Below, in pieces: positions 1-64,000 of a DNA stretch of 64,000 bases. Location: contig NZ_JAUSQZ010000001.1 in the NCBI RefSeq assembly GCF_030811555.1, positions 1,054,001-1,118,000 on the forward strand. Direction: 5' to 3'. Both the position numbers and the translations under genes were made by a program. The notes beneath the pieces are model-generated. The model was given only the letters and a program-made list of their open reading frames with translations, made no database searches and was not told the origin of the DNA. The stretch comes from Kineosporia succinea (GTDB lineage: Bacteria; Actinomycetota; Actinomycetes; Actinomycetales; Kineosporiaceae). How positions within the stretch are numbered: position 1 is the stretch's first letter; each line of letters starts with the position of its first letter.

Positions 1-2
1 CC

Positions 3-1009
3 CTGTCGAACCACGAGGTGGAAATCCTGTTCACGGTGATCGGCGACCTGCTGCGCGACGACGTCACGATCATCTACATCTCGCACAAGCTCGACGAGTT
101 CCGGCGCATCGGAGATCACGTGACCGTGCTGCGCGACGGGCGCCTGGTGGCCCACGAGTCGATGGAACACACCGACACGGCCTGGATCGTGCGGCAGATG
201 GTTGGCCGCGACCCCGAAAGCCTGTTCACCCGAAACCACTCCCCCCTCGGTGAAACCCTGCTCGAGGTAGATCATCTCACGATTCCCGGACCGCGAAGAC
301 CAATCGTGGACGACGTGTCACTCCGCGTGCGCGCGGGTGAGGTCGTCGGCATCTACGGCCTGATGGGAGCCGGCCGCACGGAGCTGATGGAAGCCCTGAT
401 GGGGCTGCGGGCAACCTCTTCCGGCACCGTCACGGTCAAGGGACGCCCCGAGCCGAAGGCCACCGTGCGCGCCCGGCTCGCCGCCGGGCTGGCCCTGGTG
501 CCGGAGGACCGGCAGCGCGACGGCCTGGTTCAGACCCTGTCGGTACGCGACAACATCGTGCTCTCGATCATCGGCCGTCTCACCCGGGGCGGGTTGTTCC
601 GGCGCGGCGCGCAGACGCGGGCGGCCCGGGCCAAGGTCGACGAACTGGCCATCAAGGTGGGCGATCTCGGCCTGGCGGTGACCTCACTGAGCGGCGGCAA
701 CCAGCAGAAGGTGGTCCTGGCCCGGGCCATGCTCACCGACCCGGTGGTGCTGCTGCTCGACGAGCCGACCCGGGGTGTGGACGTCGGCGCGAAGAGCCAG
801 ATCGCCGAGGAGATGGCCGGTCTCGCCGAGGCCGGGTTCGGCGTGCTGTTCATCTCCTCGGAGCTGGCCGAGGTCGTCGCGATCGCCGACCGGGTGCTGG
901 TGATGGCCGCGGGCCGGCTGACCGCGGAGTTCGACGCCGACTCGATCACCGAGCAGGCCCTGGTGACGGCCTCTTCCAGCCAGAGCGTTCCTGACCAGGA
1001 GGTCTCGTC

Positions 1010-1013
<4 letters not shown>
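3..1013 (+). CDS. Sugar ABC transporter ATP-binding protein, RbsA/XylG type (5' partial)
   Basis: The reading frame is open to the left edge, so the start lies outside the window. The visible part begins at the D-loop of the first nucleotide-binding domain (LSNHEVE, then ISHKLDEF with the switch His). A complete second domain follows, with Walker A-like GLMGAGRTE (no Lys, normal for the second RbsA domain), signature LSGGNQQKVVLARAM and Walker B VVLLLDEPTRGVDVG. Two fused domains are the hallmark of CUT2 monosaccharide importers, in which this protein drives uptake through the permease encoded next. Its stop overlaps the permease start (ATGA), so the two are translationally coupled. The exact sugar cannot be read from this subunit. 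Confidence 0.93.
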
Positions 1014-3111
<2,098 letters not shown>

Positions 3112-3210
3112 GGGCCGTCTCGTAACGCTTCGATCTCACTCCGCGACAGACAGGTCCGGAAGGGGCATTCGATACCGAAGCATCCTCGGAAGGCTGTCAT
3201 CATCTGAAAG

Positions 3211-3909
3211 GTGAGTACCGTCCCCCCGCCGCTGTCCGGGTACTACCGCGCGTTGATGCGGTCGTACCTGCTGTCAGCGAATCCCGATCTGGCCGGGACG
3301 GTGCACGCCTTCGCCACGCCGATCGAGAAGGGCGTGGACTCCGAAGAGCGACTCTGGACGGCCTGGGGCGAGGTGATCCGGCAGGCGTCGACACGCGCGT
3401 CCGACGACCAGACCCGGCTCGTCGACCTCGTCCGCTCGCTGCGCGACCGGGGCATCCGTCCCGACCCGTCGAAGCCCCATGTCATCTGGGGCCAGGTGCT
3501 GTGGACGGGTCTCCCGCTGCTGAACTCGCAGATGCGGGAGGCCTGGAACTGGGCCGCCCCGCCGGAGACCTCCGACTACACCTGGCGCAACGTCAACGGG
3601 CTGGCCGCCCGCCTGACCGTGGCCGGCATCGACTTCTCCCAGCTCGGGCTGTGGACCATCCGCTCCGCCCTGGAGGAGACCACCGAGGTCTCCACGGTCG
3701 AGCTGATGGCCGCGGCCGAGTGGTTCAAGTACCTCTCCGGCCCGCTGCGCAAGTGGTCGGAGGCCGACCGGCAGTTCGAGGGCCCCGACGACCCGGCCAC
3801 GGCCCCCGGCAAGCTGCTGGTGGAAGAGGGCTTCACCACATCCGGCTTCAGTGCGACCCGCCTGGCCTACTGGCAACGCCGTATCCAGCAGGGCAGCACA
3901 CAGCGATAG
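3211..3909 (+). CDS. Hypothetical protein, 232 aa
   Basis: I do not recognise the family. The protein is soluble, without signal peptide or membrane segment, with mixed composition and many Trp/Arg residues (WTAWGEVI, VIWGQVLWTG, YTWRNVNG). The GTG start is placed behind GAAAGG, which is very close to the codon; an ATG sits 15 codons further in. It stands alone between the transporter operon (99 bases upstream) and the 2H-phosphoesterase gene about 50 bases downstream, and may share a transcript with the latter. No function is proposed. Confidence 0.75.
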   Translation: MSTVPPPLSGYYRALMRSYLLSANPDLAGTVHAFATPIEKGVDSEERLWTAWGEVIRQASTRASDDQTRLVDLVRSLRDRGIRPDPSKPHVIWGQVLWTGLPLLNSQMREAWNWAAPPETSDYTWRNVNGLAARLTVAGIDFSQLGLWTIRSALEETTEVSTVELMAAAEWFKYLSGPLRKWSEADRQFEGPDDPATAPGKLLVEEGFTTSGFSATRLAYWQRRIQQGSTQR

Positions 3910-3958
3910 GGGTCACGGCAGAGGTCAGGGGCTGACGGATGTCGCCGATACTGGTCAT

Positions 3959-4492
3959 ATGCCAGCTGTGCAGCAGTCCGCTCTGATCGTGCCCGTGCCC
4001 GAGGTGGAGCCGGTGGTGGGCACCCACCGGGCCGGCCTCGACGCGAACGCGGTCAAGGGCGTGCCGGCCCACGTCACCGTGCTGTACCCGTTCCTGCCGC
4101 CGGCGCAGATCGACGACGAGGTCCGCGGCACCCTGCGCGACCTGTTCGCGACCCAGACCCCGTTCGACGTCACGTTCACCGAGGTGCGCTGGTTCGGCGA
4201 CCAGGTGACCTGGCTGGCGCCCCAGCCCGACCTGGCGTTCCGTCAGCTCACCGCGGCGGTGTGGGGGCACTTCCCGGAGACTCCCCCGTACGCCGGTGAG
4301 CACGACGGCGACCACCCCCACCTCACGTTCGGGCACGGCCACCCGGTCGAGACCCTCAAGCAGGCCGCCGACGACGTGAGCCCACAGCTCCCCGTGTCGG
4401 CGACCATCGCGTCCGTTCATCTGATCGCCGGTTCGGACGCGCCCGACTCCTGGCGCCCGGTCGAGGTGTTCACGCTGGGCAACCAGGTCTGA
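3959..4492 (+). CDS. 2'-5' RNA ligase family protein (2H phosphoesterase)
   Basis: A 177-residue protein with the two HxT/S-type motifs of the 2H phosphoesterase superfamily: HVTVLYPF near residue 38 and HLTFGHGH near residue 122. The spacing of about 85 residues fits the bilobal fold. Members cleave or form 2'-5' or cyclic phosphodiester bonds in RNA or nucleotides; the natural substrate in actinobacteria is usually unknown. The ATG at 3959 is preferred because a longer in-frame reading would run back into the previous gene. Length is typical for the family. Confidence 0.88.
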   Translation: MPAVQQSALIVPVPEVEPVVGTHRAGLDANAVKGVPAHVTVLYPFLPPAQIDDEVRGTLRDLFATQTPFDVTFTEVRWFGDQVTWLAPQPDLAFRQLTAAVWGHFPETPPYAGEHDGDHPHLTFGHGHPVETLKQAADDVSPQLPVSATIASVHLIAGSDAPDSWRPVEVFTLGNQV

Positions 4493-4568
4493 GCCGTCCG
4501 GGGAGTCCTGCCCGGTTGCCACGGGCCGGTGGGGGAAGCCGGTTGAGAAGGCTCAGGCCGCACTCGAT

Positions 4569-5345
4569 GTGAGAGATGTGGACCACTCACGCACCCGGCC
4601 GGTTCTGAAGGTCGCGCTGGCGCTCACGCTGCTGGCCCTCGTCATGGTGACGCCGATGCTGGCCTTCAACCTCACCGGCGAGAAGACGGCCCTCGGGCTC
4701 AACTACACGCTGCGCAGCGCGCAGCTGGCCAGCGGCAAGTCGACGACGGCCCGCTGGAACCCGTGCCAGAAGGCGATCGTGTGGCGCGTGAACATGGCGG
4801 GCTGGCCGGCCTCCAAACGCCCGGCCATGCTGAAGCAGATCCAGACGTCGGTGGCACGCGTGGCCAAGGTGACCGGCATGAAGTACCGCTACGCCGGCAC
4901 CACCACGTTCATCCCGCGTCAGGAGAACCTGGCCTCGGCGCCCGCCGACATCGTGGTGGCGGTGATCGACCCGAAGAAGACCAACTTCTCGTTCAGCGAG
5001 AACTCTCTCGGCTACGGGGGCGTGCTCTGGGCGACCTGGTACGGCAGCAGCGGCGAGGGCGCCGCCGTGGTGCGGGGTTACGCCGTGCTCATCCCGAGCG
5101 GGATGAACAAGCTGAAGCCGGGTTTCGGGACGGGCAACAAGCAGGGCAACGTGGTGCTGCACGAACTGGCCCACGCCGCCGGGCTCGACCATGTGCGCAG
5201 CAAGGCCCAGCAGATGTACCCCGACCTCACCGCGAAGTCGCCGAACGGGCTGGCGCCGGGCGACGTCCAAGGTCTGCAGAAGATCGGTTCCAAGGCCGGC
5301 TGCATCGACGTGCCCTCGCGCGTGAACATCACCGACTACAACTGA
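4569..5345 (+). CDS. Secreted or membrane-anchored matrixin-like zinc metalloprotease
   Basis: A 258-residue protein with an N-terminal hydrophobic segment (about residues 13-36), which is either a signal peptide or an anchor. The catalytic motif is HELAHAAGLDH, an exact HExxHxxGxxH zinc site near residue 196, and a downstream Met (QQMYPDL) fits the Met-turn of metzincins. It probably acts outside the membrane. GTG start; another GTG lies three codons later. Substrates are unknown. The gene is monocistronic by spacing. Confidence 0.88.
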   Translation: MRDVDHSRTRPVLKVALALTLLALVMVTPMLAFNLTGEKTALGLNYTLRSAQLASGKSTTARWNPCQKAIVWRVNMAGWPASKRPAMLKQIQTSVARVAKVTGMKYRYAGTTTFIPRQENLASAPADIVVAVIDPKKTNFSFSENSLGYGGVLWATWYGSSGEGAAVVRGYAVLIPSGMNKLKPGFGTGNKQGNVVLHELAHAAGLDHVRSKAQQMYPDLTAKSPNGLAPGDVQGLQKIGSKAGCIDVPSRVNITDYN

Positions 5346-5414
5346 GCCACCGGCAAGACTGGCCCTCAGAAGGACTTAGCTACTGGCGAGGCTGGTCTTC
5401 AGTCGGTTGGCGCA

Positions 5415-7505
5415 GTGCCGATGACCATCCCCATGGGGGCATTGTGGCTACGGCTACGTCAATGGTGGGGCTTGCACGCGGGGGCCCGGTTCTTCGTGAC
5501 CCTGGCCGCGATCAGCCTGGTTCCGGTGGTCGCACTGGGCACCGTGATGGCGACGCAGTACCGCACGGAGCTGCGTGACCGGGGAGTCGCGCAGGGACGG
5601 CTGCAGGCGGCGCTGATCTCGAGGCTGATCACCGACACACAGCTGGAGTCGGTGACGCTGAAAGACGGTGTCACGGTTCGGGAACGCAGCCGGCTCGACC
5701 GGCTCGCCGACACCCAGGTGGACAGCGGTGTCATCTCCCGCTTCCGGCTTCGGGGCCCCGACCTGCGCATCGTCTACAGCTCGGACGGTTCCGGCCTGCG
5801 CTACGGCCCGGCCGTCGGCGACAGCACCGACCTGGACGGGCAGTCCGCGGCCGATGTCCTCACCGCGCTCAAGGGCGAGCCCACCGCGTCCATCGTCAAA
5901 ACCGGCTCGGGCGACCAGAACACCGAAGTGATCGAGGCGTTCGCGCCTCTCTACAACGTCCTCACGCATGACCTGATGGGTGTGCTGCAGGTCGAGCTGC
6001 CGTACGCGCCGATCGCCGCCCAGATGAACGCCGGGCTGCACCAGCTCTACCTCGCGCTCGGCACCGGGCTGCTCATGCTCTACCTGGTGCTGGCCGCGCT
6101 GGTCTGGTGGTTCACCCGTGAACTGGCCCGCACCGCAGCCCGGTTCGAGCATCAGGCCCTGCACGACGCCCTCACCGACCTGCCGAACAAGGCTCTGTTC
6201 GCCGACCGGATATCGCAGACCGCGACCCTGGTGGAACGTGGCGGGGGCATCCACCTCGGGCCCGGGCGCCGGGGTGGCGGCGCGGCCGTGGTGCTGTTCA
6301 ACCTGGACGGCTTCCGCGACACCAACGAGGCCATCGGCCCGCTCAACGGTGACGCCGTGCTGACCACGGTGGCCGAGCGCCTGCGCGACACCGTGCGCGC
6401 GGTCGACACCGTGGCCGGCCTGGGCGGTGACCTCTACGGGCTGATCCTGGCCGGGGTCGAGAAGCCGGACCAGATCGAGGCCGCCGCCGCGCGCATCAAC
6501 CGGGCGGTCGAGGAAGACATCGTGCTCGACGACGTCGACGTGCCGATCCGGGTCACCGGCAGCATGGGGGTCGTCTTCATGCCCAGGAACGGCACCAACG
6601 CCGAGGTCCTGCTCGACCGGGCCGACGTGGCGCTGCACGTGGCCAAGACCTCGCACAGCAAGCTGGTCTGCTACGACGACGAGCAGAACAACTACGACCC
6701 GGACCGGCTCGCGATGATCGGGCAGTTGCGCGCCGGCATCGACAACGACGAACTGCGCCTGCACTACCAGCCCAAGATCGACCAGCCGGGCGGGCGCGTC
6801 ACCTGCGTCGAGGCCCTGGTGCGCTGGCAGCACCCGGATCGCGGGCTGCTCTCCCCCGACCAGTTCGTGCCGCTCGCCGAGCAGACCGGGCTGATCGACG
6901 ACCTGACCCGCTGGGTGCTCACCACCGCGCTGCGTCAGCTCACGGTCTGGCGGCGGGTGCGTGACGACCTGACCGTCGCCGTGAACATCTCCGAACGCAG
7001 CCTGAACCACCTCGACCTGCCGCAGATGGTGTTCGACGCGCTGAACGAGACCGGGGCCGCCGCGTCGTCCCTGGTCCTCGAGATCACCGAGGGCGCGCTC
7101 ACTTCCGACCCGGATCGGGCCGGCCTGGTCATGCAGCACCTGTCGGGGGCCGGGGTGCAGCTCAGCCTGGACGACTTCGGCGAGGGCTTCACCAGCCTGA
7201 GCACGCTGGCCGAGCTGCCCCTGAACGAGCTGAAGGTCGACCGGATCTTCGTGCAGGACATGCTCAACGGCCCGAACGACGCCGCGATCGTGCGGTCGGT
7301 GGTCGAGCTGGGGCACAACCTCAACATGACGGTGGTGGCCGAGGGGGTGGAGAGCGCCGAGATCCTGGCCGCACTGAACGAACTGGGCGTCAACGCGGCG
7401 CAGGGGTACTTCTTCACCCCGCCGCTGCCGTCGACGGAGATCATGGACTGGATCTCGGCGAACACCCCGGCGACGATGAACGGGGACGAACCGCCTCCCC
7501 AGTAG
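5415..7505 (+). CDS. Membrane-bound GGDEF/EAL protein, probable c-di-GMP phosphodiesterase
   Basis: 696 residues. A first membrane helix (about 20-42) and a second (about 208-232) enclose an extracytoplasmic sensor region. A GGDEF domain follows (about 245-430), then an EAL domain (about 440-680). The GGDEF signature reads GGDLY, so cyclase activity is unlikely. The EAL domain keeps EAL, the Asn of NIS, the Glu of EITE, DDFGEG, the Lys of LKVD and VVAEGVES, so phosphodiesterase activity is expected, perhaps with GTP bound at the GGDEF domain as an activator. GTG at 5415, with an ATG two codons later. It would lower c-di-GMP in response to an unknown external cue. Confidence 0.92.
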   Translation: MPMTIPMGALWLRLRQWWGLHAGARFFVTLAAISLVPVVALGTVMATQYRTELRDRGVAQGRLQAALISRLITDTQLESVTLKDGVTVRERSRLDRLADTQVDSGVISRFRLRGPDLRIVYSSDGSGLRYGPAVGDSTDLDGQSAADVLTALKGEPTASIVKTGSGDQNTEVIEAFAPLYNVLTHDLMGVLQVELPYAPIAAQMNAGLHQLYLALGTGLLMLYLVLAALVWWFTRELARTAARFEHQALHDALTDLPNKALFADRISQTATLVERGGGIHLGPGRRGGGAAVVLFNLDGFRDTNEAIGPLNGDAVLTTVAERLRDTVRAVDTVAGLGGDLYGLILAGVEKPDQIEAAAARINRAVEEDIVLDDVDVPIRVTGSMGVVFMPRNGTNAEVLLDRADVALHVAKTSHSKLVCYDDEQNNYDPDRLAMIGQLRAGIDNDELRLHYQPKIDQPGGRVTCVEALVRWQHPDRGLLSPDQFVPLAEQTGLIDDLTRWVLTTALRQLTVWRRVRDDLTVAVNISERSLNHLDLPQMVFDALNETGAAASSLVLEITEGALTSDPDRAGLVMQHLSGAGVQLSLDDFGEGFTSLSTLAELPLNELKVDRIFVQDMLNGPNDAAIVRSVVELGHNLNMTVVAEGVESAEILAALNELGVNAAQGYFFTPPLPSTEIMDWISANTPATMNGDEPPPQ

Positions 7506-7522
7506 GGCTCGGGAGTGCCAGG

Positions 7523-8131
7523 ATGGACGTCATGAGTGACGCCGTGCCGGACGCTTCGCCGGAACCCGACCCGTCCGTCGAACCGTCTGCCGACCCGTCC
7601 GTCGACCCGGGCGTCCGCATCGGGCACGCCGAGCGGTTCGCCGCGATGAACGCGCTCAAGCACCACTACTCGGCGGGGCGGATCAGCTCGAAGGAGTACG
7701 AGGAGCGCTCGCTCACGGTCGAGAAGGCTCAGACCGACGCCGAGACGGCGAGCGTCTTCACCGACCTCCCCCAGCCGCACGCGCTGAACTCGTCCGAGCT
7801 CGCCGCCCTCACCGAGACCCAGGCGGGTTCCGAGACGTCCGCGACCGGCGCGTCCCCCGTTGTGCAGACCCTGACCCCCGGCGCCCCGCCGCCGGAACCC
7901 GACCCCGCGCCCAACCGCACGCCCAACCGCGGGGTGCTCAGCCTGCCCGAGCCGTACGCGACCACGGTCGTGTCGATCACGCCGATCCTGGCGGTGATCC
8001 TGTTCTTCGTCACCCACACGTGGTTGTGGTTCCTGGCCATCCCGATCGTGGCGCTGCTCGTCTATGGGCCGGACGGACGCGAGGGCAGCGGTCCCGAGGC
8101 GGCCGAGAGGCGTCGGCGGGAGAAGAATTGA
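7523..8131 (+). CDS. DUF1707 domain membrane protein
   Basis: 202 residues. After a Pro/Asp/Ser-rich leader, residues 33-85 match DUF1707: RIGHAERFAAMNAL, then HHYSAGRISSKEYEER and the final TDLP. This domain is common in actinobacterial membrane proteins and resembles the SHOCT oligomerisation domain. A Pro-rich linker leads to two closely spaced C-terminal membrane helices (about 150-186). Function is unknown for the family. ATG at 7523, with another ATG three codons in. Separated by 17 bases from the GGDEF/EAL gene, so probably cotranscribed with it. Confidence 0.85.
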   Translation: MDVMSDAVPDASPEPDPSVEPSADPSVDPGVRIGHAERFAAMNALKHHYSAGRISSKEYEERSLTVEKAQTDAETASVFTDLPQPHALNSSELAALTETQAGSETSATGASPVVQTLTPGAPPPEPDPAPNRTPNRGVLSLPEPYATTVVSITPILAVILFFVTHTWLWFLAIPIVALLVYGPDGREGSGPEAAERRRREKN

Positions 8132-8158
8132 GGACGACGCGGCCGGGTTTGGTTTTCT

Positions 8159-8212
8159 AGTCAGCTTCGGCGAGCAGGTCAGCTTCGGCGAGCGGGTCAG
8201 CTTCGGTGTGCG
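8159..8212 (+). repeat. Three tandem copies of an 18-bp unit
   Basis: The unit is close to GGTCAGCTTCGGCGAGCG. The first two copies differ at two positions, and the third is more diverged at its end. The array covers the 3' end of the MerR gene on the minus strand, whose stop codon is in the third copy. Each unit offers the same TGA in that frame. Confidence 0.9.
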
Positions 8213-8589
8213 GCCAGGCGATTGCGGAGTGTGCCCGCGAACGACTCGGCGATACGGAGCTGGCCGCGTAGGGCGTCACAGCGGGCGTCGGCTGCGACCC
8301 GGTACATGGCCAGGCGTTCCACGATCTGCTCGTGGTCGTCGGCCCCGGTGTCGTCGAGCTTGTCGAGTACGCCCAGCAGGTCACGCATCTCGTCGAGGCT
8401 GAACCCGAGCGGCTTCATGTCCTTGACCAGCTGGAGCCGCGCGACGTCGGCCTCCAGGTAGAGCCGGAACCCGCCCTGGCTCCGCGCCGACGGGGAGATC
8501 AGGCCGATCTCCTCGTAGTAGCGGATCGTGCGCAGGGAGAGTCCGACCCGCTCGGCGACCTCGCCGATGTGCATCGTGGGCTCCGGCAT
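8197..8589 (-). CDS. MerR family transcriptional regulator
   Basis: 130 residues. The N-terminal winged helix-turn-helix is classic MerR: MHIGEVAERVGLSLRTIRYYEEIGLI, followed by the wing R-S-Q-G-G-F-R-L-Y and the dimerisation coiled coil (about residues 80-118). No Cys cluster is present, so it is not a metal sensor of the MerR/CueR kind; the effector domain is very short. ATG start behind a strong GGGGAG. It is divergent from nothing close by, so its target is not evident from the context. The last codons run into an 18-bp tandem repeat. Confidence 0.93.
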   Translation of the reverse strand: MPEPTMHIGEVAERVGLSLRTIRYYEEIGLISPSARSQGGFRLYLEADVARLQLVKDMKPLGFSLDEMRDLLGVLDKLDDTGADDHEQIVERLAMYRVAADARCDALRGQLRIAESFAGTLRNRLAAHRS

Positions 8590-8924
8590 CTCTCCCCTTC
8601 ACCCTCGGCTCGTATCGGTTGGCACCGGCTCGCATCAGTCAACCGGGCTGATCGGCACCGGTGGCGCAGCCTGTCTGCACCCGGTCGCGACGCGCCAGTT
8701 TACGGGGGCACGGCATCTTCGCGCGCCTCCTCGCCCAGATCGGTGCTGAGAGGAGCCTGAGAGAGACTCGTCACGTCTGCCCTCGCAGCGGGGATCGAAG
8801 CTCGCGCCGGACGAGTTCGCAGGTGAACGGGGCAAAAGCACGAGACCGGGACGACCTGTGACAGGCCGGTTCCGGTCTCGAGCGAGGTTCTTCCGTCTGT
8901 GCGCGGCGCGCGTGTCGGCCTGCC
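8590..8924. other. Intergenic stretch, no gene seen
   Basis: About 335 bases between the MerR start and the CAP protein stop. Apart from the hairpin at 8841-8880 I see no conserved coding or RNA feature; the MerR promoter must lie at its left end. Confidence 0.6.
8841..8880 (-). terminator. Hairpin downstream of the CAP protein gene
   Basis: CGAGACCGG (8841-8849) pairs with CCGGTCTCG (8872-8880), and an inner CCTG/CAGG stem forms the top. It lies about 45 bases past the stop of the minus-strand CAP gene. There is no long T tract, as usual in high-GC actinobacteria. Confidence 0.6.
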
Positions 8925-9944
8925 TTACATCGGGGTGCCGAAGGTCTGGGTCCAGTACGGCGAGCCGTTGCCGACCGCGTAGCCCAGGCCCATCTCGGTG
9001 TAGCCGCAGTTCAGGATGTTGGCCTTGTGCCCGGACGAGTTCATCCAGGAGGTCATCACGTCGGACGGGGTCTGCTGGCCCATCGCGATGTTCTCGGCCG
9101 CACCGCTGAACTTGTACCCGGCGTCGGACATCCGGTCGAACGGGCTGCGACCGTCCTGGCTGTTGTGGTCGAAGTAGTTGTTCTCCGCCATGTCCTCACT
9201 GTGGCCCTGGGCGGCCGCGGTCAGCTTGGAGTTGAGCTTGAGGGCCTTGCAGCCGGCGGCGGCGCGCTTGGTGTTGGTGATCTCGAGGACCTTGGCCGCG
9301 TAGGTCTCGGCCTTGGTGCCGCCAGAGCTGCTGCCGCCCCCGCCGCCCCCACCACTGCTGGACGACGTGGTGGTGCTCGGGTTACTCGCGGGAGTGCTCG
9401 GTTTCGAGGTGGGCGCCTTGCTCGGCGACGCGGAGGCGGTCGGCTTGGCGACCGGCTTCTTCACGTTCTTGACCGTCATCGAGTAGACCGCGATGCGGGT
9501 CTCATCACCGTCGACGACGCTCGAAACGGTGACCGTGTACTTGCCGTCGGGGAAGTTCTTGGTGTTGAAAGCCAGGGCGTAGGGCGCCTTCCGGTCTTTC
9601 ACCTGGAGCTTGCGCTTGCCGTCGACCGCGAACAGGACCGTGGCACCGGCCTCGACGCGCTTCGGCCCGGGGATCGTGACCAGACCCTTGACCGTGCCGA
9701 GCCGCTTGCGCCTGACCTCGGCCGCCGCGGTCTGGGTCTGCTCCGGCGTGGCCTCGACGGACGGGCTCGTGGTGGCCGACGTCGCCGGCTCGGCGGCGAA
9801 ATTGGCGGACGCGAGCTTGGTCTTGCTCTCGTCGTTCTTGCCGAACAGCGAGGGCCCGACGAACACGGCTACGAGCGCGATCAGGGTCAGCGGAGCCAGG
9901 ACGAGGATGGCGTTCCTCGTCCAGTTCGATGACTGACTGTGCAT
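8925..9944 (-). CDS. Membrane-anchored CAP/SCP-domain protein
   Basis: 339 residues. A hydrophobic segment at residues 12-33 serves as signal or anchor, followed by a region that looks like an Ig-like beta-sandwich (KGLVTIPGPKRVEAGATVLFAV). A Ser/Thr/Pro and Gly linker comes next, then a C-terminal CAP domain (about 215-339). CAP landmarks are visible: HSEDMAENNYFDH, GAAENIAMG, TSWMNSSGHKANIL and YWTQTFG. The ATG at 9944 has GGGGAG about 10 bases upstream; a TTG six codons earlier is less likely. Bacterial CAP proteins are exported and bind cell-wall or lipid ligands, but the role here is unknown. Confidence 0.92.
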   Translation of the reverse strand: MHSQSSNWTRNAILVLAPLTLIALVAVFVGPSLFGKNDESKTKLASANFAAEPATSATTSPSVEATPEQTQTAAAEVRRKRLGTVKGLVTIPGPKRVEAGATVLFAVDGKRKLQVKDRKAPYALAFNTKNFPDGKYTVTVSSVVDGDETRIAVYSMTVKNVKKPVAKPTASASPSKAPTSKPSTPASNPSTTTSSSSGGGGGGGSSSGGTKAETYAAKVLEITNTKRAAAGCKALKLNSKLTAAAQGHSEDMAENNYFDHNSQDGRSPFDRMSDAGYKFSGAAENIAMGQQTPSDVMTSWMNSSGHKANILNCGYTEMGLGYAVGNGSPYWTQTFGTPM

Positions 9945-10168
9945 GAAGAAAAAACTCCCCAACGTGCTCGCAGCGGTTGTTCCGTTGTCGAAGCTAGCAC
10001 CGGCACGGCACGCCGAGAATGCCGCAAAGTGCCCCTGACCTCGTCACCTGCGCCGTTCTGGCTAGGCTTAACGCAGGCTTGCCCGTGGCTTGTGCCCATG
10101 ACTCGCGCTGGCGACCGTGCACTGACGGTGCAGGCAACGCGGGTGCCGATTGCGTGCCATACGCCGAG

Positions 10169-10858
10169 CTAGTGGAGACCTCCCAGCGTCACGTCGGCCT
10201 CGGTGTCACGAAGGCGAGCCAGGGTCGTCCCGTACATCGTCGTTTTGATCCGCCCCAGCGTCGCGCCGGCCTTGGGAGCCAGATCGGCGGCGAGCTTGAG
10301 CGCGGTCGGCACCACGTCGTCTTCCGGAACGGCCAGGTCGACGATCTGCAGACTGTGCGCCTCGACCCCGCCGTACCGCCGCCCCGTCGTCATCACCTCG
10401 TGCGCGACCTGGGGTGTGAGACGGGCCTGGATCAGTGCCGCCATGCCGTCGGTGAACGGGATGCCCAGATCCACCTCGGGCAGGCAGAACCAGCCCCGGT
10501 CCGCCCGCATGACCCGGAAGTCGTGAGCCAGCGCGAACATCCCACCCGCGGCGAACGCGTGGCCCGGCACTGCTGCGACCGTCGGCACCGGAAGCTCGAG
10601 CAGTCTCGCGAACACCTCGTGCACCGCGACCACGTAGCCGGCGAGCTGTTCCTCGTCCTGAGCCCGCAACCAGTCCAGGTCGAGCCCGTTCGAGTAGATC
10701 TTGCCCCGCGCCGTCGTCACCAGGGCTCGGGCGCCCTCGGCCTGGGCCACCTCGTCGAGCGCCCCCGCCACCTCAGCGATCCAGTCGAGGCTGAACCGGT
10801 TCTCGTCATCGCCGAGATCCAGCACGAAGACGTCGTCGGCGCGGGTCAGGCTGGGCAT
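10169..10858 (-). CDS. Enoyl-CoA hydratase/isomerase (crotonase) family protein
   Basis: 229 residues, slightly short for a crotonase. The oxyanion-hole motifs are present: KIYSNGLDLDWL and GHAFAAGGMFALAHDFRVM. A single acidic residue stands at the position used by delta3,delta2-enoyl-CoA isomerases (FCLPEVDLGIPF), rather than the pair of Glu used by hydratases, so isomerase activity is the better guess. It would act in beta-oxidation of unsaturated acyl-CoA. It lies downstream of a second crotonase on the same strand, with a minisatellite between them. Confidence 0.88.
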   Translation of the reverse strand: MPSLTRADDVFVLDLGDDENRFSLDWIAEVAGALDEVAQAEGARALVTTARGKIYSNGLDLDWLRAQDEEQLAGYVVAVHEVFARLLELPVPTVAAVPGHAFAAGGMFALAHDFRVMRADRGWFCLPEVDLGIPFTDGMAALIQARLTPQVAHEVMTTGRRYGGVEAHSLQIVDLAVPEDDVVPTALKLAADLAPKAGATLGRIKTTMYGTTLARLRDTEADVTLGGLH

Positions 10859-10873
10859 GGTCCGGGCTCCCTG

Positions 10874-10958
10874 TGCTCAGTGCGGTGGTGTGCTCAGTGC
10901 GGTGGTCTGTTCAGTGCGGTGGTCTGCTCAGTGCGGTGGTCTGCTCAGTGCGGTGAGT
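10874..10958. repeat. Five tandem copies of a 17-bp unit
   Basis: The consensus is TGCTCAGTGCGGTGGTC, with copies at 10874, 10891, 10908, 10925 and 10942. Copies differ by single changes, and the last has a divergent end. The unit length is not a multiple of three and the array lies between the two crotonase genes, so it does not code. Confidence 0.95.
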
Positions 10959-10974
10959 TCCTGCTGCTTGATTC

Positions 10975-11910
10975 TCATCGCCCCGTGAACCGGGGATCCC
11001 GGCGTTCGGTGAACGCGGTCACCGCCTCGACGAGGTCTTCAGACGACAGGAACGCCGAGTTCCACGCGGCCACGTGCCTGAGTCCGTTTTGCACCCTACC
11101 CGCCCGCTCCGCGTCCAGGACCTGTTTCACGCCCTGAACGGTCAGCGGAGGGTTCCGGGCCACCTCGACAGCGAACTCCCGAGCAGCCGTCAATGCTCCC
11201 TCCGGCGTCGGCGCCACTCGGTTCACCAGCCCGATCCGCTCGGCCCGGTCCGCGTCGACGTCCTTTCCGGTCAGGGCCAGCTCACGTAGGTTCCCGTCGC
11301 CGATGATCGCTGGAAGCCGTTGCAGACTGCCCAGATCCGCGACCATCGCCATCCGCACCTCACGTACGCTGAATCTGGCCTCGGCACTGGCGAACCGCAC
11401 GTCACAGGCCGCGATCACGTCGACCCCGCCACCGATGCACCACCCATTCACCGCCGCCGCCACCGGCTTTCGGCAGTCCGCAACCGCCGTGACGGCGTCT
11501 TGCAACACCCGGATCTCGTCGTGCAGCTTGCTCCTCGGCCCCGCCAGCCCGGGCTCGCCGCTGAACATCCCCCGCCACCGCCGGCCCATCGCGATCAGGT
11601 CGAGCCCGTACGAGAAGTGCGCGCCCGCTCCGGTCAGCACCACTGCCCGCACCGAATCGTCGTGATCGAGCGCCGTGAACACCCTGGGCAACTCGGCCCA
11701 GAAATCCGGGCCCAGCAGGTTCCCCTTCCCCGGGCCGATCAGCGTCACCTCGACGACGTGGGCCGCCGCATCCCCGGAGCTCAGCGAGCGGTCAAGCCCG
11801 GCAACCGCCTCCTCGGACAATCGACCGACCGAGAGCGACACCAGCGGTGCCCCGGCCACCTCGTACGTCTCCGGTCGGCCCGCCTGCACACGGCCTGAGT
11901 CTTCAGACAT
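10975..11910 (-). CDS. Crotonase family protein, dienoyl-CoA isomerase-like
   Basis: 311 residues. Besides the oxyanion-hole motif (HFSYGLDL, WCIGGGVDVI), the acidic triad pattern of delta3,5-delta2,4-dienoyl-CoA isomerase is visible. The Asp of GGGVD, the Glu of SVREV and the Asp of VAD, followed by LGSLQRLP, match the order and spacing in eukaryotic ECH1. This suggests that it repositions conjugated double bonds during breakdown of unsaturated fatty acids. ATG at 11910 has GGGAG close upstream; a longer in-frame extension has no ribosome site. The second crotonase gene follows downstream. Confidence 0.88.
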   Translation of the reverse strand: MSEDSGRVQAGRPETYEVAGAPLVSLSVGRLSEEAVAGLDRSLSSGDAAAHVVEVTLIGPGKGNLLGPDFWAELPRVFTALDHDDSVRAVVLTGAGAHFSYGLDLIAMGRRWRGMFSGEPGLAGPRSKLHDEIRVLQDAVTAVADCRKPVAAAVNGWCIGGGVDVIAACDVRFASAEARFSVREVRMAMVADLGSLQRLPAIIGDGNLRELALTGKDVDADRAERIGLVNRVAPTPEGALTAAREFAVEVARNPPLTVQGVKQVLDAERAGRVQNGLRHVAAWNSAFLSSEDLVEAVTAFTERRDPRFTGR

Positions 11911-12062
11911 TCCGCTCCCGCTTCTCCGCGCCCGGAACCTTCGCCGCCGCCACTGTAGGTCGAGATCACCCAGGCTGCTCCTTCCCGCCAGGACCATCGC
12001 TCAGTCACGCGTTTCCTGCGCCGACCGGACCTGCAGCGCCCCTGCAGCATGTGGCCTCTCTG

Positions 12063-12122
12063 TATTGCTAGCTCTCTCTATTGCTAGCTCTCTCTATTGC
12101 TAGCTCTGCATTGCTAGCTCTG
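12063..12122. repeat. Tandem repeat of a 16-bp unit, about four copies
   Basis: The unit is TATTGCTAGCTCTCTC. Two perfect copies (12063-12094) are followed by two shortened 14-bp copies ending in CTCTG. It is noticeably more AT-rich than its surroundings. Confidence 0.93.
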
Positions 12123-12162
12123 CCCGGCCGCCCTCCCGACCTGCCCACCGTTTCCATCACGT

Positions 12163-12215
12163 CCCGGCTTCCCCATACCCCGGCTTCCCCACGTCCCGGC
12201 TTCCCCACGTCCCGG
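12163..12215. repeat. Tandem repeat of a 16-bp unit, about three copies
   Basis: The unit is CCCGGCTTCCCCACGT. The first copy differs near its end, copies two and three are perfect, and a partial fourth starts at 12211. It lies just beyond the 3' end of the DUF222/HNH gene. Confidence 0.93.
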
Positions 12216-12231
12216 TGTGTGGATCGTCCTC

Positions 12232-14367
12232 TCAGAACGTCGGTTCGCCATGCCCGACCTCGGCGCCCCGTTTTCCATCCGCCGCGGCCGAGGCGTCTCT
12301 GCGAGCACCGTTTGCCCGCAGGCGATCCCGCCGCTCGGTCTCGGCGAGGGCACGCTGAAGAGCTCGACGCCATCGACTCAACCGCTCGGCCGTGCGTCGG
12401 GCCGCACTCGTCCGGTCGGGCTTCTCGGTCACCTCCCGGTCGACCGGGCCACCTCTCTGCTCCCCACCTCCCCCGGTCCGGCTTTCCCTCGGTCTCCCCC
12501 ACGTAAGCTCACTTCCGTCGAGAAGTGACAGCAACGTCCGTTCATTTCCAGGCAGTGACGTCGGCTCCGAGACGTACTCGAAGCCCGCCGGACTGATCCA
12601 GATCACTGTGTCCACCGGAAGCCCCGCGCCCGGACGCGTCCGGCGCACCTTCCATCCTCCAAAAGTCTTCAACCGGTGATGAGCGCGGCAGGCCGGGTGC
12701 AAGTTGCACTGACAGGTCGGACCGCCCGCCCCGAACGGCACCACATGATCGACATCGCACCTCACCGCAGGCACACTGCACCCCGGATGCGTACAGCTCT
12801 GGTAACGAGCCATCACGAGGTCGATGATCTGCTGCGTCGGCCGGTAGCGCTTCGCGGCCGGATCTGCGTGTCCATTCGCAGCACTCACCGACGGTTCCGC
12901 TTCGACGGCCTCATTCGGATCCGGGAAAACTTCTGCCGTGTAACCCCTCTGCTCGGCCCGGGGACGCGAAACAGGATGCCGGACCTTGAGAACCGTGACC
13001 TTCTGCGCCGCAGAGGCGATCTTGCGAGCCAGCTCGGCCGAGATGCCTCCGTACCCCATCAGGATGCCTGGTTCTTCGCTCACGCCAAGCAGAGCCGCAT
13101 CGGTCATCGTGACGACAAGATGCGGACCCCGCCGGCTCCTGCCAATGCGCGGCTTCCGCCACCAGCCGAGAACCTGACCTCCGGCAAGCGGCTCCAGGCC
13201 GAACTGGGCCAGTTGCCGATCGCGTTCGGTTTGATGGGCGTCCAAGATGTCTTTGAGCGCCTGAGCCGACTCACCCCTGCGCGCATCAGCCTGATGATGT
13301 TCATTCCCATTCGCCAACCCCTCTGATTCCTCCTGAAGTTCGGCACCGGCTCGGTCAGCAGCGCCGTCTTCTGCTTCTGGACGTTCAGGTTCAGGTCGGC
13401 TCGGGTCGCGCACGAGGGGAATGTCGGCACCCGTCGCAATGGCCTCGAAGAGCGCAGCCACGGCATCGGCACGGCGCTGCTGGTGCGAGCGTGGATCGGG
13501 AACACCGTCAGCCTGCGCCTGATCCCGGCAGGCGTCGGCCATGGCATCGAGCACCCCATCGATCATCTGCGCCACGTCGGCCGTGAAAACACCGTACAGG
13601 GCCGCCATACCGTCGGGGAGGGCGTCGAACCTCACCTCTCGAGCAGCCTTGGCCCGGCGGTGGCGAGCATTCGCATCGTCAGGATCGAGAGACAGGAGCA
13701 GATCGGCGATGAACCGCTTGAGCTGCGGTGCGGTCTTCTTCGGCGCTTCCTTCGCCAGAACCGCCTGGAAGAGCCGCCATTCAGGGCAGCCGGGCCTGAA
13801 CCAGGCCGGACCGACGAGCGGGTGATGGAGGCGGTCGGAGATGAGTTTGGCCCGGTACCAGTCGAGCTCCCCCGAGCACACCAGCCCCAGAATGTCCGGC
13901 AGGTTCTGCTCAAGCCTGACCGCGGCCACAACCAAGCTGCCGGCCCAGGCCCGCGAAATGCAGAGCAGTGGGGCTATCTCAGCAGCGACCCGGCTGCGGG
14001 AACCGATGACCGAAGCCGTGTCTTCATCTTCATCTTCATCAGCGGCACCACGCCCGGCCCCAGCCACCCCCTTGGACGCCGCGTTATCGCCATTCCTGCC
14101 TTCATCGCCGGAGGCGTCAGCATCCCCCTGCCCTGGACACGTCGCCGAACCTGTTGCCGCAACCACCTCAGCGATGACCATTGTCTGCACACCCTGGAGT
14201 TGCCGGGTCAGCGTCTCGCAGTTCCTGATCCGCTCCAGCAGAATCCTGTTCGAGACATCGCTACCACGAGGGGATCCGAGCAGACAGGCGACCATGTCGA
14301 GCAGCCGGCATAGAAGCTCGTCGAACGGCAGGCCGCCAACCGCCCCGTCCAGATGCTCTGCACTCAT
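12232..14367 (-). CDS. DUF222 and HNH nuclease domain protein
   Basis: 711 residues. The N-terminal two thirds is the DUF222 region typical of the large 13E12-like families of actinobacteria. The C-terminal HNH domain has CTHPGCSVPAVRCDVDH, then C-N-L-H-P-A-C-R-AHHRLKT, with two Cys pairs that bind a structural zinc and the catalytic His. A Trp-rich segment (FGGWKVRRT) follows, as usual. The last 100 or so residues are Arg/Gly-rich and low in complexity. ATG behind GGGGG. These proteins occur in many copies per genome and are often linked to mobile DNA, but their biological role is not settled. Confidence 0.9.
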   Translation of the reverse strand: MSAEHLDGAVGGLPFDELLCRLLDMVACLLGSPRGSDVSNRILLERIRNCETLTRQLQGVQTMVIAEVVAATGSATCPGQGDADASGDEGRNGDNAASKGVAGAGRGAADEDEDEDTASVIGSRSRVAAEIAPLLCISRAWAGSLVVAAVRLEQNLPDILGLVCSGELDWYRAKLISDRLHHPLVGPAWFRPGCPEWRLFQAVLAKEAPKKTAPQLKRFIADLLLSLDPDDANARHRRAKAAREVRFDALPDGMAALYGVFTADVAQMIDGVLDAMADACRDQAQADGVPDPRSHQQRRADAVAALFEAIATGADIPLVRDPSRPEPERPEAEDGAADRAGAELQEESEGLANGNEHHQADARRGESAQALKDILDAHQTERDRQLAQFGLEPLAGGQVLGWWRKPRIGRSRRGPHLVVTMTDAALLGVSEEPGILMGYGGISAELARKIASAAQKVTVLKVRHPVSRPRAEQRGYTAEVFPDPNEAVEAEPSVSAANGHADPAAKRYRPTQQIIDLVMARYQSCTHPGCSVPAVRCDVDHVVPFGAGGPTCQCNLHPACRAHHRLKTFGGWKVRRTRPGAGLPVDTVIWISPAGFEYVSEPTSLPGNERTLLSLLDGSELTWGRPRESRTGGGGEQRGGPVDREVTEKPDRTSAARRTAERLSRWRRALQRALAETERRDRLRANGARRDASAAADGKRGAEVGHGEPTF

Positions 14368-14619
14368 GACTGCCCCCGATCAGCAACAACTTTCGAAGCC
14401 CCGACTTCGATGAGGAGACTCTAGCTCCGGGCACCGACAATCTTGGACAGACCCGTTCCAGTCGCTTCAAAGAGCCAGGTCGACGTGCTTCTGACACCCG
14501 TCGGCGGAAAGATCCGGGGATCAGCGAGGTTCAGGGCGGTCCGGGCCGGTTCAAGATTGTCGGTGGCGTGAGGCAGGATGAGATCACCGGAGAAGTTCGG
14601 GAACGTTGGGGAGGCACAG

Positions 14620-15687
14620 ATGACAGCGAGTCGTTCAGCCAGTCGCACTGCGGGGCACGACCGCGATCCGGTGACGGATCTGCGTCGTATCGCGTTCCTG
14701 CTGGAGCGGTCACTCGCCTCTTCCTACCGGGTCAAGGCGTTCCGTGGAGCAGCAACCGCCCTGCTCACCATGCAGCCCGAGGAGATCCGGGGAGCCGCCG
14801 ACAACGGCAAGCTGACTGATCTCAAGGGTGTCGGCGAGAAGACCGCCGCGGTGATCGAGCAGTCTCTGGCCGGCCAGGTGCCCGATTATCTGGCCAACCT
14901 GGAGCAGGAGGCCGTAGAACCGCTCGCCACCGGCGGCGAGGAGCTACGCGCGGCCCTGCTCGGCGACTGCCACACGCATTCCGACTGGTCCGACGGCGGG
15001 TCGCCGCCGGCCGAGATGGCCTGGACGGCGAAGGAACTCGGTCACGAGTACATGGTGCTCACCGATCATTCGCCGCGTCTGAAGGTGGCCAACGGGCTCA
15101 CGGCCGATCGGCTCCGGCAGCAGCTCGACATCATCGAGGTCATCAACCAGCAGCTCGCCCCTTTCCGGGTCCTCACCGGCATCGAGGTCGACATTCTGGA
15201 AGACGGTTCGCTCGACCAGGATCCGGAGCTCCTGGCCCGGCTCGACGTCGTGGTTGCCAGCGTGCACTCGAAACTCGCCATGCCGCCCAAAGCCATGACC
15301 AGGCGCATGCTCGCCGCGATCGAGAACCCGCACACCGACATTCTCGGCCACTGCACGGGCCGCATGGTCAAGCCTCGCGAGGGCAGAAACCCCAAGGGGC
15401 GCCCCGAGTCCGAGTTCGATGCGGCAGCTGTATTCGCCGCCTGCCAAGAGCATTCGACCGCTGTCGAGATCAACAGCCGTCCCGAGCGTCTCGATCCGCC
15501 GCGGCGTCTGCTGCGTCAGGCCGCAGAGGCAGGTTGTGTCTTCGCCATCGACACCGACGCTCATGCTCCTGGCCAGCTCGACTGGCAGATCATCGGGGCA
15601 TCGAGGGCTGTCGAGTGCGGGGTGACAGCGGAGCGGGTCATCAACACCTGGGGTGCAGACGAGCTCCTCACCTGGACCACGTCATGA
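14620..15687 (+). CDS. PHP-domain phosphoesterase with helix-hairpin-helix N-terminus (PolX-like)
   Basis: 355 residues. The N-terminal part (about 15-85) resembles the 8-kDa/HhH region of family X polymerases, with LEGSL-type arm residues and LKGVGEKTAAVIE. The C-terminal part is a PHP metal-dependent phosphoesterase: GDCHTHSDWSDG, LTDHSPRL, GIEVDIL, ASVHS, HCTGR and AIDTDAHAPGQ provide the His/Asp/Glu ligands. The polymerase palm is absent, so this is a stand-alone relative of bacterial PolX, possibly a DNA-repair exonuclease or phosphatase. The ATG at 14620 is chosen for GGGGAGG placed 5-6 bases upstream. It is divergent from the DUF222/HNH gene. Confidence 0.9.
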   Translation: MTASRSASRTAGHDRDPVTDLRRIAFLLERSLASSYRVKAFRGAATALLTMQPEEIRGAADNGKLTDLKGVGEKTAAVIEQSLAGQVPDYLANLEQEAVEPLATGGEELRAALLGDCHTHSDWSDGGSPPAEMAWTAKELGHEYMVLTDHSPRLKVANGLTADRLRQQLDIIEVINQQLAPFRVLTGIEVDILEDGSLDQDPELLARLDVVVASVHSKLAMPPKAMTRRMLAAIENPHTDILGHCTGRMVKPREGRNPKGRPESEFDAAAVFAACQEHSTAVEINSRPERLDPPRRLLRQAAEAGCVFAIDTDAHAPGQLDWQIIGASRAVECGVTAERVINTWGADELLTWTTS

Positions 15688-16180
15688 GTACACGAGCGCG
15701 GGGGCTCGAACACCAGAGCCCCGGATCGGGACGGGCGGCGCCCCTTGGGGCGGGCTTCATCCGGAGTAGTCATGCCGTAGCCGGCCACACCAGATACCCG
15801 CAGAGATGCCGGCCAGGACATTGCCTCGCGAACCGCTGCCGACGAACTGCGACGCATGGATATTCACGGGCCGGACGAACAGGCTCACACCATGCAAGAA
15901 CCTCGCCGGGAGAAACCCGCGCTGCGTCCCTGACACGCAGCCCACGTTCACTCCCGACGAGGCATGAGAAAGCCTCCCCCATGACCGGCTCTCTCGGCAA
16001 CGGAGTTGGCGACAAAGCAGCAGAAGTTGTGAATCCGTGACGTTGAGATGACCTGCACGAGAAGTCCAGGTCAGATTCGGATTCTCAGTCGGAAAACATT
16101 CCTCTCCCGGATGAACCGCAATGGTCTCCGTGGCGTAACCGCACACGCAAAGCGGCACTCACCGGTGGAGCGGCAGGGGT
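15688..16180. other. Intergenic stretch of about 490 bases
   Basis: Convergent intergenic DNA between the PHP gene and the P450 gene. A compact hairpin CGCCCC-TT-GGGGCG at 15739-15752 could terminate the PHP transcript. An open frame on the minus strand (15757-16158) has unnatural composition and no ribosome site, so I do not call a gene. Confidence 0.55.
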
Positions 16181-18148
16181 TCAGCGCGGGATTCGGGGGA
16201 TCAGGGAGAGGGGCATGCCGTGCTTGGGGCGCAGGGTGACCAGGGCCTCGACTGCCGGGGACGGGGTTCCGGCGGGGCGGCGCACAGCCCGGTCCCGCAG
16301 GAGGGTGGCCAGCAGAAGAACAGATTCGACCAGGGCGAAGTCACGGCCGATGCACAGGCGAGGCCCGGCACCGAAGGGGAGGTAGGCGGGGTGGCGGTCG
16401 CCGTGACCGGGAGCTGCATCGAGGAAGCGGGAGGGCTCGAAACGCTGTGCATCCGGCCAGTTCCGCTCGCTGCGGTGAAGCAGCCAGGGACTGACGATGA
16501 TCAGGGTTCCCTCGGGCACGTCCACACCGTCGACGGTGTCCGGACCGGCCGAGCGCCTCGTGATCACCCAGGCCGGCGGATACAGGCGGAGGGCCTCGTC
16601 GACCACGGCGCGGGTGTAGGTGAGGGAGGGGATGTCTTTCCATTCGGGGGCGCGCCCGTGGAGCACGCTGTCGAGTTCGTCGTACAGGCGCTGCTGGATG
16701 TCCGGGCTCTCGGCGAGCAGGTGCAGTGTCCAGACCAGGCTCGAGGCGACCGTCTCGTGGCCGGCGATGACCAGGGTGACCAGTTCGTCGCGGATCTCCT
16801 GCTCGGTCATCCACGGGGAGGCAGATGAGGGAGCGGGTGGGGCATCGTCGGACTGATCCGAGGCCATAGGGCCGGGCTGACGGGAGCCGGCACCGGAGCT
16901 GTGGTGGTCGGAGACCTCGCCGGGATCGGTGGGGTCGCCGGCGGCGCGGAGGAGTACGGCCAGGAGGTCAGCGTCTTCCGGGCGGATTCCCTGGGCGCGG
17001 CGGCGGGCGACGATGTCGGCAGTGACCTGGTCGAGAGTGGATACGGCGGAGCGCATCCGGCGGGCCGAGAGGGTGGGCAGTCGGGAGAGGGGGCCGGCAG
17101 CGAGAGGGTTGGTGGCGCGGGCGATGACCTGGCGCAGGGCGCGGTCGACGGCATGGACGAGATCGGAACCGGCCGAGGAGAGGTCGTCGGCGAAGAGGGT
17201 CTTGCCGACGACGGTGAGCATGGCTCGCATGATCGCGGCCTCGGCATCGATGGGCGCGTAGGGAGGGGCCTGGTCCCAGGCGGTGCGGAGCTGCTCGCCG
17301 GCAACCACCGTGGAGGCGGCGACCTCGTCGAGGCCACCGTGGTGGAACGCGGGCTGCAGGGTGCGGCGGTGCCGGCGCCAGACCTCGCCGTCCGAGGTGA
17401 GGAGGCCGGAGCCGGTGACCAGGGACAGGGCGCCGTACTGGATGGTGGCCTTGGTGTAGTTGCGGTGGTTGCGTTGCAGCACGTGCCGGGCCCCGGCCGG
17501 GGTGTTCACCAGGAGGACGGGGGTTTTCGGCATCGGGAAGGCGACGAGGTCACCGTGACACTCGACGACCTTCTCCAACCAGGCCAATGGGTTTCGCATG
17601 ATCGACGGGACGCCGCGGATCATGTCGAGGGGCAGCGGTCCGTCGGCGTCGAGCGGGGTGTAGCGGGCATTGGGACGGGGCGGGCGGGGCTCCGGCGAGT
17701 CGGCGGGGGCCGGGACGGAGGCGGCGGAGCCCGGGACAGAGGCGGCGGAGCCCGGGACAGAGGCGGCGGAGCCCGGGACAGAGGCGGCGGAGCCCGGGAC
17801 AGAGGCGGCGGAGCCCGGGACAGAGGCGGCGGAGCCCGGGACAGAGGCGGCGGAGCCCGGGACAGAGGCGGCGGAGCCCGGGACAGAGGCGGCGGAGCCC
17901 GGGACAGAGGCGGCGGAGCCCGGGACAGAGGCGGCGGAGCCCGGGACAGAGGCGGCGGAGCCCGGGACAGAGGCGGCGGAGCCCGGGACAGAGGCGGCGG
18001 AGCCCGGGACAGAGGCGGCGGAGCCCGGGACAGAGGCCGGGCCAGACGCGGCGGGGCCAGACGCAGCGGACTCGGGCCCGGCAGAGTCCGACGTGGGGCA
18101 ACCGGGCATGGGAGAGGCGGCGGGGTCAGAGGCGGGGGAACCAGACAT
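16181..18148 (-). CDS. Cytochrome P450 with repetitive N-terminal extension
   Basis: 655 residues, against 400-460 for a usual P450. Residues about 150-655 form the P450: I-helix LVIAGHETVASS, K-helix EALRLYPPAW (ExxR), FEPSRF meander and the haem loop FGAGPRLCIGR with the Cys ligand. The first 145 residues are low complexity, with about 16 copies of ASVPGSA encoded by a 21-bp tandem repeat. A disordered Ser/Pro insertion also interrupts the protein before the I-helix. The fold resembles CYP4-like bacterial fatty-acid or alkane hydroxylases, but the substrate is unknown. The ATG lies 9 bases after the GroES stop, without a clear ribosome site; no better start is visible nearer the P450 domain. 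Confidence 0.87.
   Translation of the reverse strand: MSGSPASDPAASPMPGCPTSDSAGPESAASGPAASGPASVPGSAASVPGSAASVPGSAASVPGSAASVPGSAASVPGSAASVPGSAASVPGSAASVPGSAASVPGSAASVPGSAASVPGSAASVPGSAASVPGSAASVPGSAASVPAPADSPEPRPPRPNARYTPLDADGPLPLDMIRGVPSIMRNPLAWLEKVVECHGDLVAFPMPKTPVLLVNTPAGARHVLQRNHRNYTKATIQYGALSLVTGSGLLTSDGEVWRRHRRTLQPAFHHGGLDEVAASTVVAGEQLRTAWDQAPPYAPIDAEAAIMRAMLTVVGKTLFADDLSSAGSDLVHAVDRALRQVIARATNPLAAGPLSRLPTLSARRMRSAVSTLDQVTADIVARRRAQGIRPEDADLLAVLLRAAGDPTDPGEVSDHHSSGAGSRQPGPMASDQSDDAPPAPSSASPWMTEQEIRDELVTLVIAGHETVASSLVWTLHLLAESPDIQQRLYDELDSVLHGRAPEWKDIPSLTYTRAVVDEALRLYPPAWVITRRSAGPDTVDGVDVPEGTLIIVSPWLLHRSERNWPDAQRFEPSRFLDAAPGHGDRHPAYLPFGAGPRLCIGRDFALVESVLLLATLLRDRAVRRPAGTPSPAVEALVTLRPKHGMPLSLIPRIPR
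17712..18047. repeat. 21-bp tandem repeat, 15 perfect or near-perfect copies plus a partial one
   Basis: On the plus strand each unit reads GGGACAGAGGCGGCGGAGCC plus C; the first copy has one substitution. Units start at 17712 and every 21 bases to 18006, then break off. Translated on the minus strand, each gives seven residues (ASVPGSA) in frame with the P450. Copy-number changes would preserve the frame. Confidence 0.97.
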
Positions 18149-18156
18149 GGGCGAGT

Positions 18157-18525
18157 TCAGAGGTACAGCCCCGTGCGGTCGTCCTCGACGCGAGGAGCAG
18201 CCACCGCGTGGATGTCGCGTTCGCGCAGCAGGATGTAGGCCTCGCCGTGCAGTTCGACCTCGGCCAGGTCTTCGGGGTCGTACAGCACCCGATCGCCGAC
18301 CTGCACCTGGCGCACGTGCTGGCCGACCGCGACGACGGCCGACCAGGCCAGGCGGCGGCCGACCGAGGCGGTGGCCGGGATGACGATGCCGGCGCTGGAA
18401 CGCCGCTCGCCCGCGTCTTTGTCGAGGGAGACGAGCAGGCGGTCGTGCAGCATGCGAATAGGCAGCTTGGCCGGGACACCGGTGGACTGCGAGCCGGTGG
18501 GGACCGGGGTGGAGAAGGAGGTCAC
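18157..18525 (-). CDS. GroES-like co-chaperonin (Cpn10 family)
   Basis: 122 residues. After a Ser/Thr/Pro-rich leader of about 20 residues comes a Cpn10 fold: IRMLHDRLLVSLDKDAGERRSSAGIVIP with the mobile loop, VVAVGQHVRQVQVGDRVLYDPEDLAEVELHGEAYILLRERDI and an unusual 14-residue C-terminal tail. It is longer and more diverged than housekeeping GroES, so it is probably an accessory copy. The gene sits between DUF3618 (1 base upstream) and P450 (8 bases downstream) and is probably cotranscribed with both. Confidence 0.9.
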   Translation of the reverse strand: MTSFSTPVPTGSQSTGVPAKLPIRMLHDRLLVSLDKDAGERRSSAGIVIPATASVGRRLAWSAVVAVGQHVRQVQVGDRVLYDPEDLAEVELHGEAYILLRERDIHAVAAPRVEDDRTGLYL

Positions 18526-18526
18526 A

Positions 18527-18811
18527 TCAGCTCCGGCCGCGGATGAACACCAGGACGCCGGCGATCGCCACGACCGCGCCGGCCACCGCGGCGACGCGCT
18601 CGGTGCGCAGCTCGCCGTCGGGGGTGTGCGTGACGGTCTGCAGCTTGTCGGACAGGGCGGCGGTGGTGCGCCGGGCGATGTCCTTGGGATGGGCCCGGGT
18701 GGTCAGCTCGTCGATGGTGGCGGCCAGGTGCTCACGCCGGGCCTGGATCTGGAGCTCCAGCTCGGTGGGAGACCCGTTCAGAGCCTCGTCGAAAGATCCC
18801 TTGTCACTCAT
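18527..18811 (-). CDS. DUF3618 domain membrane protein
   Basis: 94 residues. Residues 16-60 carry the DUF3618 pattern ELELQIQARREHLAATIDEL, then a basic segment HPKDIARRTT, with one C-terminal membrane helix (about 70-90) ending in RGRS. Function is unknown for the family, which in actinobacteria is often encoded beside a peroxiredoxin and GroES, as here. ATG start. It ends one base before the GroES start region, which suggests a single transcript. Confidence 0.88.
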   Translation of the reverse strand: MSDKGSFDEALNGSPTELELQIQARREHLAATIDELTTRAHPKDIARRTTAALSDKLQTVTHTPDGELRTERVAAVAGAVVAIAGVLVFIRGRS

Positions 18812-18871
18812 GGCAGCCCCTCAGTCCCCTATGTCCCGTACCGCCGGATCCCGTCAGCCCGCTCAGGCCCG

Positions 18872-19336
18872 TCAGACCTTCAGCGCTTTACGCAGCGACG
18901 CGACGTGCCCCGTGGCCTTCACGTTGTACTTCGCGAGCTCGACCTTGCCCTCGGCGTCGATCACGATCGTGGAGCGGATGACCCCGACGACGGTCTTGCC
19001 GTACAGGCTCTTCTCGCCCCACGCGCCGTACGACTCAAGCACCTCGTGCTCAGGATCGGACAGGAGGGGGAACGTGATGGCGTCACGCTCGACGAACTTG
19101 GCCAGTTTGGCGGGTTTGTCGGGCGAGATGCCGATCACGGCGAAGCCCTCGGCCTGCAGAGCGGCCAGGCTGTCGCGGAAGTCGCAGGCCTGCTTGGTGC
19201 ATCCCGGGGTCATCGCGGCCGGGTAGAAGTAGACGATGACGCGCTTGCCCGCGTAGTCGGACAGCGAGACTGTCGACTCGTCGGCAGCGGGCAGGGTGAA
19301 CGCCGGTGCAGTGGCGCCGACCTCGAGCTTGGCCAC
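18872..19336 (-). CDS. bcp: Thioredoxin-dependent peroxiredoxin Bcp (PrxQ type)
   Basis: 154 residues. The peroxidatic site reads AMTPGCTKQACDFRD: the catalytic Cys lies in PGCT and the resolving Cys five residues later, the PrxQ/Bcp arrangement. Flanking VIVYFYPA and DPEHEVLESYGAWGEK are family-typical. It reduces hydroperoxides in the cytoplasm using thioredoxin. I choose the GTG at 19336 because GAGGAG stands 7 bases upstream; an ATG five codons earlier sits within that ribosome site. The DUF3618, GroES and P450 genes follow on the same strand. Confidence 0.93.
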   Translation of the reverse strand: MAKLEVGATAPAFTLPAADESTVSLSDYAGKRVIVYFYPAAMTPGCTKQACDFRDSLAALQAEGFAVIGISPDKPAKLAKFVERDAITFPLLSDPEHEVLESYGAWGEKSLYGKTVVGVIRSTIVIDAEGKVELAKYNVKATGHVASLRKALKV

Positions 19337-19472
19337 GAAAGAACTCCTCATGCTGGTCAGCGTCCGGGTACCTCACCTTTAGGGCACCTTGGGCGGCGCA
19401 GACAGCCTACCCGGCCCGCCCGCGGAAACGTCGTCGCCCCGAGCGCCCGCCAGCCCCTAGGCTGTGGGCAGC

Positions 19473-19554
19473 GCGCGAGTGGTGTAATTGGCAGCCACGC
19501 AGGATTTAGGTTCCTGTGCCTTCGGGCGTGGGGGTTCGAGTCCCCCCTCGCGCA
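19473..19554 (+). tRNA. tRNA-Leu (anticodon TAG)
   Basis: The acceptor stem GCGCGAG (19473-19479) pairs with CTCGCGC (19547-19553), followed by discriminator A. The anticodon stem CAGGA/TCCTG encloses the loop TTTAGGT, giving anticodon TAG. A long variable arm (TGCCTTCGGGCG) marks a class II tRNA, and the T arm GGGGGTTCGAGTCCCCC is perfect. CCA is not encoded. A tyrosine integrase gene begins about 135 bases downstream, so this gene is the likely integration target. Confidence 0.95.
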
Positions 19555-19600
19555 CTCACGTTCTTGCAGGTCAGGGCGATCTACCAAGATCCACAGCTGG
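19530..19600 (+). other. Probable left attachment site (attL) at the tRNA 3' end
   Basis: Inference from context only: the integrase lies directly beyond the tRNA gene, and phage genes fill the rest of the window. The core is expected within the T arm and acceptor 3' half. The matching attR is not in the window, so the exact core cannot be fixed. Confidence 0.45.
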
Positions 19601-19697
19601 CCTCGGCAATCGACGGCAATGCCCGAAGTCCATTTCCGGCGGCCGGACGCCGCTGCGAAGCCCATGACTTCGCACCCCCGCACAGGCGGTGACGCCC

Positions 19698-20867
19698 GTG
19701 GCTAGCGTCCAGGCTCGGACCAACCGTGACGGTTCCGTCACACATCGCCTCATGTACTACGTCCAGCGGAAGCTGCGCTCGATCTCCTTCACCGACGCGA
19801 ACGAGGCGAAGCACTGGGCTCACGTCTTCGACGTGCTCGGCCCCGATGCCGGAAAGCGCGCCCTCCAGGAAGCGCTCGGCCAAGTCGCCCCACCGCCTCC
19901 CGAGCCGACGATCGAAGAGATGGTGCTGCGGCACATCGAACTGCTCACCGGCATCCAGGCAGGCACTCGGGCCGACTACGTCACCCACGCACACCGCGAC
20001 ATCGTGCCGCTCATCGGGGACGTCCGCCGCAGCGAGATCACCAAGGCCGTCGGGGCTCAGTGGGTCAACCAGTTGGAGGATCGAGGCCTGTCGGGCAAGA
20101 CGATCAAGAACCGGCACAGTCTGCTGTCGGCCGCGATCGAGACCCAGGCCGTCGAGACGGGGCACCTGACCAGGAACCCGGTCAAAGGCCTGCGACTGCC
20201 CGACGCATCCCGCAGCCGGGAAGACATGCAGTTTCTGAACAAGGAGCAGTTCGCCACTCTGGTGTCTTGCGTCCGACCGCAGTACCGCGACTTGATCACC
20301 GTCCTGGTCGGCACGGGCATGCGCTGGGGCGAAGCAGCGGCCTTGCGGGTGGCGAACGTCCGGCTCGACGCCCCGGTGCCGACCGTGGTGGTGCGCGAGG
20401 CCGTGAAGCATCGGCGCGACGGCATCCGCGAAGTGGGGGGACCTAAGTCCAAGCAGGGTCGCCGGGAGATTCCCCTGTCGCCGACGATCGCGGTCGCACT
20501 TCGGCGAGCCGTGGACGGCAAGAAGCCGAACGACCTGGTCTTCGTCTCCATCACGGGCCAGCCCATGCGCTACGGAGTCTTCCACCGAGATACGTGGTCG
20601 CGGGCACAGGCCGCAGCCGTGAAGGCGGGGCTGACGGCCGAACCGGCCATCCACGACCTTCGGCATACGTGCGCGAGCTGGTGGCTGGCTGCGGGGGTGC
20701 CGATCCTGACGGTCTCGAAGCTGCTGGGACACACGGACGCCGGGTTCACCTTGCGCGTCTACGGCCACGCCTTGCCCGGCGACAGCAACCTTGTCATCCA
20801 GGTCACCGAGCAGATCCTGTCCGGCATCGAGACCGCCCCAAAGAAAGCGATGACACCCGTGGCATAG
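19698..20867 (+). CDS. int: Phage tyrosine integrase
   Basis: 389 residues. The N-terminal part carries an AP2-like/SAM-like core-binding region (THAHRDIVPLIGDVRRSEITKA). The C-terminal catalytic domain has the Arg of GTGMRWGEAAALR, a basic beta-hairpin Lys, HDLRHTCASWW (HxxR), the second His of LLGHTDAGFTL and the nucleophile Tyr of RVYGHALP. It catalyses site-specific integration and excision, here most likely at the adjacent tRNA-Leu. GTG at 19698 is weakly favoured over GTG at 19689; neither has a good ribosome site. A strong hairpin terminator follows the gene. Confidence 0.95.
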   Translation: MASVQARTNRDGSVTHRLMYYVQRKLRSISFTDANEAKHWAHVFDVLGPDAGKRALQEALGQVAPPPPEPTIEEMVLRHIELLTGIQAGTRADYVTHAHRDIVPLIGDVRRSEITKAVGAQWVNQLEDRGLSGKTIKNRHSLLSAAIETQAVETGHLTRNPVKGLRLPDASRSREDMQFLNKEQFATLVSCVRPQYRDLITVLVGTGMRWGEAAALRVANVRLDAPVPTVVVREAVKHRRDGIREVGGPKSKQGRREIPLSPTIAVALRRAVDGKKPNDLVFVSITGQPMRYGVFHRDTWSRAQAAAVKAGLTAEPAIHDLRHTCASWWLAAGVPILTVSKLLGHTDAGFTLRVYGHALPGDSNLVIQVTEQILSGIETAPKKAMTPVA

Positions 20868-20902
20868 CCCCGGAGCACTCATCGCCCCCTCACCCGCACG
20901 AG

Positions 20903-20943
20903 AAGCGCCCCTGCCTGGCCATTGCGCCAGGTCAGGGGCGCTT
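20903..20943 (+). terminator. Strong hairpin terminator after the integrase gene
   Basis: The arm from 20903 (AAGCGCCCCTG-CCTGGC) pairs with the arm ending at 20943, giving 17 base pairs with a single bulged A. TTCCGTTTC follows on the plus strand. It should isolate the integrase from the excisionase-like gene downstream. Confidence 0.85.
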
Positions 20944-21023
20944 CCGTTTCCGCCTACTCGATGCCGCTTCTCAGAGGGCAGGGCGACACGGGACGCGGAT
21001 CGAGACAGATACGGCCCACCTGA

Positions 21024-21066
21024 TTGAACTTCCTGCATCTTTATGAGTATGTTGTACGTGCAGGAA
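21024..21066 (+). promoter_or_regulatory. Candidate early promoter with an inverted repeat across the -10 box
   Basis: TTGAAC (21024-21029) and TATGTT (21048-21053) are 18 bases apart. TTCCTGCA (21030-21037) and TGCAGGAA (21059-21066) form an 8-bp inverted repeat centred on the -10 box, as expected of an operator. The excisionase-like gene starts 20 bases downstream. Confidence 0.55.
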
Positions 21067-21085
21067 ACGAACGAGGAGACATCCC

Positions 21086-21346
21086 GTGACGAACAGTCCG
21101 ATCCCCACCCTCCTGACCCCTCAGGCGGTCGCCGACATCTTCGGCGAGACGAAGAAGACCGTGATCGAGCGCGCTCGACACGGCGAGATCGGCTGCTACC
21201 GCTGGGGACGCGAGATCCGGTTCTCCCCCGAACACGTCGCCGAATACCTCGCCAGCCACGAAGCCAAGGTCGGCCGGCCGTCCGAGGTCGGCCGCAAGCC
21301 TCGGGTGAGCGCCCGCGCTGAAGCCGAGCTGCGGAAGAGCGCCTGA
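21086..21346 (+). CDS. Excisionase-like winged-helix DNA-binding protein
   Basis: 86 residues with the HTH_17/MerR-like winged helix of excisionases: TPQAVADIFGETKKTVIERARHGEIG, then CYRWGREIRFSPEHVAEYL. A basic C-terminal tail follows (RKPRVSARAEAELRKSA). GTG start behind GAGGAG. As the first gene after the integrase and its terminator it may act as the recombination directionality factor, or as the early regulator; sequence alone does not separate the two. The promoter in front carries an inverted repeat that could be its own binding site. Confidence 0.85.
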   Translation: MTNSPIPTLLTPQAVADIFGETKKTVIERARHGEIGCYRWGREIRFSPEHVAEYLASHEAKVGRPSEVGRKPRVSARAEAELRKSA

Positions 21347-21432
21347 GACATGACTATTCAGCTCTTCATCAGATCGTGAGGTCGCAGCGGCCATCCTGAC
21401 CATCGACCGAACAACCAGCCGGGGGAAACCAC

Positions 21433-21810
21433 GTGGTCGACAACGAACAGAACGACAAGCTCACCGTGGGCGCTCTGATCCGGCAGCTCAGCCGGTTCCC
21501 GATCGAGACCGAGGTCATTGGGAAGAACGGCGACCTCCGATTCACGCTCCAGCTGGTCGTTTCCGTCGACGGCGACGCGAGCCGGGTAGTCGTCCAGGAC
21601 GACGAGCAGGAGGCCGCTGCGCCGCAGTCGGGCTGGGGCGACGACCAGTACTTGTCGACCGAGCAGCTCTGCGAGTGGCTGAACTGCGAAAGAGACTGGG
21701 TCTACGACCGCAAGCACCTGATCCCCCACGCGAAGATGGGCCGCCTGCTGCGCTTTCGCGTGGGTGACGTCCGGGCCTACCTGGCGCGGAGCACACAGAC
21801 CAACGGCTGA
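21433..21810 (+). CDS. Second excisionase-like HTH protein with an N-terminal extension
   Basis: 125 residues. Residues 1-70 are an unrecognised, mostly beta region (LTVGALIRQLSRFPIETEVI is typical of a small phage domain). Residues 73-120 are an HTH_17 domain: YLSTEQLCEWLNCERDWVYD, then KMGRLLRFRVGDVRAYL. GTG start behind GGGGGAA. Together with the preceding gene this gives the phage two excisionase-type DNA-binding proteins side by side; one may control excision and the other early transcription. Its specificity is not known. Confidence 0.8.
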   Translation: MVDNEQNDKLTVGALIRQLSRFPIETEVIGKNGDLRFTLQLVVSVDGDASRVVVQDDEQEAAAPQSGWGDDQYLSTEQLCEWLNCERDWVYDRKHLIPHAKMGRLLRFRVGDVRAYLARSTQTNG

Positions 21811-21862
21811 CCTCTGCACGCGCAGCCGTTCAGAAAACACCGATCACAACCAAGGAGTTCCC

Positions 21863-22036
21863 ATGACCGACCCCGACTTCGCCCTGACGATCGTCTACCG
21901 AGACCTGCCCGCCCGCCTGCCCGAGCACGAGGTGATCTCGTCAAACATCGCCCGGTGCAGCGACGGTCGGCACGCCGCAATGGAGTACGTCCGGTTCACC
22001 GACGGCTCCGAGGCCTTCCTCGACTACACCTGGTGA
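21863..22036 (+). CDS. Small phage protein, 57 aa
   Basis: An acidic small protein of 57 residues with no recognised family and no membrane segment (ends EAFLDYTW). It has a clear AAGGAG ribosome site 5-6 bases before ATG at 21863 and is followed closely by a strong hairpin. Typical of the small early genes of actinophages. Confidence 0.72.
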   Translation: MTDPDFALTIVYRDLPARLPEHEVISSNIARCSDGRHAAMEYVRFTDGSEAFLDYTW

Positions 22037-22049
22037 CCAACTCATGAGT

Positions 22050-22080
22050 GGCGGCCTCGTCCCGTGAAGACGAGGCCGCC
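22050..22080 (+). terminator. 12-bp perfect hairpin between two small early genes
   Basis: GGCGGCCTCGTC (22050-22061) pairs perfectly with GACGAGGCCGCC (22069-22080) around a 7-base loop. No T tract follows. It could end the upstream transcript or modulate read-through to the next gene, whose start is 28 bases further on. Confidence 0.75.
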
Positions 22081-22107
22081 GCAACACCGATCAAGGAGTC
22101 AACAGTA

Positions 22108-22383
22108 ATGATGCACACGATCAGGGCTGGGTCCAAGCCCGCCACGGACCCGTTCGCCGTCCTCGTCGCTTCGCCGCGCGGCAACGGTTTTCGGCTGACC
22201 AGGTTCGCCAGCAACGACCTCGACGGCCTGGACGGCATGGCGACCTGGCTCACCGAGGAGCAAATCTTCGACCTGGGCTTGCAGCTGCCGTGTAACAGCG
22301 GCGAATGCGACGGCGACCCCGAAGAGGACGCCTGCCTGGAACCGGCTCTGCCGGGCTCCAACTGGTGCGAACGACACCACTAA
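22108..22383 (+). CDS. Hypothetical phage protein, 91 aa, Cys-containing C-terminus
   Basis: 91 residues, unrecognised. The C-terminal third has four Cys and two His (LPCNSGECDG, EDACLEP, WCERHH), compatible with a small zinc-binding fold. ATG at 22108 is chosen for AAGGAG 9 bases upstream; a longer in-frame reading would begin inside the hairpin. It probably belongs to the early operon. Confidence 0.72.
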   Translation: MMHTIRAGSKPATDPFAVLVASPRGNGFRLTRFASNDLDGLDGMATWLTEEQIFDLGLQLPCNSGECDGDPEEDACLEPALPGSNWCERHH

Positions 22384-22385
22384 TA

Positions 22386-22590
22386 GCACTACCGGATGGA
22401 AGACCCCGAGCATCACCGCTGGCTTGCACGACGACGGCCGTGCGGGCCTCGGTCCCGAAAGGACCGGGGAACCCCATCCGTCGCTTCACTTTCCGGCGCT
22501 GGTAGCGAAGTCCTTTCTTCTGGGCACCAAGCCGAAAGCCGGGAAGGCCCCTAGACAGGGGTGTGGCCGGACACCGCCGCAAACGGTTCC
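22386..22590 (+). other. Gene-free stretch rich in nested inverted repeats; candidate structured RNA
   Basis: No convincing gene lies in the 308 bases between 22384 and 22691. The stretch can fold: CGGATGG (22393-22399) with CCATCCG (22474-22480), CCCCG with CGGGG just inside, then hairpins GCACG/CGTGC and GGTCC-CGAAA-GGACC. Further right come CCCCT-AGAC-AGGGG and GGCCGGA/TCCGGCC with an inner ACCG/CGGT. It could be a cis-acting leader for the replication genes, an origin-like element or a small RNA. This rests on hand folding only. Confidence 0.4.
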
Positions 22591-22691
22591 GGCCTGGGAG
22601 CACCAAGAGCATGAAAGAAGCGCTACCCCATGCCAACAGCATCGGCAGCTGACTGCAAGAAGTACACCCTCCATCTGGTGGAGGCGTAGAC

Positions 22692-23492
22692 ATGAGCATC
22701 GTCCGCACTCCGCGACCGCAAAGCGACTTCCTGATCATTAGCAACGCCGTGGTCCGGGATGAGAACTTGAGCTACCGCGCCCGAGGCGTCCTGATCGACC
22801 TGCTCTCCCGTCCGGACAACTGGACGACGAACGCCGATGCCATCGCCCGGCGCGGCAAGGAAGGCCGGGACGCGATCCGCACCGTCCTGATCGAGCTGGA
22901 AACCGCTGGATACCTCGTGCGCCAGCGGATTCGGAAGCCCGACGGGACCTTCGCACACGGCGATGACCTGATCTACGACACTCCGCAGCGCGATCGGGCG
23001 TCGGGCACCAGTTCGTCACGCTCCAGCAAAAAGCGCAGGTCAGAGCCACAGGCTGGAAACCCGCAGGCGGATAGTCCGCGCGCGGATTTCCAGGCTTCTA
23101 AAGAAGAACCGAAAGAAGAAGAACACACACAGGCGGGGCGGGCGGCTCAGCTCAGGGATAGCTGGAAACCCAGCGAGTCCCATCAGCAGCGGGCACAAGA
23201 GACTGGCCTGGATCTCCCCCAGCAGGTCGAACTCTTCCGGCTGCACGCCCAGGCGAACGGACGGACCGCGAAGAACTGGGACGCGGCCTTCACCACCTGG
23301 CTGATCAACGCGAAGAAGTTCGCCGATCGGGATGCCGAGCGGAACCGCAGGTTCCCCAGCAATCCCCGGAGGGGCAGCGGCCCGGCGCATCTTCGGCCTG
23401 CCCAGGTTTCACCGACCTTCGAGAGCGGCGGAGGGTTCCTCGACGGGTCGGGCAAGGACGGCGACAGCCTGATGCTCGGAGGAGCAGCGTGA
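22692..23492 (+). CDS. Phage replication initiator-like protein with winged-helix N-terminus
   Basis: 266 residues. Residues 10-85 are a helix-turn-helix region of the type found in phage replication proteins: LSYRARGVLIDLLSRPDNWTTNADAIARRG, then AIRTVLIELETAGYLVRQR. The middle is a Ser/Glu/Lys-rich linker. The C-terminal part (QQVELFRLHAQANGRTAKNWDAAFTTWLINAKKFA) resembles the DnaT/DnaD-like domain that contacts helicase loaders. ATG behind GGTGGAGG. It is translationally coupled to the DnaC-like gene, so the two probably act together to load the host replicative helicase on phage DNA. Confidence 0.82.
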   Translation: MSIVRTPRPQSDFLIISNAVVRDENLSYRARGVLIDLLSRPDNWTTNADAIARRGKEGRDAIRTVLIELETAGYLVRQRIRKPDGTFAHGDDLIYDTPQRDRASGTSSSRSSKKRRSEPQAGNPQADSPRADFQASKEEPKEEEHTQAGRAAQLRDSWKPSESHQQRAQETGLDLPQQVELFRLHAQANGRTAKNWDAAFTTWLINAKKFADRDAERNRRFPSNPRRGSGPAHLRPAQVSPTFESGGGFLDGSGKDGDSLMLGGAA

Positions 23493-24229
23493 CCATGGAC
23501 TTCACCCAGCTCGACCTTTCCGAATCGGACTGGCCGAAGCTCACGGACGCCCAGCACACGATCGAGTACTTGGTCGGCCGTGTCCGCATCCAGCAGGAAG
23601 CTGAATGGCCGCCGCTGACCACGGACCGGGAGCGGGACCTGTTCGACAACCGGATGGAACGGATCAGGGACGGCATCGAACGCTGGGTGTCCCAGGTTCC
23701 AGCTGAGTTCCAGGGAGCGACTTTCCCGAACCTCCGGGACAACCAGCATCCCGAACGGCTCCGGCGGTGGCTGGACACCCCGAAGATTCAGACGCTCTGG
23801 ATCGCTGGGGGCGTCGGCAACGGCAAGACCTTCTGCGCCTACGCGATCGCCGGTGATGCCCTGGTGCGTAGTTATGGCAAGGATTCTCGGTTCAACTGTC
23901 CGGTCGTCATGAACACGGTCGACATGCTCGACCAGCTCAAACCGTCCCGCGATGACCACGAGAAGATCTGGAACCGGGTTCGCGGAACCGATCTGCTCGT
24001 TCTGGACGACCTGGGCGCGGCCCGACCGACTGACTGGGCCATCGAGCGCCTTTACGCTCTAGCGGACCACCGCAGCAGCGCGCGCAAGCACACGCTGATC
24101 ACTCTGAACCGATCCTTCCCGGAACTGAAGGACCTCTGGGGAGGGCCGACCGTCGATCGGTTCATCCTGAACTCCGGAGTGATCGACTTCAGGGGCTCGT
24201 CACTGCGGCAGCCCATCACCAACTGGTGA
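23489..24229 (+). CDS. DnaC-like helicase loader ATPase
   Basis: 246 residues of the DnaC/IstB AAA+ type. Walker A is GGVGNGKTFCAYAIAG (about residue 109), Walker B is LLVLDDLGAARPTDW and sensor 1 is LITLNRSF; the arginine-finger region and the C-terminal FRGSSLR follow. The N-terminal 90 residues would contact the initiator or helicase. GTG at 23489 overlaps the stop of the initiator gene (GTGA); an ATG two codons later is an alternative. A strong terminator lies just downstream. Confidence 0.9.
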   Translation: MTMDFTQLDLSESDWPKLTDAQHTIEYLVGRVRIQQEAEWPPLTTDRERDLFDNRMERIRDGIERWVSQVPAEFQGATFPNLRDNQHPERLRRWLDTPKIQTLWIAGGVGNGKTFCAYAIAGDALVRSYGKDSRFNCPVVMNTVDMLDQLKPSRDDHEKIWNRVRGTDLLVLDDLGAARPTDWAIERLYALADHRSSARKHTLITLNRSFPELKDLWGGPTVDRFILNSGVIDFRGSSLRQPITNW

Positions 24230-24330
24230 CCGGAGCCGACGGCCTGCACGCTCACGGCCTACTCCAGCATGAAGGCGTCGGACCTTCGCTCCGCAAGCCC
24301 GACCGCCGTTCCGCCTGAGTCAAAGCCGCA

Positions 24331-24364
24331 CCGCCGGAGCATCAGCACCCTGATGCTCCGGCGG
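24331..24364. terminator. Bidirectional terminator between convergent genes
   Basis: A perfect 15-bp stem, 24331-24345 with 24350-24364, and a CACC loop. It sits between the end of the DnaC-like gene (plus) and the end of the membrane protein gene (minus) and serves both. Confidence 0.9.
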
Positions 24365-24377
24365 CCGTCTGACCGAG

Positions 24378-24704
24378 CTAGCTCGTCGAGCCCGGCTGGT
24401 CGTCCCCGAGGTCAGCTTCAGGCGAACCTGCCCCCAGATCCGTCGGGTCCGAGGCTTCGCCGGCGGAGCCCGGCGGAAGGGCAGGCTCTTCGGCGGAGTC
24501 CGATGGGAGTGCGGCGGACTCCTCGGCTACCGCCGACTCGTCCACGACGGTAGCCGAAGGCGAGGACAGGGTCTTCCGAGCGAGCTGGGCCTTCTCCCAT
24601 TCCTCCATGAAGAGGCAGTACTGACGAAGAAGCTCGCGTAGCTGAGACAAGATCAAGAAGATCAAGCCGAAGCCCGAAACGATGAAGCCGATCAGTTCTT
24701 CCAC
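24378..24704 (-). CDS. Small membrane protein with acidic tail
   Basis: 108 residues. One hydrophobic helix at residues 4-22 (GFIVSGFGLIFLIL) is followed by an amphipathic stretch and then a long disordered Ser/Glu/Pro/Asp tail. GTG start with GAGGGG about 9 bases upstream. It is the first of three minus-strand genes that break the rightward early region. A TACC-N4-GGTA palindrome stands 67 bases upstream of the start. Function unknown; it may be a lysogeny-expressed accessory gene. Confidence 0.7.
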   Translation of the reverse strand: MEELIGFIVSGFGLIFLILSQLRELLRQYCLFMEEWEKAQLARKTLSSPSATVVDESAVAEESAALPSDSAEEPALPPGSAGEASDPTDLGAGSPEADLGDDQPGSTS

Positions 24705-24770
24705 GGGTCATTGCCCCTCAGGCGGGGTAGACCATCGCACTGGGAGCAGGCAGCACTCAGCGCGACCATC

Positions 24771-24782
24771 TACCAGTTGGTA
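24771..24782 (-). promoter_or_regulatory. TACC-N4-GGTA palindrome upstream of a minus-strand gene
   Basis: TACCAGTTGGTA on the plus strand. It has the same half-sites as the elements in front of the cargo genes at 32.5-34.5 and 41.6 kb. Here it is farther from the start codon (67 bases), so its role is less certain. Confidence 0.45.
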
Positions 24783-24992
24783 ATGGCCACGCTTGAGAAC
24801 TGCTGATGCGGTCAGACTCAAGCGCCGGGCGCGCTGACCGGCGGGAGCGATTCCCAACCTCCGGCTAGCGGCGGCGTCTCAATCTCATGTGTTGAACGGC
24901 GAGGTTGCTACTGCACCCCGTCGGATCAGACACGGCCACGCTGCATCACGTCGGACTTCGCTGATCGCGGCGAAGCTACAACAGACGGTCAG

Positions 24993-25775
24993 CTACTCGC
25001 GAGTCGTGGGCGAAGTAAGGTTCGCGGACGACGGCTCGTCCAGCTCGAACGGGTTCTGCGACATTCCAGCGCTCATCGCCGTCATGGCATCGCGATGGCG
25101 CCTTACGTAGTCCTTGAGGGCGAGATCGTTACGCATGGTCTCTCGTTCCGGACGGACCAGGCCACCCGCCTTACGGCGCTCGTGCGCAGCGCGGACCTGG
25201 CGGGCACGTTTCTCCCGATCGTTGGCCGCCCGCTGCAACTCACGCAACTGACCGATCGACATGCCGTCGTTGTACCCCTCGCCGGAATACGCCATGGACG
25301 AGATCTCATGATCAAGGTCCCGCTTGGCCTCTTCGTCCTCCCGATCCCGCTCCTGGATCTCATCCGAGTCCAACCCTTCATCCGGGTGAGGCTCCAGCGA
25401 CAGGACCAAGTCCCGCAGGTCGTTCTCGATCGCCAGGAACGTCTCATCGACACGGAGCATCTGCTCGAACGACTCGGTGGCGATGAGAGCCACGCGCTTA
25501 TCCAGCTTTTCCGCTCTGTCGCTCAATGCCTCGACCGCGTTAAGCAAGTCGATCTCCGGCCAGCGGATCGACCCATCCTTGATCGAGCCGTTCGGCACCG
25601 CCCCGATGACGCCGGCGAGGACCGCAAGCAATCCAGCGATCATGAACACGACGGTCGGGCTGGCGTCCCACTTCTGATGGAAGAAGACGACGCCACCGGC
25701 GCCGAAGGTCGCCACCACCACGAGCGCGAGCCCCGCAACCACCAGCAGGAAGCGCGCCAACGCCTTGATTCGCAT
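24993..25775 (-). CDS. Two-helix membrane protein with long coiled-coil cytoplasmic part
   Basis: 260 residues. Two membrane helices (about 8-30 and 42-62) are followed by a long charged helical region, rich in Glu/Asp/Arg and with heptad character (ENDLRDLVL, RDREDEEAKRDLDHE, LRELQRAANDREKRARQVRAAHERRK). No known domain is recognised. ATG at 25775 has GAGGGG very close (3 bases), so the start is not perfectly fixed. With its neighbours it forms a group of membrane proteins encoded against the early operon, a pattern common for superinfection-exclusion or other lysogenic conversion genes. Confidence 0.75.
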   Translation of the reverse strand: MRIKALARFLLVVAGLALVVVATFGAGGVVFFHQKWDASPTVVFMIAGLLAVLAGVIGAVPNGSIKDGSIRWPEIDLLNAVEALSDRAEKLDKRVALIATESFEQMLRVDETFLAIENDLRDLVLSLEPHPDEGLDSDEIQERDREDEEAKRDLDHEISSMAYSGEGYNDGMSIGQLRELQRAANDREKRARQVRAAHERRKAGGLVRPERETMRNDLALKDYVRRHRDAMTAMSAGMSQNPFELDEPSSANLTSPTTRE

Positions 25776-25870
25776 CTACCCCTCGCACACGGTCGGGTGG
25801 CCGTCTTCCGGGCCCATGTCCCTGCCGGATCGAGCATGACACCCACACGCGCAAACTAGACACGGATTGA

Positions 25871-26551
25871 TCAGGTTGTGCGTGGCGACCGTTCCGGATC
25901 AACCTCGGCGGCACTTCGCTCAGGCGTCTCTGGCTGCACCGCGTCTGGCCGACCCCGGCCGTCAGCCAGCGCGGCGCCGCTCCCGGCGTCCGGGTACTCG
26001 CGCCACCGCGTTGGGTTCTTTATCCAACGGGCCAGCGTCCTGCTTAACCGGACCGCCCACGGCGGCGGCGTCAACGGCGAGTCCCCGGCCGCAGCTCGCT
26101 CGTCGTTCACAAAGCGAACGACAACGGCCTGCAATCGCCCTACGCCATAAGCGACGATCGCGACCAACGGGATCGTCACCAGACTCACGGGCACGCCCTT
26201 GGTGGCGAACCCGGTGACCAAACTGGCCCACCCCACAAGGGCGAAGAAGGCGATCGGCACCACCCCAGCAAGCTGTCGGTAGTACCGGTAGCTGGTGCGG
26301 CGCTGCTCGTATGTCAGCTGCCCGACCGTGTGATCGATCGTCCCGAGCAAGAGCTTTCGGGCCTCGCTGTCCTCGGGAACCTTCCCGGCAAGCTCAGCGT
26401 CGGCGGCGACTGCCTCACGCAGCCGATCCAAGTGTCGCTTCCGCCCGCTGAGCGTGGCCCCGAGCGCAGCGATAAGCGCGGCAGCTACGGCTCCGAGGGC
26501 AGCTAGGGCGGCTGGCGCTGCCGGCGTGTCCATCAGCTCAGTCCAGGTCAC
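25871..26551 (-). CDS. Membrane protein, probable three membrane helices
   Basis: 226 residues. A first hydrophobic helix (about 14-34, Ala-rich), a charged helical stretch, then two helices at about 92-112 and 118-138, and a long hydrophilic Pro/Arg/Glu tail. Unrecognised family. The GTG start has no Shine-Dalgarno site. Instead a good promoter ends just upstream (TTGACT, 16 bases, TACGGT), so the mRNA is likely leaderless. It has its own promoter and is not part of the plus-strand early transcript. Confidence 0.75.
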   Translation of the reverse strand: MTWTELMDTPAAPAALAALGAVAAALIAALGATLSGRKRHLDRLREAVAADAELAGKVPEDSEARKLLLGTIDHTVGQLTYEQRRTSYRYYRQLAGVVPIAFFALVGWASLVTGFATKGVPVSLVTIPLVAIVAYGVGRLQAVVVRFVNDERAAAGDSPLTPPPWAVRLSRTLARWIKNPTRWREYPDAGSGAALADGRGRPDAVQPETPERSAAEVDPERSPRTT

Positions 26552-26559
26552 GACTCGTG

Positions 26560-26587
26560 ACCGTATTTAGGCTCGGCCTGGAGTCAA
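26560..26587 (-). promoter_or_regulatory. Promoter of a leaderless minus-strand gene
   Basis: Read on the minus strand: -35 TTGACT (26582-26587), 16-base spacer, -10 TACGGT (26560-26565). The -10 box ends 8 bases before the GTG at 26551, so transcription should begin at or next to the start codon. Confidence 0.6.
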
Positions 26588-26807
26588 GATCCTTGAGGGG
26601 ACGATGCACTAAGCGTGCCGCGGGCACCTACCTCTCCACCCAGGAGCCGCTCGCACCCCACCTTTGAAGTGCAGCAGCGGTGAAGCTTCAGGGCCACGAG
26701 CAGACAGTGCGTCCTGGCGTCCTGGTCGGAACCATGAGCGCTTGTCCGCCCACCAGCTCGACCGGGCGAACAAGGTAGCCGCTGATGATCGAGGGATCGG
26801 GACCACC

Positions 26808-27023
26808 ATGGCGATGAGCAAGCAGGAAGTTCTCGACCTGGACGTCATGGTCGACCTGATGACCGCCGCCAAGGCCCTCGACATGAGCCGGACCATGGCG
26901 TACCGCCTCGCCGCTCAAGAGCACTTCCCGATCACGCTGGAGAAGTTCGGCAGCAGGTACCGCCTGCGCCGATCGGACTTGCTCGCCTACCTGGGAATCT
27001 CCGACACCGACGATGGAAAGTAG
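26808..27023 (+). CDS. Small excisionase-like HTH protein
   Basis: 71 residues, almost entirely an HTH_17-like domain: VDLMTAAKALDMSRTMAYRLAAQ, then FGSRYRLRRSDLLAYLGI. ATG at 26808, with a second ATG two codons later; no strong ribosome site is seen (GGGA 6 bases upstream). A longer in-frame reading from 26664 looks non-coding. It is a third excisionase-type DNA-binding protein of this prophage and stands alone just right of the minus-strand membrane genes, so it could regulate them or the early genes. Confidence 0.72.
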   Translation: MAMSKQEVLDLDVMVDLMTAAKALDMSRTMAYRLAAQEHFPITLEKFGSRYRLRRSDLLAYLGISDTDDGK

Positions 27024-27127
27024 TTCCAGCAGAGCATATTTCATTTATCGAGCTGGCAGGCCGTCGCTACTACTGCACCCGCAGAGAAGGTGCCCCCTCG
27101 GGGAACAGCAACGACAAGGCGAAGACC

Positions 27128-27868
27128 ATGACCGACGAACCCACGCGTCGCATCCCGCTCCACAAGCTCCCCGAAGCCGAACGGCGAGCCCTCCGCGAGC
27201 GGATCTACGAAATCACCCCAGAGCTGACCGAGCGGTTCTGGCAGTACACCGACCCGACGCCGCAGGGTGAGCACGGCTGCTGGCACTGGACCGGCGCCCG
27301 CGTCACCCGAGGCTACGGAACCCTCAGCATCAAGCTCGACGGCAAGACCTACGCCGCCAGCGTCCCCCGGATCGCCCTCGTCATGTCCGGCGGCGACGTC
27401 GACACACCCGTCGTCCGGCACCTGGTGTGCGATAACCCTGCCTGCGTCCGGCCCGACCACCTGCGCGGTGGCACCCAGGCCGACAATGCTCAGGACGCTG
27501 TCCGCCACGGTCGCATCAGCTGGCAGAAGGGTCGAGCTGCCCAGATCGCATCAGCACATGCCCGCGCCGAACACCGTCTCCAGCGCGGCGCCAAGATCTG
27601 CTGCATCTGCCACCGAGACCTCCCGCTCGAAGACTTCGCCCAGGTCCGGCAGCACGCCGACGGACGCCGTAGCAGGTGCAACCGCTGCTTCAGCGCCATC
27701 CGCCGCTATCGGGTCGCCGGCCATCGTGGTGGCCTGCCCGACTCGTGCTTCCCTGCCGTGGTCCAAGCCGTGCGACCCGATCTGCCCGCCGACCCAGCCC
27801 TGGCCGATGACCCGCGACGGAACGACGTCGTGATCATCGAGCAGGTGCGATCGGTCGGCGCCCGATGA
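27128..27868 (+). CDS. HNH endonuclease-like phage protein with C-terminal zinc finger
   Basis: 246 residues. Residues 50-125 match the HNH_3 type of phage nucleases: GCWHWTGARVTRGYGTLSI, R-I-A-L-V-M-S-G-G, then VRHLVCDNPACVRPDHLRGGTQADNAQD. The C-terminal part has a second Cys cluster (CCICHRDLP, then SRCNRC) typical of a zinc ribbon. It could be a free-standing homing endonuclease or a DNA-processing factor. ATG start with only a weak AAGGCGAAG ribosome site. The next gene overlaps its stop (ATGA). Confidence 0.85.
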   Translation: MTDEPTRRIPLHKLPEAERRALRERIYEITPELTERFWQYTDPTPQGEHGCWHWTGARVTRGYGTLSIKLDGKTYAASVPRIALVMSGGDVDTPVVRHLVCDNPACVRPDHLRGGTQADNAQDAVRHGRISWQKGRAAQIASAHARAEHRLQRGAKICCICHRDLPLEDFAQVRQHADGRRSRCNRCFSAIRRYRVAGHRGGLPDSCFPAVVQAVRPDLPADPALADDPRRNDVVIIEQVRSVGAR

Positions 27869-28167
27869 CCGACACGAAGCCTCGACGGACCCGCCGCGAT
27901 CGAACCGACCGAGCAACGTTCCGGCAGGGCGTCACCACCGCCCGCGAACTCGAACAGCTCGGACTCGCCCCGCTCCTGGCCGTCGTCCGATCCGGACGGT
28001 GGACCGCCCGGATCTGCCAGCCCACCGTCCTCGACGACATCGTCATCGCCGTCAGCCACGACAGCACGAACTCCAGCGCCTTCACCCTCGCGATCTCCCG
28101 GACCGACGCCATCGACCTCGGCGAAGCCCTCATCGACCTTCGGAACCACGAGCCACCCGCACCGTAG
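27865..28167 (+). CDS. Hypothetical phage protein, 100 aa
   Basis: 100 residues. The N-terminal 20 residues are strongly basic (TKPRRTRRDRTDRATFRQG) and could bind nucleic acid; the rest (VLDDIVIAVSHDSTNSSAFTLAISRTDAIDLGEALIDL) looks like a small alpha/beta unit. Start overlaps the stop of the HNH gene by 4 bases, so the two are coupled. No family recognised. Confidence 0.72.
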   Translation: MTDTKPRRTRRDRTDRATFRQGVTTARELEQLGLAPLLAVVRSGRWTARICQPTVLDDIVIAVSHDSTNSSAFTLAISRTDAIDLGEALIDLRNHEPPAP

Positions 28168-28190
28168 GAACTTCATTCCAGTAGGCCAAC

Positions 28191-28235
28191 AAGGCGAGTC
28201 CTCCCCCGACACCCACGTCTGGAAGGGCTCGCCTT
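28191..28235 (+). promoter_or_regulatory. Long hairpin that covers the ribosome site and TTG start of the next gene
   Basis: Bases 28191-28205 pair with 28221-28235: 12 consecutive pairs (one G-T), one mismatch, two more pairs and a 15-base loop. The 3' arm contains the Shine-Dalgarno GGAAGGG (28221-28227) and the first two bases of the TTG codon at 28234. It may also terminate transcription from the gene upstream. Confidence 0.65.
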
Positions 28236-29094
28236 GCTCACTCTTGAAGCACCCTGCTGCGCCTGCTCCGACGGTCTCGCCGACCTCCCCCGGCTCGCCT
28301 GCCTCCGCTGCCGTGACGCCGTCCGTGACGGCCTCACCGACCTGGAAACCTGGTACGACCGGCTCCTCGAACCCATCCGCCGACGTGCCAGCGGGATGCC
28401 CACCACCAAGCACTGCGAGCCACCCTCCCCCCTGTCCGACCACGCGGGCGCCGTCCGCGCCGACATCATCAGCTCGCTCACCCGCTGGGTGCTCGACCAC
28501 CACGATCACCATCCCGACGCACCGCTGCCCGACTTCCTCCACACCGGGGAGGCCGCCGACATCCGCGCCCTCGTCAACTACCTCGATACGAGCGAAACAT
28601 GGCTACTTTCACAGGAAGCCATGCTCGCCCAGGCCTATGTCGAAGAGATCGTCGCCCTCGCAGCCAAGGCCATCCGCACCGCCGCACCCGGACGACGTGA
28701 AGGTGTGATCATCGCCGAACACGTCGTCGCCGACGAAACCTGCGGACCCGTCTGGGCAAAGAACATCACCGGGACCGCCCGCTGCTCCGGCTGCGGGCTC
28801 AAGCTCGACGTCGAGCAGTGGTTCGCTGAGGCTCCGCCGGCCGACTCCGACCTACTCACCGACGAAGTCGCCGCCGGGTGGGTGGCCTTCCGCTGGGGGC
28901 AGCTCATCAGTACGACAACGCTGCGGACGTGGAGCTTTCGGGATGAGAACCTGCGCGCTGCCCGGCGTCGTTCCGGCGGCCGAAGCGTAACCGCACGAGG
29001 GGCGATCGACGCGTTCATGCGCGAGCGACTCAACCAGATCGACGATGTGGGCCGGACGGATGGACAGCAAAAGACGCTGTTTGCTAACGTGTGA
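28234..29094 (+). CDS. Hypothetical phage protein with two Cys-pair motifs, 286 aa
   Basis: 286 residues, unrecognised. The N-terminus carries CCACSDGLADLPRLACLRC, a treble-clef-like zinc site. A second Cys pair (ARCSGCGLKLDVEQW) lies near residue 190 and is followed by a possible DNA-binding helix region (STTTLRTWSFRDENLRAARRR) that resembles the tip of a winged helix. TTG start with GGAAGGG 6 bases upstream, both locked in a hairpin. Likely a DNA-binding regulatory or replication protein of the early region; this is inference. Confidence 0.75.
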   Translation: MLTLEAPCCACSDGLADLPRLACLRCRDAVRDGLTDLETWYDRLLEPIRRRASGMPTTKHCEPPSPLSDHAGAVRADIISSLTRWVLDHHDHHPDAPLPDFLHTGEAADIRALVNYLDTSETWLLSQEAMLAQAYVEEIVALAAKAIRTAAPGRREGVIIAEHVVADETCGPVWAKNITGTARCSGCGLKLDVEQWFAEAPPADSDLLTDEVAAGWVAFRWGQLISTTTLRTWSFRDENLRAARRRSGGRSVTARGAIDAFMRERLNQIDDVGRTDGQQKTLFANV

Positions 29095-29103
29095 AACATC
29101 TCT

Positions 29104-29206
29104 GGGGCATCCCCCTGCCCCGAAACCATCTGTCGATGAAGCCCGCTTAGGCACACCGACGGATCGAAAGCCCTCAGCGCATCCCACCCGTCACTGAGGG
29201 CTTTCG
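29104..29206 (+). terminator. Two consecutive hairpins ending the early operon
   Basis: GGGGCA (29104-29109) pairs with TGCCCC (29116-29121) just after the stop at 29094. A second, stronger 13-bp perfect stem joins 29165-29177 to 29194-29206 with a 16-base loop. Together they probably end early transcription. Confidence 0.75.
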
Positions 29207-29608
29207 CATGTTCGAATGTGGGCCTGGTCACCCGCAGACATCCCGGCAGTCGGCTTGAGCCCGGTTTAGCTGAGCAGAGTGTTGCCAACGCTTCATGCTG
29301 GGCGGCAGCTGATTTGGTACCGCCGCCGCCGAAGACGATGATTTCCTTGAGCCGAAGCACGCTTCACTCCGCAGCACTGTTGATCTGTGCGCGTCATGCC
29401 CGTCAGAGGGGTACCTGAACCTATGCCCCCGACGGGGCAGGTGAGGGTTGGATCCCCTCCGGAAGGCCGTGACCTGATCACACGGAACCGACGATAACGC
29501 TGAAGGGTGTGGCATCCCGCGAGTTTTCGCGAGGATTGGCATCTGGGAAAAGTCTGTTTGAAGCTATGCTCGGGAGTTCCGACCGGCAGCTTCGAAGGCA
29601 GGTAACCC
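29207..29608. other. Non-coding stretch of about 400 bases with further inverted repeats
   Basis: I see no convincing gene here. A composite hairpin spans 29407-29457 (AGGGG/CCCCT, then AACC/GGTT, then TGCCCC-CGAC-GGGGCA) and a smaller one is CGCGA-GTTT-TCGCG near 29519. The location, between early genes and the packaging HNH gene, would suit a cis-acting packaging or replication site, but no such site is proven. A minus-strand open frame here lacks a ribosome site. Confidence 0.4.
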
Positions 29609-29779
29609 ATGACCGCCAAGACGGGCTCGGCAACCACCACCGTCATCACCAGCAAGCGCGTAAAGAACCGTAAAGCCAAGCAGCGCCGTGCCGAAGAACG
29701 CGAATGGTCACGCCGCAACGGCCCAGTGACCGTCACCCGAATCACCGCCAAGCCACCTCGCCCCGAGAGCGCTGGCTAA
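29609..29779 (+). CDS. Small, very basic phage protein, 56 aa
   Basis: 56 residues with many Lys/Arg (SKRVKNRKAKQRRAEEREW) and no Cys. AAGGCAGG stands about 7 bases before ATG at 29609. The composition suggests nucleic-acid binding. Short, so only moderately supported; followed directly by a structured non-coding stretch. Confidence 0.55.
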   Translation: MTAKTGSATTTVITSKRVKNRKAKQRRAEEREWSRRNGPVTVTRITAKPPRPESAG

Positions 29780-29783
29780 AGTT

Positions 29784-29860
29784 CTCCGCGAAGCGGAGCC
29801 GCCGGGCGCACTGAGCGCAGCGAAGGCGCACCGGCGGGACTACACCAACGGTGTCCCGCC
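29784..29860 (+). promoter_or_regulatory. Set of competing hairpins downstream of the small basic gene
   Basis: CTCCGC-GAA-GCGGAG (29784-29798) is followed by CCGCCGG (29799-29805) pairing with CCGGCGG (29831-29837). GGCGGGA (29833-29839) can instead pair with TCCCGCC (29854-29860), with CACC/GGTG inside. The last two stems share 29833-29837, so they exclude each other, as in attenuators. Confidence 0.45.
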
Positions 29861-29896
29861 CGCCCGAAGAGCGGAACCAGGGTGAAGCCGGTGGAC

Positions 29897-30157
29897 CTAC
29901 TCCCTCAGCAGCTTCTTCGCGACCGCCATGCTGGCATGGACTTGCGCAAGGGCCACGAGTTGAGCCTGCTGGTCGCTCAATCCCTTTCCCAGCGATTCGC
30001 TCAGACTCGGCTGATTCGAGCTCACCGGCATTCCCAGGTTCTCGCGATTGCGGTTCACTCCGACTTGCCGCTGCGCCTTGCGGGCCAGCACCTGGTCCAT
30101 GAACTCCTCGGCCAGGCCAAGGCAGTCGTCGGCCGACATGTCGCTGTAGCTGGTCAT
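29897..30157 (-). CDS. Hypothetical protein, 86 aa
   Basis: 86 residues, helical and Gln/Ala-rich (LGLAEEFMDQVLARKAQRQ, AQLVALAQVHASMAVAKKLL). No recognised family or membrane segment. ATG at 30157 with GGAG about 10 bases upstream; an in-frame extension beyond has poor composition. The opposite strand also has an open frame here, but with less protein-like composition. It ends against the small basic gene. Confidence 0.6.
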   Translation of the reverse strand: MTSYSDMSADDCLGLAEEFMDQVLARKAQRQVGVNRNRENLGMPVSSNQPSLSESLGKGLSDQQAQLVALAQVHASMAVAKKLLRE

Positions 30158-30251
30158 GATGTACTTCTCCGTCCCCCGGTCAAGTGCAAAACGTCGGCGC
30201 CGAACGGGTACAGGTTGAGCAAGTCCCTCGGAAGACACCATGAGGTGCAGC

Positions 30252-30560
30252 ATGAGCGGGCGCTGGGCCAACCGGGCACCCGCCCACCTGCGCGGCTACG
30301 ACACCAACCACCGTCGTTTACGCTCCGCTTGGGCGACTAAGGTCTCAGCTGGCGGTGTCGCCTGCTGGCGCTGCACCCAACCGATCGCCCCGAACGAACC
30401 CTGGGAACTGGGCCACGACGATGACCGCCCTGGCCAGTACAAGGGGCCGGAGCATAAGGACTGTAACCAGCGCGCAGGGTCCGAGAAGGGCACCAAGGCG
30501 ATGAGGGCTCGGGCAGCGCTCAGGTGGCAACCGAAGGAACACCACCCAGGCCTAATCTGA
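30252..30560 (+). CDS. Phage HNH endonuclease (packaging-associated type)
   Basis: 102 residues with an HNH fold: CWRCTQPI (zinc Cys pair), WELGHDDDRPGQYKGPEHKDCNQRAG with the catalytic His and Asn. Such small HNH proteins are usually encoded directly before terminase genes and help cut DNA at packaging. Here eight minus-strand genes separate it from the terminase. ATG at 30252 has GAGGTG 5 bases upstream; an ATG four codons earlier is possible. Its last 9 bases overlap the end of the opposing gene. Confidence 0.87.
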   Translation: MSGRWANRAPAHLRGYDTNHRRLRSAWATKVSAGGVACWRCTQPIAPNEPWELGHDDDRPGQYKGPEHKDCNQRAGSEKGTKAMRARAALRWQPKEHHPGLI

Positions 30561-31172
30561 GCCGGGCATCCACTGAGCAGCATCCGAGCCACCCTCGCGG
30601 CGCTCTACTTCCTCCAAGCGATCCAGCGTCGGCCCCCACTCATGGATCATCTCGCCACCGGCCGCTTCAATCTCAGTGCGCCTGGCCGCAGCGATCTCGG
30701 CCATCAGTCTTCGCCGCTGCCCTTCCAGCGTCTCGATGAACCGAGTGAGCCCCTCCAACTGCTTCGCAGGATCGGCCATCTCCCGTCTGGTTTCCTGGGC
30801 GGCCCTCAGGCAGGGCTCGCACATCGGAGCCTCCGGCGGCGCCTCGCCAACCACCAAGTCGTGGACGTCCAGCACCGGCTTCTCCAACGCCGTCAGCATG
30901 TCCTCCAGGTCAGCCCGCAGCTCGTCGACGGCGTCTCCCTGGGCAGCCGAAGGTTCAGAGAGCCGCCCCATGTACCGGCCATCCGCGCGGTAGTACAGCT
31001 CAAAGATCGAGAACAGGATCTGCGAAGACCCCTCGACCGAGGGATGGCGCAGCACCCGGTAGTCGAAGATCAACGGCTCATCCGACTCGATGACGCGCCG
31101 CGCCGCATCCCGGTCCACCACCACGTCTTCGCCCGGCCCAACAGCCGGCTTGTCGTCACTCACCTGGGCCAT
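30552..31172 (-). CDS. Cargo island protein 1, 206 aa, hypothetical
   Basis: 206 residues. Residues about 25-90 look like an alpha/beta unit (IFDYRVLRHPSVEG, ILFSIFELYYRADGRYMGRL). A Cys pair (CEPC) stands near residue 116, and the remainder is a coiled coil (LEGLTRFIETLEGQRRRLMAEIAAARR). No membrane segment. The ATG at 31172 lies 17 bases inside the upstream gene and follows GGACCGGAG directly, so it is probably coupled to that gene. Family not recognised. Confidence 0.72.
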   Translation of the reverse strand: MAQVSDDKPAVGPGEDVVVDRDAARRVIESDEPLIFDYRVLRHPSVEGSSQILFSIFELYYRADGRYMGRLSEPSAAQGDAVDELRADLEDMLTALEKPVLDVHDLVVGEAPPEAPMCEPCLRAAQETRREMADPAKQLEGLTRFIETLEGQRRRLMAEIAAARRTEIEAAGGEMIHEWGPTLDRLEEVERREGGSDAAQWMPGSD

Positions 31173-31743
31173 CTCCGGTCCGTCGGTGGATCTCAGCGTC
31201 CCTGGCTCCCAGCACCCGGCGTTCCTCCTCCGTGTACCGGCGCCGCTTCGGCCGCTCACCCCGCACCGTCGGCTCCGACATCGCCTTCGCCAGCAACGCC
31301 TGCCGCTCCGGGTTGCCGTCATACTCGGCCTGCGCCTCAGCGTCCGAATCCCACACGGACAACGCCGACTCACCCAACCTGGTCGGCTGGGCCACCGCCT
31401 TCACCACTAGGCCCACCCGAGATGCCTCCATTAGGCATCCGTCGCAAACGTTCACACGCAACGTCACCCCCATCGACGTCAAGGGGCCCGGAAAGACAGC
31501 GCTACCCCGCTGGCCAAAAGCCGAGAACACCAGCCCACCCTGCGGATCCAACGACGATCCATTATCGCCCGCCGCCAACGGCTTACGGCATGCAAGACAT
31601 GTGCGGGCTCTCTGCTCAGCGTCCGTCCCGTCCCTGAGCGGGCCAGATGCTTCCCCGATCTCAATCTGGCCTGTCGTGCGCCGCGCTTCCTCTGGCACGA
31701 AGAATTCCTTGTCTGGCCTTCGAATCTCCCGCCCATCAGTCAT
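31156..31743 (-). CDS. Cargo island protein 2, 195 aa, hypothetical
   Basis: 195 residues, soluble. Two Cys pairs (CLACRKPLAAGDNGS and NVCDGCLMEASR) suggest a zinc-stabilised knob. The N-terminus contains KEFFVPEEARR, which is echoed in cargo protein 4 (AEFFVPAEVER). The C-terminus is charged. ATG at 31743 has no ribosome site; TACCGT lies 8-13 bases upstream, so the mRNA is probably leaderless. Function unknown. Confidence 0.72.
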   Translation of the reverse strand: MTDGREIRRPDKEFFVPEEARRTTGQIEIGEASGPLRDGTDAEQRARTCLACRKPLAAGDNGSSLDPQGGLVFSAFGQRGSAVFPGPLTSMGVTLRVNVCDGCLMEASRVGLVVKAVAQPTRLGESALSVWDSDAEAQAEYDGNPERQALLAKAMSEPTVRGERPKRRRYTEEERRVLGARDAEIHRRTGDGPGE

Positions 31744-31750
31744 TCGGGCC

Positions 31751-31756
31751 ACGGTA
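31751..31756 (-). promoter_or_regulatory. -10 box of a leaderless gene
   Basis: TACCGT on the minus strand at -8 to -13 from ATG 31743, preceded by CGTCGCCGC and, further up, AAGCCGT. The same arrangement precedes the genes starting at 32843 and 35031. Confidence 0.5.
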
Positions 31757-31805
31757 GCGGCGACGGACGAGACGGCTTGAAGGAGTTCACCGAGCGTTCC
31801 TCGAC

Positions 31806-32465
31806 TCACCCGACGACGGCCGGCTTCTCCTCCGCCATCGGAATGAAGCGCTCCCGCCCCTCCACGAGCTTGCCGTCCCAACGACGAGTCCAGTCCTTGC
31901 CCTTGATGTCGGTGAAGGTGAAGCAGACACCGAACGGCTGGTTGTTCTGCTCAGCCTCTTCGAGGGCCTTCATGTCGGTGTCATCGACGCCGATCCACAA
32001 CGACACCCCCTCACCGGGAACGGCCGGGGCAAGCATCGCGCGCTTCATCTGCAGCGGATGATCCGGCCGATGCCACAACCGGCGGTTCGCCTGGAACTGC
32101 AGGCTGAAGTTGTACACCGGCTGTGTGCTCTGGTTCAGGACCCGCACCTGACGCTGCTGCTTATCGACGCTCGGCCATGAACCACGGTGGACCCACGCCG
32201 ACACCAGCTCAGCCTGTGCACGGTCCTCCGCCCTCTCTCGGCGGTCCTCACGCTGCCGCTCCAGGGCCAGCTGTGCCTCTGCACTGGCCGCCTGCTTCTT
32301 CGCCTCCGCAAGTTGTCCCCTCGTGCTTTCCCAGGTGCGCTTCACGTACAGCAGGGCACCGAAGGCGATGACCGCCCCGACACCGGTTGCGCTGGCCTCG
32401 ATCCACGACGGCAGCAGGTCTGTTTCCAGCGGGCCGCACCATCCGGCCGACAAGGTGTTGTGCAT
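31806..32465 (-). CDS. Cargo island protein 3, membrane-anchored coiled-coil protein
   Basis: 219 residues. One membrane helix (about 22-42, ATGVGAVIAFGALLYV), a long Glu/Lys/Arg/Gln coiled coil (ESTRGQLAEAKKQAASAEAQLALERQRE) and a C-terminal beta-rich domain of about 120 residues (VRVLNQSTQPVYNFSL, ending KPAVVG). The beta domain recalls that of cargo protein 6, which is anchored in the same way. No ribosome site; a CATCAT box at -7 to -12 and a TACC-N4-GGTA palindrome at -18 to -29 precede ATG 32465. Confidence 0.75.
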   Translation of the reverse strand: MHNTLSAGWCGPLETDLLPSWIEASATGVGAVIAFGALLYVKRTWESTRGQLAEAKKQAASAEAQLALERQREDRRERAEDRAQAELVSAWVHRGSWPSVDKQQRQVRVLNQSTQPVYNFSLQFQANRRLWHRPDHPLQMKRAMLAPAVPGEGVSLWIGVDDTDMKALEEAEQNNQPFGVCFTFTDIKGKDWTRRWDGKLVEGRERFIPMAEEKPAVVG

Positions 32466-32482
32466 CAGCGCATGATGACGGC

Positions 32483-32494
32483 TACCTATTGGTA
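32483..32494 (-). promoter_or_regulatory. TACC-N4-GGTA operator-like palindrome
   Basis: TACCTATTGGTA on the plus strand, 18-29 bases upstream of ATG 32465. The distance is identical at the genes starting at 33946 and 34470. Confidence 0.6.
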
Positions 32495-32546
32495 GGGTGC
32501 CCGAACCGGCACCGCACGCCAGCTAGCCGCGCCCGAAGCCGGAGAC

Positions 32547-32843
32547 CTAGTCACCAGCTGGCTTGTCCGGTTCCGCATCGATGCGTTCAGCAAGCTCGTA
32601 TAGGTATTCGTAATCCAGAGGGCCCTGGCCGGCGTTCAAGCGGGCCGCTTCTGACTCGTGCCACTTACGCAGCCAGTACGTTTCCTTGTACGAGAGGCTA
32701 TGGACCGCGCTCAGGACTCTGACCGCGCGACCGATCTCTTCCTGTGCCGACAGCCCACTGTGGTCTGCGTACTGACGAACAAGGCGTTCCACCTCTGCTG
32801 GCACGAAGAACTCTGCGCCGCCCGGCTTACTCGACTCAGTCAT
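32547..32843 (-). CDS. Cargo island protein 4, 98 aa, hypothetical
   Basis: 98 residues, soluble and mostly helical (VERLVRQYADHSGLSAQEEIGRAVRVLSAVHSLSYKETYWLRKW). The N-terminus AEFFVPAEVER resembles KEFFVPEEARR of cargo protein 2. ATG at 32843 is chosen because TACCGT lies 9-14 bases upstream with no ribosome site; ten more in-frame codons upstream would include the promoter. Function unknown. Confidence 0.72.
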   Translation of the reverse strand: MTESSKPGGAEFFVPAEVERLVRQYADHSGLSAQEEIGRAVRVLSAVHSLSYKETYWLRKWHESEAARLNAGQGPLDYEYLYELAERIDAEPDKPAGD

Positions 32844-32851
32844 GAGCGGAC

Positions 32852-32857
32852 ACGGTA
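32852..32857 (-). promoter_or_regulatory. -10 box of a leaderless gene
   Basis: TACCGT on the minus strand, preceded by CTCGTCGC and, further up, AGGCCGT. Start codon ATG 32843 follows after 8 bases. Confidence 0.5.
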
Positions 32858-32887
32858 GCGACGAGCCCACCACGGCCTGAGGCCAGT

Positions 32888-33394
32888 TCAGTGAGCGTTC
32901 ACCGCCCCGATCTCCTCCTTCACGCCCAACCGGTAGGCATCAATCAGACGACCCAAGCCAGCCGTCACACCACCCCGGCGTGAACCGTCCTCACTGTCGT
33001 CAAACTGGAACACCAAGTGGATCGTGCCGGCCAACTCCACAGCCTCACGAGCCAGCTCCGATACCTTCTCCGACGACAGCAACTGCACCGCCGGTAAAGC
33101 TGCTCGAACATGGTCCGGTGAAGAGTCGCCGCTGGGTTCACGCCAGTCCTCGCCGGGCGCGAACGGATCGTTCTCGGTTACCGCCCACCGGTGGATACGC
33201 AGCAGCCCTTCCATCAGCTCCTGATGAGCAGCGAGGCGCTTCTCCAGCAACCCCGCACGTCGCGCCTCGGCCAGATCGCGCCGGTGGCGACGGCTTTCCC
33301 AGCCGATGGATAGCGCTCCGCCGATGAGGGCGCTCACGGCAGCACCGCCAGCACCGATCGCGGCGCCCACCAGACCAGCAGTCGTTGCATCCAT
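32888..33394 (-). CDS. Cargo island protein 5, membrane-anchored, paralogue of protein 8
   Basis: 168 residues. An N-terminal Gly/Ala-rich membrane helix (GLVGAAIGAGGAAVSALIGGAL) leads into a basic coiled coil (RRDLAEARRAGLLEKRLAAHQEL) and a helical C-terminal part ending LIDAYRLGVKEEIGAVNAH. Cargo protein 8 shares the start MDA, the RDLAE-RRA-L-E-RLAAH-EL core and the A-YRL--K-EIGA end, so the two arose by duplication. No ribosome site; TACGGT at -7 to -12 and a palindrome at -29 to -40. Function unknown. Confidence 0.75.
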   Translation of the reverse strand: MDATTAGLVGAAIGAGGAAVSALIGGALSIGWESRRHRRDLAEARRAGLLEKRLAAHQELMEGLLRIHRWAVTENDPFAPGEDWREPSGDSSPDHVRAALPAVQLLSSEKVSELAREAVELAGTIHLVFQFDDSEDGSRRGGVTAGLGRLIDAYRLGVKEEIGAVNAH

Positions 33395-33400
33395 GAGCGA

Positions 33401-33434
33401 ACCGTAGGCCGACGACCGCGCCTACCGGTCGGTA
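33401..33434 (-). promoter_or_regulatory. Leaderless promoter with TACC-N4-GGTA palindrome at the -35 position
   Basis: Minus strand: palindrome TACCGACCGGTA (33423-33434), 16 bases, then TACGGT (33401-33406) and 6 bases to ATG 33394. Confidence 0.6.
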
Positions 33435-33946
33435 CGGTTGGCTTTGAGCCGCCCCCGAGCACGCCTAAGCGCACGACCGAACTGGCTGCCTTCCAGCCTG
33501 ACTACCAGCCGCCAACGCCGGGGTCCACGCAGCCGCCGCCAGTACTGGCCACCTCGAACCGTGTCGAACGACAAGTCATATGTCTGCTCCTCCCCATGGC
33601 ACGGGATCCACTGCGTAAACGCAGTCCCTCCAGCCAAGAGGGTGGGGGGAGCAAGCTTTGAACCGTCATTTTGGAACAGACCCGTCTCCGAGAACAGGAA
33701 CATGTCATCCTGATCGTCGGGCCAGAACTGCGACACCACGCTGACATTCAGAACCGGCTCAGATGACAAGTTGTCCAAGCGGGTTCGTATCTGCGCACCT
33801 TCCCGCGAATCCTTGAACTCCGGGGATGCGACAACCTTGCTCGCGACGATCCGGTCAACGAACCGTACGCCCACAGCCCACGCCACCAGCAGGGCGATCA
33901 GGTCCGCCACCAGGTTCCCGGTCATGCCGGACAGCCAGCCAATCAC
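33422..33946 (-). CDS. Cargo island protein 6, membrane-anchored, 174 aa
   Basis: 174 residues. One membrane helix (about 8-30, GNLVADLIALLVAWAVGV) is followed by a cytoplasmic beta-rich domain (IRTRLDNLSSEPVLNVSVVSQFWP, then GGTAFTQWIPCHGEE) and a basic C-terminus. The domain recalls that of cargo protein 3. GTG at 33946; GATGCT at -7 to -12 and a GACC-N4-GGTA element at -18 to -29. A GGGGA 12 bases upstream could act as a weak ribosome site instead. Confidence 0.72.
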   Translation of the reverse strand: MIGWLSGMTGNLVADLIALLVAWAVGVRFVDRIVASKVVASPEFKDSREGAQIRTRLDNLSSEPVLNVSVVSQFWPDDQDDMFLFSETGLFQNDGSKLAPPTLLAGGTAFTQWIPCHGEEQTYDLSFDTVRGGQYWRRLRGPRRWRLVVRLEGSQFGRALRRARGRLKANRTDR

Positions 33947-33963
33947 TCGGGCAGCATCCCCGT

Positions 33964-33975
33964 GACCGAGCGGTA
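33964..33975 (-). promoter_or_regulatory. Palindrome variant GACC-N4-GGTA
   Basis: GACCGAGCGGTA on the plus strand, one mismatch from TACC-N4-GGTA, 18-29 bases upstream of GTG 33946. On the minus strand TACCGCTCGGTCAC is followed by GATGCT, as at the next gene. Confidence 0.55.
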
Positions 33976-33987
33976 ATAGAGATCAAC

Positions 33988-34470
33988 TCACCGTCGTAGC
34001 GAACGTGGTCTCGGGCCAGGTGTCCGCAAACGGACAGGACGATGTCGAGCAAGACCCGAACGACGTCGCGCAGCCGACTCGGCAATGGCACGGATCTCCG
34101 CCAGCCGCCGGCGTTCGAGTCGAGCCACCTCCCAAACCACCACGACGACGAAACCACCGCAGGTCAGCCCGACCATGACCGGATCGCCCCGGCCCATGTA
34201 ACCGGCACCAAGCAGGACCAGCGTCGAGATACTCGCGAAGGTGCGGCTCTTAAAGCTGCCCCAACGATCATGCGGCTCACGTTCCGCGATCGCCCAGATG
34301 GCGAGCCCGAACGCCATGAAGCCCCCGACGACGCTCACCACCACATCGATCCGGCCAACCTTCGGCACCACGCCCGCCCATCGGGCAACCACGTAGAGGG
34401 CGGCAGCCACGATCACATTCGCGACAGAGTTGATCGCCAGGTCGTAGCGCCAGTTCTCCCACCAAGGCAT
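33988..34470 (-). CDS. Cargo island protein 7, multi-spanning membrane protein, 160 aa
   Basis: 160 residues with about four hydrophobic segments (residues 12-32, 40-62, 78-93 and 98-113) and a basic C-terminal tail rich in Arg. No family recognised. ATG at 34470 without a ribosome site; GATGCT at -7 to -12 and a GACC-N4-GGTA palindrome at -18 to -29, nearly the same sequence as upstream of cargo protein 6. It has its own promoter rather than sharing that of its neighbours. Confidence 0.72.
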   Translation of the reverse strand: MPWWENWRYDLAINSVANVIVAAALYVVARWAGVVPKVGRIDVVVSVVGGFMAFGLAIWAIAEREPHDRWGSFKSRTFASISTLVLLGAGYMGRGDPVMVGLTCGGFVVVVVWEVARLERRRLAEIRAIAESAARRRSGLARHRPVRLRTPGPRPRSLRR

Positions 34471-34487
34471 CCGGCCAGCATCTAGGT

Positions 34488-34499
34488 GACCAGTCGGTA
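34488..34499 (-). promoter_or_regulatory. Palindrome variant GACC-N4-GGTA
   Basis: GACCAGTCGGTA on the plus strand, 18-29 bases upstream of ATG 34470, the same distance as at 33964 and 32483. Confidence 0.55.
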
Positions 34500-34515
34500 G
34501 CTGAGTCCAGCCATG

Positions 34516-35031
34516 TCAGCCAGCCAGCGGATCTTCCGCTGCACCGATCTCTACCTTGATCGCAAGGCGGTACGCCTCCAACGCCGTCCAGTACTCATTG
34601 GCCAAACGACCGTAAAGACCATCCCGGTCGTCACTGGTTAAGGTCTGGATCTTGTACTCGCGAGCCGCCACAGCAACGCGCAACGCAGCCTGGCGAGCCG
34701 GTTCCGAAGCGATCAGATCAACCACCCCAAGCCTCGGCAGAGGCTTCTCTGCGCCGTCATCCTCCGCGATAGCCGCATCCTCCATTGCGGAGAAGTTCGG
34801 ATCTTCTTCACGATGCTCGATGTCCTCATCCACATGGGACAGGTTGTTGTACAACTCCATATGGGCCGCTAGGCGCCGCTCCATTAGGCGCGCACGTCGC
34901 CCCTCGGCCAGGTCGCGCTCGTGTTTCTCCACGTCACGACGCAGCGACGCTCTCGTCGCCCACGCGCTCGTACCCGCACCGGCCCCCGCACCGATCAGAG
35001 CACCCACCAGGCCGATCACCGCAGCATCCAT
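34516..35031 (-). CDS. Cargo island protein 8, membrane-anchored, paralogue of protein 5
   Basis: 171 residues with the same plan as cargo protein 5: Gly/Ala-rich membrane helix at the N-terminus (GLVGALIGAGAGAG), basic coiled coil (KHERDLAEGRRARLMERRLAAH), and a helical C-terminus ending EAYRLAIKVEIGAAE. The middle is more acidic and diverged. ATG at 35031 with TATCGT at -7 to -12 and no ribosome site, so leaderless. It is the last island gene before the terminase, which reads the other way from a divergent start. Confidence 0.75.
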   Translation of the reverse strand: MDAAVIGLVGALIGAGAGAGTSAWATRASLRRDVEKHERDLAEGRRARLMERRLAAHMELYNNLSHVDEDIEHREEDPNFSAMEDAAIAEDDGAEKPLPRLGVVDLIASEPARQAALRVAVAAREYKIQTLTSDDRDGLYGRLANEYWTALEAYRLAIKVEIGAAEDPLAG

Positions 35032-35037
35032 GGTCGG

Positions 35038-35043
35038 ACGATA
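35038..35043 (-). promoter_or_regulatory. -10 box of a leaderless gene
   Basis: TATCGT on the minus strand, preceded by GGCCGTTTCGTCGC, matching the promoters at 31751 and 32852 in both core and upstream block. Confidence 0.5.
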
Positions 35044-35238
35044 GCGACGAAACGGCCGGAACATCTATAGGAAACCGTCTAGCCCGATGGCCACCACCCC
35101 CCTCCCGGCCAGCCTCCAATTCCGGGCAGTACTGGCGCTGAGGTTCCGCACGGGTTCCAGGGGCTTTAGGTCGTAGCTGAAACCCGTTCCACAGGGAAGC
35201 TTTTCAGTACATCCCGACACGTGAAAGAGGTTGCAGCC

Positions 35239-35700
35239 GTGGGCATTTCAGGCCCGGCTCCTAAGCCAGCGTCGCGTCGAGCGCGCAACAACCGCGACCC
35301 GCATCCGTATCGGACTTTCCCGCAGCCGGACTTCGCTGGCCCTCGGGATCTTCCGGATGACCTGATCGACTTCAGGGAAGAGTGGCACCCTGCGGTTCTG
35401 CGTTGGTGGAGCCGCTGGTGCGAGTCCCCGTTGTCGTCGGAGTTCTCCGAGGTCGAGTGGTCGGAGCTTGAGGTCGCGGCGGCGCTGCTCCAGAAGTTCT
35501 GGACGGGTAGCCGCTCCGTCGAGTGCGCAGGCGAGCTACGGCAGCGGATGTCGCAGTTGGGTGCGACTCCGGAGGCCCGGCAGAAGCTGCGCATCGCGTA
35601 CGCCACGGCGGACGAGAAGGAGCAGTTCATGCCGCCGGCGAAGTCTTCGCGGGAGCGGTACGGGTCGCTGACGGCGCTGCCCCAGAGCAAGAGCGGTTGA
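35239..35700 (+). CDS. Terminase small subunit
   Basis: 153 residues. The basic N-terminus with GPAPKPASRRARNN, followed by the helical core (FREEWHPAVLRWWSRWCESPLSSEF, then ELEVAAALLQKFW and ELRQRMSQLGATPEARQKLRI), matches actinophage small terminase subunits. It recognises the packaging site and delivers DNA to the large subunit. GTG at 35239 is preferred for AAAGAGG 7 bases upstream; GTG at 35221 is an alternative. The large subunit gene follows after 47 bases. Confidence 0.85.
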   Translation: MGISGPAPKPASRRARNNRDPHPYRTFPQPDFAGPRDLPDDLIDFREEWHPAVLRWWSRWCESPLSSEFSEVEWSELEVAAALLQKFWTGSRSVECAGELRQRMSQLGATPEARQKLRIAYATADEKEQFMPPAKSSRERYGSLTALPQSKSG

Positions 35701-35747
35701 TTCATCTCCACCCGCACGGGTGACCTTGTCCCGCACGGGAGGCCGTC

Positions 35748-37358
35748 ATGCCTTGGCGGCCGTCTGTTCCTGGCGAGGTCCCGACGCTGGGGTGGAGCGT
35801 CCTGGACTGGATGTCGACGTTCCTCGCGACGCCGGACCGGACTGACTTCGTTCCGTTCCAGCCGACCGACGAGCAGGCCCGATTCCTGCTCGGCCTGTTC
35901 GAGCTGGACCCGGTCACTGGTCGACGCCGGTACCGCCGGGCGGTGATCAGCAGGCCGAAGGGGTGGGGCAAGAGCCCGCTTCTCTCGGCGTGGATCATCG
36001 CCGAAAGTCTCGCCCCGGTCGTTCCCGACGGTTGGGATGCGCACGGCCAGCCGGTTGCTCGACCGTGGGCTGAGTTGCGGACTCCGTGGGCGCAGGTCTG
36101 CGCGACATCCGCTGAGCAGACGGCCAACGCCTGGGTGCCGCTGCTGGAGATGATCCGCGGCGGCTCCGTAGTCGACGAGTACGACCTCGACCCGATGGAC
36201 ACGTTCATCGCGATGCCGAAGGGCCGGATCGAACCGGTGACGGCGGCGGCGACGTCCCGCGAAGGTAACCGCCCGATCGCCTGCCTGCTGGATCAGACCG
36301 AGTCGTGGCTTCCGGCGAACGGCGGAGTACGCCTGGCCGCGACGCTGCGACGGAACCTGGGCAAGACCGGCGGCGTGTCCGTCGAGGCGCCGAACGCCTA
36401 CTTCCCTGGCTTGGAGTCGGTGGCGGAGGACAGCGCCCGCTACTGGTCGGCGATCCAGGAGGGTCGTACCCAGGGCGATGACGGGTTGCTTTACGACCAC
36501 CGCGAAGCGCCTGGTGATACGGAACTCGACGACGACGAGTCGCTGCTGAACGGCTTGCGCATCGCGTACGGCGACTCGGCCAGCGACGCCGGCGGATGGG
36601 TGGATCTGCGCCGCATCATGGCTGAGGTCCGTGACCCCGGCACTGACCCGCAGGACGCTCGGGCGTTCTATTTGGGTCAGATCACCCATGCCAAGGGCAG
36701 CTGGGTCACCTCACCTCAGTGGAATGCGGTCGCCGACGCCACGAAGTATCTGTCCTACGGCGACACGGTCACCTTGGGCTTCGACGGTTCCGTCAGGGAC
36801 GACTCCACCGCCCTCGTGGCCTGCCGGGTCGATGATGGGCACCTGGAACTGCTGGCCTGTTGGGAGAAGCCGCTCGTCCGGGATGACGAGTGGTCCGTGC
36901 CCGGTCTCGAGGTGGACGCAGCCGTGGCTGCGGCGATGCAGCGGTTCCGCGTGATCGGCTTCTACGCCGACCCGCCGTACTGGGAAACGTATGTGGATCG
37001 CTGGAATAGCCTGTACGGCAGGAAGATGCGCGTGGGCCACCGATCGCATCCGCTGGAGTGGAAGACCAACCAACCGTCGCAGATGGAAGAGGCGCTGAAG
37101 CGGTTCCTCACGGCCGTCCTGGGCGGTCAGCTGAGCCACGATGGCGGTTCTCAGCTGACCCGACACATCTTGAACGCCCGTCGACGGCTGTCCGCGACAG
37201 GGAAGCTGGCGATCGGCAAAGACCCGCAGTTCCCGTCGAAGAAGATCGACGCGGCGATGGCTGCTGTCCTGGCGTTCGAATGCCGGGCCGACGCCCTTGC
37301 GACCGGCAAGGGGCGGATTCGCAAGAGCAACGGTTTCCGAGCCCAGCGCGCGATCTGA
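35748..37358 (+). CDS. Terminase large subunit
   Basis: 536 residues. The ATPase domain has Walker A SRPKGWGKSPL (about residue 68) and Walker B LLDQTESW. The RNase H-like nuclease domain has LGFDGSVRDDSTALVA, a middle acidic region and the final KKIDAAMAAVLAF. It pumps DNA into the capsid and cuts it. Length is usual. ATG behind GGGAGG. Upstream is the small subunit; downstream, instead of the portal, come two small minus-strand genes, and the portal starts after 880 bases. Confidence 0.95.
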   Translation: MPWRPSVPGEVPTLGWSVLDWMSTFLATPDRTDFVPFQPTDEQARFLLGLFELDPVTGRRRYRRAVISRPKGWGKSPLLSAWIIAESLAPVVPDGWDAHGQPVARPWAELRTPWAQVCATSAEQTANAWVPLLEMIRGGSVVDEYDLDPMDTFIAMPKGRIEPVTAAATSREGNRPIACLLDQTESWLPANGGVRLAATLRRNLGKTGGVSVEAPNAYFPGLESVAEDSARYWSAIQEGRTQGDDGLLYDHREAPGDTELDDDESLLNGLRIAYGDSASDAGGWVDLRRIMAEVRDPGTDPQDARAFYLGQITHAKGSWVTSPQWNAVADATKYLSYGDTVTLGFDGSVRDDSTALVACRVDDGHLELLACWEKPLVRDDEWSVPGLEVDAAVAAAMQRFRVIGFYADPPYWETYVDRWNSLYGRKMRVGHRSHPLEWKTNQPSQMEEALKRFLTAVLGGQLSHDGGSQLTRHILNARRRLSATGKLAIGKDPQFPSKKIDAAMAAVLAFECRADALATGKGRIRKSNGFRAQRAI

Positions 37359-37359
37359 G

Positions 37360-37515
37360 TCAGCTCACCCGACGCCAGAACTTAACAATTGCAGCTACTT
37401 TTAGGATGTACTGGGCACGGTCGGGATGCTTGCGCAACAAGGCGAAGCAGAACACCAGCCAAGAAATCCAGGCAGCAAGTGTGCATACAGCCAGGCTCGT
37501 GGTGACCGCGCTCAT
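37360..37515 (-). CDS. 51-aa single-helix membrane protein, copy 1
   Basis: 51 residues: a central hydrophobic helix (AVCTLAAWISWLVFCFALL) and a basic C-terminus (RKHPDRAQYILKVAAIVKFWRR). ATG at 37515 with GGGAG 8 bases upstream. It is a clear paralogue of the gene at 37856-38011: same length and the shared pattern AxWISWLxFCxAxxRxxPDRA----VAAIV-xWR. It is convergent with the terminase gene, ending next to its stop. Function unknown. Confidence 0.8.
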   Translation of the reverse strand: MSAVTTSLAVCTLAAWISWLVFCFALLRKHPDRAQYILKVAAIVKFWRRVS

Positions 37516-37855
37516 GTTTCTTCTCCCGTGAACTGACTCGACGCCTACAAGGCGAAGGCGCATGGAAGACAAAAGCAGGCCTTCTGCAAGGGTAACCGAG
37601 CCGCAGTGACCACATCGACTAAGCCGACGAAGTTGACTACGGAAAAACCCGATGGATACCCGAGAGAGCCAAGCCGGTTTCCGTTGAGGTCGCGCCAATC
37701 CCGAGATTCACCAAGTCGCGCGCCGCCCCCTAATCCGCACTTGACCTTGATCCGCTGAGCAACACCGAGGAGGGCGGCAGTCCGAGGACGCAGCCGCTTC
37801 GGTCTCGGCCCCCACCAAGGCTCCGCTACGACCCACATACCCAGTGTTCTCCCGA
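37516..37855. other. Spacer of the first duplication unit
   Basis: About 340 bases without a convincing gene. It includes the upstream region of the first 51-aa gene and, at 37733-37744, the 12-base motif ATCCGCACTTGA, which recurs at 38218-38229 in the second unit. Confidence 0.55.
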
Positions 37856-38011
37856 TCATCCAGGGCTACGCCAGAGGCGGACGATGGCCGCCACCCTCGG
37901 AATGCACTTGGCACGGTCCGGGTCATGGCGGACGACGGCGTAGCAGAACGCCAGCCAAGAAATCCATCCAGCGAGGACACAAAGGGCCACGGTCGCCGCA
38001 ACGCCGCTCAT
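37856..38011 (-). CDS. 51-aa single-helix membrane protein, copy 2
   Basis: 51 residues with helix VALCVLAGWISWLAFCYAVV and a basic tail (RHDPDRAKCIPRVAAIVRLWR). ATG at 38011 with AGGAGA 6-7 bases upstream. It differs from copy 1 at roughly half its positions but keeps length and pattern. Function unknown; a lysogeny-expressed membrane peptide or a holin-like peptide are both possible, neither proven. Confidence 0.8.
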   Translation of the reverse strand: MSGVAATVALCVLAGWISWLAFCYAVVRHDPDRAKCIPRVAAIVRLWRSPG

Positions 38012-38241
38012 GTTCATTCTCCTGCTCGTCGCAGAGGCCAGTACCTGGCCAAACGAAAGCAGAGGCTCAGTGAGCAGAAAGAGCACAGTGAGCAGAGCGA
38101 GCAGCGGCATTTGCGCTGCGCTGCAGCGTCTTTAAACCAAACCGCAGATGACCTGCCATGACGTCGTCCCGTGTCCCATATGTCGCTTACCGAGAAAATA
38201 AACGAGCGCAAACCTAGATCCGCACTTGAGAGGGAGGCGTC

Positions 38242-39756
38242 GTGATCACCGCTTCCTCCGAGCCCGGCAGTCCGGAATGGTGGCTAACGAAGCTCGAAGC
38301 TCAGCTCGTTCGACGCCGTGACGGTGACAACTGGACGCGCACCTCCAGCGAGATCCAGAAGCGCCCGCCGCTCAAGGTGCTCGACGCTTACCACCGGGGC
38401 GAGCCGCCTCTCCCCCGCGCCAGCCAGAACTGGGCGCCGGCGATGCGGGAGTACCTGCGCACCGGGCGCATGAACCTGGCGGAGTTGTGCGTCAGCGCGG
38501 TCGTCCACAAGATGCGGCCGGTCGGCTTCCGTACCGCCGCCGAGTCGGACGTGGACGGCGACGAGCGAGCAGCCGAGATCTTCCGGCATAACAACCTCGC
38601 GCTGCGGACCAGGGACTTCTTCACCTGGGGTCTGGCGTTCGGTGATAGCTACATCATGGTCAGCCCGAACCCCGACGACTCGGGTCGGCCGTTCATCACC
38701 CAGGAACACCCCTTCGAGTGCATCACCTCGGACGACCCGATCACCGGGGCGCCCAGAGCTGCGCTGAAGCTCTACCACGATGACGACCTCGAAGAGGATC
38801 GCGCCTACGTCTTCTTGCCTGGCCAGGTGCACGTCGCCACCCGAGGTACCGGCTTCAACCAGCCGACCTCGTGGGACTGGAACGACGGACTCTCGTTCGC
38901 CTTGCCGAACGGCTTGGAGGATGTCATCCCGGTCCGTCACTTCCGCAACGAGAACGGCACCGGCGACTTCGAGCCGCACCTCGACACGTTGAACCGCATC
39001 AACGAGACGCTGTTCGACCGGCTGAGTGTTCAGAAGTACCAGGCGTTCTCGATGCGGGTGTTCTCCGGCCTGCCGATGCAGGACGGCGACGGCAAGGACA
39101 TCGACTACAGCGAGATCTGGTCCCAGGACCCTGGGTCGGTCGTCACGCTCGGCCAGATCACGGACGACCAGGACAAGCCGGTCTCGAACGCGATCCAGAT
39201 GTTCGAGACCACGCCCGTGCCGATGGACCCGTTCCGCATGGCCGTCCTCGACGACATGAAGACCTTCGCCGTCGAGACCAGCACACCGCTGCACCTCATC
39301 ACCCCAGACGCCGCCCAAGGCTCGGCTGAGGGCGCCTCGCTTCAGCGAGAGGCGGGCACTTGGAAGACCGAGGACCGTCGTGCGCGAGGCCAGCAAGCCC
39401 TCGCCGAAACCATGTCCCTGGCCTTCCGATTCGCCGGACTGGACGACCGCACCGACCCGACGAAAATCGAGGTCATCTGGGCTCCCCCGGAGCGGTACAG
39501 CCTCGCTGAGTCGGCCGCCGCCGCTCAGCAGCTCCGTTCAGCCGGGATTCCGCTTGAGACGATCGCGGAGACCACCCTCCAGATGTCCCCGGAGGAGATC
39601 TCCAGGATGAACCAGCAGTTGGCCGACGAGGCTCTTCGCGCGCCCGTGACCGCCGGCGAGGCCAACCAGGTCCGCCGGGTCGCCCCGAACCTCACCAGCA
39701 ACCCGAACGGCCAGGAGCAGGTCGATGACGGTAACGATGCCAGAGCAGCAGCCTGA
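38242..39756 (+). CDS. Phage portal protein
   Basis: 504 residues of the SPP1 gp6-like portal family: FFTWGLAFGDSYIMV (with the wing region), EHPFECITSDDPITG, TLNRINETLFDRLSVQKYQAF and AVETSTPLHLI. It forms the dodecameric ring at the capsid vertex through which DNA passes. GTG at 38242 behind GAGGGAGG. It overlaps the minor capsid gene by 32 bases. Confidence 0.93.
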   Translation: MITASSEPGSPEWWLTKLEAQLVRRRDGDNWTRTSSEIQKRPPLKVLDAYHRGEPPLPRASQNWAPAMREYLRTGRMNLAELCVSAVVHKMRPVGFRTAAESDVDGDERAAEIFRHNNLALRTRDFFTWGLAFGDSYIMVSPNPDDSGRPFITQEHPFECITSDDPITGAPRAALKLYHDDDLEEDRAYVFLPGQVHVATRGTGFNQPTSWDWNDGLSFALPNGLEDVIPVRHFRNENGTGDFEPHLDTLNRINETLFDRLSVQKYQAFSMRVFSGLPMQDGDGKDIDYSEIWSQDPGSVVTLGQITDDQDKPVSNAIQMFETTPVPMDPFRMAVLDDMKTFAVETSTPLHLITPDAAQGSAEGASLQREAGTWKTEDRRARGQQALAETMSLAFRFAGLDDRTDPTKIEVIWAPPERYSLAESAAAAQQLRSAGIPLETIAETTLQMSPEEISRMNQQLADEALRAPVTAGEANQVRRVAPNLTSNPNGQEQVDDGNDARAAA

Positions 39757-40705
39757 GCAGACCTCGGACCTGGCTCGGTTCACGGCAATGGTCGCGGCCT
39801 ACGCGGCGGCCCAGGAAGCGCTCCGGGTCAACCTGATGGCGTTGATCCTGCGCTACTGGCGACTGGTCACGAACCCGTTCGCTCCCGACCAGGTCACCCA
39901 GTACGGCGAGGGCGTGGCGGTGGCGGTCCGGGCGGCCCAGAAGCGGTCGATGGATCTGTCCGTCGCCCACCAACGGGCGCTGCTCGGCGACATGGACGTG
40001 AAGCTCCCTCGCTTCGCCATGGACCTCCCCGAGCAGCCGCGCGGCGTGGACCCGGTGGAAGTAGCTCAGCGGGCGCTGCGGGAAGCACGCATCCTGGAGT
40101 CGGCCGGCGACCGAACAGCTCTCAATCCAGTACCGCTCTCTCGTGCCGAGGCGATGGACCGAGGCCTTCAGCGCGCGCTGCGCATGGCCAACGACGACGT
40201 CGACCTGGCAGCCCGTGAGGGTGCCCAGCAGGCTTTCGCCCGTGTTCCCGACGTGGTCATCGGGTATCGCCGCGTCATCCACCCGGAGCTTTCCAGGGGC
40301 GGTACCTGCGGCTTGTGCGCAGCGGCGGCCGATCGCACGTACACGGTGGGCGAACTGCTGCCGATCCACTCGGGCTGCAACTGCTCGGTCTCGCCGATCA
40401 CCCCAGACCAGGATCCGGGCGATGAGCAGAACCAGGTTGACCTTGGGGTGCTCTACCGGCTGGCAAACGGCACCGGCGGTAAGGAGCTGTCCCGCGTGCG
40501 GTTCCAGATCGACCGGCATGGTGAGCTCGGTCCAACGCTGCGGCCGCGCTCGAAGGGCGCTGGTGATCCGGCTGTTCAGATCGCGCAGATCGACGAGACG
40601 TTGGCTGGCCTTGGGACCTGGGCACAGAAGAACCCGGACGTGGATCTGGGGGCCGCCCAGAATGCTCAGCTGGATGAGCGAAACTTGCTGACTAACCGAA
40701 AGTGA
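39725..40705 (+). CDS. MuF-like minor capsid protein
   Basis: 326 residues. Helical N-terminal part; the C-terminal region has the VG15/MuF-type motif GGTCGLCAAAADRTYTVGELLPIHSGCNCSVSP with Cys/His residues for a metal. It is usually encoded after the portal and contributes to head assembly or is injected with DNA. ATG at 39725 overlaps the portal gene; a further ATG lies four codons later. Confidence 0.88.
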   Translation: MTVTMPEQQPEQTSDLARFTAMVAAYAAAQEALRVNLMALILRYWRLVTNPFAPDQVTQYGEGVAVAVRAAQKRSMDLSVAHQRALLGDMDVKLPRFAMDLPEQPRGVDPVEVAQRALREARILESAGDRTALNPVPLSRAEAMDRGLQRALRMANDDVDLAAREGAQQAFARVPDVVIGYRRVIHPELSRGGTCGLCAAAADRTYTVGELLPIHSGCNCSVSPITPDQDPGDEQNQVDLGVLYRLANGTGGKELSRVRFQIDRHGELGPTLRPRSKGAGDPAVQIAQIDETLAGLGTWAQKNPDVDLGAAQNAQLDERNLLTNRK

Positions 40706-40773
40706 CGGACGTGATACCGTGAGTCTCAGGGTTGGGGTAGAGCAACATCAGCTACCCACAAGGGAGAAAGAAA

Positions 40774-41010
40774 GTGCACAGCTCCTCCGAGGCCTTGGTC
40801 CTCGCTAACCTCCGTCATCACCTCGCCGATCGTGTCCAAGCCATGAACGCACCGACGGCGCAGATGGTCGCAGTCCGCTCAGGGCTTCCGGAGGCTGAAG
40901 TCGAAGAGATCTTTGCTGATCTCGATCGAGCCGGATGCATCCATGGCTCCGGCGAACTCGATCACATAGTCGGCCCCGTCTTCGCCATGCGCGTCACCTG
41001 CCGCCACTGA
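40774..41010 (+). CDS. Small winged-helix-like protein, 78 aa
   Basis: 78 residues. The pattern VLANLRHHLADRV, QMVAVRSGLPEAEVEEIFADLDRAGCI resembles a minimal winged helix. GTG start with a strong AGGGAGAAA ribosome site. It stands between head genes and is followed by a strong terminator. It could be a small regulator, but that is inference. Confidence 0.7.
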   Translation: MHSSSEALVLANLRHHLADRVQAMNAPTAQMVAVRSGLPEAEVEEIFADLDRAGCIHGSGELDHIVGPVFAMRVTCRH

Positions 41011-41019
41011 TGTGGCCTG

Positions 41020-41055
41020 CCGAGACCAGCCGGGCTTACCTTCGGCTGGTCTCGG
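41020..41055. terminator. 13-bp perfect hairpin terminator
   Basis: CCGAGACCAGCCG (41020-41032) pairs with CGGCTGGTCTCGG (41043-41055). It separates the small winged-helix gene from the convergent cargo gene and is probably bidirectional. Confidence 0.88.
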
Positions 41056-41066
41056 TGGTTTGGCCC

Positions 41067-41609
41067 TTAAAGCGAGTCGGCCACTTCCCGTAGAGCTTTG
41101 ATGGCCTTCTCCAACCTGAGAAGCGCTTCGCCTCGCTGCGCTTCCTTCTTACGGCCGTAGGTATGGATAGCGGCCGTGGCCGCGTCCGTCACTTCGGAAA
41201 CGACGGGAGTCAGTGCCGGATCATGGAAGAGGGTCGCGGTGATGCTGGCGGCCATGATTCTCTCGACAAGGTCGTCAACCAATTTCAGCATCGCCTGTGG
41301 CTCGCTGCCAAACAACTCTCGGACTGGGTCGCCTCGCCAAGCTGCCTGATGCCCTTGCATTTTTGGTGGGATGAGTGATGCGACAGCGATGAGCGCAGCG
41401 CAGGCCGCCCTTTTGCGGTCCCTCTCCTCGGCCGCCCGTGTATCGAGGTATCGCTGGCGATCTTCTTGGGCGGCGACTTCCCTCTGCTCATCGTCGGCGA
41501 TCCGAGCCGTCCGCTCTCGCCTCATGCTCACCCAAAGCGTCACCAGAGTGGCGAGCGTGGCCACGCCCGCGCCCAGCGTTGACCAGGCTGCGAGCCAATC
41601 TGCCTGCAT
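41067..41609 (-). CDS. Membrane-anchored coiled-coil protein in the head operon
   Basis: 180 residues. One membrane helix near the N-terminus (AAWSTLGAGVATLATLVTLWV), then a long charged coiled coil (RRERTARIADDEQREVAAQEDRQRYLDTRAAEERDRKR, which I shorten here to its character) and a helical C-terminal domain. The plan is that of the cargo island proteins. ATG at 41609 lacks a ribosome site; TACCGT at -7 to -12 and a palindrome at -28 to -39. It interrupts the plus-strand head genes, so it has been inserted there. Confidence 0.75.
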   Translation of the reverse strand: MQADWLAAWSTLGAGVATLATLVTLWVSMRRERTARIADDEQREVAAQEDRQRYLDTRAAEERDRKRAACAALIAVASLIPPKMQGHQAAWRGDPVRELFGSEPQAMLKLVDDLVERIMAASITATLFHDPALTPVVSEVTDAATAAIHTYGRKKEAQRGEALLRLEKAIKALREVADSL

Positions 41610-41615
41610 CCCGCC

Positions 41616-41648
41616 ACGGTAGCGATCCACCTCCCATACCTGCCGGTA
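41616..41648 (-). promoter_or_regulatory. Leaderless promoter with TACC-N4-GGTA palindrome at the -35 position
   Basis: Minus strand: TACCGGCAGGTA (41637-41648), 15 bases, TACCGT (41616-41621), 6 bases, ATG 41609. The architecture matches that at 33401-33434, 8 kb away. Confidence 0.6.
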
Positions 41649-41718
41649 GCCGCTCGACCAGCCCGGTTCGCGCCGCACGGCGCCCCCTCCATCCCCCTCC
41701 GACACGGAGATCACACGC

Positions 41719-42324
41719 ATGCCCGAAAACGATGCCCAGACCGACACCACCTCCGACACGGAAACCGGTGCCGTCGACCTGAGCGCCATCCAGGCCCTGC
41801 TCTCCGAGAACAACTGGAAGCCTGAACAGTTGGCCTCCCGACTCAAGGACTCTCGAAAGTGGGAGACCAGAGCCAAGGAACGGGCCGACTACGACCAACT
41901 CAAGGCCGAACTGGACAAGGTCCGCCAGGAAGGCATGTCCCAGGCCGAGAAGGACCTGGAGGCAGCCCGTTCCGAAGGCCGCGCCACCGGCGAGGCTGAA
42001 GCGCGTGCCCTGTACGGAGCCCAGCTCGTCCAGGCGAAGTTCGAGGGCCTGCTCCAGGGCCGAGGCATCGAGCCCGACCGCGCAGCCGTCTTGGCCGGCG
42101 ACTTGAACACGGCGAAGTACCTGGGTGATGACGGCAAGGTCAACGCCGAGGCGCTCGTCGCCTTCGTGGATGCCGTCGCACCCCAGCAGTCCACCGACGC
42201 CCGCACGGGCCAGCAGTGGGCGCCTACCAGTTTCGGTGCTGGGCAGCGCACTTCGACGACCGCTGCTCCGGGCGCGGCAGGTCTCGCCGAGATCGAACGC
42301 CGCTTCGGCAAGAAGCCCGCCTAA
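41719..42324 (+). CDS. Capsid scaffolding protein
   Basis: 201 residues. Acidic Thr/Asp N-terminus, central coiled coil (RLKDSRKWETRAKERADYDQLKAELDKVRQEG), and a basic C-terminus (IERRFGKKPA), the usual plan of phage scaffolds, which guide capsid assembly through the C-terminal end. Position before decoration and capsid genes agrees. ATG with GGAG about 10 bases upstream. Confidence 0.82.
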   Translation: MPENDAQTDTTSDTETGAVDLSAIQALLSENNWKPEQLASRLKDSRKWETRAKERADYDQLKAELDKVRQEGMSQAEKDLEAARSEGRATGEAEARALYGAQLVQAKFEGLLQGRGIEPDRAAVLAGDLNTAKYLGDDGKVNAEALVAFVDAVAPQQSTDARTGQQWAPTSFGAGQRTSTTAAPGAAGLAEIERRFGKKPA

Positions 42325-42366
42325 CACCATCCGTGACCGTACCTCGGTCGCACAGAGGGAGTTTCC

Positions 42367-42783
42367 ATGGCGACCGACATCACGGTCACTACCATCACCT
42401 ACAAGGACGCTGACCGTTCCTGGCTGCTTTTCGAGGCCAACGGCACCGTCGGCCCGGTCGCACGCGCGGCAGGCGTCATCAACTACGCGCTGTTCACCGC
42501 GAACACCCACTACCCGGACGGCTTCATCAAGTCCGGCACCCTGCTGGGGCGCGTCACGTCCGGCGGCAAGCTCGGCCCGTACGACGACGCGGCCAGCGAC
42601 GGGCGGCAGACCTGTGTCGGCCTGCTCTTCAACAACGAGCAGGTCCCCGCGAGCACCGCGCAGGTCGCGACCGTGCCCTACATCGACTCCTTCGCCGTGG
42701 TCTCCCAGGCGAAGCTCCCGGCGAACTCTGGCAACGACGCGAACGGTCGCGCTGACCTGCCGCTCGTGAAGTTCCGGGCCTAA
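42367..42783 (+). CDS. Head decoration protein
   Basis: 138 residues, beta-rich, with the family pattern FIKSGTLLGRVTSGGKLGPYDDAASDGRQTCVGLLFNNE. Such proteins trimerise on the mature capsid surface and stabilise it, like lambda gpD. ATG behind GAGGGAG. It lies between the scaffold and major capsid genes as in many siphoviruses. Confidence 0.85.
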   Translation: MATDITVTTITYKDADRSWLLFEANGTVGPVARAAGVINYALFTANTHYPDGFIKSGTLLGRVTSGGKLGPYDDAASDGRQTCVGLLFNNEQVPASTAQVATVPYIDSFAVVSQAKLPANSGNDANGRADLPLVKFRA

Positions 42784-42811
42784 CCGAACTCCCGAAAGGA
42801 CCTTCACCCCA

Positions 42812-43849
42812 GTGGCTATTGTCTGGGACAGTCTGGTTCGGCCTGCTGACCTCACGACCTTCGTGCGGAACGTGCCGATCGACCAGCAGTACACCCTGAA
42901 CTCCCTGTTCCCCGACCGACTCGTCAACGACGAAGAGGTCAACATCTCCGACGTCACCATCACGGCCCGGACGGCCAAGGTGCGTGCCTTCGACGCTCCC
43001 CCGGCCACGATCGCCCGAGACACCTTCTCCCGCAAGAAGGTCAAGCCGCTGCCGGTCAGCGTGATGCTGAACCAGGGCGAGGTCGACAAGCGTCGACTGG
43101 CCGTAGCCCAGGCGCGCGGCGGAAGCGACGCCAGCCTGATCGAAGCCATCTACGACGACGCGACGACCGCCACCAAGGCCGTGCAGCGTCGGGTCGAGCT
43201 GATGCGCGGTGACCTGCTGGCCGACGGCAAGGTGACCATCTCCAACGAGAACGGTGTCACCACCGAGGCGGACTTCAGCGTCCCTGCGGGCAACATCGCC
43301 ACCGCCAGCACCCTGTGGTCGGACCCGGCGGCTCCGATCCTGGACAACCTGCGGACCTGGTCCAAGGCATACCGCGACCTGAACGGCTTCGCGCCGGGCG
43401 GCATCGTGATGTCCGAGGACTCCTGGTACCTGATGGCCGCGAACGATCAGATCCGAGGCCTGTACCTGGGCGCCAACGGCAACGCGGCCACGATCGTCAA
43501 CGAGGGCCAGGTCGACGCGGCGCTTCGGGCGTTCCGGCTGCCCCCGATCCGGCTCATGTACGACGCGCAGACCGACGTGGACGGGACGCTGACCCGCATC
43601 CTCCCGGCGAACAAGATCTTCTTCGTCCCTCCGGCGGGCGTCGAGCTGGGCTTCACCGCGTGGGCACTGACCGTCACCGGGGTCCAGGCCGCACAGGCTG
43701 GCCAGCTCACCTTCGGAACGGCCGCGGGCATGGTCGGCGTCATGGACGTCAACTCGGCCCCGCCGTACCAGGAGGCCGTGTACGTGGATTCCTGCCCGCT
43801 GCCGGTGCTCAGCAACCCGCGCGCTCTCGCCATCTTTACAGTGGCGTGA
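42812..43849 (+). CDS. Major capsid protein (lambda E / capsid protein E family)
   Basis: 345 residues. Family features include VPIDQQYTLNSLFPDR, the E-loop region (AFDAPPATIARDTFSRKKVKPLPVS), VQRRVELMRGDLLADGKV and the C-terminal ELGFTAWALTVTGVQAAQ segment. HK97 fold expected. GTG at 42812; ribosome site AAAGGA is rather far upstream. This is the main protein of the head. Confidence 0.93.
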   Translation: MAIVWDSLVRPADLTTFVRNVPIDQQYTLNSLFPDRLVNDEEVNISDVTITARTAKVRAFDAPPATIARDTFSRKKVKPLPVSVMLNQGEVDKRRLAVAQARGGSDASLIEAIYDDATTATKAVQRRVELMRGDLLADGKVTISNENGVTTEADFSVPAGNIATASTLWSDPAAPILDNLRTWSKAYRDLNGFAPGGIVMSEDSWYLMAANDQIRGLYLGANGNAATIVNEGQVDAALRAFRLPPIRLMYDAQTDVDGTLTRILPANKIFFVPPAGVELGFTAWALTVTGVQAAQAGQLTFGTAAGMVGVMDVNSAPPYQEAVYVDSCPLPVLSNPRALAIFTVA

Positions 43850-43851
43850 GC

Positions 43852-44091
43852 ATGGCTGATCGCATCGCGGCGGCCCGGTTCTACTTCCACGGCGACGTAC
43901 CCGGCGTAGAGCCAGATGCCCTCGGGAACCACTGGTTCAACATCGGTAACACCGTCCCGGCAGACATCGTGGCCCAGGTCGGCGACCACCTCTTCGAGGA
44001 TCAGCCAGAGGCATCCGCAGCTCAACAGGATGCTGCTCCTGCCCTGCCGAAACGTCGGGGACGTCCACCGCGCGTCCGCGCCGACAACTAA
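43852..44091 (+). CDS. Small head-region protein with AT-hook-like tail
   Basis: 79 residues. N-terminus ADRIAAARFYFHGDVPGVEPDALGN; the C-terminus PKRRGRPPRVRA contains the RGRP core of an AT-hook, which binds the minor groove of DNA. ATG at 43852, two bases after the capsid gene stop. Found at this place in many actinophages, function unknown. The AT-hook is notable in a head gene and might contact packaged DNA. Confidence 0.75.
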   Translation: MADRIAAARFYFHGDVPGVEPDALGNHWFNIGNTVPADIVAQVGDHLFEDQPEASAAQQDAAPALPKRRGRPPRVRADN

Positions 44092-44125
44092 ATAAGCCCC
44101 TGGTGGCGTAGCTGGAGGTTCCGCC

Positions 44126-44545
44126 TTGGCCAACATCTACGCCGCCAGGTCCGACATCGCCACGGTCTGGGACGGCACCGTCCAGGAATCCGACCACGAC
44201 CGCATCGACCAGCTCCTCGTCTACGCCCACGCCCTCCTGCGGTCCAAGGTCCGCACGATCGACGACAAGGCCAACGCCGGCGAGGTGGACACGGACCTGG
44301 TCCAGATGCTTCTGGTGACGGCCGTCATCAGGGTGCTGAACAACCCGAAGGGCGTGCTGGGCGCTGGTACGGGAGAGACCTCGTACTACTACGCCCAGGC
44401 TGGGTCGGACCGCTACGGCGGCCTCTACTTGGACGACGACGAGATCACGCTGCTCGGTGTCGGTACCAAGTCGGCCACCAGGGTTGCCAGCTTCCGGATG
44501 GCGTCCCCGTACGGGATCGTCCGCGACGAACCGTGGCGGTACTGA
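44126..44545 (+). CDS. Head-tail connector (adaptor) protein
   Basis: 139 residues, helical with a beta end, resembling the Gp6/Gp15-type adaptor proteins (IYAARSDIATVWDGT, HDRIDQLLVYAHALLRSKV, VTAVIRVLNNP). It forms a ring below the portal. TTG start at 44126, supported by GGAGG 7 bases upstream. Next gene starts two bases after its stop. Confidence 0.82.
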   Translation: MANIYAARSDIATVWDGTVQESDHDRIDQLLVYAHALLRSKVRTIDDKANAGEVDTDLVQMLLVTAVIRVLNNPKGVLGAGTGETSYYYAQAGSDRYGGLYLDDDEITLLGVGTKSATRVASFRMASPYGIVRDEPWRY

Positions 44546-44546
44546 C

Positions 44547-44894
44547 GTGCTGCTTCACACCCCAGACCAGGTGACGATCCTGACCGCCCCGCTGGTCGCC
44601 CAGGCGAACGGTTACGGCGGGAAGAAGCAGGACTGGTCGAATGCGGTTGAGACCATGGTGGCCGCGAACGTGCAGCCCGCTACGACCTCGGAGTTGCTGG
44701 AGTCCAGCGGTTCCCGAGACCAGGTCGTCACCCGGTACAAGGTCTGGTTCCCCGCCGGGACCTCGGTCACCGCAACGAGTCGTCTCCGCTGGAACGGCCT
44801 GCTGCTGTCGGTCGACGGCCAACCGCAGGTGTGGCACGACGCCTGGGGCACTCCCGATCACGTCGAGGTGCTGGCGGTTGTCTCCGCCGGATAG
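44547..44894 (+). CDS. Head closure / head-tail joining protein
   Basis: 115 residues, beta-rich (QVTILTAPLVAQANGYGGKKQDW, VVTRYKVWFPAGTSVTATSRLRWNGLLLSVDGQPQVWHD), as in stopper proteins of the Gp16/FII type. Position between adaptor and Gp10-like genes agrees. GTG at 44547 directly after the adaptor stop. Confidence 0.82.
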   Translation: MLLHTPDQVTILTAPLVAQANGYGGKKQDWSNAVETMVAANVQPATTSELLESSGSRDQVVTRYKVWFPAGTSVTATSRLRWNGLLLSVDGQPQVWHDAWGTPDHVEVLAVVSAG

Positions 44895-44902
44895 GACCAC
44901 CC

Positions 44903-45211
44903 ATGCCTCGTAAGGGGTATGTCGTCAAGCATTCCCGAGCGAAGTCCAAGATCATCGGGCCGCTCGTTCCGCAGATCGCCGCGAAGGCCGAGAAGGCCGT
45001 CGAAGAGATCCGCCCGACGATTGCCCGCTCCCAAGATGAAGGTCCTCACCTCCAGGACTCTCTGCGGGTCGAGACCAAGTCCTGGGGTGCTCAGGTCCTC
45101 TTCGGCAACGAAGACGAGTACGAGAAGGCCCTCAGCTACGAGGTCGGCAACACCCACCAAGACGGCGCTCGGCCACTTCAGAAAATCCGCCAGCGCATCG
45201 CGAGGAGCTGA
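44903..45211 (+). CDS. HK97 gp10-like tail component
   Basis: 102 residues. Pattern KSKIIGPLVPQIAAKAEKAVEEIRPTIARSQDEGPHLQDSLRVE, then VLFGNEDEYEKALSYEVGNTHQDGARP with the conserved end of gp10-like proteins, which join the tail tube to the head. ATG at 44903 is chosen since longer reading overlaps the previous gene. Length is on the short side. Confidence 0.8.
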   Translation: MPRKGYVVKHSRAKSKIIGPLVPQIAAKAEKAVEEIRPTIARSQDEGPHLQDSLRVETKSWGAQVLFGNEDEYEKALSYEVGNTHQDGARPLQKIRQRIARS

Positions 45212-45213
45212 AC

Positions 45214-45444
45214 ATGTACATCCGCGTCTCTCAGGAGCGCGTGATCGCTGGGTTGATGCGCATCCCCGGTGAAGTCATCCAGGTCGACGAAGCGATCGGC
45301 GACCAGGCCATCCGCGATGGCTACGCCCGCAAGGTCGACGGGCGCGCCAAGTCGAAGCTTCCTCCCGGAACGACCTCTCCCCCAGTCGATCGCACCGGTG
45401 CGAAGCAGAACCCGACGTCTTCGCAGGACGCCAACGTGAAGTAG
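45214..45444 (+). CDS. Small head-tail region protein, 76 aa
   Basis: 76 residues: a short alpha/beta N-terminus (MYIRVSQERVIAGLMRIPGE) and a disordered Ser/Pro/Thr tail. ATG two bases after the preceding stop, so cotranslated. Unrecognised; possibly a minor structural protein. Confidence 0.68.
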   Translation: MYIRVSQERVIAGLMRIPGEVIQVDEAIGDQAIRDGYARKVDGRAKSKLPPGTTSPPVDRTGAKQNPTSSQDANVK

Positions 45445-45451
45445 GTCGCCG

Positions 45452-45868
45452 ATGGCCACCCCCGAGATCGTGGTCTTCCCGAACGCGCTACCGGTGGTCA
45501 TCAACTACCTCACCCAGCACCTCGGCGATGACGTCACCGTGACCGCTGGGCTACCACCTGGCGCGGACATCCACGACTCGCTGCCCTGGGTGCAGCTCAT
45601 CCCCGCCGGCGGAGCCTGGCGGGTGCGCAAGCAGCTCGACGAAGTCGTGCTCAACATCAACATCTACCACCACGCCGAAGCGCTCTCGGACATCGACAAC
45701 CTCGGACTCCAGATCCGGGGAGCCATCGAGTCCATGCAGGGCCTGACGCTCGACGGCGTGGCTATCACTCGCACCAGCGAGCTTTCGAGCCTCACCCGTC
45801 TGCCAGACGCAGACCCTCTCATCGCGCGAGCCGGAATCACCGTCTCGCTGCTCGTCCGACCGCTGTAA
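45452..45868 (+). CDS. Tail terminator protein
   Basis: 138 residues with the fold pattern of tail terminators (gpU/Gp17-like): VVINYLTQHLGDDVTVTAG, SLPWVQLIPAGGAWR, LNINIYHHAEALSDIDNLGLQIRGAIESM. It stops tail-tube growth and joins the head. It lies right before the tube gene, as usual. Confidence 0.83.
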   Translation: MATPEIVVFPNALPVVINYLTQHLGDDVTVTAGLPPGADIHDSLPWVQLIPAGGAWRVRKQLDEVVLNINIYHHAEALSDIDNLGLQIRGAIESMQGLTLDGVAITRTSELSSLTRLPDADPLIARAGITVSLLVRPL

Positions 45869-45919
45869 CCCACGACAGCGCTCCGACGGCTCACTCCCCC
45901 AACTTCAAGGAGAGCCCTC

Positions 45920-46504
45920 GTGGCGAAGAACTCTGACAACGTGCGGGTCGGCTACGCGGGCAGCGTGTACGTCGGCCTGGTGGGCGCCACCGCGCCCGTA
46001 AACCCTACCGCCGCCTGGGACCCGGCCGACTGGACCGAGCTGGGTCACATCAGCGAGGACGGCATCACCGAGCAGTCAAGCAGGGACACTGCCGAGTTCA
46101 AGGCATGGGGTTTCCCAAACTCCCCGGTGCGCATCCAGACCACCAGCCAGGAGTTTTCGTTCCAGGTGACCTTCCTGGAGACCAGCCACCACATCCTGTC
46201 GCTCTTCCACGGCATCGACCTGGACGACTTCACCTCGACCGCGTCAGCCGGTGGCGTCCCTCAGTTCCTGAAGGCGAACAAGGGCTCCGAGACGGGCCCG
46301 CAGGAACGCGCTCTGGGCATCGACGTCATCGACGGCACGCACCTTCAGCGGATCATCGTGCCGAAGGCTCAGATCACCGAGACCGGTGACCTGTCGTACA
46401 AGACGGATGAGATGGTCCAGTACCAGGTGACGTTCAAGGGCTTGGTCGGCTCGGACGGCGTCTCGTGGACGAAGATGTGGACCAACCTGTCCCTCGCGGC
46501 CTGA
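45920..46504 (+). CDS. Major tail (tube) protein
   Basis: 194 residues. Beta-rich: VRVGYAGSVYVGLVG, WTELGHISEDGITEQSSRDTAEFKAWG, SFQVTFLETS, typical of siphovirus tube proteins. GTG behind AAGGAGAG. The next genes to the right on the plus strand (chaperones) are displaced by a two-gene minus-strand insertion directly after its stop. Confidence 0.9.
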   Translation: MAKNSDNVRVGYAGSVYVGLVGATAPVNPTAAWDPADWTELGHISEDGITEQSSRDTAEFKAWGFPNSPVRIQTTSQEFSFQVTFLETSHHILSLFHGIDLDDFTSTASAGGVPQFLKANKGSETGPQERALGIDVIDGTHLQRIIVPKAQITETGDLSYKTDEMVQYQVTFKGLVGSDGVSWTKMWTNLSLAA

Positions 46505-46975
46505 TCACAACTTTCCTATGGCGTCTCTGAAGGCGCTCAAGGCTGACTCGAACTCCAGCTCGGCCGATGGCGACTTGCCGGTCATGGCAGCATCCGAGAG
46601 ATCGCAGAACGTGTCGAAGAGGTGCGACGCCGCCGCGCTCAGCGACTGATTGCCTGAGTAGAGGATCGGCAGCAACAGTGCATGCAGGCCTGTTACACCG
46701 CTGATGCTGAGTTCGACAATGATGGGCTCCACGTTCCGACCGGGGGCAGCCTGCTGGCTTTCCCTCGCGCGGAAGATCAGCGCTGATGTGGAAGCAGACG
46801 CAGCGAAGTTGAAGCACTGCCCCCGCAGCCGCTCCCTCTGGTCTTGGCGGCGGTAGCGCGCCTCAGACCGGATGGACCAGGTCACGGCGAAGAACGCGGC
46901 CACGGTTCCGACCGCTTCGACCCAACCAGAAGCTTCATCGCCGGTGATCCAGTTGCCGAGGGAAGCCCAGCTCAT
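46505..46975 (-). CDS. Membrane-anchored hypothetical protein inserted in the tail operon
   Basis: 156 residues. One membrane helix near the N-terminus (VEAVGTVAAFFAVTWSI), a basic coiled coil (RSEARYRRQDQRERLRGQ) and a helical C-terminal domain. The plan resembles the cargo island proteins. ATG at 46975 has no ribosome site; TAGCTT lies at -7 to -12, so leaderless. It is on the other strand from the tail genes and abuts the tube gene. Function unknown. Confidence 0.73.
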   Translation of the reverse strand: MSWASLGNWITGDEASGWVEAVGTVAAFFAVTWSIRSEARYRRQDQRERLRGQCFNFAASASTSALIFRARESQQAAPGRNVEPIIVELSISGVTGLHALLLPILYSGNQSLSAAASHLFDTFCDLSDAAMTGKSPSAELEFESALSAFRDAIGKL

Positions 46976-47025
46976 GAGCACAAGCTAGGGCTTCCCCACC
47001 GGTAACAAGGGTGGTTCGGTGGAGA

Positions 47026-47613
47026 TCAGGCGGCTGCCAGCAGCTGCTTCTGCTCGTACTTACGGCGCCAGGTATGCAGCGTGCTGAGCGAGATGCTGAA
47101 CTCGTCGGCGACCTGGTCCCAGCTGGCATCGGACTGCTCGTAGAACTCGATGGCGGCCTTGATTTTCACCATCGACATCTTCGGCTTCCTGCCGCCGGTC
47201 CGGCCGTGCTTGCGGGCAACGGCCAGACCTTCGAGGGTCCGCTCGACCATGATGTTCCGTTCGAACTCGGCGAAGGCCGCGAAGACGGTGAGCATCAGCC
47301 GCCCGGAGGCAGAGCGGGTGTTCAGCGGCTGGCCCATGAACTGGAGGACGATCAGACCGTTGTCCTCCTTCTCGAACTTGTCCACTAGCTTGAGGACTTC
47401 GGTGACGGTGCGGGACATTCGGTCGAGGCGGGGGACGACGAACTCGTCGCCGGCTCGGAGCTGATCCTTAGCCTGCTCGAAGATCGGTCGCCTGACAGCC
47501 TTGCTGCTGATGGTCTCGATGTAGACCTTGTCGCAGCCAGCGGCCCGGAGGACGTCTTCCTGGGCTTCGGGGTTCTGTTCGCGCGTGCTGACGCGAGCGT
47601 AGCCAATCCTCAT
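47026..47613 (-). CDS. Serine recombinase (resolvase/invertase family)
   Basis: 195 residues. Catalytic domain: IGYARVSTREQNPEAQ with the nucleophile Ser, RLDRMSRTV with the active-site Arg, then the long helix region (ASGRLMLTVFAAFAEFERNIMVERT). The C-terminal HTH (DQVADEFSISLSTLHTWRRKY) is of the resolvase/invertase kind. It recombines short inverted or direct sites, so it may invert phage DNA or resolve multimers. The prophage integrase is a different, tyrosine type. ATG at 47613 is leaderless behind a strong promoter. Confidence 0.93.
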   Translation of the reverse strand: MRIGYARVSTREQNPEAQEDVLRAAGCDKVYIETISSKAVRRPIFEQAKDQLRAGDEFVVPRLDRMSRTVTEVLKLVDKFEKEDNGLIVLQFMGQPLNTRSASGRLMLTVFAAFAEFERNIMVERTLEGLAVARKHGRTGGRKPKMSMVKIKAAIEFYEQSDASWDQVADEFSISLSTLHTWRRKYEQKQLLAAA

Positions 47614-47619
47614 GCAGAA

Positions 47620-47648
47620 ATTCTACGGCGCTGACGTTTGCCAAACAA
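47620..47648 (-). promoter_or_regulatory. Promoter and palindrome of the serine recombinase gene
   Basis: Minus strand: -35 TTGTTT (47643-47648), 17-base spacer, -10 TAGAAT (47620-47625), ending 6 bases before ATG. The palindrome GTTTG-C-CAAAC (47636-47646) overlaps the -35 box and spacer and may be an operator or a crossover site. Confidence 0.65.
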
Positions 47649-47757
47649 GCAATATGCACCCGTTATCCGCACTGAAACATGACTGATCGCGGCAGCTTTA
47701 AGCTACCTCAGGTATCCGATCGTTTTCCGCACAGGGGTTTCCCGCAAGCACATCCAC

Positions 47758-48049
47758 CCCCTCTCCCAACCCACAGGAGTAGCTATGCGCAAGTTCGGAA
47801 ATCTGGAGTTCGGACGGACAGCCACCCTTCTCGACGAGAAGGAAATGACCGTCCTGACTGATCCGAAGCCACGGGTCGAAGAGTTCCCCGACGGTGGCGC
47901 CATCGTCCATGTCGCTCTTTACGTGGACTCGGTTGCCGTTGCGCCTGAGCACGAGGAGAGCGTCGACGTGAAGCCCTTCCATCGCGACGAGTTCAAGTAC
48001 CTCAAGCCCGTCGCCAGCTGAACCACTCCCCTCTCCCAACCCACAGGAG
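47758..48049 (+). repeat. 22-base direct repeat before two consecutive genes
   Basis: The same 22 bases, beginning CCCCTCTCCC and ending CCACAGGAG, occur at 47758-47779 and 48028-48049. Each ends in the ribosome binding site of the next gene. The interval given spans both copies. Confidence 0.93.
47785..48021 (+). CDS. Small tail-region protein, 78 aa
   Basis: 78 residues, acidic alpha/beta (RTATLLDEKEMTVLTDP, GGAIVHVALYVDSVAVAP). ATG with AGGAG 6 bases upstream. Its leader includes a 22-base sequence repeated exactly before the next gene. Unrecognised; lies between tube and chaperone genes, so possibly a tail-assembly factor. Confidence 0.72.
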   Translation: MRKFGNLEFGRTATLLDEKEMTVLTDPKPRVEEFPDGGAIVHVALYVDSVAVAPEHEESVDVKPFHRDEFKYLKPVAS

Positions 48050-48055
48050 ACCGTG

Positions 48056-48553
48056 ATGCCCGCTGCCCGTCAGCGCCGCTCCACCAAGGCCGAACTGGCC
48101 GCCGCCGAGGTCGAACCCGACGACACCGACCTGGACGAAGCCGAAGAGTCCGACGAACTGTTCGCCCTCGACCTCACGGCCGAACTAGCCCAGACGAAGA
48201 CCTTCTTCGTCCAGACCACGCCCGACGGCGACGGCTTCAACATGCCCTTGGCCAACTATTGGCCGCCCGCAGTTTTCGAAGCCGCGCTGGACGACAACAT
48301 CGGCGGGATGGTCCGGCTGCTCGCTGCGACGCTGCCTGAAGCTGACGCCGAGGTGCTCCAGTCGCTGCCGCTGGGCGCGCTGGCGAAGGTTTTCGATCAC
48401 GTCAAGTCCCTGAACGGCACGAGCCTGGGGGAAGACGAGGGCTCCGCGACCTCCTCGCGGAGCACCGGGACGAAGTCGAAGCGGACCTCCTCTCGGAGTA
48501 CGGCGTCGACCTCCGAGACCACTTCGCGCCGTCGTTCGGCCAAAGCCGTCTGA
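48056..48553 (+). CDS. Tail assembly chaperone, short form (gpG-like)
   Basis: 165 residues. Acidic N-terminus (EPDDTDLDEAEESDEL), central domain FVQTTPDGDGFNMPLANYWPPAVFEAALDDNIGGMVRLLAATLP, and a Ser/Arg-rich end produced when no frameshift occurs. It keeps the tape measure soluble during tail assembly. ATG at 48056 (GTG one codon earlier) behind AGGAG. A slippery site at 48427 allows the longer form. Confidence 0.85.
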   Translation: MPAARQRRSTKAELAAAEVEPDDTDLDEAEESDELFALDLTAELAQTKTFFVQTTPDGDGFNMPLANYWPPAVFEAALDDNIGGMVRLLAATLPEADAEVLQSLPLGALAKVFDHVKSLNGTSLGEDEGSATSSRSTGTKSKRTSSRSTASTSETTSRRRSAKAV

Positions 48554-48927
48554 CGCCGCGCCGGTTGGCCGTGCTGATCCGGCAGCTTCCTGAGGACAGC
48601 CGGACCAAGTCGGCTCTCGCCGGTCATCCAGGCGTCCGCTGGAGTACAACGGACTGGCTACTGGCGCACCATTCAGATCAGGAAGACCGGGCGTTCTCGC
48701 TGGCGTACGCAAAGGCCACGAACGGGAAGCGTCCGCCGAGGCTGGAGCTGGTGAAGCGCCCCGGCGCTCCGCGAGATCGCCGCTCGGATTCTCCTGGCCC
48801 GAAGGCCGAAGCCAACGCTCGCGCTGCCGATCTGCTTGCAGCGTTGAAGCCGGGCGGATCAGGCCTGACTCACCTCACCGATGCCACCTTCCAGGCGTCC
48901 AACAGCATCGAAGAACGCACACCGTAG
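48056..48927 (+). CDS. Tail assembly chaperone, long frameshifted form (gpGT-like)
   Basis: The second frame is open from before 48421 to 48927 and is clearly coding right after the slip site: RDLLAEHRDEVEADLLSEYG, RDHFAPSFGQSRLTPRRLAVLIRQLP, then WSTTDWLLAHHSDQ. It has no start codon of its own near its true beginning. A -1 shift at GGGGGAA joins it to the short form, giving about 290 residues in total. The arrangement is the conserved G/GT pair of long-tailed phages. Confidence 0.82.
48427..48433 (+). promoter_or_regulatory. Programmed -1 frameshift site GGGGGAA
   Basis: In the zero frame the codons are CTG-GGG-GAA; after a one-base slip back the ribosome reads GGG-GGA-AGA and enters the long frame. 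The site lies where coding character passes from one frame to the other. Confidence 0.75.
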
Positions 48928-48963
48928 CGACTGGTTTGCCAGCCACCGAGAAGGAGTTCCTCG

Positions 48964-51900
48964 ATGGCTGGCTCCCAGCTTGCTTACTCGACACTGCACC
49001 TCAACATCACCGGTGACGTCGACTCGTTCGAGAAGGACGTCGACCGGAAGCTGAAGGCGATCGCCGACAGCCTAGGCACCAAGTTCCAGGAGCGCTTCGA
49101 CGAGGCCTTCGAACGGGGCCTCGGGCGGGAGCTGAGCCGGAGCGTTCAGCAGGCCACCCGGCGGGTGGAGCGGACCGCGCCAACAGTCACGGTGAACGTC
49201 GACGCTGACGCGAAGCAGGCCGAGGACCAGCTTCAGAAGCTGGAGCGGACCGAACGCACAGTCCGGGCGAAGCTCGAACTGGATGCTGCGAAGGCTGAGC
49301 AGAAGCTCCAGCGGCTGGAGCAGACCGAGCGGACCATCAAGTCCCAGCTCGAAATCGCCACCGCTAAGGCCCAGCTCCAGATCCAGAAGTTCACGTCCCA
49401 AGAAGCCGACCTCCAGGTCGAGGTCGACGCTGGTACCGAGGGCGCCGAGGCGAAGCTCCGCGAGGTCACTGAGCGGCGCCGCATCGCCGAGCTGGAGCTG
49501 TCGGCCAAGACCGAGAACGCCCAGGCGAAGCTGGCTCAGGTTGTCCGCGACCGGAAGATCACGCTGGAGGCGCGGGCCGACACGGCGGCTGCTGAGGCCC
49601 AGCTGGACTTCGCTGCCCGCGACCGCACGGTCAACATCGACATCGACACGGGCCGCGCCAAGTCGGCTATCTCCGCCCTGACCGGTGCTCTGGGGAACCT
49701 CGGGTCGGCCGGATCATCGCTCGGTTCGCTCGGCGGGGCTGGTGGGCCGATCGGTGGCCTCGCGATGGCTGCCGGACTCTCCACCGGCATCCTCGCCGTC
49801 GTCGGCACCCTCCCTCTGCTGGCCACCGGTCTCGCCGCGGCCGGCGCTGCGGGTGGCGTCGCGATGCTCGCGTTCCGGGGTGTCGGTGAGGCGCTGGCCG
49901 AGATGGAGAAGAACGCCGAATCGGCCGAGGACCGCCTCCAGGCACAGAAGGCCGCCGCCGATGCGGTGAAGTCCGCCCAGTCGGGTCTGGCTAGCGCCCA
50001 GTCGAGCCTGGCGGGCTCGTACAGTTCGCTGGCGGGTGCGCAGGCTGCGTTGAAGTCCGCGCAGGCCGCTGCCGCTCAGGCCACCCAGCAGGCCGCTGAG
50101 CAGGTCCGTTCCGCCCAGCAGGGGATCAAGGACGCCTACCGCGAGGCCGCTGAGGCGAACGAGGATGCCGCCCGTCGGGTCCAGGACGCTGAACGCAGCA
50201 TTGTCGACGCTCAGCGGGACGCGAAGCGCGCTCAGGAGGATCTGAACCAGGCGCGCAAGGACGCTGCCGACCGGCTCCGGGAGTACAAGGACCAGCTGGC
50301 CGACGGCGCCCTGAACGAGCGCCAGGCCATCCTCGACGTTAAGGAAGCCGAAGAGGAACTGGCTCGGGTACGCGCCGACCCGACCGCCGACAACCTCGAC
50401 CGGGAACGGGCGCAGCTGCGCCTGGACCGCACCCGGCAGAACCTCGACGAGACCCGCCGCGCCAACCGGGAACTTCAGACCGAGGCCGACGAGGCGAAAA
50501 AGAAGGGCGTCGAGGGCTCCGACGAAGTCAAGGACGCCAAGGAACGCCTTCGCGACTCCAACGAGCGGGTGAAGGACTCCGAGCGAGCTCTCGCAGACGC
50601 TCGGGACGCTCAACGGCAGGCTCAGCTCGACGGCCAGAAGGCCATCGAGCTGGCCGAAGCGGCGCTGACTCAGGCTCGGGAAGCTCAGGCCCGTACGGCT
50701 GAGCAGAACGCTGCGTCGATCGCGAACGCGCAGAGGGCCATTGAGGACTCCGAGCGTGGCGTCGCCGATGCGCAGCGCGGTGTTGCCGACGCCCAACGCG
50801 GAGTCAACACGGCGTTGGAGAACGCAGCGGTCGCGGGCAAGGCGCAGACCGAGGCGTGGGATGCCCTATCCCCTGCCGCGCAGCGTTTCACGAAGAAGAT
50901 CGCCGGTATGCGTGAGGCCCTCGATGGCCTGACTGCGATCGCCGCGACGGCCATGTTCGGCAAGCTCACGACCGCCCTCGACATGTTCGGGGACAACCCG
51001 AAGCTGGGTCAGGGCATCCGTGACCTGGTGGAGGGTGTCGGCGGCGCCATCGGCGACGTCGCCGTGAAGTTCGCGCAGGTGTCCTCCGGCAAGGAAGGCG
51101 AGCAGTTCGTCGGCTTCCTGAAGGACACCCTCCCGGACGCAGTGCGTTCGCTGGGTGACGTAGGGACACAGCTCGCTCGGATCGGCGCCGCGCTGCTCAA
51201 GGCCATGGGTCCAGCAGGTATGACCCTGCTGAACGACTTCGCTGGCTGGCTGGAACGCCTCGCGAACTGGATGAACAGCACCGCCGGTCAGAAGGAACTC
51301 ACGGCGTTCTTCAACGACCTGGTGCCCGTGGTCAGAGCTGTGGCCAGCCTTGTCGCGGACACGTTCCGACTGCTGTGGGAGCTGTGGCCGGACGCTGATG
51401 CGCTCAGCAACATCGCGAGGCCTTTCCAGATCCTCTCTGAGTTCCTTGGTTTCCTCGGGAAGTTCTTCGATGAGCACCCGGACGTCGCAAGGAATCTGTG
51501 GCAGATAGGCCAGTCCCTCAGCTCCTTCGGGTTGATCAACTGGGTCAGCAGCCACATGGACAGCATCCTCGGCTTCTTCGAAGGCCTTTCGAACTTCGAC
51601 TTTCGCAAGATGGCCGGTGACTTCAGCAGGGGTGGCGCTGACCTGATCTCCGGGTTCGCCGAAGGCATCGGTACCGGGCTGTCTTCGCTCTTCGCAAACC
51701 TGCCAGGTTGGTTTACCAAGTACGTCATCGACCCGATCCTGGGCCTTTTCGGGATCAGGAGCCCGTCCACCGTGGCCAAGGGCTGGGGTGGCGACATCAT
51801 CCAGGGGCTCAAGGACGGCTTCCAGGAAAAGCTCCTCGGGTTCTGGGATTCGGCAAAGACGTGGTTCACCCAGCACATCGTCACGCCCATCCTCAGCTTC

Positions 51901-54060
51901 TTCGGCATCGCCAGCCCCTCGACTGTGGCCAAGGGATGGGGCAGCGACATCATCCAGGGCCTGAAAGATGGCTTCCGCGAGAAACTCGCTGGCTTCTGGG
52001 CGTCCGCCAAGCTCTGGTTCACCGACTCGATCATCAACCCGGTCCTGAGCTTCTTCGGGATCAAGAGCCCTTCGACCGTCGCCAAGCAGTGGGGCGACGA
52101 CATCATCCAAGGGCTCAAGGACGGCATCCAGCAGAAGCTGAGCGGGTTTTGGGCTTCAGCGAAGGTGTGGTTCACCGATCACGTCGTGACCCCGATCAAG
52201 ACGTTCTTCGGTATCCAGAGCCCCAGCACGGTCGCGAAGCAGTGGGGCGACGACATCATTCAAGGCTTGAAGGATGGTGTCAGAGAGAAGCTCTCCGGAT
52301 TCTGGGCATCAGCCAAGCTGTGGTTCCAGGGCAACATCGTCGACCCTGTCCGTAGCTTCTTCGGGCTCGACGACAAAGAGTCGATGTTCCACAAGATCGG
52401 CTCCAGCCTGTCGAGTGGCCTCGCCAACGGCATCAAGTCCAAGGCCGAGGAGATCAAGAAGGCGTTCGTCACGCCGCTCGTGTGGGTCATGAGGGCTGTC
52501 GTCAACGGCGGCCTGATCGGCGGCTTCAACAAGCTCCTGTCCAAGCTGAAGCTCCCGGAGTCGATGCAGATCCCGGAGATCAACGGGTCCATCGGCGGCG
52601 AGAAGTTCGCCACCGGTGGCTACGTCCGGGGGCCGGGATCAGCCACGTCGGATTCCATCCCGGCGATGCTGTCTGACGGTGAGTTCGTCATCAAGGCCCG
52701 CTCGGTCAAGAAGATCGGCGTGGCCCGGCTGAACCAGCTCAACCAGATGGGCACCGACTACGGGGGCGACCCCGGCGGGGTGTTCGTCAACGAAGGCTAC
52801 GGCCGACGAGGCTTCGCCGGCGGCGGCCTTGTCGAGTCTCGGGTCAAGCGGACCAAGGAATGGCTGCCGTCGGTAGACCCAAAGCCGTACGTGTGGGGCG
52901 CGGTAGGGCCCAACGCGTTCGACTGCTCCGGCCTCGTCGGCGACGTGTGGGCGCGGCTCACGGGCAACCCAACGAACCGTCGCTACTTCACCACCAGCTC
53001 GAACCCGAAGACCTTCGGATTCCAGAAGGGCAAGGGCACGTTCACCATGGGGCTCCAACCCGGCCAGCACATGGCCGGGAACCTGGGTGGGCTCGGCTTC
53101 GAGGCCCGATCAACGAAGACGGGCATCTTCGTCGGCGGCTCGGCCAAGTCGGTCACGAAGTTCCCGCAGCAGTGGTTCCTGCCGATCGTCGGCGACCAGT
53201 TCGTCGGCGGAGGTGCAGGCGTCTACGACTCCTCGGTCGGTGGGGAGGCAGCCAGTGGGCTCATGGGCGTCCTGGACGCGGTGGTCGAGAAGGCCAGCAA
53301 CGTCCCGAACGGCGGCGCTGTCATCGGTCCGGCGGTCGGGCAGATCACGAAGAACATCCGGGCGGGGATCGCTGATCTTCCCCTGGTGGGCTTCCTGTCG
53401 AAGATCGCTGGGAAGGCTTGGGACAGCGCCAAGGGTCTCTTCTCCGGCGTGACCGGATCAGTGAAGGACCTGGCGGCAGGCGTCGGCATCGGCGGCGGTT
53501 CAGGTTCCGGCCCGACCAGTCCGAGCGGGAACCAGAAGATCGTCAAGGACATGGCCGAGGCCATGTACGGCTGGAAGGGCGCCCAGTGGGACGCCTTGTA
53601 TCAGCTGGTCATGCACGAGTCGGGGTTCCGGAACACGGCACAGAACCCGAACTCCAGCGCCTACGGCATGTTCCAGTTCATCGACGGAACATGGCAGCAC
53701 TACGGCGGCGCGAAAACGTCTGACCCGCGCAAGCAAACCGAGTACGGCCTGAAGTACATCAAGGCTCGCTACGGAGATCCGGGGAACGCTTGGCGGACGT
53801 GGTTGTCCCGTGACCCGCACTGGTACGACAACGGCGGCTGGCTCCCGCCCGGCGACACCTGGACACGCAACAACACCGGCAAGCCCGAGGCGATCCTGAC
53901 CAACGAGCAGTGGCAGGCGGTCATAGGCGGCAAGGACGCGCCGGTGAAGGGCGACACGATCATCAACGTGTCAACCGATGACGACCGGAAGATCGCCGAG
54001 GTCATCGCCCGTGAACAAGCCAAACATGACCTGAAACTTCAGGTCACTGGCGCAATCTGA
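48964..54060 (+). CDS. Tape measure protein with two murein-cleaving domains
   Basis: 1698 residues. N-terminal repeats of about 28 residues (KLERTERTVRAKLELDAAKAE and similar), a hydrophobic segment near 250-310, long coiled coils to about 640, and then a membrane-active middle. Residues about 921-1124 are four copies of a 51-residue unit. A cysteine peptidase domain follows (FDCSGLVGDVW, Cys about 1321; QHMAGNLGG, His about 1369). The last 180 residues hold a lysozyme-like domain (HESGFRNTAQNPNSSAYGMFQF, Glu about 1552). It sets tail length and helps DNA cross the cell wall. ATG behind AAGGAG. Confidence 0.93.
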   Translation: MAGSQLAYSTLHLNITGDVDSFEKDVDRKLKAIADSLGTKFQERFDEAFERGLGRELSRSVQQATRRVERTAPTVTVNVDADAKQAEDQLQKLERTERTVRAKLELDAAKAEQKLQRLEQTERTIKSQLEIATAKAQLQIQKFTSQEADLQVEVDAGTEGAEAKLREVTERRRIAELELSAKTENAQAKLAQVVRDRKITLEARADTAAAEAQLDFAARDRTVNIDIDTGRAKSAISALTGALGNLGSAGSSLGSLGGAGGPIGGLAMAAGLSTGILAVVGTLPLLATGLAAAGAAGGVAMLAFRGVGEALAEMEKNAESAEDRLQAQKAAADAVKSAQSGLASAQSSLAGSYSSLAGAQAALKSAQAAAAQATQQAAEQVRSAQQGIKDAYREAAEANEDAARRVQDAERSIVDAQRDAKRAQEDLNQARKDAADRLREYKDQLADGALNERQAILDVKEAEEELARVRADPTADNLDRERAQLRLDRTRQNLDETRRANRELQTEADEAKKKGVEGSDEVKDAKERLRDSNERVKDSERALADARDAQRQAQLDGQKAIELAEAALTQAREAQARTAEQNAASIANAQRAIEDSERGVADAQRGVADAQRGVNTALENAAVAGKAQTEAWDALSPAAQRFTKKIAGMREALDGLTAIAATAMFGKLTTALDMFGDNPKLGQGIRDLVEGVGGAIGDVAVKFAQVSSGKEGEQFVGFLKDTLPDAVRSLGDVGTQLARIGAALLKAMGPAGMTLLNDFAGWLERLANWMNSTAGQKELTAFFNDLVPVVRAVASLVADTFRLLWELWPDADALSNIARPFQILSEFLGFLGKFFDEHPDVARNLWQIGQSLSSFGLINWVSSHMDSILGFFEGLSNFDFRKMAGDFSRGGADLISGFAEGIGTGLSSLFANLPGWFTKYVIDPILGLFGIRSPSTVAKGWGGDIIQGLKDGFQEKLLGFWDSAKTWFTQHIVTPILSFFGIASPSTVAKGWGSDIIQGLKDGFREKLAGFWASAKLWFTDSIINPVLSFFGIKSPSTVAKQWGDDIIQGLKDGIQQKLSGFWASAKVWFTDHVVTPIKTFFGIQSPSTVAKQWGDDIIQGLKDGVREKLSGFWASAKLWFQGNIVDPVRSFFGLDDKESMFHKIGSSLSSGLANGIKSKAEEIKKAFVTPLVWVMRAVVNGGLIGGFNKLLSKLKLPESMQIPEINGSIGGEKFATGGYVRGPGSATSDSIPAMLSDGEFVIKARSVKKIGVARLNQLNQMGTDYGGDPGGVFVNEGYGRRGFAGGGLVESRVKRTKEWLPSVDPKPYVWGAVGPNAFDCSGLVGDVWARLTGNPTNRRYFTTSSNPKTFGFQKGKGTFTMGLQPGQHMAGNLGGLGFEARSTKTGIFVGGSAKSVTKFPQQWFLPIVGDQFVGGGAGVYDSSVGGEAASGLMGVLDAVVEKASNVPNGGAVIGPAVGQITKNIRAGIADLPLVGFLSKIAGKAWDSAKGLFSGVTGSVKDLAAGVGIGGGSGSGPTSPSGNQKIVKDMAEAMYGWKGAQWDALYQLVMHESGFRNTAQNPNSSAYGMFQFIDGTWQHYGGAKTSDPRKQTEYGLKYIKARYGDPGNAWRTWLSRDPHWYDNGGWLPPGDTWTRNNTGKPEAILTNEQWQAVIGGKDAPVKGDTIINVSTDDDRKIAEVIAREQAKHDLKLQVTGAI
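51724..52335 (+). repeat. Four tandem 153-bp (51-aa) repeats in the tape measure gene, plus a degenerate fifth
   Basis: Copies start at 51724, 51877, 52030 and 52183, each encoding the pattern FGI-SPSTVAK-WG-DIIQGLKDG---KL-GFW-SAK-WF. A fifth, diverged copy follows from 52336. Repeats of such a unit can set tail length in discrete steps. Confidence 0.93.
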
Positions 54061-54075
54061 CGAAAGCAGGGGCTG

Positions 54076-55161
54076 ATGCCGTTCCGGTACAACCCCCGCT
54101 ACGTCGTCAACGAACCACCGATTCACCCGCCGCAGGCATCCAAGTTCACCTGGACGTCTGCGGCGGGCCGGGTCACCGGGCTCTGCGACTTCGAGGACTC
54201 CGACCTGGGCATCATCGTCCCTCCCGGAGCCATCGGCCTGGGGATGCTCGGATACGACTACCACGAGACGAACTCGCCCACCTTCGACGGCTCGAACATC
54301 CACGGATGGCGGCTGCCCCCTCGGGACATCGAGCTGCCGATCGCCTTGTGGGCGAAGGACCGAAACACTCTGCTGGAGCTATTCCACCGACTCGTCGTGG
54401 ACTTCAAGCCACACCCCGTCCTGGGCGCCGGGACGCTGACCATGACCCAGTACAACGGGTCAGCCCGACACATCAAGGCCTACTACAAGGGTGGCTTCGA
54501 GGGCGCCGACGACGACCAGGCGTGGGGCCTGACCTGGATCAAGACTGTGCTCAGCCTTCACTGCCCGTCGCCGTACTGGCTCGGTGAAGAGATCGCACGA
54601 ACGTTCTCCTCGACGGGCAACGGGCAGACGGATCCAGACCCTGATCCTGGTGGCGGGTCGACGACTCCGACGACCTTCTTCTTCCCGCTGTTGCCCTTAG
54701 TCCTCGCCGGCGGTCTGCCGACCGTCACCACCCCGGTCGAGGACAGCGAAGACGTCACGCTCTCCGCGCTTGGCGAGATCGCCATCAAGAACGTCGGAAC
54801 TGCCCCCAGCAGGCCGGTCTTCACGTTCACCGGGCCGTGCGACTCCGTACGCGTCACCAACATGAGCACCGGGAAATACTTCGAGATCACGGGTGGTGTC
54901 GCGGCTGGCCGCACGCTGACGATCGACACTCGCGAAGAGTTCAGATCGGTCGTCGAGACGCAACCGCCCGCCGTCTCGCTGCCAGGAGAACCCGACACCG
55001 GCGGCATCGTCACCGTGAACCGCTACGGCGATCTCGTGGCGGGCAGCTCGTTGTGGCCGCTCATCGAGGGCGACAACACGATCCAAGTGTCTGCCCCCGG
55101 CATTGCCGCAGATTCCAACCTGAAGATCACCTGGCAGGCCCGCTTCCTCAGCGGCTACTGA
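54076..55161 (+). CDS. Distal tail protein (Dit-like)
   Basis: 361 residues. The N-terminal half carries the features of Dit/minor tail proteins: DFEDSDLGIIVPPGAIGLGMLG, SNIHGWRLPPRDIELPIALWAKDRNTLLELFHRLV, and ALNP-type YYKGG. The C-terminal half is a beta-galectin-like domain (IAIKNVGTAPSRPVFTFTGP). It forms the ring that joins tube and tip. ATG behind AGGGG, 15 bases after the tape measure. Confidence 0.88.
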   Translation: MPFRYNPRYVVNEPPIHPPQASKFTWTSAAGRVTGLCDFEDSDLGIIVPPGAIGLGMLGYDYHETNSPTFDGSNIHGWRLPPRDIELPIALWAKDRNTLLELFHRLVVDFKPHPVLGAGTLTMTQYNGSARHIKAYYKGGFEGADDDQAWGLTWIKTVLSLHCPSPYWLGEEIARTFSSTGNGQTDPDPDPGGGSTTPTTFFFPLLPLVLAGGLPTVTTPVEDSEDVTLSALGEIAIKNVGTAPSRPVFTFTGPCDSVRVTNMSTGKYFEITGGVAAGRTLTIDTREEFRSVVETQPPAVSLPGEPDTGGIVTVNRYGDLVAGSSLWPLIEGDNTIQVSAPGIAADSNLKITWQARFLSGY

Positions 55162-55186
55162 CCCGACAAACCTCGCTGGAGGGACA

Positions 55187-56443
55187 GTGGCCCAGGCCGT
55201 CATCTCCGTGCGCATCCGGGACAAGGACTACCGGCTGATCGGCGAGGCCACGAACTACATCTCGCTGACCGCGACCATCCGATTCAACGAGGTCGGCGAA
55301 TGGTCGATGGATGTCCCCGGCGAAGCGCCGGAAGTGAAGCTCCTCCTGCTCAGCGAGAACCCAGCAGGCGGGATCGTCATCTACCGGGATGACCGGCTGT
55401 TCTTCTCCGGACCCATCTGGGCGCACACCTGGACGATGGATGCGACCACCGGCTACCCGGTCCTCACGGTCGCCGGCGGCTGCGACAACGTGGTGCTCAC
55501 CAAGCGCCTCGTCTACCCCGACCCCGAACAGCGGACGGGCGTGACGCCGGGCTCGAACTACTACCAGGTTGCTAGCACCGACACCGAGTCGATCATGCGG
55601 GACCTGGTTGCCAAGAACCTCGCGGTCACCGCTCCCCTGGTCGATCGACGCTTCCCTGGCCTGACGCAGGACGCGAACGGCCACCGAGGACGAGTCCAAC
55701 CCGCCAGCACCTTCCGGTTCGACCGGCTCGATGAGGCGCTGAAGCGGTACGCGCAGCTCGCCCCGTCGGATGCTGCTGTCGACAGCCAGGGCACCATCAC
55801 CAACCCCGGCGATGAGACGCAGATCCTCGGCTACCGCGTCCTCCAGATCGGGCAAGGCCTTCAGTTTCAGGTGTACCCGCTCACGGTCCAGCGGCACGTG
55901 CGCTTCAGTTTCGACCTGGCCAACCTCTCCAAGGCCGACTACGTCACGCAGGGACCAACCGCGACCTTCGCGGTCGTCGGCTCCGGCGGCCAAGCCGACT
56001 CCACCGGGAAGAACATCGCCGCCGACATCAGCGTGTTCTCACGGGCCGACGAGTCGTACCCAGGACGCAGCGAGATCTACACGGACGGTGGCTCCCTCGA
56101 AGCCGCCACCGACACCACGACCGCGATCAACCAGGTCGGGCTCAACGCTCTCAGCGACGGAGCCGGGCAGGTCAGCGCAAGCGTCGTCGCCATCGACACC
56201 AACCGCATGGTGTACGGCGTCGACTACGACCTCGGCGACTACGTGTCCGTGGAACTGCCGTTCCTGTCGTTCACCTCGCCGATCCGCTCAGTCACGCTCA
56301 CGCACACCGGTGGCGACGGCGAACGAGTCGAGCTGGGCATCGGCACGGCGAAGGGCCAGTACAGCGCCAAGGCCACAGGCACATCAGCGAAAGTCGCCGA
56401 ACTCTCGGGATTCGCGCGCTTCAAAGCCATCTTTGGCGGTTAG
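55187..56443 (+). CDS. Tail hub protein, ReqiPepy6 Gp37-like
   Basis: 418 residues. Family pattern: VRIRDKDYRLIGEATNYISLTATIRFNEVGEWSMDVP, GGIVIYRDDRLFFSGPI, FRFDRLDEALKRYAQ and LGDYVSVELP. These proteins form the tail hub in many actinophages. GTG behind GGAGGG. It is followed after 8 bases by the baseplate gene. Confidence 0.88.
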   Translation: MAQAVISVRIRDKDYRLIGEATNYISLTATIRFNEVGEWSMDVPGEAPEVKLLLLSENPAGGIVIYRDDRLFFSGPIWAHTWTMDATTGYPVLTVAGGCDNVVLTKRLVYPDPEQRTGVTPGSNYYQVASTDTESIMRDLVAKNLAVTAPLVDRRFPGLTQDANGHRGRVQPASTFRFDRLDEALKRYAQLAPSDAAVDSQGTITNPGDETQILGYRVLQIGQGLQFQVYPLTVQRHVRFSFDLANLSKADYVTQGPTATFAVVGSGGQADSTGKNIAADISVFSRADESYPGRSEIYTDGGSLEAATDTTTAINQVGLNALSDGAGQVSASVVAIDTNRMVYGVDYDLGDYVSVELPFLSFTSPIRSVTLTHTGGDGERVELGIGTAKGQYSAKATGTSAKVAELSGFARFKAIFGG

Positions 56444-56451
56444 GAGCCCTC

Positions 56452-57402
56452 GTGGCCAACCCCGGCGAAAGCTCCTTCCCCTTCGCCACCTCCATGCTCG
56501 CCACTGAAGAGCAGTGGGCACGGTTCAACCGGGCTCTCGGCCACCAGGAAGGCGTCGTCAACTCCACGCTCGACCACGACGCACCGGACCTTCAGGTCAC
56601 ACCAGGAACCGCAGGCACGGTGACCATTTCGGCCGGTGAAGCAGCCATCAACGGCTTCTACTACCGAGCTTCCCAGGCGATCACGCTGTCGATACCGAGC
56701 AACGCATCCGGCGCTACAGCCCGGAACGACACGGTGGTGCTGGAGGCCAACCAGGCGACGAACGAGGTCACGCCCAAGTACCTCACCGGCGGCTCGGCGG
56801 CACCGGCCCTCACCAGGGTCATCAATGGCGTCTGGCAGATGCCGATCGCCGCTGTGCAGGTCCCTGCCAAGGCCACGAACATCACCGCCACGAACATCAC
56901 CGACCGGCGACAGTTCGTCATGCACCAGGGCCTCGTGATGGGCGACGGCGACCGAAAGCCGACTGGCAAGCTCGGCCAGCTGATGTACACCCCAGGGAAG
57001 CTCTGGGTGTGCGCCGCTTCCGGCTGGACGCAGATCTGGCCGATCACCATTGAAACTGCTGGCTTCAGCGCCTTCACGCGTATCTCGACCGGTCCCGGTT
57101 TCACTGCGCACTTCAAAGAACACTCGGCCACCGAGTACAGCCGCCCCGCCTTCACCAAGTTCCCCGATGGGCTGGTCACCTGTCGCGGGCTGATCGAGTG
57201 CTCCGCCGCCGTGTCCGCCGACGAGGTCATGTTCAAGTTCCCAGCGGGCTACCGGCCGGGTGCGACCCAGATCTTCCTCACCGCCTCATCCGGCAACAAG
57301 GCGCGCATCGACGTTGAGGCCGACGGCCAGGTCCGCTGCCGCAACGCCATGAACAAGGGCGACTACATCTCCCTCAACGGAGTCACGTTCGTCCCCTCCT
57401 GA
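56452..57402 (+). CDS. Baseplate / tail fibre protein
   Basis: 316 residues. N-terminal domain of the upper-baseplate type (FPFATSMLATEEQWARFNRALGHQEGVVN, GTVTISAGEAAINGFYYRA), a middle with NDTVVLEANQATNEV and a beta-rich C-terminal receptor-binding-like domain. It likely links the hub to the fibres. GTG behind GGAG. Confidence 0.82.
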   Translation: MANPGESSFPFATSMLATEEQWARFNRALGHQEGVVNSTLDHDAPDLQVTPGTAGTVTISAGEAAINGFYYRASQAITLSIPSNASGATARNDTVVLEANQATNEVTPKYLTGGSAAPALTRVINGVWQMPIAAVQVPAKATNITATNITDRRQFVMHQGLVMGDGDRKPTGKLGQLMYTPGKLWVCAASGWTQIWPITIETAGFSAFTRISTGPGFTAHFKEHSATEYSRPAFTKFPDGLVTCRGLIECSAAVSADEVMFKFPAGYRPGATQIFLTASSGNKARIDVEADGQVRCRNAMNKGDYISLNGVTFVPS

Positions 57403-57442
57403 GCCGCCTCTTGGCCGCCACCCGCGAAAGGCCCTCCACCGC

Positions 57443-59401
57443 ATGCCTCGATACCTCTTCGGCGGGTCGCCGGCCGACTTCGCCATCCAGACCAACTACC
57501 CGGCGGACGACGCCACTGTCCGAGTTCAGCCAGAGGTTGATCTGACGGTCTGGAGCGCCCCCGTTGCTGGCACCCGGTACACGGATCTCCAGCTGGAGTT
57601 CGGCGGCTCGACGGTAGCCATTCTGACCACGAGCGTTTCGGGTCGCCTTCCTCGCTTCTACGGTCCCGACGGGGTGACCCAGGTCTGGATCGACATGGGT
57701 GACACCGATCGCTACGTCCTAGAGTCAACGGACCTGGGCAGCATCGTCGATACCAAGCTCGATAAGACAGCCCAGCCTTCCCCGCATCAGCACTCTGGCG
57801 CCGATGTTCCCTCTCTTCAGCGGCAGATCGACGCCACGATGCGCTGCGTCATGTTCGACGATGCGAGCAACACCTGGCCGTATCAGTCCGATGTGACACC
57901 GACCTACCCTCCAACGCCGATGTTTTGGTACGGGAACGCCGCTCTCCCCGTCCAAGCACGGTGGGGCCTGGACTACGTCGACCAGCTCGACGCCACCAAC
58001 CACGGTGGTTCGACCAATATCCCGGACCCGACCGAGGAGCCCACCGAGGACCCGGTCGAGGACCCCGACGAGCCGACGATGACTATCGCGATGAGCACCC
58101 CCGTCGCCAGCATTAACGGCGCTGCGGTGACTGTCTCCGCTGCGCTCACTACCGCGGGAGGCCCGCAGACGTTTGCCCGCGTTCAGGTCGCGGTTCGTGG
58201 TCCATCGGGACAGACGAATGACGTGGCCTACAGGGCGAACGTGACCGTCGACGGAACTCTCAGCCTGACCGGCGGTTTCACCGCTTCAGCTTCAGGCACG
58301 TGGACCGCGTATGCCACGTACAACAAGACGGGCGGCTCCGCGCAGTCGGACTGGGTCGATGGGCCGAAGAAGACGTTCACCGTCACGCTGACTCCACCAG
58401 ACACAGGCAACGGAGGCACCACTCCGCCCACTGGATCGGCCTCCGTCCCGAAGGTCAATCGCTCCGGCATTCAGTGGAACTCTGGTGTAGCGCGCTGGGA
58501 CTCCGATAACCCAGACAACACCGTGAACCTCGCGAACGCTTTCGGTACGTGGCGTGGGCGGTCCGTCGACGGCTTCCTGCACTTCCCGAAGCGCCAGACG
58601 TGGAACGACATGTTCAACGGAGTACCGGCGTCGTGGGCCAACTTCCCCGGCTACATCGTGTATTCGATCCCGCCTCAGCCCGAAACCGAAGGCGCGCAGA
58701 ACAACTCCGCGACGGCCGCAGGCCAGAACAACACGCGCTGGGAAGACTTCGGCAAGAAGCTCACGGCGATGGGCCTTAACCGTTCCACGTTCATCCTTCG
58801 CATCTGGGAGGTGAACGGCTACTGGTACAAGTGGGCCTGGGGGAACGAGCGCGGAACAAAGGTCGCCCCGAACACGGTCGAGTCGTTCGTCGCGGCGATG
58901 AAGAACCTCTCGACGTCGGTGAAGAAGTACGCACCGAACATCAAGATCAGCATCAACATGACGCGCGGTCAGTCACGCTCCGGCACGACCTGGCAGTCGG
59001 TCTACAACCAGCTCCTCGGAAACCACCAGTACGGCGCGTACTTCGACGTCATCGGATACGACACCTACGACTGGTACCCGGCAACGAATACCGGGAACTG
59101 GAACGGGACACTCAACGAGGCACCTGGTTTCAACGACATCGTCAGCTACTGCCGTTCCAACGGCAAGCAGATCGGCGTCGAAGAGTGGGGACTCGTCGGG
59201 GGTGGCGCGGGCGGCGGCGCCGACAACCCCTACTTCATCACCCAGATGTACGGCGTCTTCAACAGCATCAAGGACGTCCTCGCCTACGAGGGCTACTACG
59301 AGGACAAGGGCGCCCCCGACACCCTTGAGCACCGGATGATTCCCGGTGCCTACCCCAGTGCTGCTGCCGCCTACAAGAACTCTGCCCGCTGGGGCTCCTG
59401 A
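57443..59401 (+). CDS. Tail fibre with GH26-like glycoside hydrolase domain, copy 1
   Basis: 652 residues. Three parts: N-terminal tail-binding domain (1-190, with PHQHSGADVPSLQRQ), an Ig/CBM-like beta-sandwich (about 210-320) and a C-terminal GH26-like barrel (about 340-652). The acid/base motif reads RIWEVNGYWYKWAWG, with Trp where GH26 enzymes have His; the nucleophile is in VEEWGL. It probably cleaves or binds a surface polysaccharide. ATG behind AAAGG. It is a paralogue of the next gene. Confidence 0.83.
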   Translation: MPRYLFGGSPADFAIQTNYPADDATVRVQPEVDLTVWSAPVAGTRYTDLQLEFGGSTVAILTTSVSGRLPRFYGPDGVTQVWIDMGDTDRYVLESTDLGSIVDTKLDKTAQPSPHQHSGADVPSLQRQIDATMRCVMFDDASNTWPYQSDVTPTYPPTPMFWYGNAALPVQARWGLDYVDQLDATNHGGSTNIPDPTEEPTEDPVEDPDEPTMTIAMSTPVASINGAAVTVSAALTTAGGPQTFARVQVAVRGPSGQTNDVAYRANVTVDGTLSLTGGFTASASGTWTAYATYNKTGGSAQSDWVDGPKKTFTVTLTPPDTGNGGTTPPTGSASVPKVNRSGIQWNSGVARWDSDNPDNTVNLANAFGTWRGRSVDGFLHFPKRQTWNDMFNGVPASWANFPGYIVYSIPPQPETEGAQNNSATAAGQNNTRWEDFGKKLTAMGLNRSTFILRIWEVNGYWYKWAWGNERGTKVAPNTVESFVAAMKNLSTSVKKYAPNIKISINMTRGQSRSGTTWQSVYNQLLGNHQYGAYFDVIGYDTYDWYPATNTGNWNGTLNEAPGFNDIVSYCRSNGKQIGVEEWGLVGGGAGGGADNPYFITQMYGVFNSIKDVLAYEGYYEDKGAPDTLEHRMIPGAYPSAAAAYKNSARWGS

Positions 59402-59418
59402 CCGAAAGGCCTACGCCC

Positions 59419-61338
59419 GTGGCTCGGTACACCTTCGGCGCAAGCCCAACGGACGTGGTTGTGGAGTCCATCCTCGGTGTCCTGTACCTGTCCCCGACAT
59501 CCGAGGTCACGTTCTGGAGCGACGCCGCTTCAGGTCAGCAGTACACCGACCTGGTCCAGGTGTCCGACGGCGCAAACGTCACCTCGATCGGCACAGATTC
59601 GTTCGGCAGGATTCCCCGATTCTTGGGGCCGGACGGCGTCACCCAGATGTGGGCACAGTCGGCGCTCCTCACCGACCGGCAGCTTCTGGTGAGCACGGAC
59701 CTGGCCACGATTCTCGACGGTAAGTTGGGCGTGGGTGAACCGCCGGCGTCGCACACTCACGCGGGCTCGGACATGCCGTCCGTGCAGCGGGCTGCGGACC
59801 AGACCATCCGGATGGTCTTCTTCGACGCTGCCGGGAACCAGTGGCCGTACCAGGCCGACGTCACGGACTCTTACCCCACGGTGCCGATCTTCTGGATCGG
59901 GAATACCACGGTCCCGGAGCAGGCTCGCTGTGGCCTGGACTACATCGACATCGACCCGCTGATCGTGCCGACCGTTCCAGACCCGAGTACGCCGCCTACC
60001 GGCGAACCGGAGCCGGACCCGACGGAACCCTCGAAGTCCGCCGCGCTGGCGTTGCCGACGATCACCGTCAACGGCGCCAGTGTTTCGGTCTCGACGACCC
60101 TCACGACGACGGGTGGCGCTCAGAGTTTCGCCTTCGCCCAGATCGCCGTCCGCGGACCTTCCGGCCAGAACGCGGACACCGGGCGCCGCGCCAACGTCAG
60201 CGTGGATGGCAGCCTGGCTCTCACCGGCAGCCTCACCGCCGGTGTCTCCGGCACATGGACCGCCTACGGCACCTTCAACCGGACCGGCGGAGCCGATCAG
60301 TCGGCGTGGACCGATGGGCCGAAGGAGTCGTTCGCCGTCACCATCCCGTCCACACCCACACCGCCGACCACCGGTGGAAACGGTACCGCCGCGAAGATTG
60401 CCGACGTTCACTCCCAGCGTTCGAAGCTGCCCTGGAACTCAGGGGCGTTCGCCGCCTCATCGGCGAAGGGCTGGGACCAGTGGCAGCAGTCCGGCCAGGC
60501 AGGTTTCGGCGCCTACCGGGGGCGACTGTCCGACGTGATGTTGGTTTTCAACGATGGCGCCGCCGACTGGAACAGCCACGACACCTTCTACGACAGCTGG
60601 AAGGGCTGGCCAGGCATCTTCGTCTGGACCATCCCGCCTCAGCCCAAGTCCTCTGGTGGTAACCAGGCCACGGCGTCGGGCGCCAACAACAGCCACTGGG
60701 ACACCGTCGGCCAGAACATCGTCAACGCGGGGATGAACAACAACCGGCTCGTCCTGCGGCTGGCTCACGAGTGCAACGGCAACTGGTATCCCTGGTCGTG
60801 GGGCGCCGGCGGTGGCGCCCAGACGTTCATCGACGCCTTCAAGAACTGCGTCAACCGCGTGAAGGCCAAGGCACCCAACATCCTGGTCAACATCTGCTTG
60901 AACTCCGACTGGGACAACCAGGGCGGCATGTCATGGCAGCAGGTCCTGGGCGCACTCAAGAACCACATCGACATCGTCGGATTCGACGGCTACGACCTAT
61001 CCCCCGGCTTCCGAAACGACCAGACACGAAAGAACATCTGGTACAACCGGTCTGGTCCGCAGCGGAACTCGATCGCAGCCTGGTGCCGCGCTAACGGCAA
61101 GCTGATGTCCCTGGATGAGTGGGGCCTGATCGCACTGCCCGCCGAGAACGGCACCGGCGGGGGCGATGACGTCCTCTACATCAGCGACACTTTCGAGTGG
61201 TGCAAGGCGAACAGCGACATCCTCGCCTACGAGTCGTACTTCTATCACCCCGGCAATCCCGGCTGGGAGCACGAACTTTTCAAGTACCCGAACGCTGAGG
61301 CTGCGTATCGGTCATCCAGCAGATGGGGCAACCAGTAG
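59419..61338 (+). CDS. Tail fibre with GH26-like glycoside hydrolase domain, copy 2
   Basis: 639 residues with the same three-part plan as copy 1: similar N-terminal domain (SHTHAGSDMPSVQRAADQT), beta-sandwich and GH26-like barrel. Its acid/base motif RLAHECNGNWYPWSWG keeps the His-Glu pair of GH26, and the nucleophile Glu is in LDEWGL, so it should be active. GTG behind AAAGG, 17 bases after copy 1. Two different fibres might recognise two glycans. Confidence 0.85.
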   Translation: MARYTFGASPTDVVVESILGVLYLSPTSEVTFWSDAASGQQYTDLVQVSDGANVTSIGTDSFGRIPRFLGPDGVTQMWAQSALLTDRQLLVSTDLATILDGKLGVGEPPASHTHAGSDMPSVQRAADQTIRMVFFDAAGNQWPYQADVTDSYPTVPIFWIGNTTVPEQARCGLDYIDIDPLIVPTVPDPSTPPTGEPEPDPTEPSKSAALALPTITVNGASVSVSTTLTTTGGAQSFAFAQIAVRGPSGQNADTGRRANVSVDGSLALTGSLTAGVSGTWTAYGTFNRTGGADQSAWTDGPKESFAVTIPSTPTPPTTGGNGTAAKIADVHSQRSKLPWNSGAFAASSAKGWDQWQQSGQAGFGAYRGRLSDVMLVFNDGAADWNSHDTFYDSWKGWPGIFVWTIPPQPKSSGGNQATASGANNSHWDTVGQNIVNAGMNNNRLVLRLAHECNGNWYPWSWGAGGGAQTFIDAFKNCVNRVKAKAPNILVNICLNSDWDNQGGMSWQQVLGALKNHIDIVGFDGYDLSPGFRNDQTRKNIWYNRSGPQRNSIAAWCRANGKLMSLDEWGLIALPAENGTGGGDDVLYISDTFEWCKANSDILAYESYFYHPGNPGWEHELFKYPNAEAAYRSSSRWGNQ

Positions 61339-62183
61339 TGGTTATCCGACGCATTCAAGCCGACGGAACGATCGAGCAGGTCGGAAACCCAACTACATCA
61401 GCCGGGTATCGCTTCGTCGGGTCAGCTGCTCCCAGCACCGCCGGTTGGTCAATCAACGACCTGTGGCTCGACACGAGCACGCTGACAACGACGACACAGC
61501 CCACCGTTCGCGTCTGGTCCGGTTCGAGTTTCCTACCGACACCGTCTGGCGGAAGTACCGACGCCAGCGTCCTCATGTCCGATGACTTCACCGGAACCGA
61601 CAACACCGGCTGGAACTCTTCGAAGTGGGGTCAGGGCCGTAACGCCTCTTCCGGCAGCGGTGGTGGCGCCACGCTCCTGTCGGGTGTGGGCGTCCTCCAG
61701 ACATCGACGACCGGCCCGAACAGCGGCGCAGCAACCGTCACCCGCAAGGCGCTCATCACGTCGACGGCCGATGTAAACATCGCCCTCTCGTTCAAGTTCG
61801 ACTCTTCGACAGCCTATTTCGACATCAACGTCCGCCACGACACGGACCCCGTCGACGGCAACAATTGCTATTCAATGAGGCTGGCCTCCAAGCAGTCCAC
61901 GTGGCTTTTGACCAGGCAGGTCTCCTACAACGACGGCGGAACTCCGCTCGCGTCGAAGTCAGCCACGTTCACGGCGGGCACCTGGTACCGGCTGCGATTC
62001 CAGGCCATCGGAACCACCATTCGCGCCCGCACCTGGCTGGCCAGCGCCACCGAACCCAGCGGCTGGGACGTCAGCGTCACCGATTCCACGTACACGGCGC
62101 CCGGAAAGGTCGGCCTGTGCATCCGTAACGGCACGGCCAACGCCCGCGTGTTCGTGGATGACGTCATCATCCGAAATGCCTAA
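61338..62183 (+). CDS. Tail protein with lectin-like domain
   Basis: 281 residues. Short N-terminal adaptor (to about 70), Ser/Gly linker, then a concanavalin/LamG-like beta-sandwich: SDDFTGTDNTGW, NIALSFKFDSSTAYFDINVRHD, GTWYRLRFQAIGTTIRARTW, ARVFVDDVIIRNA. GTG overlaps the stop of the previous gene by one base; ATG at 61323 inside that gene is an alternative. The lectin domain reappears in the gene at 62687. It probably binds host carbohydrate. Confidence 0.8.
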   Translation: MVIRRIQADGTIEQVGNPTTSAGYRFVGSAAPSTAGWSINDLWLDTSTLTTTTQPTVRVWSGSSFLPTPSGGSTDASVLMSDDFTGTDNTGWNSSKWGQGRNASSGSGGGATLLSGVGVLQTSTTGPNSGAATVTRKALITSTADVNIALSFKFDSSTAYFDINVRHDTDPVDGNNCYSMRLASKQSTWLLTRQVSYNDGGTPLASKSATFTAGTWYRLRFQAIGTTIRARTWLASATEPSGWDVSVTDSTYTAPGKVGLCIRNGTANARVFVDDVIIRNA

Positions 62184-62199
62184 CCAGTAGGAGAAAATC

Positions 62200-62637
62200 A
62201 TGGCCGTTAGCGCCTTCATGTACGGGCCCGCCATGCAGTCGCTGGCGAACAAGGAGATCGACATCGACAGCGACGCCCTCAAGGTGATGCTGTGCACGAG
62301 CTCCTACACTCCAAACCAGGACACGCACAGATACAGGTCGAGCATCACCAACGAGATCACCGGCACCGGGTACACCGCCGGCGGGGCCGCCCTGACCGGG
62401 GTGACCGTAGCCTACAACTCGACTACGAACACGCTCACGATCGACTGCGATGACGTCACCTGGGCCACTTCGACTCTCACCGCCCGGTATGCCGTCTTCT
62501 ACGACTCCAGTCCAGCGTCCGACTCTGTGCGGCCGGTTCTCTGCTACTGGGATTTTGGGGCGGACATTGCTTCCTCCTCCGGCCCTTTCACGCTGACGAT
62601 CTCCACGGGTGGACTGATCACCTGGACCGTCTCCTGA
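62200..62637 (+). CDS. Small tail-tip protein, 145 aa
   Basis: 145 residues, beta-rich, starting AVSAFMYGPAMQSLANKEIDIDSDALKVMLCTSSYTP, a pattern found in phage proteins encoded near fibres. ATG behind AGGAG. Function uncertain; decoration or minor tip protein are both possible. Confidence 0.75.
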   Translation: MAVSAFMYGPAMQSLANKEIDIDSDALKVMLCTSSYTPNQDTHRYRSSITNEITGTGYTAGGAALTGVTVAYNSTTNTLTIDCDDVTWATSTLTARYAVFYDSSPASDSVRPVLCYWDFGADIASSSGPFTLTISTGGLITWTVS

Positions 62638-62686
62638 CCTGAGTTCCGCCCGCACTCGGACCTGTCGTCGACCGTTGAGGTGAGTC

Positions 62687-64000
62687 ATGACCAGCCTTGC
62701 CTCCGACAGCTTCACCGGGACCGACGGTACGGCCTGGTCCGCCAGCACCTGGACCACCGGCTCCTCCCCCACCGGCAGCTCGGCCACGATCGTCGGCAAC
62801 GCCGGTCGTCTCACCACCGGAACCGGAACATCGGGGTCTGCTCGAGTCGCCCGCCGGGTCAACATCACCGCACCCGCCGACGCGGTGGTCCTGTTCAAGT
62901 TTCGTTGGCCGACCGGCGACGAGTGCTACCCCAGGTGGTATGTCCGCTCGACCAACACATCGCTCGACTCCCAGGGCGGCTACTGGGTTGAACTGAACCG
63001 TCCCGCCGGACAGATGAGCATCGGCAAGGGCTCCAGCTACACCAACGCGACCCTGCCGACCGGGACGTCCGCCGACCTCGTCACCAAGTCGTTCTCTGCG
63101 AACACCTGGTACTGGTGCCGTTTCGGTGTCGTCGGCACGGCTCTCAAGGCTCGTGTCTGGCTTGATGGAACTGCCGAACCCAGCTCTTGGGACGTCACCG
63201 CCACCGACTCGTCCATTTCCTCTGCTGGCTCCGGGACCGGGATCACCCTCGGCACCGGTTCCGTCCAGAACGGCAAGTTCGACGTCGACGAACTGTCCCT
63301 CGACTCGGCCTTTCCCGTAGCGACCGTTCTCGGGCCCACCGCAACCAGCTCGATGACTGCGCCCGCTGGGACCGTGGGAGCAGGCCGGAGCACTGTCGGT
63401 CCTACCGCCACTGGCTCGCTCACGGCGCCCGCCGGAACCGTCGCAGCCATCTACACCGTGGCCGGGCCGCCGATCGTCAGCTACATCAACGCACTGGCCG
63501 GAGCCGCCGGAATAGGCGCCTTCGCGAACGGCCTCATCGCCTCCGGCGTCGTCCAGGCTCAAGCGGGCGAAGCCAGCTTCGGCTCAACGAAGGCGGCGCC
63601 GCCGGCGTCGAACACCCTGGTCGGCCATCCCGGACTTGTCGTCATTCCTGCCCAGGTGGCAGGACCCATGCTGGGCTTCACGACGGCTGCCGTGAGCGGA
63701 GCCGCGACTGGCCAGCGTGAGCATGTGCGTATCGGATCGGCGAACATTCAGATCGCCTACCGGAACCTTCTCGACGGTGCCCCGTGCACAGGGACGGTGC
63801 GGTTCACGCCGACCGCCTACATCGCGGCTGACGAACTTCTCGTTCCGAACCGGGTAGCCGTGACGTTGGATGCTGACGGCCTCCTCGACGTCGACCTGCC
63901 TGTCGGCAAGGACCAGCTCACGCTCCCCCTCGTCGCCTACCTGGTGGAAGAACGCCTCGACGCCCCTTCGTTCGGGCGGCCTCCGTTCTACCTGCTGCTC
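62687..64000 (+). CDS. Lectin-domain tail protein (3' partial)
   Basis: The frame stays open to the window edge, giving 438 codons. Residues 1-210 form the same lectin-like domain as the gene at 61338 (SDSFTGTDGTAW, NTWYWCRFGVVGTALKARVW, FDVDELSLDS). An Ala/Thr/Pro linker with a repeated TATxSxTAPAGTV motif follows, then a second domain that resembles a structural tail or appendage region (GTVRFTPTAYIAADELLVP). ATG behind GAGGTGA. The end lies outside the window. Confidence 0.8.
   Translation, partial: MTSLASDSFTGTDGTAWSASTWTTGSSPTGSSATIVGNAGRLTTGTGTSGSARVARRVNITAPADAVVLFKFRWPTGDECYPRWYVRSTNTSLDSQGGYWVELNRPAGQMSIGKGSSYTNATLPTGTSADLVTKSFSANTWYWCRFGVVGTALKARVWLDGTAEPSSWDVTATDSSISSAGSGTGITLGTGSVQNGKFDVDELSLDSAFPVATVLGPTATSSMTAPAGTVGAGRSTVGPTATGSLTAPAGTVAAIYTVAGPPIVSYINALAGAAGIGAFANGLIASGVVQAQAGEASFGSTKAAPPASNTLVGHPGLVVIPAQVAGPMLGFTTAAVSGAATGQREHVRIGSANIQIAYRNLLDGAPCTGTVRFTPTAYIAADELLVPNRVAVTLDADGLLDVDLPVGKDQLTLPLVAYLVEERLDAPSFGRPPFYLLL

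Follow-up and report, generated by a model that had tools for sequence, protein, structure and literature searches.

Cluster K mycobacteriophages carry SAS/ESAS, a short motif repeated near the starts of a subset of genes and proposed to be regulatory, and about half of the SAS have inverted repeats, according to the available portions of the reports (PMC3203893, PMC12699233). In cluster A mycobacteriophages, operators and stoperators are many copies of the site of one repressor across the prophage, as stated in the accessible part of the source (PMC6550527). Sbash 30/31 are lysogenically expressed prophage defence genes, as given in the available sections of that report (PMC6426596). The sites analysed here, in a 64-kb window (the whole stretch of DNA under analysis), resembled the SAS, as presented in those portions, in being a short repeated motif near the starts of some phage genes, and the stoperators, as described in the accessible part, in being many scattered copies in a prophage.

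Four exact copies of the palindrome TACC-N4-GGTA were found in the window (at 24771, 32483, 33423 and 41637), and three copies with one mismatch were placed at promoters (33964, 34488 and 46993). The repeats reported in the initial annotation were real. The sites were as follows.

32483..32494, minus strand, exact site TACCAATAGGTA; class 1, -29 to -18 of ATG 32465; hexamer CATCAT at 32472-32477
33964..33975, minus strand, one-mismatch site TACCGCTCGGTC; class 1, -29 to -18 of GTG 33946; hexamer GATGCT at 33953-33958
34488..34499, minus strand, one-mismatch site TACCGACTGGTC; class 1, -29 to -18 of ATG 34470; hexamer GATGCT at 34477-34482
46993..47004, minus strand, one-mismatch site TACCGGTGGGGA; class 1, -29 to -18 of ATG 46975; hexamer TAGCTT at 46982-46987
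33423..33434, minus strand, exact site TACCGACCGGTA; class 2, -40 to -29 of ATG 33394; hexamer TACGGT at 33401-33406
41637..41648, minus strand, exact site TACCGGCAGGTA; class 2, -39 to -28 of ATG 41609; hexamer TACCGT at 41616-41621
24771..24782, minus strand, exact site TACCAACTGGTA; 67-78 bases upstream of GTG 24704, fitting neither geometry; role uncertain

It was found that the site (up to one mismatch) began exactly 29 nt before the start codon in four minus-strand genes (class 1), and 39 and 40 nt before it in two others (class 2). The distances of 18-29 bases first described for the starts 32465, 33946 and 34470 were correct, as was 28-39 for 41609; the span of 28-40 assigned to both class 2 genes had to be changed to 29-40 for 33394. 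The gaps between site and hexamer were 5, 15 and 16 bases, as claimed. An xAxxxT hexamer was present at -12 to -7 in all six genes with placed sites, against 39 of 1363 candidate starts, a background derived from mechanical start codons and not from known genes. Because the hexamer occupied this position in all six, the promoters look leaderless. A site at exactly -29 (up to one mismatch) was observed at 4 of 712 minus-strand and 0 of 651 plus-strand candidate starts, and at 3 of 16,489 starts of the comparison sequence (Fisher p 9e-5). Site 46993-47004 had been absent from the initial annotation and was not used in framing its claim. Six of the seven sites thus lay at -29, -39 or -40 with a hexamer, and four of the seven were imperfect in sequence or position (one mismatch in 33964, 34488 and 46993, misplacement of 24771). 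The statement that all exact sites lie just upstream of minus-strand genes was not borne out by 24771.

The expected number of exact sites in the window was 0.09 from dinucleotide shuffles or 0.22 from the product of half-site counts, compared with the four observed. The 8.07-Mb genome contained 11 exact sites, 4 in the 60.4-kb element and 7 in the ~8.0-Mb host, and the sites were therefore not equally common in the host. An operator set of a single regulator should have several copies and be denser in the element than in the host; both were observed, although the count alone was not significant: a 4-base palindrome with a smaller p value turned up in 10 or more of 60 simulated elements. The genome-wide number of sites as proof was dropped, since its significance was lost once the choice among 4-base palindromes was allowed for. 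In 52 upstream regions, TACC-N4-GGTA was the top-scoring palindrome (three exact copies), and a palindrome as good occurred in 1 of 300 simulations; for the 14 minus-strand upstream regions alone this was 0 of 300. The case for a putative operator rests on position, not on count. It was also observed that a repeat search gave nothing accounting for the sites, apart from a paralogous pair of genes. No match to the motif strings or words of this palindrome was found in the literature searched.

The insignificant count after palindrome choice would also be expected if a frequent half-site in TACC-rich promoters had been chosen for an accidental alignment, and several hexamers of the element are indeed TACCGT or TACGGT, so that TACC is common near starts. 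Such an origin is nevertheless improbable, because exact placement at -29, in register with the hexamer, was shared by four sites, including one outside the original claim, and because the layout was absent from the host: a start at gap 17, 27 or 28 plus a hexamer was computed for 3 of 4 exact element sites and 0 of 7 exact host sites. The TACC-N4-GGTA palindromes are most likely the putative operator of one DNA-binding protein. Specifically, the computed sites, spacings and hexamers, and the lack of this layout at the seven host sites, point with a probability of roughly 0.6 to the operator of one dimeric protein controlling at least six leaderless minus-strand cargo ("moron") promoters, likely by repression.

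This operator reading infers that transcription is leaderless and that a single protein binds the sites and represses the genes; RNA polymerase would then use the hexamer at -12 to -7 in the ~60-kb prophage, and transcription would begin at or beside the start codon. In the four class 1 genes, the bound protein would lie just upstream of the hexamer, in the spacer position; in the two class 2 genes, it would lie one helical turn farther upstream, over the -35 region. Since both positions would block the polymerase, the binder is probably a repressor, and its release by a signal, or loss of the regulator, would turn the whole set on together.

Of the four class 1 hexamers, three had a base other than T at the first position of TANNNT; such promoters may therefore be weak, and their use could depend on an activator. 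An activator could act at the class 1 sites, centred at about -23.5 between the hexamer and the -35 region, in a MerR-like way that rescues weak hexamers. The poor hexamers GATGCT, GATGCT and CATCAT would fit this, as would a consensus scan that gave one promoter-like site in 29000-42500, not at these genes; the promoter and terminator consensus scan as a whole gave no more matches than shuffles. The HTH_17 proteins of the element, which we take to belong to the MerR-like fold group, were also counted for activation. MerR-type activation requires one fixed register, however, and the sites occurred in two. The class 2 hexamers TACGGT and TACCGT match TANNNT unaided, and the class 1 gene 46975 has a full TANNNT hexamer. 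Activation was thus judged unlikely.

The genes concerned were the following.

31806..32465, minus strand, cargo gene, 219 aa; borderline N-terminal hydrophobic segment
32888..33394, minus strand, cargo gene, 168 aa; 37% identical to 34516-35031
33422..33946, minus strand, cargo gene, 174 aa; N-terminal hydrophobic segment
33988..34470, minus strand, cargo gene, 160 aa; three hydrophobic segments
34516..35031, minus strand, paralogue of 32888-33394; leaderless-type hexamer TATCGT, without palindrome
41067..41609, minus strand, cargo gene, 180 aa; surrounded by plus-strand late genes; borderline N-terminal hydrophobic segment
46505..46975, minus strand, cargo gene, 156 aa; surrounded by plus-strand late genes; newly added to the set
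24378..24704, minus strand, gene downstream of site 24771, 108 aa; N-terminal hydrophobic segment

A 19-residue hydrophobicity peak above 1.6 near the N-terminus was found in four of the seven site-bearing genes; the peaks of 32465 and 41609 were 1.56 and 1.57, and that of 46975 was at residue 86. Comparison with PHROG gave weak matches of the 32465 protein to families of unknown function (E 1.3e-4 and 5.1e-4) and to a spanin (E 0.004), and of the 41609 protein to a holin family (E 0.0047). The 31373 protein matched an unknown family weakly (E 5.4e-4). None of 11 minus-strand cargo proteins matched the PADLOC defence families, the 31743 protein being outside this test. The site was not found at the minus-strand genes 25775, 26551, 31743, 32843 and 35031, nor at the recombinase gene 47613. 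In self-comparisons of the minus-strand proteins, 33394/35031 was the sole homologous pair; as 35031 is without a site, gene duplication does not explain the common layout. The serine recombinase (47026-47613), a DNA-invertase-like gene directly upstream of one cargo gene (PHROG 125, E 1.2e-51; Pfam Resolvase, E 2.1e-35), raised the thought that the sites serve inversion or shuffling of the cargo. Recombination would not need the set spacing to hexamer and start seen in 6 of 6 placed sites, and it normally requires matching overlap bases, while the central four bases and the flanks varied between sites, making this role very improbable.

The initial annotation had proposed that one protein controls this scattered cargo set, perhaps a missing repressor or an excisionase-like HTH protein. 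Control by one protein was the best reading and was strengthened by the fixed geometry; the proposed binders were not supported. The HTH_17 genes 21086, 21433 and 26808 had no site (up to one mismatch) at their promoters. More broadly, none was present at this threshold at the promoters of the XRE, GntR and HTH_17 genes of the element, and no recognised regulator carried it; a cognate regulator with the site at its own gene was thus not found. Two genes were considered further.

69567-70790 (window numbering continued past 64000), outside the window, XRE regulator, 31% identical to the SF1/SF3 regulator
32547..32843, minus strand, 98-aa gene in the array, without site; ribbon-helix-helix-like N-terminus by eye

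The repressor described as missing is probably present, as the XRE protein is likely the phage regulator, but its own promoter carries a different palindrome, CCCCAACAGATTGTTGGGG, unlike TACC-N4-GGTA. This palindrome was placed as in class 1: its end lay 4 nt before TAAGCT, which in turn stood 7 nt before the ATG. A repressor controlling its own leaderless promoter would be expected to bind in this way. Homologues of the XRE protein are found in Streptomyces phages SF1/SF3 (31% identity) and VWB (gp56, 23-26%), and in all of these, as in the element, the gene lies beyond the late genes. The 32547-32843 protein is a weak candidate for the binder. It had no Pfam match, and the PDB phmmer search gave pArc at E 0.98. 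Its single-sequence model (pLDDT 61) showed helices in the order expected of RHH and no strand, and a fold search with the model gave no match at E 0.001. An RHH signature hit this protein alone and none of eight comparison sequences, but it was built around 32843 and pArc, so the hit is not independent.

Across the searches made (for 34470, IMG/VR and no whole genomes), no convincing homologues of 32465, 33394/35031, 33946, 34470, 41609 or 46975 were found. The phage collection held none for 32465, 35031 or 41609, IMG/VR none for 41609, 33394/35031 (alignment A1), 33946, 34470 or 46975, and the genome-contig collection none for A1 or 32465. In whole genomes (threshold E up to 0.001), matches were obtained for 33394 in 1 of 98 and for A1 in 1 of 296, each its own genome; for 32465 in 2 of 197 (own and one at E 1.1e-4); for 41609 in 3 of 246 (own and two at E 7.3e-4 and 9.1e-4); for 33946 in 1 of 246 (own, with none in the 245 others); and for 46975 in 2 of 296 (own and one at E 7e-4).

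The 46 related or comparison loci were the phages SF3, VWB and SF1, four stretches taken from other prophages, and 39 viral loci that carry a related terminase. Six, all among the 39, had one exact site each, and the site-hexamer-start layout was seen at none of these six: one had a start at gap 17 without a hexamer, and five had no start at gap 17, 27 or 28. An exact site was absent from the terminase-related prophages L014, L057, L058, L059 and L060, and no comparable minus-strand array appeared among their listed genes. The class 2 compound promoter pattern occurred in 53 IMG/VR stretches and the class 1 pattern in at least 120, both being raw counts that chance may account for. GC content exceeded 55% in 4 of the 53 class 2 stretches and in 4 of the 120 class 1 matches listed; all 120 were read for GC and site number, and 80 of them for downstream frames. 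No array like that of this prophage was seen among the compound-pattern matches listed, with at most three sites per locus among the 120. A few IMG/VR stretches had tandem TACC-N4-GGTA, and one (L110) had an extra copy just before a gene that appeared by eye to be small and HTH-like.

Each moron is usually regarded as a unit of its own, expressed independently from a separate promoter. If the operator reading is true, the prophage would govern unrelated morons jointly through a shared operator, which would offer a way to find such genes without homology and to ask what signal activates them. For high-GC prophages, the geometry would also provide a rule by which leaderless cargo promoters can be searched for: a site from -29 or about -40, a hexamer at -12 to -7 and the start at +1. 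A doubtful extension is a moron regulon, in which separately acquired, unrelated cargo before and among the late genes would share one 12-bp operator at two helical phases, with the possibly RHH-like 32547-32843 protein as regulator.

Compared with the known systems, the Sbash 30/31-type genes are likewise cargo and partly membrane proteins; they are transcribed in the lysogen, and no common operator is mentioned in the available sections of the report (PMC6426596). The cluster K SAS, as far as those reports were accessible, is a 13-bp, asymmetric motif confined to the non-structural half of the genome, whereas the present site is a 12-bp palindrome at cargo promoters, two of them among structural genes. 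The 13-bp SAS consensus GGGATAGGAGCCC was not enriched here (2 two-mismatch matches, 2.02 expected). Cluster A stoperators, in the accessible part of their description, are asymmetric and mostly lie off promoters, whereas the palindrome of this prophage is symmetric and, in six of seven cases, stands at a fixed promoter position.

The window spans 1,054,001-1,118,000 of a genome that forms a single contig of 8,065,021 bases. A 24-bp repeat of the tRNA-Leu end was found at 19532 and, with window numbering carried on into the adjoining stretch, again at 79911. The element that it bounds is therefore about 60.4 kb long, and its right end, with two further regulators, falls beyond the window.

19473-19555: tRNA-Leu gene
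19532 and 79911 (15911 of the adjoining stretch L063): 24-bp att direct repeat of the tRNA-Leu end, GGGTTCGAGTCCCCCCTCGCGCAC
19689-20867: tyrosine integrase
47026-47613, minus strand: serine recombinase of DNA-invertase type amid late genes, with a leaderless-type hexamer, TAGAAT
69567-70790 (L063:5567-6790), beyond the window: XRE regulator, a homologue of those in phages SF1/SF3 and VWB, carrying a palindrome of its own, CCCCAACAGATTGTTGGGG
79368-79733 (L063:15368-15733), beyond the window: small GntR-type regulator adjoining attR

The minus-strand gene at 16181-18148 looked by eye like a host gene of P450 type, the long N-terminus of which is a tandem PGSAASV repeat. The terminase of the element (35748-37358) shared 50-51% identity with its counterparts in the Rhodococcus phage ReT1v and the Streptomyces phages SF1/SF3. 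A distant terminase elsewhere in the genome (35%; 5926708-5928303) marks another prophage, and no exact TACC-N4-GGTA was present in the 20 kb around it. The plus-strand phage genome was broken up by minus-strand genes, here termed cargo genes and named by their start coordinates. With recombinase 47026-47613 set aside, the tested cargo genes gave no Pfam match above cut-off, weak or absent PHROG matches and no match to defence families, and those put through homologue searches had no convincing homologue. No prophage carrying these genes was found among the relatives searched.

Four exact copies of TACC-N4-GGTA were counted in the window against 0.09 expected from shuffles, and 14 with one mismatch against 5.68; the whole genome held 11 exact sites, including these four. 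When all 4-base palindromes with gaps of 0-12 in the element were ranked, it came second (p 1.6e-4). Because a palindrome with a smaller p was present in at least 10 of 60 simulated elements, the count by itself is little proof. Twelve other genomes of the family contained 8-23 exact sites each versus 7-32 for the reversed control pattern, so the motif is not consistently enriched there. Tandem sites were observed in phage contigs L066, L085, L110 and L116; in L110 an extra copy immediately precedes what looks by eye like a small HTH gene.

It is the position of the motif that convinces. In the 60 bases upstream of each of 52 genes, TACC-N4-GGTA was the top-scoring palindrome (3 exact, 0.027 expected), with a p reached by 1 of 300 simulations; for the 14 minus-strand genes only, none of 300 reached it. 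Every start codon opening at least 80 codons was then scanned at offsets 15 to 60, allowing one mismatch. At -29, a site was found for 4 of 712 minus-strand starts (46975, 34470, 33946 and 32465) and none of 651 plus-strand starts; no other offset exceeded two. Offset -39 gave 41609, and -40 gave 33394 and TTG 22361, the latter lacking the hexamer described below. The comparison set, drawn from related prophages, SF1, SF3, VWB, host DNA and GC-rich viral contigs, had a site at -29 for 3 of 16,489 starts, and all three lacked the hexamer (4/712 versus 3/16,489, Fisher p 9e-5). The 46975 site, a one-mismatch copy that the initial annotation had not included, matched the class 1 (-29) geometry to the base. 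The proposed offset of one helical turn between classes was borne out, with centres at -23.5 for the class 1 sites and at -33.5 (41609) and -34.5 (33394) for those of class 2.

Downstream of each of the six placed sites, an xAxxxT hexamer occupied -12 to -7 (class 1, CATCAT, GATGCT, GATGCT and TAGCTT; class 2, TACCGT and TACGGT), a pattern found at only 39 of 1363 candidate starts of the element. This hexamer would set the predicted transcription start at the start codon, which is the layout of actinobacterial leaderless genes. The full layout, defined as a start codon that is separated from the site by a gap of 17, 27 or 28 and has the in-register hexamer, was present at three of the four exact element sites, at 0 of 7 elsewhere in the genome and at 0 of 6 in 46 related or comparison loci. 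All four exact sites had been placed just upstream of minus-strand genes; the fixed layout holds for three, and the fourth (24771), 67-78 bases upstream of GTG 24704, fits neither class.

Genes 25775, 26551, 31743, 32843, 35031 and recombinase 47613 had no site; in all except 25775 a TANNNT hexamer preceded the start by 6-8 nt. A perfect palindrome, GGTCACGA-G-TCGTGACC (26540-26560), perhaps another operator, overlaps the GTG start of the minus-strand gene 25871-26551; TACGGT lies 8 nt ahead of that start. The minus-strand genes 31743 and 32843 have promoter sequence in common (GCTACCGTG before ATGACTGA), and their proteins share an EFFVP stretch near the N-terminus and then diverge, apparently a common start fused to unlike bodies. 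Low-GC phage contigs L147, L153, L183 and L200 have a common TACCAAAAGGTA-AAACATATCTTCGTTAT-ATG ahead of a conserved 66-aa protein (MKGKSVKDYEQW...).

Self-comparison of the minus-strand proteins gave 33394/35031 as the only homologous pair, and 35031 has no site, so the common layout is not a relic of duplication. A hydrophobic segment near the N-terminus was clear in four of seven site-bearing genes and just under the chosen limit in two more. The palindrome would lie either over the -35 region or in the spacer that follows it, both places where a repressor could block polymerase. The two registers of the site argue against an activator dependent on a single fixed contact. We therefore infer that the site-bearing cargo genes are probably repressed through the palindrome. 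A parallel within the element is XRE gene 69567, where CCCCAACAGATTGTTGGGG ends 4 nt before TAAGCT, itself 7 nt before the ATG; this promoter, close to class 1 geometry with another sequence, would be as expected for autorepression.

The HTH_17 proteins 21086, 21433 and 26808 had been suggested as binders; their promoters lack the site, and a one-mismatch copy at 21197 sits within the first of these genes. The motif was also absent from the promoters of the XRE regulator (31% identity to the SF1/SF3 regulator) and the GntR-type regulator. A host protein is a possible binder. The 98-aa product of 32547-32843, inside the array, is a lead only: residues 10-45 looked ribbon-helix-helix-like by eye, and single-chain Arc matched in the same register, second of three matches among PDB sequences (E 0.98). 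Its single-sequence model (mean pLDDT 61) had helices at 16-25 and 33-47 and no strand, and a fold search gave no significant match.

A literature search for the strings TACCNNNNGGTA, TACC-N4-GGTA and TACCN4GGTA found none, a weak negative since motifs are rarely so written. As far as the cited accounts go, the SAS/ESAS of cluster K mycobacteriophages come closest as a precedent, being copies of a short motif close to the starts of a gene subset (PMC3203893; PMC12699233). The SAS consensus was not enriched here, and unlike SAS/ESAS, as those accounts present them, the palindrome of this element is symmetric. It differs likewise from the stoperators of cluster A, which are described as asymmetric and mostly away from promoters (PMC6550527). 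Expression of cargo genes in a lysogen is known, for example from the account of Sbash (PMC6426596).
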